This document shows positions 1 to 39,559 of a stretch of 39,559 nt of DNA, in pieces. Every line of letters starts with the position of its first letter. Within the stretch, counting starts at the first letter, position 1. The position numbers and the translations under genes were made by a program. The notes below the pieces were generated by a model that had not been told where the DNA came from, did not search any database, and saw nothing but the letters and a program-made list of their open reading frames with translations. Where the stretch lies: IMG/VR virus record IMGVR_UViG_3300043436_000952, positions 1-39,559 of that record; one strand, written 5' to 3'. Source of the stretch: a virus.

Positions 1-35
1 GTAAGATTGGAGAGTTTGTTTATAACTGTATTTAA
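1..35 (+). other. possible 3' end of an upstream gene
   Basis: Reading from base 3 gives a short open stretch (KIGEFVYNCI) ending at a TAA at 33-35. Frame 1 is also open, to a TAA at 43-45, so the frame cannot be fixed from this window. In a genome packed this tightly, the end of a preceding gene is the likeliest content. The rest of the leader up to 74 is AT-rich, with no clear promoter. Confidence 0.25.
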
Positions 36-74
36 TCTGGATTAAATTTTGTATCTTATTAATGTAGTCAAGGT

Positions 75-656
75 ATGAGAGGATATAAAGCACCTGATTT
101 ACATGCTTCAAGGCTGAGAATAAAACCCAAAAGAATCTTGTCAAAAGATTTCCTGGAAGAGTTCAAAGAGAAGCATCCTGAGTTTTCTACATTAGATGAC
201 AAAACTATCAAGAAGATAGTGATGACATTTAATGAAAATATTTGGAAAGAGGTAATTGCGTATAGGGATGGAGTTGAGTTACCAGAAAGTCTGGGATATC
301 TGTTCATAGGTACCTGTACATTTAACCGGGACACTAATGTAAATTATGGTCTATCAGTTAAATACGGTAAAGAGATAAAGAACAGGAATCTAGAATCAGA
401 TTCTAAGTTAGCTAAGATTTTCTATACAAACTATCAGACCAAGTATAAGTTTGCAAACCGTGAGTTATGGGGTTTTCAAGCTATTAGACAATTCAAGAGA
501 TCAGTAGCTAAAGAGTATCCTGTATCTTGGCAGAAATACATTGTTGTAGATTCATATAAAAAAGTGTCTGAGATGTTTTCTAAAGCCATGAGAAAAGAGG
601 GTGGTAAAAAACAAGATCAAGAGGTGCTAAAGTTATATGATGAATTTGAATTTTAA
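75..656 (+). CDS. conserved crAss-like structural-block protein (193 aa)
   Basis: A basic, mostly helical, soluble-looking protein with no signal peptide or membrane segment. The middle part (about residues 65-150: ELPESLGYLFIG, then NRNLESDSKLAKIFYTNY, then ANRELWGFQAIR) resembles, from memory, a protein conserved next to the tail-ring genes of crAss-like and other Bacteroidota phages. Its biochemical role is unknown to me. It is the first complete gene here and is followed after 5 bases by two ring-type tail proteins, so a role in tail or connector assembly is inferred from position. The ATG at 75 is the first in frame and has no Shine-Dalgarno sequence, as is usual for Bacteroidota phages. 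The stop is TAA followed by T. Confidence 0.75.
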   Translation: MRGYKAPDLHASRLRIKPKRILSKDFLEEFKEKHPEFSTLDDKTIKKIVMTFNENIWKEVIAYRDGVELPESLGYLFIGTCTFNRDTNVNYGLSVKYGKEIKNRNLESDSKLAKIFYTNYQTKYKFANRELWGFQAIRQFKRSVAKEYPVSWQKYIVVDSYKKVSEMFSKAMRKEGGKKQDQEVLKLYDEFEF

Positions 657-661
657 TAAAA

Positions 662-1318
662 ATGGTAACTATTGGCACCGTAATATCACGGGTAAAGAAT
701 CAGGTAAAAGGAGTAAGGCAAGATGCTTTCCTAACTGATAGGTATGTTTACAGTGTAGTTGTAAAATACTCACAGCTTCTGATGAGAAGACAAGACTCTC
801 AGAACAAATTAATGAAGTTTAATTCTATTTGGAGAACTCTAGATTGTTTAGAGTTAATTGAAGTAGATAAGATAGAAGCATGTTGTGCAGGAATTAAATC
901 TGGTTGTACTATCCGTAGAACAAAAGAAAAGCTTCCAGTTATGCTAGAGGGTTACTGGGGTCCTTTGATCCGTACAGTGAGCTCTATTGATGCATCTGAG
1001 GAGTTATATGCAACTACTCCTGGTCAGTTTACATCTATGACTAAGACAACCGGATTTAGGTACAACAAGTTTAAATACTTCTGGTACTTAAATGGATACT
1101 TGTATATGCCTAATCTTGACTGGGATGCTATCAAAGTAGAGGCAATCTTTACAGAGGATACAACTGATGGTAATGCTTGTACCAAAAAACAAGATTTGGG
1201 TATCAATGTACCTGAGTTTTTATTGGCTGAAATTGAAGCTATGGTTATTAAGGATCTTGGTTCTAGACTTTCTATTCCTACAGATCTTAGTGATGATAAT
1301 ATTAATCCTAACAGATAA
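662..1318 (+). CDS. tail ring / tail tubular protein, crAss-like (218 aa)
   Basis: Likely one of the ring proteins stacked below the portal, a role like the tail tubular protein of podoviruses (P22 gp4 or T7 gp11). The sequence has an N-terminal helical part (about residues 1-60), then a cysteine-containing core with C62, C74, C75 and C82, followed by RRTKEKLP and a VSSID segment. I recall this arrangement from crAss-like 'structural protein' families, but it needs a profile search. A helical C-terminus (LAEIEAMVIKDLGSRL) would suit oligomer packing. The stop codon shares its last A with the next ATG (TAATG), so translation of the next gene is probably coupled. Antisense and other-frame reading frames within it are shadows. 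Confidence 0.8.
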   Translation: MVTIGTVISRVKNQVKGVRQDAFLTDRYVYSVVVKYSQLLMRRQDSQNKLMKFNSIWRTLDCLELIEVDKIEACCAGIKSGCTIRRTKEKLPVMLEGYWGPLIRTVSSIDASEELYATTPGQFTSMTKTTGFRYNKFKYFWYLNGYLYMPNLDWDAIKVEAIFTEDTTDGNACTKKQDLGINVPEFLLAEIEAMVIKDLGSRLSIPTDLSDDNINPNR

Positions 1319-2181
1319 TGCTTACAGAATTAAAATACCGTACATTCAATCAATTACTTGAAGATGTAAGTGTTGATTTCTCTATGTATGCTCTAGAGAA
1401 TATGATAGAGCCACAGCAACTTATTAAGGTTGTACAGAGAGTTAATTATGATTTAGGTCTCCGGATTAATATGACTAAAGAGGTTGTACTTGATATTGTT
1501 AATAGCAAAGTAAGACTTCCGGATGATTTCTATGTATTAAACTACGCTATGTTGTGTGGTGGCTATACTGTTACACAGCCAGTTATTTCTGGTACACATA
1601 GAGAGGATGTAGTAGTACCATTTGTTCCCGGACCATTAGATCCTTGTACTCCTACAAACACATGCTTAACTCAGTGTGGTGATTTATTACAAGTAATCCA
1701 GACTACACAGTTTGAGACCCGGACATATGAGATTAGCACAGTTATCTCTTTAGATAATAACTCTAAAACTATCTCTTGTGATTGTCCTAACCTTACCTGG
1801 AAATCTCCATACAAAGGCCAACTTAAAAATAACTTTATCTATCTTAACCTAGAGCATGGTAAAGTATATGTTAATTACCAGGGTACTATGGAAGATGAAG
1901 AGGGTAACTTAATGGTGTTAGATAATCCTTATGTAAATGAATACTATGAGTATGCTGTTAAGCAGAGATTGCTTGAGAACTTATACATGAATGGTGAGGA
2001 TGTAGTACAGAAACTTAATTTAGTTGAACAGAGATTAAGAGCAGCCCGTAATAATGCTTTGTCATTAGTTAATACTCCAAACTTTGCAGAGATGTATAAG
2101 ATGTGGGAGATGAACCGTAAGGCTCAATACAATAAATATTACGATATGTTCAAGAGCTATAACTTTAATAGTTGGAGATAA
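1318..2181 (+). CDS. tail ring / adaptor protein, crAss-like (287 aa)
   Basis: A second probable ring or adaptor protein between portal and tail hub. It opens with an acidic helical segment, has a beta-rich middle (about residues 60-190) and ends in a charged helical tail (about 215-287). The segment KVYVNYQGTMEDEEGNLMVL (about 180-199), followed by NEYYEYAVKQRLLENL, is the most recognisable part and recalls crAss-like tail proteins. Cysteines cluster at C110, C116, C120, C154 and C156, in contrast with the cysteine-poor cargo proteins downstream. It overlaps the preceding gene by one base (TAATG), and its own TAA overlaps the ATG of the next gene in the same way. A head-tail connector of another type is the main alternative. 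Confidence 0.8.
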   Translation: MLTELKYRTFNQLLEDVSVDFSMYALENMIEPQQLIKVVQRVNYDLGLRINMTKEVVLDIVNSKVRLPDDFYVLNYAMLCGGYTVTQPVISGTHREDVVVPFVPGPLDPCTPTNTCLTQCGDLLQVIQTTQFETRTYEISTVISLDNNSKTISCDCPNLTWKSPYKGQLKNNFIYLNLEHGKVYVNYQGTMEDEEGNLMVLDNPYVNEYYEYAVKQRLLENLYMNGEDVVQKLNLVEQRLRAARNNALSLVNTPNFAEMYKMWEMNRKAQYNKYYDMFKSYNFNSWR

Positions 2182-5100
2182 TGGATGGCAAGACCAGTTT
2201 AATACACACCGAGATATACAATAAAGGTTTACTGAAAGATGTAAATGATACATACGTAGGTGAAGGTTATTGGACGCATGCTAGAAATGCTGTAAACAAC
2301 TCTCCTTCTGGAGACGTTGGAGTATTGGGTAATGAGCCTAGTAATATACTATGTACTAGAGCCCCGTATACTATTATTGGTACAGTGTATATTGGTGATG
2401 GCTTCTGGGCTATTTATTCTAGTAATAACTTTGCTTCTGAGATTGGATTATTTCATGAGGAAACTTGTGAGTATAATACTATTTACAATGATCCTTTTAA
2501 TAAGTGCTTTAATTTCTTTAAAGATTACCCGGTAATTGGTGTATCTAAATATAACTCTGATTGTTCATGGCAGTTATATTGGGATGATGGATACAATGTA
2601 TCCCGCACTATGAATATTGGTAAGCAGGACTCATGGCCTTATCCAGTAGGTAACTGGCACGGTGTTCCTTATCTTACTACTGATGCTCTTCCTGGTCCAT
2701 GTAAAGATGAAGTATCTACCGGTACTATTGATTGTGATAAACTGAGATTAGCAGCATATGCTAAAACCCCTTGTATTCAAGTAAAGAAAGGTAATGGTCT
2801 AGGTACATTACTTAATGGATCATACCAAGCTACAATTGCTTATTCTGTTAATGGAGTTAGAGTATCTGATTATCTGGCTATCTCTAACGTACAAGCTTTG
2901 TGGACACATGATAATGTAAACGGATCATTAGATATTTTTATCAATGGTTTAGATACAGAGTATGATGAGTTTGAGTTAGTAGTTATAGGCTTTGTTAATC
3001 AACAAGCTGTAGCTAGAAGAATTGGTTACTATTCTACTCAGACTAGTACTGTATCATTAGATGCCGTAGATCCTACATTACCCACAGTTCCTTTGGAGCA
3101 GATACCATTACGTACCCCGGCTTATGAGAAATCACAGGGTATGTATAATGTAAATGAATACCTTATCCGTATTGCTCCAACTACCTATGAAGATTTTAAC
3201 TACCAACCGTTAGCTAATAAAATTGCTACTAGTTGGGTAGGAGTAGAATATCCTGCTGACTATTATTATAAAGGCGGAAACAAACCAACATTTTTAAGAG
3301 ATGAAGTATATAGCTTTTTTATACGATGGATATATGACACAGGTGCTAAGTCATCTAGCTACCATATACCAGGACGTGCATCAAAACCCGGAGAGCTTAG
3401 TAATAACGCTGGTCTGGATCACATCGTAAACTTTGGTCCAGAACAAAACTGGCAAGTAAACAATACTGCTACTAAAGTACCAGCAACTGGTACTACTGAT
3501 GATGGTGGTACAATTGTATTTAAAGGTGAGATGGCCTACTGGCAGTCTACTGAAAAGTATCCTGATAATAAACCAGATGTATGGGATAACTTATGTGGTT
3601 TAGAAATCAGACACCACAAGTTTCCGGATGATATTGTTATCTCTAACTATAATACAACTAATGATACCATTATTTCTTTAGGTGTAGAGTTCTCTAATAT
3701 TGAGTTTCCAAAAGATTCTACGGGTAATCCTATTAGAAGCATTATTGGTTATGAGATCTTAAGAGGATCAAGAGAAGCTAATAGATCTATTATTGCAAAA
3801 GGTCTCATTAACAACATGAGGTCTTATGATATTATAGATAGTAATATTACTGGATTGTACGTAAACTATCCGTACAACTTCTTAGATCATGATCCATTCT
3901 TAGGAAGAGATAAAGGATCTTTACCTAAGATTAGACAAACTAAAGGTGGTGCATATAAAGATAGAGATAAGTATGACACCACTAATTCTGGCGCTGTAGA
4001 TGTACAATTGTTTGATGGAGTTAAGAGAGATATCTTTTCTTTTCACTCACCTGAAACTACATTCCGGAATCCTTTCTTATCAGCTACAGAATTAAAAGTA
4101 TATGGTCAAGTATGGGGAGATGTAGAAGGTAGATTTAGACCTGTAGATAATCATCCTAAAGATAAGTTCATCACTGATGTTTCTGCTGTTATTGCTAATA
4201 TAGCTGGTCTTGGTATAGGATCTGCAGCTACAGTATCTACAGTACTTGGTGGTAATGCGGTTGAAGCTGCAACAAAGGTGGCAATGATTACAGGAACATT
4301 TGCATCTTTTGGTGCAGTAACTGGTACTTCTGCTGGTCCTATTGTTGCAGCTGTTACTGGATTCTTAGCTAGTTTTGTTGGTTATGCAATCTTATTCTCT
4401 TATTACTATATTGAATCAACACAAAATATAATTGAAGGAATTGAAGCAGCTGGAGGTAAAAGACAGTTTGCTTATCAATATGTATCACATGGTTTCTATA
4501 GAAACTTTGCTTCTTCACCTATAGGTAATAGAAGAAGAGAGATTATCAAGTCTTTATACATTGATCCAGTTATTCAGGATTATGATACTAGCTACCGAAT
4601 TAATAACTTGTTCCGGGCAAGCACTGTAAGTGTATCTTTAAACTCTCCTATTGCAGATCCTACAGTTGTAGATAATACATTATTTACTATTGGTCAAATT
4701 GCTAGAGGTAATAATGGTAGAACTGCTGATCCAGATATCTGGAAAGAACCAACCTTATTACAATCATCAGTTACATCTGCTCACTATGCTGCATTAAAGG
4801 TTAAGAATGATAATCAGTATGGTCAGTTAGATAATATCAGACAAGTACCTGTAGGTTGTATTAACTTATTCCCTGTAATATCTAGTAAGTCTACATCAGC
4901 TGTAATCTTTGGTGGTGACATGTATGTTAACCGATACACTGAGAAATCTACATTCTTTTATTTCTCTCAGTGGATGCAAGATCTACCAGATAATACTGAG
5001 TGGGATTATAGATTATATAACATGCTTCCTTATCCAAGATATTGGATGGATACTACTAAGTATAATGCCGCTGATTTATTGGGTGGTTTATTTGGTGGTG

Positions 5101-6845
5101 ATCAAGCATTACCTAATGACTTTCACCATTTAGATAGAAGGATCGTATCTGGTGCATTTATGGTAAGGTTTGCATACATGTATTTGTTTAACTCTGGTAT
5201 CCGAGACTTCTATGTAGAATCAGAGATTAACTTAGCATACAGAGATTATGGAGATGATCCAGGTAAGAGACATTATGACTTTACTACCTACACGGATTAT
5301 GAGGAAATGTTCCGGACTCCATATATCAAAGATACTAACTACCAGAAGTATGATTATGCTTTAAGTATTAGTAAGCACTTCTCAAACTTTGCATCATGGG
5401 GTAACTTACAATCTAGAATTTATGATCCCTCTAATACATCATGTTACACAACATATGATACAAGGGTAATCTATTCTTTGCAACAACAGTTTGAATTAAG
5501 TAAAGATAACTGGAGACAGTTCTTAGCTAATAATTACTATGACTTTGATTCTAAAGTAGTTAGCATGCGTGCTGTTGGAAGAACCGGTGCTATTATCATG
5601 TTGAGTGGTGAGTCTCCTATTTTATTCCAGGGTGTAGAAACATTAGATCTTAATGGTGGTACTAAATTATCTATTGGTGATGGTCAGTTATTTAATGCAC
5701 AACCATTACAGAATTTAGTAAATGCTGATCCTGAGTTTGAATACGGTAGCTGTCAAAATAGATTCTCTGTAATCAATACACCAGCAGGATTATTCTACAT
5801 GAGTCAAAACCAGGGTAAAGTATTCTCCTATGGTCAAGGACTACAAGATGTATCTAAGTCTGGTATGAAGTGGTGGTTCTCACAGTATAGTCCTTATGCT
5901 TTGTTACTAGACTTCCCGGATATAGAATCTAATATTCTAGATAACACAATCATTGGTGTAGGTTGTCAAACAACATATGATAACATTAACGAGATTGTAT
6001 TTTTCTGTAAGCGTGACTTTAAACTTAAGCCACAGTACAAGGGTAAGGTAATCTATCTATTCAGTAATAAGTTTGGACATGTAGACTTCCCCGGATATCA
6101 GTTTGATCTAGGTGATCCTACCTACTTTGAAGATGCATCCTGGACAGTAAGCTATGATCCTAAAGCTAAAGCCTTTATATCATTCCATGACTGGCATCCT
6201 AACTTAGTAATGTCTAGTAAGACTTACTATATGACAGTAAAGGATAATGGTATCTGGAAACATAACTTAGTATGTGATTCTTATTGTAACTACTATGGTG
6301 TTAACTATCCTTTTGAGATAGAGTATGTACAGAACCAAGGTCAAACCGTTACAACAACCAGATCAGTAGAATATATCTTAGAATGCTATAGATACTCTCC
6401 TAACTGTTTAGATTATCATCATCTATTAGATGAGAACTTTGACCGGGCTATTGTATATAACACAGAACAGATCTCTGGGGACTTAAGATTAAACTTATCT
6501 CCTAAGAATAATCCTTACTTGATTAATAACTATCCTTTAATAAATGCTAATAACATTGATATCTTATTCTCTAAAGAGGAACAGAAGTATAGGTTTAATC
6601 AGTTCTGGGATATTACTAATGACCGTGGTGAATTTACCGGGACTTTTGCGCCCATGTGGGTCACTGAAGCCAACGGTTATATTAGGAATATTAACGCAAC
6701 TTATGTAAATTATAATAAGGGAGCTACACAAAGAAAGAAATTTAGACACTACATTAACAAGGTTATATTGAAAAAACTTGTTTCTGGCTCATCTAAGTTC
6801 TTATTGAAGCTCAGTAATAACAAATTGTTAGCTTCATTTAGGTAA
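2181..6845 (+). CDS. tail stabilisation / muzzle protein, crAss-like (1554 aa)
   Basis: Very large tail protein, likely the counterpart of the crAss-like 'stabilisation' or muzzle protein (P22 gp10-like) that forms the distal tail. The N-terminus (YNKGLLKDVNDTYVGEGYW, about residues 13-31, then a region on ordered, named sites) is typical of this family. Most of the rest is Tyr/Asn/Asp-rich beta sequence compatible with propeller or jelly-roll folds. Residues about 667-745 form a long Ala/Gly/Val/Ile-rich hydrophobic stretch that could make two or three membrane-like helices. The protein has well over ten cysteines. An in-frame TTG lies at 2172, but I chose the ATG at 2181 because it overlaps the upstream stop as TAATG, exactly as at the previous junction. 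The gene uses many C-ending codons (AAC, TTC, TAC), as expected for an abundant protein. Confidence 0.85.
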   Translation: MDGKTSLIHTEIYNKGLLKDVNDTYVGEGYWTHARNAVNNSPSGDVGVLGNEPSNILCTRAPYTIIGTVYIGDGFWAIYSSNNFASEIGLFHEETCEYNTIYNDPFNKCFNFFKDYPVIGVSKYNSDCSWQLYWDDGYNVSRTMNIGKQDSWPYPVGNWHGVPYLTTDALPGPCKDEVSTGTIDCDKLRLAAYAKTPCIQVKKGNGLGTLLNGSYQATIAYSVNGVRVSDYLAISNVQALWTHDNVNGSLDIFINGLDTEYDEFELVVIGFVNQQAVARRIGYYSTQTSTVSLDAVDPTLPTVPLEQIPLRTPAYEKSQGMYNVNEYLIRIAPTTYEDFNYQPLANKIATSWVGVEYPADYYYKGGNKPTFLRDEVYSFFIRWIYDTGAKSSSYHIPGRASKPGELSNNAGLDHIVNFGPEQNWQVNNTATKVPATGTTDDGGTIVFKGEMAYWQSTEKYPDNKPDVWDNLCGLEIRHHKFPDDIVISNYNTTNDTIISLGVEFSNIEFPKDSTGNPIRSIIGYEILRGSREANRSIIAKGLINNMRSYDIIDSNITGLYVNYPYNFLDHDPFLGRDKGSLPKIRQTKGGAYKDRDKYDTTNSGAVDVQLFDGVKRDIFSFHSPETTFRNPFLSATELKVYGQVWGDVEGRFRPVDNHPKDKFITDVSAVIANIAGLGIGSAATVSTVLGGNAVEAATKVAMITGTFASFGAVTGTSAGPIVAAVTGFLASFVGYAILFSYYYIESTQNIIEGIEAAGGKRQFAYQYVSHGFYRNFASSPIGNRRREIIKSLYIDPVIQDYDTSYRINNLFRASTVSVSLNSPIADPTVVDNTLFTIGQIARGNNGRTADPDIWKEPTLLQSSVTSAHYAALKVKNDNQYGQLDNIRQVPVGCINLFPVISSKSTSAVIFGGDMYVNRYTEKSTFFYFSQWMQDLPDNTEWDYRLYNMLPYPRYWMDTTKYNAADLLGGLFGGDQALPNDFHHLDRRIVSGAFMVRFAYMYLFNSGIRDFYVESEINLAYRDYGDDPGKRHYDFTTYTDYEEMFRTPYIKDTNYQKYDYALSISKHFSNFASWGNLQSRIYDPSNTSCYTTYDTRVIYSLQQQFELSKDNWRQFLANNYYDFDSKVVSMRAVGRTGAIIMLSGESPILFQGVETLDLNGGTKLSIGDGQLFNAQPLQNLVNADPEFEYGSCQNRFSVINTPAGLFYMSQNQGKVFSYGQGLQDVSKSGMKWWFSQYSPYALLLDFPDIESNILDNTIIGVGCQTTYDNINEIVFFCKRDFKLKPQYKGKVIYLFSNKFGHVDFPGYQFDLGDPTYFEDASWTVSYDPKAKAFISFHDWHPNLVMSSKTYYMTVKDNGIWKHNLVCDSYCNYYGVNYPFEIEYVQNQGQTVTTTRSVEYILECYRYSPNCLDYHHLLDENFDRAIVYNTEQISGDLRLNLSPKNNPYLINNYPLINANNIDILFSKEEQKYRFNQFWDITNDRGEFTGTFAPMWVTEANGYIRNINATYVNYNKGATQRKKFRHYINKVILKKLVSGSSKFLLKLSNNKLLASFR

Positions 6846-6849
6846 TAAA

Positions 6850-8379
6850 ATGGCTAGAAAAAAACCTATCATATCTCCTTTAGGTCAGTGGGCATATCCC
6901 GGTGAAGTTACAATCATACCCTCTTCTGATATAACAATGAAGGGGGTTAACTATCCTGTATTAGGTATAGATGATTTAGGTAATCAGCAAATGATGATGC
7001 CCGGTCAGGATTATACATTCCCCGGTAACTATGTAACTGAGATACCCCAGATGGGTAAAGGCGGTTTAAGACAGTGGTTTGATGAAAAATGGGTGGATGT
7101 CAAGACAGGTAAAGCATGCGGTAGATCAGGTAAAGATAAAGACGGTAGACCATATCCTGCATGCAGACCAAGCAAACGGGTAAATGAAACAACTCCTAAA
7201 ACTACATCAGAAATGTCATCATCAGAGAAAGCTAAATTTAAAAGAGAGAAAACATCTGGCAAGCGTATAGACTATAATCATAAGCGTAGACAAGATGGTG
7301 GTGAAGAAGATTCTACGTTTGAAAATTTTCTTGAATTTGTAGAGCCTACAGGTATGATGTCTTGGGATGATGCTAGCAGAGCATATGATCAATGGAAAAA
7401 ATCTAATGCAACTTTACCATCAGTTGGTCAAGCTTTAGATATGTTTGGTGCAGTTCCTGGTTTAGGAAAGTTTGGTAAAATTAAATATTTAGCAGATCCT
7501 GATGCAATGAAAGCAGCTTATAAATATATTCCTTGGCAAGATATTGTAAATATTTTTGATACTGTAGGAGATGAAACATCTAAAGCTAAACCACCTGTTA
7601 AAAAAGAATATGGTGGATGGTTAGAACAGTATCAATCTGGTGGATCATTTACTAATCTATTAAAGTTAGCAATGACTCCTGAAGTAAGAGGGATTGTTGC
7701 AAATCAATTAGTTGATAAAGGTGTTACCAAAGTTGCACAAAAAGTTGGTGATTCTTCTAAACAACAAATATTTGATAGATATCGTCCTGTTGATTATCCT
7801 GATGTTATTGGCGCTATATTTAATAGTGGTAAAGATGTACCATTAAAAGATTTACAAGGAGACTATCATGTTAGTGAGGAAGCTTGGAGATTAGCTTTAG
7901 GATTACCTACTAAATCAAAATACATAAGTCCTTCTAAGTATAGGCCAACTAAGGCTAGTGATCCTAATGCTCAGTATTATTCTTTGAATAATGTATATGA
8001 TCCTCAAAAACTTATTGATGCTTATATACAAAAAGCTCAAGGTAAACCGGGACAAACTGTTCAAATGGATGCATTAAGTCCATATATCATTAATCAGGAT
8101 ATGATGACTACTGATAATGAAATACCATTTACTCAGACAGATCCATTACAAAAGTTTAGTTTATCACAAGGTGAGGATGAGAGAGGTCGTTATATATCTA
8201 TTTATGATAAGTATGATTTTAATGTACCACATATGGATGATGTTGTATATGGTAGTAATAGAAAACCATATGAGTTTTATGATAGATTCTATTATAAAAA
8301 AGATGCAGCTGGTAAACCAGTATACGTTAAACAAAAGAAACAAGGTGGTCAAACTAGTTGGCTAAATAAATACAAATAA
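6850..8379 (+). CDS. basic cargo/head protein with small Cys-containing module (509 aa)
   Basis: Probably an internal virion (cargo) protein; no enzymatic motif is visible. Residues about 20-65 (VNYPVLGIDDLGNQQMMMPG) recall the start of cargo proteins in crAss-like phages. Residues about 72-147 form a basic module with W81, C90 and C105 (EKWVDVKTGKACGR, then YPACRPS, then a KTP motif). I recall this module from assorted phages and large DNA viruses, where its role is unclear. The middle is helical. Two similar short peptides, YGGWLEQYQSGG (about 256-267) and the C-terminal QGGQTSWLNKYK, look like repeats. It follows the muzzle gene by 4 bases. C90 and C105 are the only cysteines I see. A structural DNA-binding role is a reasonable guess, not shown. 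Confidence 0.75.
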   Translation: MARKKPIISPLGQWAYPGEVTIIPSSDITMKGVNYPVLGIDDLGNQQMMMPGQDYTFPGNYVTEIPQMGKGGLRQWFDEKWVDVKTGKACGRSGKDKDGRPYPACRPSKRVNETTPKTTSEMSSSEKAKFKREKTSGKRIDYNHKRRQDGGEEDSTFENFLEFVEPTGMMSWDDASRAYDQWKKSNATLPSVGQALDMFGAVPGLGKFGKIKYLADPDAMKAAYKYIPWQDIVNIFDTVGDETSKAKPPVKKEYGGWLEQYQSGGSFTNLLKLAMTPEVRGIVANQLVDKGVTKVAQKVGDSSKQQIFDRYRPVDYPDVIGAIFNSGKDVPLKDLQGDYHVSEEAWRLALGLPTKSKYISPSKYRPTKASDPNAQYYSLNNVYDPQKLIDAYIQKAQGKPGQTVQMDALSPYIINQDMMTTDNEIPFTQTDPLQKFSLSQGEDERGRYISIYDKYDFNVPHMDDVVYGSNRKPYEFYDRFYYKKDAAGKPVYVKQKKQGGQTSWLNKYK

Positions 8380-8384
8380 CTAAA

Positions 8385-10022
8385 ATGAAAGATAAATTTT
8401 TACAAATGGCTGGTGTTAATTCTGAGGAAGAATTCTATTCTATGTTTCCTACAGAAGAAGCATTCTTTCAAGCTTATCCTGAAGCCAGACAGATGAAGAA
8501 AGGTGGTAATGTACCCACTAATCCTGAATTATATTCTCGTGTTAAATCCGAGGCTAAATCTAAATTTGATAGATGGCCTTCAGCTTATGGTTCTGCATGG
8601 CTTGTAAAGACTTACAAGAGTCGTGGTGGTGGATATAAAAAAGCTCAAACCGGTGGTGGTATGGAGCAACAACAAATATTCCAATATCCTAACTATGATG
8701 GTAACATGGCTTCTTATTATAATAAGATGAATGAAGATAGAGCTAATAATCCTATGAGTGCTATTGGTGACTTTATGGTTAATGGTGCAATGGCTGCCGG
8801 AACTGCTATGGATAATGCAGAAGGAAATGGTGAAGATAAAATGCAGATGGCAAAGTTAGCTATGAATGTTATGGGTATGCCGGCTATGCAAATGGGTGGT
8901 GTAGGTATGATGATGCGTGATAACTATTATGATGAAGGTGGTGAAATGGCAATGGGTCAGATAATGGCTATGAATGATAAGATTGCTAGATTGCAAAACT
9001 TTATTAATGGTGAATCAGAGGTTGAGCCTTGGGTAGCTAGTAAGTTAACTTTAGCTGATGATTATATTTCTTCTGTTGCTGATTATCTTCAATTCAATGA
9101 AGGTTCTGAAGAAGGAGAGGAAGAGGAAGAAGATATTGATATGAACATGGGTGAGATGGAAGAGATGAAGATGGGTGGTATTCCTCAGCGTTATAAGAAT
9201 AGAGGATTTACTAAAGTAGGTGCTAAAAGAAAATCTGATAGAGCTGGTAAGAAATGGATGGTACTAGCTAAGAAAGGTGATAAGTATAAAATTGTACATG
9301 GTGGTTATGTTGGTATGAAAGACTTTAGCCAGCATGGTTCTCAAAAGCGTAAAAAGAATTTCTGGAATAGAATGGGTGGTAAAGATTCAAGTAAGGCTAC
9401 AGATCCATTCTCTCCTTTATACTGGCACAAACGTTTTGGTACTTGGGCTAATGGTGGTGAACCTAGTAATCCTGGATTCCAAGCATTACCAGATTATGTA
9501 CAAAACAAGATTATGTCTAATATGGCTTATGGTGGATACATGCCAGAAATGAGTGTTGGTGGTAAGATGCCAGCTGAAATTGCTCGTGCACGTTTTGCAG
9601 CAGCCGGTAACTTAGATAAGTTAGATGATTATGGTTATGCATATGGTGGTGACATAGATATGTATGGTGGTCAAATGGATATAGATGCTATATACCAGAT
9701 GATGAAAGGTGGTCAACCTTGTTATGAGTGTGGAGGTAAAGTGTATAAGCAAGGCGGTATCTATATTAATCCTGCTAATAAAGGTAAGTTTACTGAGTCC
9801 GCTAATAGAGCCGGTATGGGTGTGCAAGAGTTTGCTAGAAAGGTACTTGCAAATAAAGAGGACTATAGTGCAACACAAGTTAAAAGAGCTAACTTTGCTA
9901 GAAATGCTGCAGGTTGGAAGAAACAATTTGGTGGTATGACTGAAGGCGCTGAATTAGAATTACATCCTGATGAGATTCAAGCATTGATTGATCAGGGATA
10001 TGGTATTGAGTATTTAGATTAA
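8385..10022 (+). CDS. Gly/Met-rich cargo/head protein with several small viral modules (545 aa)
   Basis: A mosaic of short basic modules. A PSAY motif (P65-Y68, followed by SAWLVKTYKSRGG) lies near the start. Residues about 122-199 are extremely Met/Gly/Ala-rich. An acidic run rich in Glu follows at about 238-265. Residues about 280-354 form a basic module starting at KKWMVLAKKGDKYK and ending in YWHKRFGTW. A CYECGG knuckle sits at C446/C449. Residues about 455-520 (INPANKGKFT to VKRANFARNA) recall a module shared by many phages and large DNA viruses. GG dipeptides recur more than 15 times. No catalytic site is visible. Its place between the muzzle and the large ejected proteins suggests capsid cargo or a DNA-organising virion protein. 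It starts 5 bases after the upstream stop, with a run of A before the ATG. Confidence 0.75.
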   Translation: MKDKFLQMAGVNSEEEFYSMFPTEEAFFQAYPEARQMKKGGNVPTNPELYSRVKSEAKSKFDRWPSAYGSAWLVKTYKSRGGGYKKAQTGGGMEQQQIFQYPNYDGNMASYYNKMNEDRANNPMSAIGDFMVNGAMAAGTAMDNAEGNGEDKMQMAKLAMNVMGMPAMQMGGVGMMMRDNYYDEGGEMAMGQIMAMNDKIARLQNFINGESEVEPWVASKLTLADDYISSVADYLQFNEGSEEGEEEEEDIDMNMGEMEEMKMGGIPQRYKNRGFTKVGAKRKSDRAGKKWMVLAKKGDKYKIVHGGYVGMKDFSQHGSQKRKKNFWNRMGGKDSSKATDPFSPLYWHKRFGTWANGGEPSNPGFQALPDYVQNKIMSNMAYGGYMPEMSVGGKMPAEIARARFAAAGNLDKLDDYGYAYGGDIDMYGGQMDIDAIYQMMKGGQPCYECGGKVYKQGGIYINPANKGKFTESANRAGMGVQEFARKVLANKEDYSATQVKRANFARNAAGWKKQFGGMTEGAELELHPDEIQALIDQGYGIEYLD

Positions 10023-10026
10023 TACA

Positions 10027-12711
10027 ATGAAAAAGAAAGTAAGGGTTAAGAGTTTACCTAAAGCTCAAAATGGTATGCAACCACCTATGGTTTTAACACC
10101 AGAGCAAAAAAACATATGGTTAAAAAATCAAGGTATGTTTGGTACTCCAACTGCTTTTGAGAATCCATTTGAATTAAGTAATCCTAGTTTTATTTATAAT
10201 ACTAAAAGACCTGCTAAATCTGGTGAGTTTATAAAATCTCCAGGTATGGGTCCTATTGGTGCAGATGATTATTATGCAAACTTAGCCCAACAGAATATTG
10301 CTGCTCCAGCTGGTACCAGATTTGATAAAGATTTTGGTTATGCTCCTGGTACTGCAATGCCTTCAGATCTTGTAAAACCTGAACAACAAAAAGGTAATCC
10401 TTATATAGGACCTATGTTATTAGCAGGAACAGATATATTTAGTTCTGTTGCTAGAAAGATTCAAGATAGAAATACTGAAGAAGATTTTAGAAATCAGTTT
10501 TTAGCTGATAACTTATACAATGTTAGACCGGAAGATTACTCTGGTAATAGAGGAGATTACTTAACTAATACTCCTGGTTTTGGTTTAGACTTTAGACCGG
10601 ATGAAGCTATATATGGTGATTACAATAAAATTGCCCAGATGGGTGGAGAAATGAAAAGAAAAGTAAAAGTTACAAGTTTACCACAAGCCGGATATGGTGG
10701 TACTCAAAATGCTAAAGCTGTTAATCAGTTATATGGTAACTCAGCTTACATGATGAACATGTTTAATGGTGCCACTAAAGGTGAACCACAAGAAGAATAT
10801 GGTCAGACATTAGGACCGGATCCTAGATCTATCTCTGTATTAGAAGCAGAGAAGGGAGAGACTCTAGTACGTAAAGGTACTAATAGTACAATTCCTGAGT
10901 TCTTTAAGATTGGTGGTAAGCGTCACTCAGAAGGTGGTACTCCATTAGCCGGAGATAAAGCTACTCCAGATAGTTTTATTTACTCAGATACAAAGGCTAT
11001 GAAGATTAAAGATCCAGCTATCTTAGAATCTTTTGGTTTTGCTGCTAAGAAAGGCGGTTATACTCCAGCTCAAATTTCTAAGAAGTTTGATCTTAATAAT
11101 AAAGAATTGCGTGAAGGTTTATATTCTGAAACTGATCCCTTACGTAAAAAGACAGCTGTTATGATGGCTGATAACTATATCTCTAATTTAGGTAAGCTAG
11201 CTCTTGTACAAGAATCACAGAAAGGATTTCCTCAAGGTGTTCCACAGATTGCTGTACCATATATGGATAAAGTAGGATTAGATCCAGCACAATTTTTACC
11301 AGAACAACCAATGATGGATCCTAATATGCAGTACGCTCAGAAAGGTGCACAGGTAAAAAATCCTGAACCTCCCCGTCCTGAAGCATTAAAACCATATATT
11401 GATAAAGGTATTATTACTTGGGATGCTGGAAGAGGAGCATATAGAGTTGCTCTTACAGATAGTCAGATGCCAGCAAAAGATAGATACAATCTTTTAGAAG
11501 AACTGACTCCAGTATTAAATCAATACAAATATGAAAACATAGTTCAAAGTGGTTCTGCTAAAACTAAGAGCCCTTATAATCAGTTTTATGCTGGATTTAC
11601 ACCACAGGATTATGAGTATAAAATTGTAGAAAGAAATTTAGGTAAAGAACAAGCTGATAGTTTAGATGAAGTAGGTTTACGTAAAGCTGCTTATGATATT
11701 ATGGGCTTTAAACCTAATGTGGATATTACTAATCCTAATATTTATAATGATCCTAAATTCTTTGGAGAATTCTCTAGAGCTTTCTATAGATATTTACCAG
11801 AGAAGAAATTTAGGGCTGAGTTAGGAGATGATGAAAGATTTGGATTTGAGCATTATGATGCTATTCCTAAAAAACCAAAAACTCCTCCTGGAGGAAATCC
11901 TCCAAGAGAAGTCCCTCCAGGAGAATTAAATCCTCCACCACCAACTCCAAGAAGACCTATTGGTTTTTATCCTCAAGATGTATTAAATGCTGCTACAGCA
12001 GTTGGTGATTTAGCAAGTATCAATAGATATTTTCCTAGAATGGCCCAGTTTACTGCAGAGCCTATGAAGCCTACTTACTATGATCCTAATAGAGAGTTAG
12101 CAGCTAATGCTGAGATGGCTAATATTGCTGCTGCAAACTTAGCTCAGTTTACTGGACCGCAAGCTTTCAATACAAGATTCTCTGATGTACAAGGTAAAGG
12201 TTTAGCTAATGCTGCTAATATCTTGGGTAGATATAACAACTTAAACGTTGGTGTAGCTAATCAGTTTGAACAAGCTAATAAGCAATTGATAAATGAAGTT
12301 AATTTTAAAAATCAGTTAGCTGCTAATGACTTCTATGATAAGACTATTGCTACTAATCAAAATTATGATAATGCTAGAAGAGCTGGTAGAAGACAAGCTG
12401 TAGATTATGTAAATGCTGCATTAGAAAATAGATTTATGACAGAGCAAATGAATAGTCTATATCCTAACTATTATGTAGAACCTTCCAGACTTAAAACTTA
12501 TTATACTCCTGGTAGACAAATTACTCCAACACAAAGAGGTAATGATATGATGGCTTATTTAGAATCAACTGGTATACCATTTGATTTTACAGATCCTGCG
12601 GTACAAGCTGCTTTGCTTAAAGGCATCATGGGTGATGTAAATGTAGATGAACGTGGTAACATTGCAGCTGCTCAAGCAGGGATGGGTAAAAGAAGAAGTA
12701 AGACTTCTTAA
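10027..12711 (+). CDS. capsid cargo protein with internally repeated N-terminus (894 aa)
   Basis: Likely packaged in the virion. The basic start MKKKVRVKSLPKAQNG (residues 1-16) is echoed at residues 209-223 as MKRKVKVTSLPQAGYG, as if two cargo genes had fused or the leader were duplicated. Residues about 289-340 (IPEFFKIGGKRHSEGGTPL, then PDSFIYSDTKAMKIKD) match a segment I recall from crAss-like cargo proteins. A Pro-rich linker spans about 614-645 (NPPPPTPRRP). The C-terminal 250 residues are Asn/Ala-rich helices (ELAANAEMANIAAANLAQF). I count no cysteine. The internal Met209 is preceded by GGTGGAGAA and could act as a second start. The gene ends in TAA, followed by a 54-base gap that may hold a promoter. 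Confidence 0.8.
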   Translation: MKKKVRVKSLPKAQNGMQPPMVLTPEQKNIWLKNQGMFGTPTAFENPFELSNPSFIYNTKRPAKSGEFIKSPGMGPIGADDYYANLAQQNIAAPAGTRFDKDFGYAPGTAMPSDLVKPEQQKGNPYIGPMLLAGTDIFSSVARKIQDRNTEEDFRNQFLADNLYNVRPEDYSGNRGDYLTNTPGFGLDFRPDEAIYGDYNKIAQMGGEMKRKVKVTSLPQAGYGGTQNAKAVNQLYGNSAYMMNMFNGATKGEPQEEYGQTLGPDPRSISVLEAEKGETLVRKGTNSTIPEFFKIGGKRHSEGGTPLAGDKATPDSFIYSDTKAMKIKDPAILESFGFAAKKGGYTPAQISKKFDLNNKELREGLYSETDPLRKKTAVMMADNYISNLGKLALVQESQKGFPQGVPQIAVPYMDKVGLDPAQFLPEQPMMDPNMQYAQKGAQVKNPEPPRPEALKPYIDKGIITWDAGRGAYRVALTDSQMPAKDRYNLLEELTPVLNQYKYENIVQSGSAKTKSPYNQFYAGFTPQDYEYKIVERNLGKEQADSLDEVGLRKAAYDIMGFKPNVDITNPNIYNDPKFFGEFSRAFYRYLPEKKFRAELGDDERFGFEHYDAIPKKPKTPPGGNPPREVPPGELNPPPPTPRRPIGFYPQDVLNAATAVGDLASINRYFPRMAQFTAEPMKPTYYDPNRELAANAEMANIAAANLAQFTGPQAFNTRFSDVQGKGLANAANILGRYNNLNVGVANQFEQANKQLINEVNFKNQLAANDFYDKTIATNQNYDNARRAGRRQAVDYVNAALENRFMTEQMNSLYPNYYVEPSRLKTYYTPGRQITPTQRGNDMMAYLESTGIPFDFTDPAVQAALLKGIMGDVNVDERGNIAAAQAGMGKRRSKTS

Positions 12712-12765
12712 ATCTTAGAGGTTTAATAGTTTAACTTTATATTTGTTATATTTATAATATAGATA
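12712..12765 (+). promoter_or_regulatory. intergenic leader with candidate Bacteroidota -7 element
   Basis: This is the only sizeable gap within the structural block. It holds TATATTTG at 12738-12745, which matches the Bacteroidota -7 consensus TAnnTTTG exactly. Transcription would begin near 12752, about 14 bases before the ATG at 12766. The -33 element is weak (TTAG near 12715). An AT-only inverted repeat, TATATT-tat-AATATA, lies at 12747-12761. A promoter here would separate the ejected-protein genes from the tail and cargo genes. AT-rich DNA produces such matches by chance, so confidence is moderate. Confidence 0.45.
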
Positions 12766-15363
12766 ATGGCTACTTACATTCAAGGTCTTACTGATTACAT
12801 ACCAAAGGCTGAGCCCTATAAACCCAATTTTGATTTTCTTAATACGGTTTTAGCAACAAGACAGGCTAGGTATGATAGTTCACTTAATCAATTAAGTGGC
12901 GCATATGGTAGCATTGTATATGCTGATCTCACAAGAGATGATAATAGAGTTGCTAGAGATAACTTCTTGAAGAACTCTGAAAAAGCTATTCAACAAATTA
13001 CAACTTTAGATCTTTCTGATCCTGCTAATGTACAATTAGCACAGCAAGTATTTCAACCTTTTGTAGATGATAAAAGAATGCAGTATGATATTCTGCTAAC
13101 AAAAGGAGCAAACAAAGCTAAAAAACAAGCTGATCTTTTTAAAAATTCTGGTGATCCAAATATTGCAAGTAAGTATTGGGATACTGGTGTTAGAGCTATT
13201 GACTATAAGTTATTAGAGTTTAAAAATGCTGACCAGGAAAAAGCCTATAAAATGGCCATTCCTAAGTATACACCATATATCAATATAGTAAAGGAAGCTA
13301 AAGACATCTTAGGAGATGACTTTAATATTAGTGTAGATGAGAAAATGGGTGGTTATATTGTAACTACTAAGAATGGTGATAAAGCTATTAATGCTATTCA
13401 TCAATACTTAGATGCTACTTTATCTACAGATCCTAGAGTTAGAGAGTACGCAAGTACATTAGCTTATGTATCATCTATGGATGATATAATGAATTTATCT
13501 CAAAACTATAACGGAGATATTAATGAAGCTAAGGCACAATATTATATTGGTAAATCTGGCGCTCTTATAGATAACGTAGATTCTAAGATTGAAGATTACA
13601 CACATGAGATGGCGGGAATTAATTCTAAGCTATTGATGTATGAATCTAGAATTGATAGGGGTGGTCAACTTACTGATAAAGAACAGAAAGATTTTCAAAA
13701 ATTAACTGCTGAAAAAGCTGTTTATGATAATGCTTTAAATTCTTTAGATGCTAATAAGGGTTCTTTAATAACAGCATTAGAAACAAATGATATATCTCAA
13801 TTAGAAAGATATAGCCAAAGTCTTATTGCTCAATCTAAAATTACAGATGAGATTGCTAAAGCTACACAGATTAATGCTTATAGGAATTATGAAAGAAGCA
13901 TGAAAGCTGATCCCTATGAAAAATCTCAATTTGATGCAGCCTTAGATTTTTCTTATTGGACTAAGAAAAAGTCTATGGAATGGGCAAGAGAAGATGCACA
14001 GAAAGCTTTAGAAAAAGCTGATAAAGAAGCTAAGGAAGCTGCCGGATCAGAACTTATGTCTACAAGAGTTCAAACAGAAGCTGGTAAAACAGATTCTTGG
14101 AATAATGATTTAAGTAGTAGAGATAATAGTTTAGGAGGTTATCATAACTCAGTAAAAGATGTAATTAATAATATTAGTGACTTAGGAGAAAGTGATCCTA
14201 AAATTAAACAGGCTTTAGATAATGCATTAAAGTCTACAGGTTTATCATATAATAATATTATGTCTGGAAACTATAACTCTATTGGTGTAAGTAATCTTAA
14301 TAAAGTTAATAATGCATTAGTATCAATGATTAAGGCTGATCCTAATATCTATAAGTCTCTTGGTAGTTTAGTATCTCAAATGAATACTAAAAAGCAAGTA
14401 GCTTATTCTAATGCAGGTCAATTACAAAAGAATAATAACGTTACAGTTATGAATCTAATGCGCTCTACAAATCTTTCTGCTGGTGAAAAAATAATTCTTA
14501 GAGAGATGTTTACAAAAGATGGAGCCTTATTAAGTGCTAAAAGTGCATATGATAGAGCTAAAACTAAAGCAGGCGTATCTGATTTAGATTTTGGATACTT
14601 TAAAAATGTTTATGATGATTTGCTTGATGATTTTGCATTAAACTATAATGAACAAGCAAGTAATAATAATCCATTATATAAGCCTGTAGGAATGTTAGGT
14701 GTAGGTGGTGGAGGAACTATGGTAGATTATGCTACTAGTGGTGTTGCAGATCCAACTAAACAAAAGTCTAGAAGCTACTTAGCATTTAAAGAACTATTAG
14801 ATGATGCTGGTAATCCGGGGTCTGTAGTAGCTTTAGGTTCACCAGCTGAACTAAGAGAGGCATCTGAAGGAAATATTGGTGCTATAACTAATGATCCATA
14901 TCTTAGAACTTATGTTGATGGATTAAATGTCACTATGCTTGCTAATAAAAAACCCGTTACTTTTTCATACTCTCTTTCTGGATTAGGTTCTACTAAGTAT
15001 AATACTTTAAATATTAAACCTAATGCTGAAGATCCTGCATTGAAAGCTTTAAAAGAGGGTAATAAAGAATTGTATAATAACATTATACAGAAAGGTATAA
15101 CTATATTTACTCCAGCAGCAGATGCTAGAAATAGAATTGCTAAAGGAGCTGCTTTAAGTGATGCTGAAATCATTCTTAATACTAATGGTAATTATGTATA
15201 TGATAATCCTAGAGTAGGTACAATCACATTTAGAAAACTAAGTGATAATAATTATAGTGCTAGCGGATTCTTAAATTCTGGAAATAAACAAGAACCAGTA
15301 AACATGACTGGTATTGATATCATTAAATTAAATAGTATTGTAAATACTTTTAATACTTTATAA
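12766..15363 (+). CDS. capsid cargo / ejection protein, crAss-like (865 aa)
   Basis: Probably an internal virion protein delivered with the DNA. The N-terminus (MATYIQGLTDYIPKAEPYKP, then YGSIVYADLTRDDN at about 46-59) closely recalls a cargo protein found just upstream of the virion RNA polymerase in crAss-like phages. Most of the chain is predicted helical and rich in Asn, Lys, Asp and Ala. A strongly charged helix at about 405-430 (AREDAQKALEKADKEAKEA) may be coiled coil. There is a glycine run near 650 (GVGGGGTM). I find no cysteine, no signal peptide and no catalytic motif. It follows the only likely promoter in the block and is separated from the next gene by 2 bases, consistent with one transcript through 34320. 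Confidence 0.8.
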   Translation: MATYIQGLTDYIPKAEPYKPNFDFLNTVLATRQARYDSSLNQLSGAYGSIVYADLTRDDNRVARDNFLKNSEKAIQQITTLDLSDPANVQLAQQVFQPFVDDKRMQYDILLTKGANKAKKQADLFKNSGDPNIASKYWDTGVRAIDYKLLEFKNADQEKAYKMAIPKYTPYINIVKEAKDILGDDFNISVDEKMGGYIVTTKNGDKAINAIHQYLDATLSTDPRVREYASTLAYVSSMDDIMNLSQNYNGDINEAKAQYYIGKSGALIDNVDSKIEDYTHEMAGINSKLLMYESRIDRGGQLTDKEQKDFQKLTAEKAVYDNALNSLDANKGSLITALETNDISQLERYSQSLIAQSKITDEIAKATQINAYRNYERSMKADPYEKSQFDAALDFSYWTKKKSMEWAREDAQKALEKADKEAKEAAGSELMSTRVQTEAGKTDSWNNDLSSRDNSLGGYHNSVKDVINNISDLGESDPKIKQALDNALKSTGLSYNNIMSGNYNSIGVSNLNKVNNALVSMIKADPNIYKSLGSLVSQMNTKKQVAYSNAGQLQKNNNVTVMNLMRSTNLSAGEKIILREMFTKDGALLSAKSAYDRAKTKAGVSDLDFGYFKNVYDDLLDDFALNYNEQASNNNPLYKPVGMLGVGGGGTMVDYATSGVADPTKQKSRSYLAFKELLDDAGNPGSVVALGSPAELREASEGNIGAITNDPYLRTYVDGLNVTMLANKKPVTFSYSLSGLGSTKYNTLNIKPNAEDPALKALKEGNKELYNNIIQKGITIFTPAADARNRIAKGAALSDAEIILNTNGNYVYDNPRVGTITFRKLSDNNYSASGFLNSGNKQEPVNMTGIDIIKLNSIVNTFNTL

Positions 15364-15365
15364 TT

Positions 15366-18300
15366 ATGGCAGAATTAGGACCAGATTTACAAGAAGATTT
15401 ATCTTTACCTCCTGTATTTCCTACACTATCAGTAAGTACTGGTTTAAATCCTTTACCTACAGATATTCCTTTGGTTCAGACAATAGATGATTTTAGTACA
15501 CCATCTATTCCTGCACCTGCTGATTTAAGTCAGTTTATTGTAGGTAATGCAGAAGCAAATTCAAGAGACCCGTATCAGGCTTTCATGGATATTGCTAGTA
15601 CTCCAACTAATGAGTCTGATATTTCAATTTATAAATCTAGACCTTACACATTTGCCTCTGGTTATAAGCGTGCTAACTTTGATAGATTTTATAATGATAG
15701 TGATAACTTCTATAAGCTAGGTTTTAATCCATATGCTAATAATGAAGAACTTTATAATTCTAATAGATCTTGGTATGAAGATTTAGGTAGAGCTGCATCT
15801 GGTATTCCTAATATGGGTTTATCATTTATTAAATCTATATATGGTTCAGATACCGGAGATGAGTATGCAAAATACAATGCTATCTATGGTAGTACTAAAG
15901 GTGGAGTTGCTGGATTTACTTCTAACTTAATTCTTAATACAGCACCCTTTCTTGCTATTGGTGCAGACTGGTTAGTAACAGAGGCAGCCTTAGCAGGTAT
16001 TACTGGTCTTACTGGTGGTGCCGCTTCTGTAGGAACTGCTCCATTGGCTGCTGCTAAAACTGTTAGCACTGCTGAAAAATTAAAATCACTTATTAATACA
16101 TTTAGAAGTGCTGATCAGATGCGGAAAAGTTTCACATTTGCTAATGCTGGTAAAGCAGCACTAAGATTTGGAGAAGCTGTTACACCATTTGCTAGTACGG
16201 CTAAAGCATTATTTGAAACTGGTAAAGCTGTAGGACAAGGAGAGAAAGTTTTAAATGCTGCTAGACTTGCCTCTAATGTTGGAACATTTGTTAGAGATAG
16301 TAAAAAACTATCATATGCATTTGGTGAAGCTAACTTAGAAGGTGATATGGTTAAAAATGAGTTTATTGATAACCGTATATCTGAGTTTATTACTGATAAT
16401 GGTTATTATCCAGATGAGCAAGAGCTAGATAAAATATATGAGTTTGCTGAGGATAGTAAGTTTACTACAACAATGATTAACATGCCATTGCTTTATTTAA
16501 GTAATGGTATTGTGTTTGATAACTTATTCAAAGGTGGTACTAAATCTTTATTCAAACCTAATAGAGCAATTGTAAAGAACTTCAGTAAGACCGGACAAAA
16601 CGTAGTTATTGAAGATGGTGTTGCTAAACTTACAACTGGATTTGCAGAGAACTTAAAGTTTGCAGCAAAAGGATTAGTAAGCCCAAGAAACTATGGAAAC
16701 TTTGCAGTTAAATATTTTGGTGCAAACGTTGCTGAAGGTTTACAGGAAGTAGCTCAAGAAGTTGTTTCAGGAGCTAGTGATGATTACTATACTGCTTTAT
16801 ATAAAACACCAGAAGGTGCTGGTGTTGCAATGTATTTAGCAGAAGCATATAATAATTTAAAAGAACAAAATTCAGCACAAGGTCTTGAAGTATTTGCTTC
16901 TGGATTCTTATTGGGCGGTTTAGCAAACATTGGAACTACTGCAGTAAGTGGAGTATTTAATCCTTTACAGAAATTATATACTCAGAGAAATCCTAACTAT
17001 AAAGATATCTATGATGCACAATCTAAACAAGCTCAGAAACTTGTAGAGGATCTTAATGATGCATTTAAAAACGGGTATAATGTATTTACTCCTGATGTAG
17101 AAAACTTACTTGTACAAATTAAGTTGGGTCAAGACATGGTAGATGCTAAACTATCATCATCATATGATGAGAAAGCATTCCATGATCTCAAAGATATGTC
17201 CAGATTTAATTCTGTATATACTGCTTTAGAAACTGGCAACTTTAATATTCTTACTGATAAGTTAAAGAATATGCAAGAGATGACTGGTGCTGAATTAAGA
17301 GATGCATTTAATCTTGATAATAGTGTAACAGATGAAGAAGCTAAAAAAGTTTTATCTGTAGCTTTAGAGAGAGCATATCAAATAGAAGGTCAGTATGATC
17401 AGTTTAAAGATATAGAGAATCCTTTTAATCCTAATAAGTTTAAAAAGTATAATCTTAAAGATAATCCTGAGAATCAAAAAGCATACTTTGATGAAGTTGC
17501 TGGTTATTATGGATTTGAAGAAGCACGTAAAACTGCTGTATTTAATTTACATGGTGTAAGACAAGCTACAAAACGTCTATCTGAGTTAACTGATGAGATG
17601 ACTAAGATTACTAGTGTGGGTAATTTAGCATTTACAGATGTAAAATCAGTATTAAGTACTGAGTCATTGCAAGATGAGTTAGATACTTTAGAGGATGAGA
17701 TTGCTAATTTGGGTGAAACAACAGATCCTAAATTAAAAACCATCTTAAAAAATAAACAGAGAAAGCAAAAAGATCTTGCATCATTTAAGAAAGAGTTTGA
17801 TAAAATCCAGGAAATGGAAGACTCTACTCTTATTGAAAAACGTAAAGCTCTTAAAAAAGCATTTACTAGATATATAAACAGATTAGCTGAAAACAATAAT
17901 GAAATTATTCCAGCTGATCAATTAGACAATCTATTTGGATTACTCTCTGATTACTATTCCTTATCTAAAGATGTAAGAAAGTATAATAACAATGTTACTG
18001 CTCTTACAGATCCTAATAACTTTTATGCAGAAGCATTAAGAAGAATTAATGCTAGGCGTGTAAGAATGGATAAGATGCAGGAGTATATGCAAGAAGCAGT
18101 TAAGACATTTACTAACGTTAAAAAGAGTAATGATTTAATTAATGATATTGCAGATGCTGGATTTACAATTGATCAAAAGACAATCAATGAGCAAGCTATT
18201 GCTGATTATGATTCTTTTGTAAATACATTACTTACAGATCCTGATGTAAAGTTTATTGATATTAACTCTGGTAATAGTTTTGGTAAGGATGACGCTAGAT

Positions 18301-19286
18301 TTGAGAGTATTAAAGAAGTAATAGATAACTTTAATACAGAGATAACTCCAGAGCAGCCAGTTACAGAAACTGTAGAAGAAGTAATAGAAGAACAGCCAGT
18401 AGAAACTGAAGAAGAAATTGGTGTTAAAGGTATACCAATTGTTATTTCACAAGCTCAGTTTAATAGATTACCTATTAAGTTACAAGGTAAACTCAACGCT
18501 AATTTAGCACAACAAAATTCTGCTAGGGAAGCTAATGGTGAACCAGAACTATCTTTAGAAAGATTCCTACGTACTAATACCGCTAAAGGTATAATCTCTG
18601 ATTACTTTAATGACCCTGCTAATGCTAAAGAAATTGAAGCATATAATAAAAAGAAACCAGTAACAAAAGCAGAAGTAATTACTACAGAAGAACCTGCAGA
18701 AGTTATAAAAGAAGAGGATAAGACTGATCCTTTAGAATCTTTTAGAGATAAGATTAGTAAAGCTCAGACAGTAAAAGATCTACAGGATATAGAAGTAGAG
18801 TTTGCAGAAACAGATTTGATTGAAGACTTAGATGCAATTGATGAAGTGAATGCATTAATAAATGATAAAAAGACTGAACTAATAAAAGAGTTTAAATTCT
18901 CAGATGTTAAAGTAAAAGATGTATTGGTTCTTAGTGATAATAAGTATCTTTTAGTAGAGAATATAACCGGAACAAAAATAACCGGTGTACCTTTGTATGG
19001 AAGATCTCTTACTCCAGGTAAAGACATTGATAAGAGAATGACAATAACTAAAACTAATTTCCAAAAAATGGTTCAGTCTATATATGATAAGGAATCTGAT
19101 ATTGCTGTGGGATCACAACAAACACCAGTTCCAACTACAGAAGAGAAAGAATTAATCACTAAAAATGCAGATCTGCAGATTAATTTCCTCGCTGATAAAG
19201 ATGCAAAAGAAGCTGCAAGATTAGAGGCTACAAATCAATCTGCAGATGATATAAATAATGAATTCTTAAACGGATTAGGCTGTTAA
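15366..19286 (+). CDS. large ejected virion protein with hydrophobic segment (1306 aa)
   Basis: Likely an internal virion protein that helps move DNA or polymerase across the envelope. The N-terminal 80 residues are Pro/Asp-rich and loose. Residues about 179-232 are Gly/Ala/Leu-rich (AGFTSNLILNTAPFLAIGAD, then AGITGLTGGAAS) and could insert into a membrane. The middle is helical, with a likely coiled coil at about 760-860 rich in Lys and Glu. Residues about 1000-1025 form an acidic Glu/Val/Pro linker, and a second linker lies at about 1095-1120. The protein ends in NEFLNGLGC. The final Cys1306 is the only cysteine I find in the whole chain. The next gene starts 4 bases later with Cys at position 3. 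I do not recognise a named domain; the role is inferred from position and composition. Confidence 0.75.
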   Translation: MAELGPDLQEDLSLPPVFPTLSVSTGLNPLPTDIPLVQTIDDFSTPSIPAPADLSQFIVGNAEANSRDPYQAFMDIASTPTNESDISIYKSRPYTFASGYKRANFDRFYNDSDNFYKLGFNPYANNEELYNSNRSWYEDLGRAASGIPNMGLSFIKSIYGSDTGDEYAKYNAIYGSTKGGVAGFTSNLILNTAPFLAIGADWLVTEAALAGITGLTGGAASVGTAPLAAAKTVSTAEKLKSLINTFRSADQMRKSFTFANAGKAALRFGEAVTPFASTAKALFETGKAVGQGEKVLNAARLASNVGTFVRDSKKLSYAFGEANLEGDMVKNEFIDNRISEFITDNGYYPDEQELDKIYEFAEDSKFTTTMINMPLLYLSNGIVFDNLFKGGTKSLFKPNRAIVKNFSKTGQNVVIEDGVAKLTTGFAENLKFAAKGLVSPRNYGNFAVKYFGANVAEGLQEVAQEVVSGASDDYYTALYKTPEGAGVAMYLAEAYNNLKEQNSAQGLEVFASGFLLGGLANIGTTAVSGVFNPLQKLYTQRNPNYKDIYDAQSKQAQKLVEDLNDAFKNGYNVFTPDVENLLVQIKLGQDMVDAKLSSSYDEKAFHDLKDMSRFNSVYTALETGNFNILTDKLKNMQEMTGAELRDAFNLDNSVTDEEAKKVLSVALERAYQIEGQYDQFKDIENPFNPNKFKKYNLKDNPENQKAYFDEVAGYYGFEEARKTAVFNLHGVRQATKRLSELTDEMTKITSVGNLAFTDVKSVLSTESLQDELDTLEDEIANLGETTDPKLKTILKNKQRKQKDLASFKKEFDKIQEMEDSTLIEKRKALKKAFTRYINRLAENNNEIIPADQLDNLFGLLSDYYSLSKDVRKYNNNVTALTDPNNFYAEALRRINARRVRMDKMQEYMQEAVKTFTNVKKSNDLINDIADAGFTIDQKTINEQAIADYDSFVNTLLTDPDVKFIDINSGNSFGKDDARFESIKEVIDNFNTEITPEQPVTETVEEVIEEQPVETEEEIGVKGIPIVISQAQFNRLPIKLQGKLNANLAQQNSAREANGEPELSLERFLRTNTAKGIISDYFNDPANAKEIEAYNKKKPVTKAEVITTEEPAEVIKEEDKTDPLESFRDKISKAQTVKDLQDIEVEFAETDLIEDLDAIDEVNALINDKKTELIKEFKFSDVKVKDVLVLSDNKYLLVENITGTKITGVPLYGRSLTPGKDIDKRMTITKTNFQKMVQSIYDKESDIAVGSQQTPVPTTEEKELITKNADLQINFLADKDAKEAARLEATNQSADDINNEFLNGLGC

Positions 19287-19290
19287 TAAT

Positions 19291-22200
19291 ATGAATTGTA
19301 CACTAACTCTTGAGCAACAAAAGCAATTTTATAAGAAAGTATTTAAAGATCTTTCTGCCACAGTATCAGATGGTAAAGACTTTGATATTAAAAATTATAT
19401 CTTAGACTTTTATAATCTAGTTAATAATAAGACTAATGATAGTAGTCTTGCATTAAGTTATGCTCAACTATTACCAGAGAATGTAATTAACGTTACAGCT
19501 GATGATAGAAACATTGCTAAGTACTTAAGGAGTAAAGGTGTAGATCTTAATACCATATATGACTTAAGAGACCAGTTTGAAAATATTCCTACTGTTGAGA
19601 AGTATGTATCTGCTACTGTATTAACTGAAGATAAGCTTGCTGATATTAGAAAGAAAGCTGGTCTTATTGGTTCTCAGTTAGAAAAAGCTGCAGAGTCAGA
19701 TCCTGATGTAGACTTTCAAGCAAAGCCAGCTACTGGTTTTACAACAACCGGTCAAGAAGAGTTATTAGATGATAATGGTATTCCAACAGGGGAAGAAGAT
19801 CCTGATCCTGTTAAAATTGCTAGTTATGCATTTACAAGAAACTTATTAAGAAACTTAAATGCAACTAACTTATCAAACGCGGATACATTAAAGTTAGAAG
19901 CTTTAAATGGTACCGAGATAGTTGGTATTTATCTTTCACCAATTGATATAGTTAAGAATGGTAAGAGCTTAGTAAATCTTACTTTTAAAACTAAGGTAGA
20001 TGATACCTATAAGCAGATCTATTTAAATTCAGATGGTATAGTTACCTATATAGAAGGACAAGATCCTGTAGAAGGTTCTATTCTTCCAATAAGTGATTTT
20101 AGAACTCCAAGTAGTGTTTCTGGAAAAGCTGATTTCTTTAAACGTGGTACTAAAGAACTTACTGTACAAACAGTTGAAGAACAAGTAGAATCTATTATTG
20201 ATAAAGCTAGAAAATCTAATCTAGAGATTCCTAATAGAGAACAGTTAACTGCTCAGTTTCAAAATAAAAGAAATAACGAGGTTAACTTTATTAATCAGAT
20301 GGTTAAGAGTTTTATCAAGAATAAAAGCTTAACTATTCCTTTAAGTATTAGTGGTGGTAAACTAGGTTTTAGTTTAACCTATGGCTCTTATGTACCATTG
20401 TCCCAGATTAAAGATATTGCTGATAACAATATTAATTTTCAGTTTGATAAGTCTGGAGCAGCTTACATGAAAATTAATAAGTATTATAACTTATTAAGGG
20501 TTAGACCGGATAAAATTAATGCTGATTTAGCTTCTAATCTATCTAAGTTATTGATGGATAAAGGTGTAAGTAATCCTCAGAAGTATTTAGTGTTTGAAGC
20601 AATCTTAAATCCGGATGATGCAAACGTAAGACTTATATATAATAATACTAAAGATGTATTGTCATTATATGTAAATGGTGTTCAAGCATTTGATTCTACT
20701 ATTATTGAAGATGCTGATCAAGACTATTTAACTGAGCAATTACAGAATGCTTATATCAATATCAATAAGAAATACTTTGGTACAAGTATAGAGATACCAA
20801 GTTATGTTGGAGAAAACTATACTCCATATACAATTGATTATACAAGTTTTATTAAATCTAATGCTACAGCTGATGCTACCTTACGTAATGACGGTAGCAT
20901 TAAACAATTTAATTCAACATTAAATTTTGAGCCTACCTTAGATGCTAATAAAATTATCTTTCCTGAAAAGGAAGTTATTACTACAGAAACTAAAACTGCA
21001 GTTAAATCTAATCAAGAAGTAAATACTAGTTTTGGCGGATTTAAAGGAAGCATAAATTTAGATCTCATTAATGAGATTAATAGCTCTCTTAAAAGAGCCG
21101 GCTTTAAACCAGTAAGTGTATCTGAAGAGAAGATTAAAGAAATAAAGAACTGGTATAGTTCTTTAGAAGTATTAGTAGATGGTGTGCCAACTAAATTCTC
21201 AGAGGTATTACCATTTAAAGAATCATTTAGTTTAATTAACTCTGATGTATTAGGTACATTCACTACTGCCGGTATAACATTATATGCTAAAGCTGGTAAT
21301 ATTGATTACACTACTTTGTATCATGAAGCTTGGCATGCATTCTCTCAGTTATTATTAACTCCAGAACAGAAGAAGAGTCTATACGATACAGTAAGAGCTA
21401 ACATTAAGAAGTTAAATAAAGCAACTGATAAAGTTGTAGAAGAATATTTAGCAGAAGATTTCCGTAATTATGTACTAAGTAATGGTAGTAAAGTAAATAC
21501 TAAAGGTACTGAGAACATATTCCAGAAATTATGGCGTATTCTTAAGTCTATATTCTCAGGTCAAACTGAAATTATTGATGCTACAGAGATTCCTGTAATT
21601 AAAACTATGTATGATAATCTTAGATTGGGTAACCTATTTGAGTATGAATACAGTTTAGATAATGTACAGTTTGGTAAACTTAATCGTGGTATTGAGTCTT
21701 TAGATAGTAAAGATAAAGGACTTAGTTTATCTAATAGTAGATTACTTGTAGATTCTATTGATGGATCATTTGCTGAGTTGATTGATAAAAGTGAATTAAA
21801 CTTTGCAGCTCTTTATAAAAATAAAGGAGCTTTAGAATATTTATATCAGCTTACTAAAGAAAGCTTCCAAGAAAAATTAGATTTCTTTAGAAATGAGATA
21901 GCTAATGATCCAGATGGTATAAATACTATAGCCAGAAATAACGTTGCTATTCTTGAATATGCAATTGATAATTTTGGAGACTTTAATGATGTATTATCAG
22001 GAAAGCAAAAGAATGGTTTGATTGCTTATCATAAGCAAAAATCTAAATACTTAGAGATTGAGGCTAAACTATTAGAGGCAGAAGAAGATAAATCAGATGT
22101 AAAAGATATTGAGAAATTTGAGCGTACAGGTAATGATCTATCTCTTAAAGAGTTAACATCTAATCAAACTCTTTACTTAGTTAAGAGTATGTACGAGGTT

Positions 22201-25200
22201 AATAAGAATGGTACACCTAAGTATAATAGATTAGGATTTAATAAACTTGTAGATTTTAATAAGGCTTGGAGTATTATCTCTAAAAACTTAATTGGATCAA
22301 ACTCCTTTGATGATATCTATACAAGATTAATTGGTTTACAAAATCAGTATCCTCCAGTTGCACAGCTATTAAGTAAGTTAGGTAATCCGGAAAATACATT
22401 AAACTCTAATACTGAGTTTAATAAGTGGATTGCATTTACACAAACCTTTAATAAGACCGTTGTACCAATCATTGAGCAAAGATTAGTTAGTACAACTAAT
22501 CCTGATGGAACAACTTCTATCTCTACATATATACAGAGAGCAACGGGAGATATTTCTAAGATAGCTAGTAGCTTTAAAAATAAGTTTAGTACATCTAGAA
22601 ATGAGTACATCACTAAAGAAAAAGGAACAAACTATCTAAACCTTTCTGCAGTACTTAATAAGTTTAAAACTATTAATAATACTAATGCATTTGATTTCTT
22701 AAATGCTATAGGATTTTATTTGGATGATAATAAGTCTGTTAAATCTGCTATAGAGAATTCATTTGATTTACGTTATACTCAGACATCTATTCAGTATGAC
22801 TATATCTTAGAAGCATTAAAGAATGCTAAAGAAAAGAATATATTTATTCCAGATCCTATAAAATACTTAAGGAGTGAGAAAGGTGGTAATCAAGCTACTA
22901 ACGTAAGCAAGATTCTTGAAATCCAAGCTCAATATGGAAATGCAGATTTTGGTTCAGCTATAACTAACGTAGAGGGTAATACCGAGTTTGAAACACAATT
23001 GCGTAACTCTTTAACAAATATTGTAGATGATCTTAATAAGTTAACTTATATAGATCAAATGATTGATGATGCTAAGTATGAGCATTTAAGATATTACCAT
23101 CCGGCAATTAATCCTTATGCAAAGCACTCATACATTATTAAATCTCTATTTGATCAAACTGGTAATAGAAGATCTGATGTTACTCTATCTGTAGAAAACC
23201 TTGGTGGTCTTAGAAGAGATGTAGATGGTGTTACTATTAATGGAGTAAAAACCAATAAGCTTAATATCTATGACAAGTATTTGTATGATGTACATGCAAC
23301 TATCTTAGGAGGTACTCCAGAATTACCACGTCATGCTAGTAAGAGTTCTTCATATGGTGTAGCGTTAAATAAAAAGTATACTGGACGTACTGTAGATAAT
23401 TTATATTTACCTATCCGGTCAATTGCTTTCTCTTCAGATAATGGTGTAACTGAAGCAATGCCTTTAATTACTAATTACTTAATGGCAGAACTAGAGAGAA
23501 TTTGGTATGTTAAAAATATTAAATCTCTTAAGAACGTAGATACACTATCTAAGAATGGTGATAAGATTGTAGCTTTTGATTCAGTATTATCAGCAGAAAC
23601 AAAGCAAAGCTTATATGGTATTGTAAATAAAGCTAAATCTATTTCAGATATAGTAATTAATAAGAAGTTACAAGAAGATATTTATACAGATACCTTTAGT
23701 TACTTCAATAATCAATTTGCTGAGAACTTAGATATCTGGAAAGATTTAAGCACTGTAACTAATGGTCAAGTATTACTAAGTCCTGAAGTAAGAATTAAAC
23801 TCTTAAAAGAAACTAGAGTAGGTAAATCAGAGGCTAATAAATATGCTTCATCTAGTGAGCAGATTAACTTAATCATTAAAACTTTTACCTTTAATAACTG
23901 GTTCAATAACTTTGAGATGCAGTTATTCTATGGTGACTTATCTCAGTTTGATCATCTAAAAGAAGAGTTCCACAAGCGTAATGCTTCTATTGCATCTACC
24001 GGAGAATTTGCAATTGTAGATAGATATACATTAGGTTATTTAAATGCCACTAGTCAGAATAGTTATGCTAAGTCAATTGATATTTCTACTAAGGAATTCA
24101 GTAACAAAGCTATTACCACTGTTCTTGATGATGCACAACCAAATTCTATATACTATGATTACTATGCCTCTCTTTTATTAAGTATGGGTATTGATGAATC
24201 TAAGGTAGTTAACACTTTAAAACCATACAAGAAGATTAAAGAAGGTGATGCTCAAGGTTGGGTAACATTTGATTTCTATCGTAACTTCTTAAGATCTATT
24301 AATAAGTGGTCACAGGATCAAGAGAATTTGTATAATCAAATTATCAATGATCCAGAGTCTGTAAATCCCCATAAGGTAAAAGAGTTCTTCCCTGTTCTTA
24401 AAGCTAGTTACTATGGTCCTTTAAAAACTGAGTTACTAAACGTTACAGCTTTACATAAGTTTTCATTAATGCCTTTAGTTCCTACAGTAGTTAAAGGAAC
24501 TAACTTAGAGCAATTCCATAAGCAATTATTAGAACAAGGTGTAGATTATGCATTATATAAATCTGGAAGTAAGGTTTCTAATATTACATTAAATGATGGT
24601 GTGATTCCTTCTATGTATAAAGATCTTAATAAAAGAGAGTTGTATGATGGACCATATGCATTAAATGGTATTTACTTACCATACTTTAAAAACCAGTTAG
24701 ATATTGCCCCATACTTTAAAGAGCAAGTTACTTTAGCTTCTCAGTTACGTAAGATTATTGAAAACAACTTATATGAGTCTGGTAAGCCTATTAAAAAAGA
24801 ATACGCTGCAGTTGTAGAACAGTATGAGAATTCCGTTAAAAGCTATGTAGATTTCTATAAAAACAAATTGTTTAAAGAAGTTGGAGTAGAGTTTGATGAT
24901 AATGGTAACATTAAAAAGGGAGATCCAAAAGATTTAATTAAAGCAATTGAAAGAGAGTTAGTTAGATTAGAGGTTCCTGATTTCCAATTAGATATTCTAG
25001 AAACAAATGAGGATGGTACATTAAAGAATAACTTTGATAGTATTATAAACTCTGAATCTATTGAAAAACAATTAGTTGCAATCATAGAAAGAAAGATTGT
25101 AAGACCTAAAATAAAAGGTGAGCAGCTAGTACAAGTTTCTGGTTCTGGCTTTGAGCAATATGGTTTTAGTAAACCTTTTGGTGAAGATCTTTTAAAGTAT

Positions 25201-28200
25201 GGTACAAACGGTCTTAAATTCTATACTGTTGAGAATGATAAGATTCAACCTATGCAAGTTAAAGTTGCATTACAAGGTGATTTCTTAAAGCTTCTTACTG
25301 TTACTTATGAAGGTTCTAAAATAAATACATTAGAGAGATTAAATGAGGCTATTAAGAATGAGGGTTGGTTAAAGGATAATGCTAATCTATTAAAGATGAT
25401 TGGTGTACGTATTCCAACTCAAGGTCTTAACTCTATAGAATACATGCAGGTTGCAGAATTTTTACCTGCAGAAGCTGGTTCTGTAATTATAGTTCCAACA
25501 GAACTTGTGGCTAAGTCTGGATCTGACTTTGATATTGATAAGTTAAGTATTGTAATGCCAAACATTACAGTACTTACAGAAGAATTAGAGGAGTTACAAA
25601 AATTATATCCTGATATTGATATGTCAGATATAATTACTAAAACTGCTAATCTTACTAAGGATGATACTAAAGTTCAAGCTATGGAGAATAATATTCTTAA
25701 TTCTATGATTTCTATTATGGAACTTAAGGATAACTTCCCTCAGCTTATTACTCCTAATGAAACAGATATTGTTAAACCTATCTCTGAAGATTTAGCAAAG
25801 TACAATAGAGAGTATAATCCGGTATCTAAAAGAGCCAATCAGGATTCTGCTTTTAAAACTATATCTCCTACTAGAGCTTTAGAGATTAGATATAACTTAT
25901 ATAAGCATGAAGCAAATAACATTGGTAAGTTAACCATTGGTATTGGTGCCGTATCTAATACATATAACGTTATTCTTAATAGAGTAGGCGCATTCTTAAA
26001 TGATACCTATGAGTTTAAAGATAATAAGGGTAATCCAATAACTCGTAAGTCTAGACTTCTTTTACCTTACAATGATTTAAACGGTAAGATATCTTTGTCT
26101 GGATTAACTTCAGAAGATGGTGCTCATTATATCTCTGATGTAATATCTCAGCTCATGAATGGTTGGGTAGATATTGAAAAAGATACATGGGTGTTTGATA
26201 TGAATGCTATCTATGAGTTAGCTCCAACTATGTTATTCATGTTACAAGCCGGTATTAATGTAGAGACTGCAGCTTATTTCTTATCTCAACCTTTGATCCG
26301 GGATTATATTAAAGCATCAAGAGTATACAATAGTTTATATAATAATGCGCTTGATTCTTCTCCAGAGAATGAGAAAGGTAGAGGATTACTTAACTATAAA
26401 GCAAAGCGATTTGTAATTGAGAATAATGATCTATTGGGTAATATATTTAGCCCATCTATTTATGAGAAGTTTTCTTATGCAGATAAAAAGGTACTTAATA
26501 GTAATTCTATTAGTAAGTATCTAGGAGGTAAAAAATCTATTGGGCCTGCTGTAGATCTATTTATAAAAGGTTTTGGTAAAGAGTCATTTACTGCAGATGA
26601 TATTAAAAATATTGTAAGTAGTAATGATAGAAAATCATCTGCTGCACAATTGGCATTCTTACATTTCTTAGAGATAGAAGAGCAGTCAAAAGTGATGATT
26701 CAGATTGCAAGAGCTACTAACGTAGATACTAGAAAATCTGGTAACTTATTCCAAGCGCAATCTAGAATTACTAGACTAGAAGAATTACAAGAGGGAGATA
26801 GATTACCTAAAGAAGTTGTTGATCGTATTATTAATGAGTCTCCAATTTCTGCATTCTTTATCCAAGATTATTTATTAAATGTATTTAAAGATTATTTCCC
26901 ATTAAGAGCAAATAATGTAATTAATAGTTATATAAGTGATTATATATCAAATAATTATAACAAAATACTTAATGAATATAAAGATGTAGATACATTTATT
27001 TCTAGATTTAGAAATGATATTTTGCAATTCATTATGCAAAATTCAATTGGTGTAGTTGATATAGATTCAGTAAAGACTTATAAAGGTTTTAGTTTAGAGA
27101 ATACAGATACTGCATCAATAGAAAAGACAAGAGGTCTAGTAAAAAGCGCTGCATATATAGATGGTAAAATTTATGTAGATAGAGAACTCTTAAGAAAAGA
27201 GTATAACCAGAAGCTTTATAACCTAGATACATATGGTCAAGGCACACTGTACTCTTTACCTAAAGATTTATCTACAGATTTGATTCCTTACTTCTCAACT
27301 GAAAAGCAATATGCCGGTTTTGTATTAGAGCGTGAATTTTTACGTGGTACTACAGAGAGATTACAGGATGAAACTGATACTGCTTTTGAAGAAAGAATTG
27401 CTAATAATGCATTGGATAATATCTTTAATTCTAAAAAGATCTTCTTTACTAAAACAAGTTTTGCAGATCAATTAGAAGCCATTAAAACTATCCCTGGATT
27501 AATAGAGCAGTATAGTTTACTTGAAGATAACTTAGTTTATGACGCACAGCAAGTAAAGAAAGAAGGTAAAGTATATACCATCAAGAATATTAAACTTGTA
27601 GGAGATACAAAAGATGCAGAATTCCTAGCTGATATGAATGCTCAGTTTGAAGAGTTAGCAGATCCTTCTGTTCAGAAAATAGCAGATCCTGTATTAAACC
27701 GTGAGGTATCTTATTTCTTTAATAAGTTATCTATCTATGGTTTCATCCAATCTGGTATGAATAAATCAAACATAACCTTTATTCCTATTCTATCTAGTAA
27801 GAATTTTAAAGATGTTATGCGTGAGCCAGTAAAAACATTTGCTAATATCTTATCTTCAGATAAACAAAAAGGTTTTTCTATATTGTATAACTATACAAAT
27901 GCATTTAATAATAAATCTAATAGTTATAGATTTAAGAGTTATGTAATTGATAGTACTATTAATAAGTTAGGAAAGTCTTTAAAAGCATTACCTGCAGGAA
28001 TCAGTAGTACGCTTACTCCTAGAGTTTATAATTTTAACTTAAGTCTTAAGAAAGATGCGGCTAATACTATAGATCATATTAATAACTATCCAGAACTAGT
28101 AGGTACATATGGTATGGCATTAGATAACACTGGAATTAATAACGTTAAGATTGATACTGTATTAGGAAATACAACTAGAGTTAAAGGCAATTCAATAGGC

Positions 28201-28602
28201 TTACCAATGTACAAATCTTTATTAGGACAACCTACTTTATTACAAGTAGCAGATCACTCTGAAAACTTAACAATTATTACTGATGTAATTAAGCACTTAA
28301 AAGAGTCATATGATTCTGGAAAGTCTTTATTGTTCAATAAAGAGGGGTATAGTATTAGTTTTGATGATGTAAATACTGATAAAGAAGCTTACTTTGAGTT
28401 ATTTAAAGAACTTTACTATAACTTTGGGTATCTTAATCCTAAGCTTGAGAATAATTCAGAGTTTATGAACTATATTTATTCTGTACAACCACTTAACCAA
28501 AATATTCTGGAAGCAGCTGAAGAGGATGTAGAGGATAAAAACATTGTAGCTGATGCTGATCCTTTAACTGATCCTGAGTGTGGTCCAAATTCAATAATGT
28601 AA
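19291..28602 (+). CDS. virion DNA-dependent RNA polymerase, crAss-like, with fused zincin-like domain (3103 aa)
   Basis: Single-chain RNA polymerase carried in the virion and ejected to transcribe early phage genes, as shown for gp66 of Cellulophaga phage phi14:2. The key evidence is SGSDFDIDKLSIVMP, with the metal-binding DFDID at residues 2079-2083. It is preceded by R2040-I-P-T and by an FLPAEAGSVIIVP strand, matching in order and spacing the R-P-T ... NADFDGD region of cellular beta-prime subunits. The N-terminal third contains a zincin-like site, HEAWH at 678-682, with a downstream E in YLAEDF (E722). The chain is longer than I recall for phi14:2 gp66 (about 2200 aa). Only two cysteines are visible, C3 and C3097, one at each end. 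It begins 4 bases after the upstream TAA. The polymerase call is strong; the zincin activity is inferred from motif only. Confidence 0.92.
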   Translation: MNCTLTLEQQKQFYKKVFKDLSATVSDGKDFDIKNYILDFYNLVNNKTNDSSLALSYAQLLPENVINVTADDRNIAKYLRSKGVDLNTIYDLRDQFENIPTVEKYVSATVLTEDKLADIRKKAGLIGSQLEKAAESDPDVDFQAKPATGFTTTGQEELLDDNGIPTGEEDPDPVKIASYAFTRNLLRNLNATNLSNADTLKLEALNGTEIVGIYLSPIDIVKNGKSLVNLTFKTKVDDTYKQIYLNSDGIVTYIEGQDPVEGSILPISDFRTPSSVSGKADFFKRGTKELTVQTVEEQVESIIDKARKSNLEIPNREQLTAQFQNKRNNEVNFINQMVKSFIKNKSLTIPLSISGGKLGFSLTYGSYVPLSQIKDIADNNINFQFDKSGAAYMKINKYYNLLRVRPDKINADLASNLSKLLMDKGVSNPQKYLVFEAILNPDDANVRLIYNNTKDVLSLYVNGVQAFDSTIIEDADQDYLTEQLQNAYININKKYFGTSIEIPSYVGENYTPYTIDYTSFIKSNATADATLRNDGSIKQFNSTLNFEPTLDANKIIFPEKEVITTETKTAVKSNQEVNTSFGGFKGSINLDLINEINSSLKRAGFKPVSVSEEKIKEIKNWYSSLEVLVDGVPTKFSEVLPFKESFSLINSDVLGTFTTAGITLYAKAGNIDYTTLYHEAWHAFSQLLLTPEQKKSLYDTVRANIKKLNKATDKVVEEYLAEDFRNYVLSNGSKVNTKGTENIFQKLWRILKSIFSGQTEIIDATEIPVIKTMYDNLRLGNLFEYEYSLDNVQFGKLNRGIESLDSKDKGLSLSNSRLLVDSIDGSFAELIDKSELNFAALYKNKGALEYLYQLTKESFQEKLDFFRNEIANDPDGINTIARNNVAILEYAIDNFGDFNDVLSGKQKNGLIAYHKQKSKYLEIEAKLLEAEEDKSDVKDIEKFERTGNDLSLKELTSNQTLYLVKSMYEVNKNGTPKYNRLGFNKLVDFNKAWSIISKNLIGSNSFDDIYTRLIGLQNQYPPVAQLLSKLGNPENTLNSNTEFNKWIAFTQTFNKTVVPIIEQRLVSTTNPDGTTSISTYIQRATGDISKIASSFKNKFSTSRNEYITKEKGTNYLNLSAVLNKFKTINNTNAFDFLNAIGFYLDDNKSVKSAIENSFDLRYTQTSIQYDYILEALKNAKEKNIFIPDPIKYLRSEKGGNQATNVSKILEIQAQYGNADFGSAITNVEGNTEFETQLRNSLTNIVDDLNKLTYIDQMIDDAKYEHLRYYHPAINPYAKHSYIIKSLFDQTGNRRSDVTLSVENLGGLRRDVDGVTINGVKTNKLNIYDKYLYDVHATILGGTPELPRHASKSSSYGVALNKKYTGRTVDNLYLPIRSIAFSSDNGVTEAMPLITNYLMAELERIWYVKNIKSLKNVDTLSKNGDKIVAFDSVLSAETKQSLYGIVNKAKSISDIVINKKLQEDIYTDTFSYFNNQFAENLDIWKDLSTVTNGQVLLSPEVRIKLLKETRVGKSEANKYASSSEQINLIIKTFTFNNWFNNFEMQLFYGDLSQFDHLKEEFHKRNASIASTGEFAIVDRYTLGYLNATSQNSYAKSIDISTKEFSNKAITTVLDDAQPNSIYYDYYASLLLSMGIDESKVVNTLKPYKKIKEGDAQGWVTFDFYRNFLRSINKWSQDQENLYNQIINDPESVNPHKVKEFFPVLKASYYGPLKTELLNVTALHKFSLMPLVPTVVKGTNLEQFHKQLLEQGVDYALYKSGSKVSNITLNDGVIPSMYKDLNKRELYDGPYALNGIYLPYFKNQLDIAPYFKEQVTLASQLRKIIENNLYESGKPIKKEYAAVVEQYENSVKSYVDFYKNKLFKEVGVEFDDNGNIKKGDPKDLIKAIERELVRLEVPDFQLDILETNEDGTLKNNFDSIINSESIEKQLVAIIERKIVRPKIKGEQLVQVSGSGFEQYGFSKPFGEDLLKYGTNGLKFYTVENDKIQPMQVKVALQGDFLKLLTVTYEGSKINTLERLNEAIKNEGWLKDNANLLKMIGVRIPTQGLNSIEYMQVAEFLPAEAGSVIIVPTELVAKSGSDFDIDKLSIVMPNITVLTEELEELQKLYPDIDMSDIITKTANLTKDDTKVQAMENNILNSMISIMELKDNFPQLITPNETDIVKPISEDLAKYNREYNPVSKRANQDSAFKTISPTRALEIRYNLYKHEANNIGKLTIGIGAVSNTYNVILNRVGAFLNDTYEFKDNKGNPITRKSRLLLPYNDLNGKISLSGLTSEDGAHYISDVISQLMNGWVDIEKDTWVFDMNAIYELAPTMLFMLQAGINVETAAYFLSQPLIRDYIKASRVYNSLYNNALDSSPENEKGRGLLNYKAKRFVIENNDLLGNIFSPSIYEKFSYADKKVLNSNSISKYLGGKKSIGPAVDLFIKGFGKESFTADDIKNIVSSNDRKSSAAQLAFLHFLEIEEQSKVMIQIARATNVDTRKSGNLFQAQSRITRLEELQEGDRLPKEVVDRIINESPISAFFIQDYLLNVFKDYFPLRANNVINSYISDYISNNYNKILNEYKDVDTFISRFRNDILQFIMQNSIGVVDIDSVKTYKGFSLENTDTASIEKTRGLVKSAAYIDGKIYVDRELLRKEYNQKLYNLDTYGQGTLYSLPKDLSTDLIPYFSTEKQYAGFVLEREFLRGTTERLQDETDTAFEERIANNALDNIFNSKKIFFTKTSFADQLEAIKTIPGLIEQYSLLEDNLVYDAQQVKKEGKVYTIKNIKLVGDTKDAEFLADMNAQFEELADPSVQKIADPVLNREVSYFFNKLSIYGFIQSGMNKSNITFIPILSSKNFKDVMREPVKTFANILSSDKQKGFSILYNYTNAFNNKSNSYRFKSYVIDSTINKLGKSLKALPAGISSTLTPRVYNFNLSLKKDAANTIDHINNYPELVGTYGMALDNTGINNVKIDTVLGNTTRVKGNSIGLPMYKSLLGQPTLLQVADHSENLTIITDVIKHLKESYDSGKSLLFNKEGYSISFDDVNTDKEAYFELFKELYYNFGYLNPKLENNSEFMNYIYSVQPLNQNILEAAEEDVEDKNIVADADPLTDPECGPNSIM

Positions 28603-28605
28603 TCT

Positions 28606-31600
28606 ATGAGTAACTGTTTATTATTTAAGAGTTCTAAACTTAATGCATATAACTATGGTGTTTTTAATAAACTTTTTAATTTACCAGAAGGTTTTACTGC
28701 AGAAAAGCTAGCGGAAAAAGAGGGTGTATCAGAAATTGTATTATATCCAATACATACAATGCTTTCACCAAAAGCATTACAAAGAACTTATGATAAAGAA
28801 TTAAAGAGGTCTATTACATTACTAGAGTTATATAATGAAAAGCTTAAAGAAAGAGCTCTTAAAAATTATAACATTGAATTGGGCCCCAATGAAAACTTTA
28901 TTACTATAGCTGAAGATAATCAAAGAAGATTGTATGCAAACTTTAATGATTTCTTATTTGATGTTGTAGATGGTAAAAGAAAAGAGAATGGTAGTTACGA
29001 TGCTAAACTCACATCAAGTTCTGATATCATACCAATTAAAGATATTCCTGATGGATCTGTTAGTTTTTATAGAGAAGACTTTGATGATCAGTTAGATTTT
29101 TTTAATAGTTTATTCCCGGATGTAGCACAGCAAGAAAATGTAAAAGCTCAAGAAGCTATTACAAAGCTTGCAAATAAATTAGTTGATCAAGTAGGTATCG
29201 GATATCAAATGATATCTGCTCAAGAAGCTACAGATTTAACTAAGGATACAACTAATCCTTGGACTGGAGAATCTGCTTTCTTTTATAATAACAATATATA
29301 TTTTGTAGAAGGTGGCTTTAAATTAAATACGGTTCTTCATGAGTTCTCTCACCCTGTTGTAAGAAGTCTTGCAATTGAGAATCCTACTCTATTTAATAAC
29401 TTATATAATCAGTATATAAGTTCTGTAGAAGGCGCTGAGACTTTATCAAAGGTAGAACTCTTATATCCTGAGTTAGATGGTACAGACCAACTCTTCCAAG
29501 AAGAAGTGTTAGTAAGAGCTCTTGAAACCGCTGCAGTTAATAAAGTAAACAACGTACAAAACTCTAATCCATTTAAGAAATTCATTACCAATATTATCTA
29601 TGCTATTAAGCAATTAATGCGTAAGTTATATGGTGATAAGATTAAGTTGGATAAGTTATCTGAGACTACTACAATAGATGAACTCTCAAACATGTTATTG
29701 GGAGATACCTTTGTACTTACTACACAAATCATTACTCCGGATGATGTAGTTCAATATATGCGTAGTAATCAAACTATGTATAATGATCTACAACAAGTAG
29801 ATAATGATGTATTAGTAAAAGTAGTTAACAGATATTTTACTAATGCCGGCTCACTTCTTTCTAGAATTCGTACAAATAAGAACTACTCTGATTTTGTAGA
29901 AGCTATTAAGAATGAATCAGGTAGAACTATTCTACAAGATATTGTCTCTGACTTACGTACTGCAGAAACAACAACTGTAGATGATAAGGTTAAAAAGTTT
30001 AAAGATGAGTTAGATAAAAGAGAGAAACAAATTACCTCTCTTGTAAGAACTACAATTCAGACAGATGTCTTAATGAATAGGATTATTGACCAGCTTAATA
30101 ATCTTAATAAGATGTCTGATACCAAGGAAGTTATTAGTAACACCTTCTATTATGATTTGCTTGTAAGAAACTGGAGCAAGATAATGGAGGAGAGTATCAA
30201 TGGCTTAAGTGATGCTGGATTACGTACAGATAGTTCTTTATTTCAGTTATTCAGTAGAATCTCTGAGAAAACAAAACAAGCAGATAGAATCATTAACTCT
30301 ATTTACAAAAGAGGTGTTGGTGGTGTATTAGAGGATGTATTAAGTCCATTAGCTAAAAATGTAGATAGTCATTTTGAAACTAAATTAAAAACACTTAGAG
30401 ATAATAACGCTTCTCCAAAAGAAATTAAAAAGACTCAAGAAGAGTGGGATAGATTAAAACTAAACCGCGCTACAATTGATGATTACTTATCAGGTATGCG
30501 TGGTGATGTTAATTCTATTTCAGCTTATGTAGAATCATTTGCGAGTTCACCAGATCCAATTATCTCTAGCTTTGCTGTATATGTAGATAATGCTTATACA
30601 GATGTAGAGTTAAAAAGTAAAGCTAATAAAGATAGTTTTATTTCTGAGTTGTTACCTGTTTTAAAAGACGCTGGTTATTCTGATAAGAACATTACTGATC
30701 TTATGAAAGATCTAGTATATGAAGATACAGTTGTAACACGTAACAATAATGGTGAAGCTGAAGAGTTTAGTAAGTTAGTATTCTTAAATCCTTGGAAAGG
30801 TTACCAAGCTGTAATTGATAGATTACAGTTTGATATTGAAGAGGCTAAAAGAGTAAATGATTTAGATAAAGCTAGACAACTTAATCAGGTTGTAAGACAG
30901 TTTTATAGAGATTATATGTATGATGAATATGTTCCGGAGTTTTATGCTAAAGAACAAATTTATGATTCTGAGTTAGGTAGGATTGCATATGAAAGAAAAC
31001 AAAATATTTTAGCAGAGATTGCTGATATTGATAGAAGAGTATTTGATGAGTTTACTGAGGATGAAGCTTTTGAGCAAAAGAAACTTCTTTGGAAAAAGTA
31101 TAGTCAGTTAGCATCATTACGTGATGAGTCTGGTACTATTAAAGCTGGTGATGATTTAGAGACTGCTAAGATAGAAAAGAAGTATAGAGATGAGAGTAGA
31201 AAATTCTATGAGTGGAAAGAGATTACCGGCTTATTCCAATACAGACTTGATCAGTATAAGCAAGATTTATTAGACCAAGGTCTTAGTGCTAACCCAGAAG
31301 AGTTTAAAGAATTAGTAGATCAATGGTTAACTGATAATACTAGAGTATCTATTAATGAAGATTTCTATAAAAGAAAGCAGCAGATCATAGATAAAATTAA
31401 AACTATTACAGATAAACTTCCAGTTAATGTGTCTAAACGTTTGGACATTGGTAAAAAATGGGAGGAGATTATAGATATAGTTATTGGTTTTAGAAATGAT
31501 GATGGACAACCTGTTGGCTCAGAAATGTCTGAGAATAGACTTAAGAGAATAAAAGAGTTACAACAAGAAATCTTAGATTCTCAAAACAATCTTGCTGGCT

Positions 31601-34320
31601 TTAGTGGATTAAGTCCTGCACAGTTTGAAAGATACATAGACTTATCTACTAAGATAAAATCTAAAACAGCCAGTGCATTAGAGAAAGCAGAGTTTACAGA
31701 GCTTAATACAATACGTGGAGAAAATAGTTTAGATCAGTTAACTCAAATTGCATTAAAGAAATTATACTCTGAGTTAGCTTCAATGCAATCTAAAGAACCT
31801 ACTGATGATTATATCAATGTAATTAATTCTTATATAGAAAGAATTGATCCAGAGAAATTAGCTCAGTTTGCTACCACTGAGATTAATAAAGCTAATGCTG
31901 ACAAGTTTTTAAAGCCCGGCTTTATTGCTAAGTATTTAAAAGAGAATGCAGAATTTAAAGAATGGTATCTAGCAAATCATATAGTTAAAGAAGTATATAA
32001 TTCAGAGTCTAAGATGATGGAGAAAGTATACAGTCCTATATATGTTTGGAATGTTACAATACCAGCCAGTGCAGAAGATTATAATTCTTATACTTATAAA
32101 GATATTGATCCTTATAGTGGTGATGCAACTGATGTAAGCATTAGAAGAATACCTAAAAATGATTTCTATAGAAGATCTGTAAAGAAACAATATAGAACCG
32201 GTTATGATAAAGCTACAAGTAAAGTCAGTCTTAAGGTTGGAAAACATATAGACAACAGAGGTAACTGGTTACCAAGAACTGTAGAAGAAGGAGCAAAGGA
32301 TGATCTTTATGTAAACAAAGCTTACTTTGATTTAAAGAAGAATAGTCCTGAAAAAGCAAAAGCTCTAGATGTAATGGTTAAATACCATTTATTATTTCAA
32401 GAGAACAAAACAAAGTATAGTAAGATCTGGTTGGATATTCCAAGATTTAGAAAGTTTAAATCTGAACTAGTAGGTTCTACTTTAAATGATAGTGCTAAAA
32501 AAGTTAGAGGTGCTATTAAAAGTATTAAGGATAGTATTACATCAGCAAAGGACGACTTTGAACAGGGTATTAACTACAATGAACAGTTTAACTTAGTTAG
32601 AGCTGATATCTTTGATGAAGAGATCTCTTCTATCCCCGTACAAGGTCTGTATAAATTAGATGTTGATCAAGTATCTCTAAACGTTCCTTACTCCATGCTT
32701 AAGTATATGTATTCACTTGAGCATCAGAAAAAACTTATTGAGTTAAATCCTATTGCTCAAGCTTTACAGAAAGTTGTAAATAATCCAGAAAACGGGATTA
32801 AAGATCTATCTAAGATCAATAGTTATAACTGGGTTACTAATAACATTAAGACTTACGTAAATAAGAAAGGTAAGAACTTAAGAGCTGAGGCAATTAATTC
32901 TTTTATTGAAAGAGAGTTTAAAGGTAAAACAAGAGTTGGATTATTGTCTGAGAGTAGTAGTGCACAAAAGCTTATTGATAGCTTACAATCACAAGCAGTC
33001 TTTGGTTTATTTGCCATGAATATTTTTCCATCGGCAATTAAAAACTTTGGTGGTGCAGTTACACAGATGATTATTGAGTCAGCTGGACAAAAATATCTTA
33101 ACAAAAGATCATATGCATTAGGTCAGGTTGAAGCATTTAAAATGATGTCTGATATCTCTGCTAATGTATATAATGCTAATCCATCTGAGAAGAGTGTTAA
33201 TCTACAATTAATTGAGGTATTTGATCCAATCAAAGGAAGATTTGAAGAAAAATTTGGTACTGAGTTTGGAAGAAGTGTTGGTACAGATTTAGCAGATAGT
33301 TTCTTAGTACTTGGTCAAGGTAGTAAAAAAGCAAACAGCGTATTGTTGTCTCCAAGAAAATGGTTAGAAAATGAAGGTACTCTTTCTTTATTTGCTGGTA
33401 TGATGATACATCAAAAAGTACCACAAATTATAAATGGTAAAACTAATTATATCTCTTATTTAGATGCTTGGGAAAAAGGATCAGATGGTATTTTAAAATT
33501 AAAAGCCGGAATTGATTCTTCATATGATGTAGGAGGTGAAGAGTTTAAGAAAACTAGAAATAGAGTTCAAGAAACTAGTAATGCTTTACAAGGTGCATAT
33601 GGAAAGATAGATAAGTCTATGCTAGACAGATATGCATTATGGAGAATGTTCTCTAGTTTAAGAAGATTCTTTACTAGAATGTTTGTAAATAACTGGTCAC
33701 CATCACGATACAATGTTAGAACTGGTGATATAAATAATGGTTATATGTTAGAATCTGCTAAACTTTTAAGAAATTTAGTATCAAGATTATCTAATGGATC
33801 ATTCTTTTTAACAGATGAAGAAAAGTATGCCGGTAAAAAAGCATTTGCACATACAGCTGTAATAGGTATGTTATCTCTTATGATTGCTTACTTATTTGGA
33901 TATGATCCAGATGATGAAGATAGATTTGAAAAGATGCGTGAGAGAAGTGGTGATTTGTTATCTGATGACTTTAATGCTGGTGGTTGGTTAATTAACCACT
34001 CATTAGTATCAGCATTAGGAACTAAGCAAGAAGCTTTAACATTTTTAAATCCTAGAGAATACGTTAATTTAATTTATTCTGGAGGCGCACCAACTCTTGG
34101 TCCTATTGTAGATAAGTATAAAGACTTTGCATATGATGGTTATTATGTGCTAAGTAATGATTCTCGTGGTTTTTATACTAGAGATGTTGGACCTTATAAA
34201 TGGCAACAGGAAGGTTCAGCAAAAATCTTTAATGATTTAGGATATTTATTTGGATTAACTGGTTCTCAAGTAGATCCGATCAAATCTCTTAAAGGATATG
34301 AGTACCAAATGAGAAGATAA
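28606..34320 (+). CDS. giant ejected virion protein with zincin motif and C-terminal membrane helix (1904 aa)
   Basis: Probable internal virion protein next to the polymerase. HEFSH at residues 245-249, followed by FQEEVLVRALE at 297-307, looks like a gluzincin-type metalloprotease site (two His plus a downstream Glu). The sequence before it (GESAFFYNNNIYFVEGGF) is the beta strand usually found in such phage zincin domains. A long charged helical region follows, with probable coiled coils near 480-560, 760-900 and 960-1080. Near the C-terminus one hydrophobic helix (about 1746-1765, HTAVIGMLSLMIAYLFGY) is followed by an acidic patch. Cys4 is the only cysteine I find. It starts 3 bases after the polymerase stop. 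It resembles large 'polyvalent' phage proteins that are co-injected with DNA; cleavage of phage or host proteins is inferred, not shown. Confidence 0.78.
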   Translation: MSNCLLFKSSKLNAYNYGVFNKLFNLPEGFTAEKLAEKEGVSEIVLYPIHTMLSPKALQRTYDKELKRSITLLELYNEKLKERALKNYNIELGPNENFITIAEDNQRRLYANFNDFLFDVVDGKRKENGSYDAKLTSSSDIIPIKDIPDGSVSFYREDFDDQLDFFNSLFPDVAQQENVKAQEAITKLANKLVDQVGIGYQMISAQEATDLTKDTTNPWTGESAFFYNNNIYFVEGGFKLNTVLHEFSHPVVRSLAIENPTLFNNLYNQYISSVEGAETLSKVELLYPELDGTDQLFQEEVLVRALETAAVNKVNNVQNSNPFKKFITNIIYAIKQLMRKLYGDKIKLDKLSETTTIDELSNMLLGDTFVLTTQIITPDDVVQYMRSNQTMYNDLQQVDNDVLVKVVNRYFTNAGSLLSRIRTNKNYSDFVEAIKNESGRTILQDIVSDLRTAETTTVDDKVKKFKDELDKREKQITSLVRTTIQTDVLMNRIIDQLNNLNKMSDTKEVISNTFYYDLLVRNWSKIMEESINGLSDAGLRTDSSLFQLFSRISEKTKQADRIINSIYKRGVGGVLEDVLSPLAKNVDSHFETKLKTLRDNNASPKEIKKTQEEWDRLKLNRATIDDYLSGMRGDVNSISAYVESFASSPDPIISSFAVYVDNAYTDVELKSKANKDSFISELLPVLKDAGYSDKNITDLMKDLVYEDTVVTRNNNGEAEEFSKLVFLNPWKGYQAVIDRLQFDIEEAKRVNDLDKARQLNQVVRQFYRDYMYDEYVPEFYAKEQIYDSELGRIAYERKQNILAEIADIDRRVFDEFTEDEAFEQKKLLWKKYSQLASLRDESGTIKAGDDLETAKIEKKYRDESRKFYEWKEITGLFQYRLDQYKQDLLDQGLSANPEEFKELVDQWLTDNTRVSINEDFYKRKQQIIDKIKTITDKLPVNVSKRLDIGKKWEEIIDIVIGFRNDDGQPVGSEMSENRLKRIKELQQEILDSQNNLAGFSGLSPAQFERYIDLSTKIKSKTASALEKAEFTELNTIRGENSLDQLTQIALKKLYSELASMQSKEPTDDYINVINSYIERIDPEKLAQFATTEINKANADKFLKPGFIAKYLKENAEFKEWYLANHIVKEVYNSESKMMEKVYSPIYVWNVTIPASAEDYNSYTYKDIDPYSGDATDVSIRRIPKNDFYRRSVKKQYRTGYDKATSKVSLKVGKHIDNRGNWLPRTVEEGAKDDLYVNKAYFDLKKNSPEKAKALDVMVKYHLLFQENKTKYSKIWLDIPRFRKFKSELVGSTLNDSAKKVRGAIKSIKDSITSAKDDFEQGINYNEQFNLVRADIFDEEISSIPVQGLYKLDVDQVSLNVPYSMLKYMYSLEHQKKLIELNPIAQALQKVVNNPENGIKDLSKINSYNWVTNNIKTYVNKKGKNLRAEAINSFIEREFKGKTRVGLLSESSSAQKLIDSLQSQAVFGLFAMNIFPSAIKNFGGAVTQMIIESAGQKYLNKRSYALGQVEAFKMMSDISANVYNANPSEKSVNLQLIEVFDPIKGRFEEKFGTEFGRSVGTDLADSFLVLGQGSKKANSVLLSPRKWLENEGTLSLFAGMMIHQKVPQIINGKTNYISYLDAWEKGSDGILKLKAGIDSSYDVGGEEFKKTRNRVQETSNALQGAYGKIDKSMLDRYALWRMFSSLRRFFTRMFVNNWSPSRYNVRTGDINNGYMLESAKLLRNLVSRLSNGSFFLTDEEKYAGKKAFAHTAVIGMLSLMIAYLFGYDPDDEDRFEKMRERSGDLLSDDFNAGGWLINHSLVSALGTKQEALTFLNPREYVNLIYSGGAPTLGPIVDKYKDFAYDGYYVLSNDSRGFYTRDVGPYKWQQEGSAKIFNDLGYLFGLTGSQVDPIKSLKGYEYQMRR

Positions 34321-34343
34321 TTTCGTATATTATATATGTAGTA

Positions 34344-34402
34344 CCCTAAAAACCATCTAGGGCTGCATCCCGAATCAACTGCGGTAAAAACAATACCGTA
34401 TG
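34344..34402 (+). promoter_or_regulatory. two-hairpin leader ending at a start codon
   Basis: The 79-base gap after the 1904-aa gene holds two inverted repeats. CCCTA (34344-34348) pairs with TAGGG (34358-34362) across a 9-base loop. CGGTA (34382-34386) pairs with TACCG (34394-34398) across aaaacaa. The second stem can be extended by a G-U pair and a U-A pair to the A of the ATG at 34400. Neither stem has a downstream T-run, so they do not look like standard intrinsic terminators. Occlusion of the lysis-gene start, or RNA processing, is possible. Confidence 0.4.
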
Positions 34403-34648
34403 AAACTATTAAACTTTATTGGAGGTCTTTTCAAAGATGAAAAAGGCTCCGTTTCCATGAAGCGCCTGTGTGGCTTAGTCTGCACTTTAACTCTTTGCGC
34501 TACTCTGTATGCTAACTCTTTTACTGAAGCACACTTTGCTCCATCTGTACCCTTAGTGGATGCAGTTGCATTGCTTGCGTTTGGTTGTCTTGGGCTCACA
34601 ACTTTTGAGAAAGTAATGAAGAAGCCAGAAGCTAATACTGAGGAGTAA
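34400..34648 (+). CDS. small two-helix membrane protein, holin candidate (82 aa)
   Basis: A short protein with two hydrophobic helices, about residues 23-41 (LCGLVCTLTLCATLYANSF) and 52-70 (LVDAVALLAFGCLGLTTFE). A charged N-terminus and a Lys/Glu C-terminus flank them. Size, topology and position directly before an endolysin gene make a holin, which permeabilises the inner membrane to time lysis, the best guess. A tail-associated membrane protein cannot be excluded. Codons such as TCC, CGC, CTG and GGC, and a higher local GC, differ from the AT-rich neighbours and hint at separate ancestry. Met20 (34457) is an alternative start, but the charged residues before it fit the longer form. Confidence 0.65.
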   Translation: MKLLNFIGGLFKDEKGSVSMKRLCGLVCTLTLCATLYANSFTEAHFAPSVPLVDAVALLAFGCLGLTTFEKVMKKPEANTEE

Positions 34649-34658
34649 TTTACTGTTT

Positions 34659-34682
34659 ACTATAAACTATAAACTATAAACT
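34659..34682 (+). repeat. tandem ACTATAA repeat
   Basis: Three perfect head-to-tail copies of ACTATAA (34659-34679) plus a partial ACT lie in the 49-base gap before the endolysin gene. The following bases are A-rich (AAATATAAAATCTT) and lead directly to the ATG at 34698. The array may serve as an A/U-rich translation leader or promoter region, or it may be replication slippage. Confidence 0.6.
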
Positions 34683-34697
34683 AAAATATAAAATCTT

Positions 34698-35255
34698 ATG
34701 AGTTTTACTAGAGAACAAATTGAAGCAGCTGTTAAAGCTAAGAGCTACAAGTATTTTGAAAACGGAGAATTCAATATCAATGTAATTGGTATTCGTAATA
34801 GTGCAACCGGACAAAAAGTTACCAATGCATTTGATGATTGGATGACTTTAAGTTACAAAGAGGGTGGAGAATGGAAGTTCCATATCTGGCCTTGCACCAC
34901 AGACAATGGTGGAGGAACTGCTCGTGTTAAACCAGGACAATATCCAGGATCACATGGTGTAGGTCTTCACCAAGGTAAATACAAATGTCTTAAACAGAAA
35001 GCACCTCTTACTGTATTTCGTGACTATACTAAAGATGGAGTATACCAAGAAGACAAAACTGAAACAGGTGTATTTGGAATCAACATTCACAAAGCAGGAG
35101 TAGATTCTGCTCAAGTAAATGACTGGAGTCATGGTTGTCAAGTATTTAAAAAATCTGCTGATTTTGATAAATTTCTTGCTATCTGCGAGAAAGGTGCTAA
35201 ATTACAGGGAGATTCTTTTACTTACACTTTGATTAAATCAGAAGATATTAAATAA
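34698..35255 (+). CDS. probable endolysin, L,D-transpeptidase/carboxypeptidase-like fold (185 aa)
   Basis: Probable peptidoglycan-cleaving lysis enzyme. The C-terminal half has FGINIHKAG with H131 and WSHGCQVF with S144-H145-G146-C147. This H...SHGC pair resembles the active site of YkuD-type L,D-transpeptidases and related phage L,D-carboxypeptidases. Upstream are FHIWPCTTDNGG (about 55-66) and HQGKYKCLKQKAPLTVFRDY (about 91-110), which I recall from endolysins of Bacteroidota and marine phages. There is no signal peptide or membrane anchor, so it would need a holin, and holin-like genes lie on both sides of the cassette. The family match is from memory; an amidase or endopeptidase specificity is possible. 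The stop is one base before the next ATG. Confidence 0.7.
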   Translation: MSFTREQIEAAVKAKSYKYFENGEFNINVIGIRNSATGQKVTNAFDDWMTLSYKEGGEWKFHIWPCTTDNGGGTARVKPGQYPGSHGVGLHQGKYKCLKQKAPLTVFRDYTKDGVYQEDKTETGVFGINIHKAGVDSAQVNDWSHGCQVFKKSADFDKFLAICEKGAKLQGDSFTYTLIKSEDIK

Positions 35256-35256
35256 T

Positions 35257-35943
35257 ATGCATGATTCTATTTTGGGGTTTCCTAGTACTTCAGGTATATA
35301 CAAGATAACTTCTCCTACAGGTAAAGTCTATGTAGGTGAGGCTGTTAACTTGCGTATACGTTGTAGTTACTACTTAACCCCAAATAGAGTTAAAAAACAA
35401 AGAGCTATTTATAATTCTTTGGTAAAGCATGGTGTTGAGTTACACAAGATTGAAATACTAGAATTTTGCTCTAGTGAAAATCTTTTAGAAAGAGAAAGGT
35501 ATTATCAAGAACAATTTTGTAGTGTAGAAAATGGTTTAAACTGTTATCTAACTCCTACGCATGAAAAGAAAAAAGTTCTGTCTTTAGGTACAAAACAACT
35601 TATGTCTTTAAAAGCTACAGGAGTAAACAATGCTTTCTATGGAAAGAAACACTCTACAGAGTCTTTAAGTAAGATATCAGAATCTTCTTTTGGCAGTAAT
35701 AATCCTAATTACGGAGGAAAACTACAAACCGAAGAGTATCTAATAAAGCAAAGTATTTCTAATAGTAAAAAACATCTTAAGTTAACTAACACTATTACAG
35801 GAGAAATTCACATCTTCTTAAACTCTAAACAAGCTGCAGAGTTTGTAGGAGTAGGTGCTAGTAATATCAGAGAATGTAAGAAATCTAAAAACAAAGCAAA
35901 AAGAATCTATCTAGTAGAAGATTATGAAATCTGTACTAATTAG
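35257..35943 (+). CDS. GIY-YIG homing endonuclease, free-standing (228 aa)
   Basis: A selfish DNA endonuclease. GIY at residues 13-15 and YVG at 25-27 give the GIY-(x9)-YVG core. Arg residues follow in NLRIRCSYY, and the catalytic Glu is probably in LLERERYY (about 73-80). After it come NUMOD3-like DNA-binding repeats (NNAFYGKKHSTESL and NNPNYGGKLQTEEYL) and a NUMOD1-like tail (LNSKQAAEFVGVGASNIREC). It starts 1 base after the endolysin stop, and its last 20 bases overlap the next gene in another frame, so neither neighbour is broken. It is the only gene in the window ending in TAG. There is no sign of an intron or intein. Arrival as a mobile gene is inferred from the family and the stop codon. 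Confidence 0.92.
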   Translation: MHDSILGFPSTSGIYKITSPTGKVYVGEAVNLRIRCSYYLTPNRVKKQRAIYNSLVKHGVELHKIEILEFCSSENLLERERYYQEQFCSVENGLNCYLTPTHEKKKVLSLGTKQLMSLKATGVNNAFYGKKHSTESLSKISESSFGSNNPNYGGKLQTEEYLIKQSISNSKKHLKLTNTITGEIHIFLNSKQAAEFVGVGASNIRECKKSKNKAKRIYLVEDYEICTN

Positions 35944-36376
35944 TATTCTTTTAATATTCTTAGCCGTCCCTTGTTTTGCTCAAATCAAAATTGACAAAGC
36001 TGGGGACGGTTGGGATTTAAAAGTTGATTCAGCAATTCAACTGATAAAGAAGGTAGACATAGATAAGTACAAGATGCTTGATACAAATTGTTCTCAAGTA
36101 TCTTTTATGATAAGTCCCTACTCTTCTTGTGAACTAGAGAATGGTAAAGGTCACATCTACATAGCTGTAGCTGATCTTAAACTAAACTCTATAAATAACA
36201 TTGCTGTAGTTCTAGTACATGAAAGCTTACATCTCTATATAGCAAAGAAAGGTATAGATATGATTCCGGAAAAAGAGGAAACATTTTGCTACATGTATGA
36301 ACTCAGCTTTATAAAAAACTTAGAAAATCCTGAGCCTTGGCTCATAGAACACGCTATAAATAACATAAAAAAATGA
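35924..36376 (+). CDS. secreted zincin-like protein (150 aa)
   Basis: A Sec signal peptide is clear: residues 1-19 (MKSVLISILLIFLAVPCFA), with cleavage likely before Gln20. The mature part has HESLH at residues 99-103 inside VVLVHESLHLYIAKKG, the core helix of a zinc metalloprotease, followed by acidic residues (EKEETFCYMYEL) that could supply a third ligand. Cysteines at C56, C69 and C124 could form disulfides in the periplasm. The length is short for a zincin, so it is a minimal domain or a binding-only relative. It overlaps the homing endonuclease by 20 bases and the next gene by 4 (ATGA), indicating coupled translation with the T9SS-tailed protein. Its substrate is unknown; envelope or peptidoglycan-associated proteins are plausible. 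Confidence 0.75.
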   Translation: MKSVLISILLIFLAVPCFAQIKIDKAGDGWDLKVDSAIQLIKKVDIDKYKMLDTNCSQVSFMISPYSSCELENGKGHIYIAVADLKLNSINNIAVVLVHESLHLYIAKKGIDMIPEKEETFCYMYELSFIKNLENPEPWLIEHAINNIKK

Positions 36377-38265
36377 AAAAATTTATCTCTTCACTTGTAA
36401 CTACTTTGTTTGCAACAGTAATGTTTGCACAAAGTTCTAGCACATCTCCAGGTACGGGCCACTGGGTTGTGATTGATTCTGGCTACCAAGTTGCTACTAC
36501 TACTGCAGGACAAACAGTAGCACCTTTACATTTCTATAACACATCTACCTCTGAAAGCATCACAGGTATGCAGTTCCGTGTATTCTACGATAACACTGCA
36601 TTCACTGGTGTAGTTCCTTCTTTGAAGATCTCTACTTCAGATCAGTACTTACAGTACGTAGATAGTAACACCCAAGGATTCTTGACTGTAACTTTAGCTT
36701 ACACTGGATCTAGTGCTAGCTTTAACTACTCTAATGGCGCTACTTTTGACCTTACATTTACTCATGCCGGTAGTGCAGTATGGAATAACTTAGATTCTAT
36801 TAAGACTTTAAAAGTTGCGGGTGTTAAATCATTTGCTAACAAAGCTGCTACTAACTGGGGTAATGATACTACTTTGGTAGTTTACTCTTATGGTGGTCGT
36901 TTCAATCAGAAAGTATTACGTTTTGCTGCTAAGTTTAAAAACGTTACAGGTTCAGATGCTAAGAACTTGTGGGTGTCTTTAGAGAAGAAAGCTCCTTCAG
37001 GATCTTGGACTCAAGTAGAAGCTAAAGCAACTAACTCTTTAGGACATGTTGTATTTAAAAAATTCTTAGATACTACTTACTGGGATGTACGTATGGTAGT
37101 TAAAGGTGATACAATGATTCCCGGTAACGTATTCTCTACTGCAGATGCACAGAAGACTAACCAGGCTATCTTAGGTCAATACACTCCTTCAGGATTTGAT
37201 TACTATACAATGGATGTAAACGGAACTGATGGTTCTATTACTATTGCTGACGTATACTCTGTGTACGGACGTTTAGCTGGTAGATTCTCTAGCTGGCCTA
37301 ACTCTAAGAAAGATGTAATGTTCTTCACAGTTGCTGAGTACAATGCTATTAACGGAGCAGCTACTAACTTAACTTCTACTTATTCTACTATTAATAACTT
37401 TAACTACACTATTGACGGTAAAGATTCTATCACTTACTACGTAGCTGTTAAAGGAGATGCAAACTCTACCGGCTTTAAGATGGCCCGTTTAACTCCTATC
37501 AAGATTACTAATCCAGCTAATGCTAAGCGTTACATCATTGATGAGACTGTAAGTTATGATTTCCCTGCAGAGACTATTGAGATTAACATGCCTAAAGTAA
37601 CTGTAGATGAAGGTAACTTAGTTAACGTTCCTGTTAAAGTTCTTACCAATGGTAAGCAATTAGGTGCACTTCAGTTAGACTTGCGTTATGACACTGCTTA
37701 CTTAGAGTTTAAGAAAGTAGAGAATACTGAAAAGATGATGAAGTGGACTTCTTACTTAAACCCTTCTAACGGTACAGTATCTTGGGGAGCAGCTGACTTA
37801 ACTAATGAAAACTTCTTAAATGACGGAGAGCAAGTATTTACTCTTCAGTTTATTGCTAAGAAGCCACAAGATTCTTGGGCTACTGCAGCTTTATGGACCG
37901 GTGCTAAGTATGTAGGTGATGTAAAAGCAAAAGACATGAACATTACTCCTGCTATGGGTATTATAGAAGTACGTAGAATTAACAAGGGTGTAGTATCTCT
38001 TAATGATCTTAACTCTGTAATTGTATTCCCTAACCCTACAGATGGCGCAGTACAGATCCAGTTCCAGATTAAACATGATGCTGAAGTAGATGTAGCTATC
38101 TCTGATGAAGTAGGAAGACGCATTCAAACTATTCTAAATGAAAAGATGCCTGCCGGTAAGTATAAGTATAGTGCTAATCTAGATCGTCTCTCAGATGGTG
38201 TATATGTACTTACCGTAGTAACAGAGCATGAAGTATTACATTCTAAAATTGTCGTAAATAAATGA
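36373..38265 (+). CDS. secreted cohesin/dockerin-like protein with T9SS C-terminal sorting domain (630 aa)
   Basis: Predicted to be exported by Sec and then across the outer membrane by the host type IX system. Signal peptide: residues 1-19 (MKKFISSLVTTLFATVMFA). A cohesin-like beta domain covers about 30-175. An Ig-like part follows at about 185-275. A dockerin-type calcium loop with one extra residue (DVNGTDGSITIAD) begins at D281. A second cohesin-like domain spans about 403-536. Residues 539-630 form a type A T9SS tail: FPNPT at 552-556, DEVGR, GVYVL and the terminal KIVVNK. It overlaps both neighbours by ATGA. Codon use favours C-ending codons, as in the abundant tail protein, suggesting high expression. 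Surface display on the infected cell or addition to the virion are both possible. Confidence 0.85.
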   Translation: MKKFISSLVTTLFATVMFAQSSSTSPGTGHWVVIDSGYQVATTTAGQTVAPLHFYNTSTSESITGMQFRVFYDNTAFTGVVPSLKISTSDQYLQYVDSNTQGFLTVTLAYTGSSASFNYSNGATFDLTFTHAGSAVWNNLDSIKTLKVAGVKSFANKAATNWGNDTTLVVYSYGGRFNQKVLRFAAKFKNVTGSDAKNLWVSLEKKAPSGSWTQVEAKATNSLGHVVFKKFLDTTYWDVRMVVKGDTMIPGNVFSTADAQKTNQAILGQYTPSGFDYYTMDVNGTDGSITIADVYSVYGRLAGRFSSWPNSKKDVMFFTVAEYNAINGAATNLTSTYSTINNFNYTIDGKDSITYYVAVKGDANSTGFKMARLTPIKITNPANAKRYIIDETVSYDFPAETIEINMPKVTVDEGNLVNVPVKVLTNGKQLGALQLDLRYDTAYLEFKKVENTEKMMKWTSYLNPSNGTVSWGAADLTNENFLNDGEQVFTLQFIAKKPQDSWATAALWTGAKYVGDVKAKDMNITPAMGIIEVRRINKGVVSLNDLNSVIVFPNPTDGAVQIQFQIKHDAEVDVAISDEVGRRIQTILNEKMPAGKYKYSANLDRLSDGVYVLTVVTEHEVLHSKIVVNK

Positions 38266-38612
38266 ACATTAAAAAAGCACTTGGCCTTAGCCAAGCAGAA
38301 CCCGTAGCTGTAGATCCTAATAACAGGTTCTACTACATGCTACAACAAATGCAAGCCAACCGTTGGAAGATTACAGCAATTGTATTAGGTTTGTTTACTT
38401 TAATTATTGTTGGCATTAATGCCGCAGTATTTATGGAAGCTTCTATTGGAGAAGACTGGAAAGAGATGTTACTTATTTTGTTAGGTGCCTTTGTTGGTAA
38501 TCTAAACAAAGTAGTTGACTACTGGTTTAACTCTGAGGACCGTGACAAGATGCTAATCCAAAAAGTTGATGAAGAAGACGGAGAATCATTATCTAATACA
38601 ACCAATCCATAA
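38262..38612 (+). CDS. holin-like inner-membrane protein (116 aa)
   Basis: Two hydrophobic helices lie at about residues 36-57 (WKITAIVLGLFTLIIVGINA) and 67-84 (MLLILLGAFVGNLNKVVDYW). A polar N-terminus and an acidic C-terminus (VDEEDGESL) flank them. The second helix ending in a KVVDYWF-type motif recalls putative phage holins and related small membrane proteins. Its ATG overlaps the stop of the T9SS-tailed protein (ATGA), so the two are made together. As a second holin-like gene in the window it could be the true holin, an antiholin partner of the 82-aa protein, or an anchor for the following protein. Confidence 0.65.
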   Translation: MNIKKALGLSQAEPVAVDPNNRFYYMLQQMQANRWKITAIVLGLFTLIIVGINAAVFMEASIGEDWKEMLLILLGAFVGNLNKVVDYWFNSEDRDKMLIQKVDEEDGESLSNTTNP

Positions 38613-38616
38613 TAAT

Positions 38617-38946
38617 ATGTCTGAGGAACAACAAGAAGAAAGCGTAATGTCAGCTACCAAGAAAGCAATTATTGGTGCTGTTACTACAGCTGTTACAGCC
38701 GGGGGTGCCTGGTTTGCAACCCACTTAGGCGGTGGTGAAGAGTCTAAAGAAGAAGCTAAGACAGAACAAGCTGCACCCGGTGCACCTGTTGTGATTAACT
38801 TACAGAACAACAATACAAACCAACAGAAGCAATCTAGTGGTGGTGGAACAAACACAGTTATTAAAGAACGTGTGATTGAAAAACAAGCACCTGCACCAGC
38901 TGCTCCTGCTGCTAAGCCAAAAGAGGAGGAATCTGATCCGTGGTAA
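38617..38946 (+). CDS. membrane-anchored Ala/Pro-rich protein, possible inner-membrane spanin-like tether (109 aa)
   Basis: An acidic N-terminus is followed by one hydrophobic helix (about 17-37, AIIGAVTTAVTAGGAWFATH). A long flexible tail comes next: Glu/Lys-rich, then Asn/Gln-rich (NLQNNNTNQQKQ), Gly-rich, and finally an Ala/Pro/Lys stretch. A single N-terminal helix with an extended periplasmic tail, directly before a lipoprotein gene, is the layout of two-component spanins, but the lipoprotein here is not spanin-like. I chose the ATG at 38617, 4 bases after the upstream TAA. A start at 38566 is possible but would run through the end of the preceding gene. AGAGGAGGA near the end of the gene may be the ribosome site of the next one. 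Confidence 0.65.
   Translation: MSEEQQEESVMSATKKAIIGAVTTAVTAGGAWFATHLGGGEESKEEAKTEQAAPGAPVVINLQNNNTNQQKQSSGGGTNTVIKERVIEKQAPAPAAPAAKPKEEESDPW
38922..38930 (+). promoter_or_regulatory. Shine-Dalgarno-like site for the CsgG-like gene
   Basis: AGAGGAGGA lies 9 bases upstream of the GTG at 38940, inside the codons for a Glu run. Most genes in this window lack any such site, so it supports GTG as the start of the following lipoprotein rather than the internal ATG at 38967. Confidence 0.4.
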
Positions 38947-39559
38947 AAAAATGGTTTAATAAGTTTATGACTTTAGTAGTCATGACTCTTGCTGGTTGTG
39001 GTTCTATGAAAACAACAACTGATGGGGAAGCTGTAGAGAGCAAAGATATCTCTACAGTTTCTTCCTATACTGATTCTATTAAGAAAACAGTGCAGGTAGT
39101 TAGTGTAGACATGACAAAAGTTCTTTCTTTATATCCTGCTTTACAGGAAAAGAATGTAGGACTTGGTTTTGCTGAGTCAGTACTAGATTATTTAGATGAA
39201 ACTAATAGATTTATATTCACCGAAGAAAAATCAGAGATTAAAGAAAGAATGGTTACTCAATTCAAAGCCTCTAAAAAAGGTGTATTTGATGAGCCAATTG
39301 ATGGAAAAGGTAAGATTAAACCTGCTCACTACTTTGTTTATGTTACTGTGGCTGATTTTGCTGTTGATGAAGACGAGCAAGTTGATGGTCTTAAGTCAAA
39401 AGTTGTTGTTACTACCTTCATACGTTTACAGGTCCGTTTTGTGGATGCTAAAACAGGTCAGATCTATATTGGTTCTGGTGAAGGTGAGTCAACAAAAACT
39501 GGTGAATCATTCTTAAAATCTTTAGATAACATCAAATTCTCTCAAAGCACTGTAGGTAA
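38940..39559 (+). CDS. CsgG-like outer-membrane lipoprotein (partial, runs off window)
   Basis: The reading frame is open from GTG 38940 to the window end (206 codons). Residues 1-20 form a lipoprotein signal: KK, a hydrophobic core and the lipobox LAGC with Cys20. The mature part follows the CsgG/HfaB pattern: YPALQEKNVGLGFAESVLDY, then TNRFIFTEE, then a YVTVADF strand, then RLQVRFVDAKTGQI with VDAKTG at 168-173 and a Gly/Ser-rich strand. CsgG forms the curli secretion pore in the outer membrane. The GTG start overlaps the upstream stop and has a ribosome site 9 bases before it; ATG 38967 would lose the basic residues of the signal. An isolated CsgG-fold lipoprotein with another function is possible. 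The C-terminus is not visible. Confidence 0.7.
   Translation, partial: MVKKWFNKFMTLVVMTLAGCGSMKTTTDGEAVESKDISTVSSYTDSIKKTVQVVSVDMTKVLSLYPALQEKNVGLGFAESVLDYLDETNRFIFTEEKSEIKERMVTQFKASKKGVFDEPIDGKGKIKPAHYFVYVTVADFAVDEDEQVDGLKSKVVVTTFIRLQVRFVDAKTGQIYIGSGEGESTKTGESFLKSLDNIKFSQSTVG

What the first reader, a model, noticed from the sequence alone, without database searches (positions are those of the whole stretch)
21322..21455. Zincin-like site fused inside the RNA polymerase protein
HEAWH (678-682) with E722 in YLAEDF lies in the N-terminal third of the same polypeptide as the polymerase. A protease in cis could release the polymerase after entry or cut the linked neighbours at their Cys-marked ends.
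Basis: partly seen in the sequence, partly recalled or inferred. Interest (0 to 1): 0.6.

Follow-up and report, generated by a model that had tools for sequence, protein, structure and literature searches.

The report
Zincin domain beside phage's carried polymerase
A crAss-like phage carries into its host a giant RNA polymerase protein with a conserved, probably working metal-dependent protease domain built in, and the giant proteins around it have almost no cysteines except at the ends where neighbours meet, as if coupled end to end like train cars.

Summary
HEAWH (678-682) and E722 lie in a 3103-aa protein whose polymerase motif DFDID is at 2079. The window is a crAss-like phage; its polymerase matches the solved phi14:2 enzyme (6vr4). 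In loci collected through the polymerase alone, all 72 whose reading frame reaches that far carry the domain, always HExxH. E718, also invariant, is the better third zinc ligand. A homologous second zincin lies just beyond the polymerase, in the next protein. AlphaFold gave no recognisable fold for the first; the second weakly resembles M34/PPEP gluzincins.

A zincin joined to a virion polymerase is not new: published for N4-like phages, annotated in crAssphage cr110_1. Its cutting role stays inference. Cutting at the 'Cys-marked ends' is unlikely: those are ordinary gene ends.

Following that remark gave something I found in no held paper. The giant proteins' interiors are almost cysteine-free (27 in 664,415 residues); cysteines sit on both sides of 180 of 185 gene joints and not at outer ends; extra gene splits add pairs, fusions lose them. 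I infer a head-to-tail disulfide chain of ejected proteins.

The parts
19291..28602 (+). Giant polymerase polypeptide, 3103 aa: zincin A near the N-terminus, virion RNA polymerase in the middle
   Evidence: polymerase profile to 6vr4 E 1.5e-13
20977..21702 (+). Zincin A domain (residues 563-804)
   Evidence: profile match in the window and in all uncut homologues; alignment A2
21322..21336 (+). HEAWH, zinc-binding and catalytic motif (residues 678-682)
   Evidence: invariant HExxH
21442..21444 (+). E718, most likely third zinc ligand
   Evidence: 100% conserved; aligns with the invariant Glu of zincin B
21454..21456 (+).
25525..25539 (+). DFDID, RNA polymerase catalytic motif (residues 2079-2083)
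28606..34320 (+). Next giant protein, 1904 aa, holding zincin B; last link of the inferred chain; its only Cys is residue 4
29128..29736 (+). Zincin B domain (residues 175-377), HEFSH at 245-249 (29338-29352), invariant E300 (29503-29505)
15366..19286 (+). Preceding giant protein, 1306 aa; first link of the inferred chain; its only Cys is the last residue
19281..19283 (+). C1306, C-terminal cysteine of the first link (joint 1, left side)
   Evidence: conserved position
19297..19299 (+). C3, N-terminal cysteine of the polymerase protein (joint 1, right side)
28579..28581 (+). C3097, C-terminal cysteine of the polymerase protein (joint 2, left side)
28615..28617 (+). C4, N-terminal cysteine of the last link (joint 2, right side)
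10027..15363 (+). Two large proteins (894 and 865 aa) before the chain, in the position of cargo proteins C1 and C2; no cysteine at all
   Evidence: assignment by gene order (inference)

Best explanation
The site is the active site of a conserved gluzincin-type metalloprotease domain (zincin A) that sits just N-terminal to the virion RNA polymerase of a crAss-like phage. A homologous zincin (zincin B) sits just C-terminal to the polymerase, in the next protein. These giant proteins are ejection cargo: they travel in the virion and enter the host with the DNA. Shown here: the conserved catalytic residues, the homology of A and B, the fixed position relative to the polymerase, and the cysteine pairs at the ends of the giant proteins. 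Inferred: the cargo proteins are coupled head to tail by disulfides between those terminal cysteines; they thread through the tail one after another; the bonds are reduced in the host cytoplasm; and the zincins then cut within the delivered chain, freeing the polymerase from its flanking domains.
For: HExxH is invariant in a set chosen without reference to it, and E718 is 100% and E722 99% conserved. Zincin A and zincin B profiles align motif on motif with score 39.8, against at most 19.8 for 60 column shuffles and 29.6 for 60 shuffles that keep the motif; with the motif masked they still align in the same register. The HExxH-to-DFDxD distance is nearly constant in cis (1384-1688 aa, median 1525, n = 105). 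In crAss001, where the zincin is in a separate gene (gp47, opposite strand) and the polymerase in gp50, the distance summed across the two proteins is 184 + 1483 = 1667 aa; in cr128_1 it is about 1756. The corresponding crAss001 proteins gp47, gp49 and gp50 were found in virions by mass spectrometry (PMC10172136). Self-processing by zincins fused to N4-like virion polymerases has been proposed (PMC5512222). Terminal-cysteine pattern.
Against: No proteolysis is shown for any crAss-like phage in anything I could read. The N4 virion polymerase is packaged uncut although it holds such a domain (PMC5512222). crAss001 keeps zincin A although a gene boundary already separates it from the polymerase, and phi14:2 has no zincin A that the profile finds. 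Zincin B has lost the first His in crAss001 (EEFAH) and cr118_1 (EEVMH). The AlphaFold model of zincin A matched no known fold.
Confidence: 0.45

Rival explanations
1. The zincin is an effector: once ejected it cuts host proteins (defence, envelope or transcription proteins) rather than its own chain.
For: Zincins in injected polyvalent proteins are thought to act this way in some cases (PMC5512222). It is retained in crAss001 where it is already on a separate polypeptide from the polymerase.
Against: It stays at a nearly fixed distance from the polymerase along the chain, and a paralogue brackets the other side; a free effector would have no need of that position.
Confidence: 0.25
2. The zincin works before or during assembly, trimming cargo proteins to let them be packaged.
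For: Phage P1 DdrB is cut before packaging, and the zincin-bearing region of the N4 polymerase is needed for encapsidation (PMC5512222).
Against: Both terminal cysteines of the polymerase protein are conserved, which is hard to explain if the ends were removed before packaging. The passages read on crAss001 cargo give predicted full-length masses and mention no processing.
Confidence: 0.12
3. The domain no longer cuts anything; it is a structural or metal-binding element of the cargo.
For: Zincin B is degenerate in some phages, so proteolysis by that copy is dispensable. No fold match for the zincin A model.
Against: Zincin A keeps both His and the general-base Glu in every complete homologue seen; a structural relic would be expected to lose the Glu somewhere.
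Confidence: 0.13
4. Chance HExxH in a large protein.
For: None beyond the shortness of the motif.
Against: Expected 0.007 per protein of this composition and invariant across divergent homologues.
Confidence: 0.01

Closest known systems
N4-like virion RNA polymerases fused to zincin-like metallopeptidase (MPTase) domains (Iyer et al. 2017, PMC5512222)
   Same: Zincin in the same giant virion polypeptide as an RNA polymerase that enters with the DNA; release by self-cutting already proposed there.
   Different: N4 polymerase is of the T7 type with the zincin downstream (residues 2130-2448); here the polymerase is of the crAss-like DFDxD type, zincin A is upstream and a second zincin lies in the next protein.
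crAss-like 'RNAP associated protein fused to zincin protease' (e.g. cr110_1 gp39, NC_055879; crAss001 gp47 region)
   Same: Same transcription/cargo gene block and same place in the linear order: zincin just before the polymerase. crAss001 gp47 is a profile-level homologue of zincin A.
   Different: In those phages the zincin is at the C-terminus of the preceding protein; in the window and its relatives it is inside the polymerase polypeptide. The zincin A profile does not reach cr110_1 gp39, whose motif is HENLH.
phi14:2 gp66 virion RNA polymerase (PDB 6vr4)
   Same: Homologous polymerase, neighbours with the same terminal-cysteine pattern.
   Different: gp66 (2180 aa) carries no zincin; only the zincin-B-like site HEIMH in gp65 is seen.
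M34 / PPEP gluzincins
   Same: Best fold matches of the zincin B model among solved structures (M34 lethal factor rank 1, PPEP-3 ranks 3 and 5).
   Different: Matches are weak (E 0.65-1.2), no sequence-level match; membership not claimed.

Membership tests
Zincin (HExxH metallopeptidase superfamily) | HExxH motif conserved in the family | tested here: met
   invariant in all complete homologues, including the polymerase-anchored set
Zincin (HExxH metallopeptidase superfamily) | Third ligand Glu on a following helix (gluzincin) | tested here: met
   E718 100%, E722 99% conserved; both lie on a confidently modelled helix after the HExxH helix
Zincin (HExxH metallopeptidase superfamily) | Zincin core fold with three-stranded sheet and converging ligands | tested here: inconclusive
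   zincin A model matches no solved fold; zincin B model, homologous by profile, has weak best matches to gluzincins
Zincin (HExxH metallopeptidase superfamily) | Zinc binding and proteolysis | not testable with these tools
   needs biochemistry
crAss-like virion RNA polymerase | DFDxD motif and sequence homology to phi14:2 gp66 | tested here: met
crAss-like virion RNA polymerase | Located in the crAss-like structural/transcription block | tested here: met
   CrAss_Ring_1 and CrAss_Ring_2 genes in the window; same gene order as phi14:2 and cr118_1
N4-like virion polymerase-MPTase | T7-type polymerase module | tested here: not met
   the polymerase is the DFDxD type, homologous to 6vr4
Polyvalent-protein MPTase clades (PMC5512222) | Membership in one of the 12 published clades | not tested
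   alignment files not available here; no Pfam match above cutoff
M34/PPEP peptidases | Sequence or strong fold similarity | tested here: inconclusive
   weak fold matches of zincin B only

The most novel reading that the evidence does not exclude
The ejected giant proteins of crAss-like phages are coupled head to tail by disulfides between a C-terminal cysteine of one protein and an N-terminal cysteine of the next, making one covalent train of about 6,300 residues in this phage. It travels through the tail in order and falls apart in the reducing cytoplasm, while zincins on both sides of the polymerase cut it free. Interior cysteines have been purged so that only the right ends can pair.
Probability: 0.55. 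Interest if true: 0.88.

Novelty: new variant of a known kind. Interest (0 to 1): 0.62.

Why it matters
How a phage pushes multi-megadalton protein cargo through a narrow tail in the right order, and how the polymerase is freed inside the host, is open for the most abundant gut phages; PMC10172136 says the order is likely set by packing and by interactions among the proteins. If the terminal cysteines couple the cargo proteins end to end, that gives a simple, testable mechanism for ordered ejection, with reduction as the natural release switch and the bracketing zincins as candidate cutters. It can be checked with a non-reducing gel and cross-link mass spectrometry on cultured phages (crAss001, phi14:2).

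Tried and rejected
Pfam and PHROGs gave no confident family for zincin A or B. The zincin A AlphaFold model (most core blocks pLDDT 79-94, mean 69.9) gave no fold match in PDB or BFVD, so it is not used as support for the fold. A single-sequence search through the polymerase found only a near-identical copy of the window; a profile search was needed. E722 as sole third ligand: replaced by E718. Cleavage at the Cys-marked ends: rejected, because the proteins are separately translated and the cysteines track gene boundaries. A DNA- or RNA-level cause for the terminal cysteines: unlikely, because offsets vary (positions 3-6 from the start, 1-7 from the end), both codons are used, and crAss001 gp47 keeps its C-terminal Cys although it lies on the opposite strand from gp50. 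Several paper searches gave nothing on a crAss zincin or on cysteine-coupled cargo. The 2018 crAss-like phage paper and the 2020 phi14:2 polymerase paper are not held, so prior mention there cannot be excluded.

Full report
What is there. The window is a crAss-like phage: it holds CrAss_Ring_1 and CrAss_Ring_2 tail genes followed by a block of giant proteins. The ORF 19291-28602 encodes 3103 aa with HEAWH at 678-682, E718 and E722 in EEYLAEDF, and DFDID at 2079-2083. A profile of the DFDID region matches PDB 6vr4, the virion RNA polymerase of Cellulophaga phage phi14:2, with E = 1.5e-13, and a search with the same region finds 142 phage records including crAss001.

Is the site real? Expected HExxH in a protein of this composition: 0.007. 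A first scan gave 80 loci; in 69 distinct sequences H678, E679 and H682 are 100% and E722 is 99% conserved. Because the motif was one of the seeds, a second scan used only the polymerase. All 72 loci whose frame is not cut upstream carry the domain, always with HExxH but with changing middle residues (HEAWH, HEGWH, HESWH, HEAFH, HESFH); the 7 without it begin at a contig edge. Over both sets and the named phages 114 distinct complete sites have HEH with Glu at both 718 and 722, and one has Asp at 722.

Which Glu? E718 is invariant and aligns with the invariant Glu (E300) of a second zincin; E722 tolerates Asp. I therefore take E718 as the probable third ligand and E722 as second shell. This is inference.

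Second zincin. The next protein (28606-34320, 1904 aa) has HEFSH at 245-249 and invariant E300. The two zincin profiles are homologous beyond the motif: score 39.8, against at most 19.8 for 60 column shuffles and 29.6 for 60 shuffles that keep the motif; with the motif masked the remaining columns align in the same register. The zincin B model (mean pLDDT 84.3) has gluzincins among its best fold matches (M34 lethal factor rank 1, PPEP-3 ranks 3 and 5), but with E above 0.6. Zincin B has lost its first His in crAss001 and cr118_1, whereas zincin A kept HExxH wherever it was complete.

Position along the chain. The distance from HExxH to DFDxD is 1384-1688 aa in 105 loci (median 1525). In crAss001 the zincin is at the C-terminus of gp47 on the opposite strand, and the polymerase is gp50; summed across the two proteins the distance is 1667 aa. 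In cr118_1, cr4_1, cr1_1, cr53_1, cr60_1 and cr273_1 both are in one polypeptide. So the linear order of domains is conserved while gene boundaries move. cr110_1 gp39 is annotated 'putative RNAP associated protein fused to zincin protease', so a zincin in this block is known.

The cysteine pattern. In the window the 1306-aa protein has one cysteine, its last residue. The polymerase protein has two, C3 and C3097. The 1904-aa protein has one, C4. The two proteins before them have none. In 87 distinct complete polymerase ORFs of roughly 2.4-4.8 thousand residues most have exactly two cysteines; 86 of 87 have one within 8 residues after a start Met and 87 of 87 have one in the last 10. Over all loci 92 of 97 upstream joints and 88 of 88 downstream joints have cysteine on both sides. 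Four of the five exceptions have it 18-24 residues from the end, and one reflects the choice of start codon. First proteins lack an N-terminal cysteine in 56 of 57 cases; the one scored otherwise is L093, where the upstream gene is missing from the tiling and the polymerase was taken as first. Of 35 last links, 25 lack a C-terminal cysteine and the 10 scored with one are loci in which no further long ORF follows the polymerase before the fetched stretch ends. Interiors hold 27 cysteines in 664,415 residues. Extra gene splits carry extra pairs (L003, L004, L006, L007, L078, L150). Where the first protein and the polymerase are fused (cr118_1, Fpv1, cr4_1, cr1_1) that joint's cysteines are absent while the other joint is kept. 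phi14:2 (gp67 C1797; gp66 C3, C2179; gp65 C3) and crAss001 (gp47 C2339; gp50 C5, C2404; gp49 C5) show it too. Gut phages, several with recoded TAG, have more interior cysteines; cr110_1 has its first cysteine at residue 17 of the annotated protein, two residues after a second Met, and cr273_1 has its last cysteine 50 residues from the end, so these two fit less well.

Reading of it. Adjacent-end pairing explains the counts for two, three and four proteins and the loss on fusion; pairing of a protein's own two ends does not. Disulfides do form in crassvirus virions (tail and gp57; PMC10172136), and that paper does not mention the cargo proteins' cysteines in the passages searched. The chain is inferred; no disulfide has been observed.

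Function of the zincin. Three readings remain: cutting its own chain after entry, cutting host proteins, or acting in assembly. The bracketing of the polymerase by two zincins and the fixed spacing favour the first; retention in crAss001 across a gene boundary and the uncut packaged N4 polymerase (PMC5512222) weaken it. I put the whole first reading at 0.45; that the domain is a zincin at all I hold at about 0.9.

Novelty. A zincin joined to a virion polymerase, and the self-cutting idea, are published for N4-like phages (PMC5512222) and annotated in crAss-like phages. What is added here: an unbiased demonstration of invariance, a second homologous zincin on the other side of the polymerase, the conserved spacing across gene boundaries, a corrected ligand, and the cysteine-joint pattern, which I did not find in the held literature. 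Two key papers are not held, so priority is not certain.

Noticed in passing
15366-34320 and loci L002-L161: Cysteines of the giant ejection proteins are confined to the ends that face a neighbouring protein (92/97 and 88/88 joints with Cys on both sides; 27 interior Cys in 664,415 residues). Suggests a head-to-tail disulfide chain; the most novel thing seen here.
   Followed up: yes
L162 (crAss001) 22533-29558, minus strand: gp47, with zincin A at its C-terminus and a single Cys three residues from the end, lies on the opposite strand from gp50 and gp49, yet its ends fit the same protein-level order.
   Followed up: yes
L162 10954-18192: The polymerase profile (which matches phi14:2 gp66/6vr4) and a DFDVD motif fall in crAss001 gp50, whereas PMC10172136 speaks of the crystal structure as that of a gp49 homologue.
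   Followed up: partly
L172 6840-7085 and L170 24282-24551: Thioredoxin-like genes are annotated within about 3 kb of the giant-protein genes in cr128_1 and cr8_1; a possible link to making or breaking disulfides.
   Followed up: no
36373-38265: Phage gene with two cohesin stretches and a type IX secretion C-terminal sorting domain (Por_Secre_tail, E 8e-10): a phage protein apparently exported by the host's own secretion system.
   Followed up: partly
35924-36376: 150-aa protein with a signal-peptide-like start and its own HExxH (HESLH) followed by EKEE; weak PHROG match of unknown function (phrog_1365).
   Followed up: no
34698-35943: Endolysin-like gene (weak PHROG match) next to a GIY-YIG/NUMOD3 homing-type endonuclease.
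   Followed up: no
L131 13411-20553, L106, L115: Some last-link proteins carry two zincin-B-like domains (e.g. HEFSH at 120 and HEYSH at 1185 in L131).
   Followed up: no
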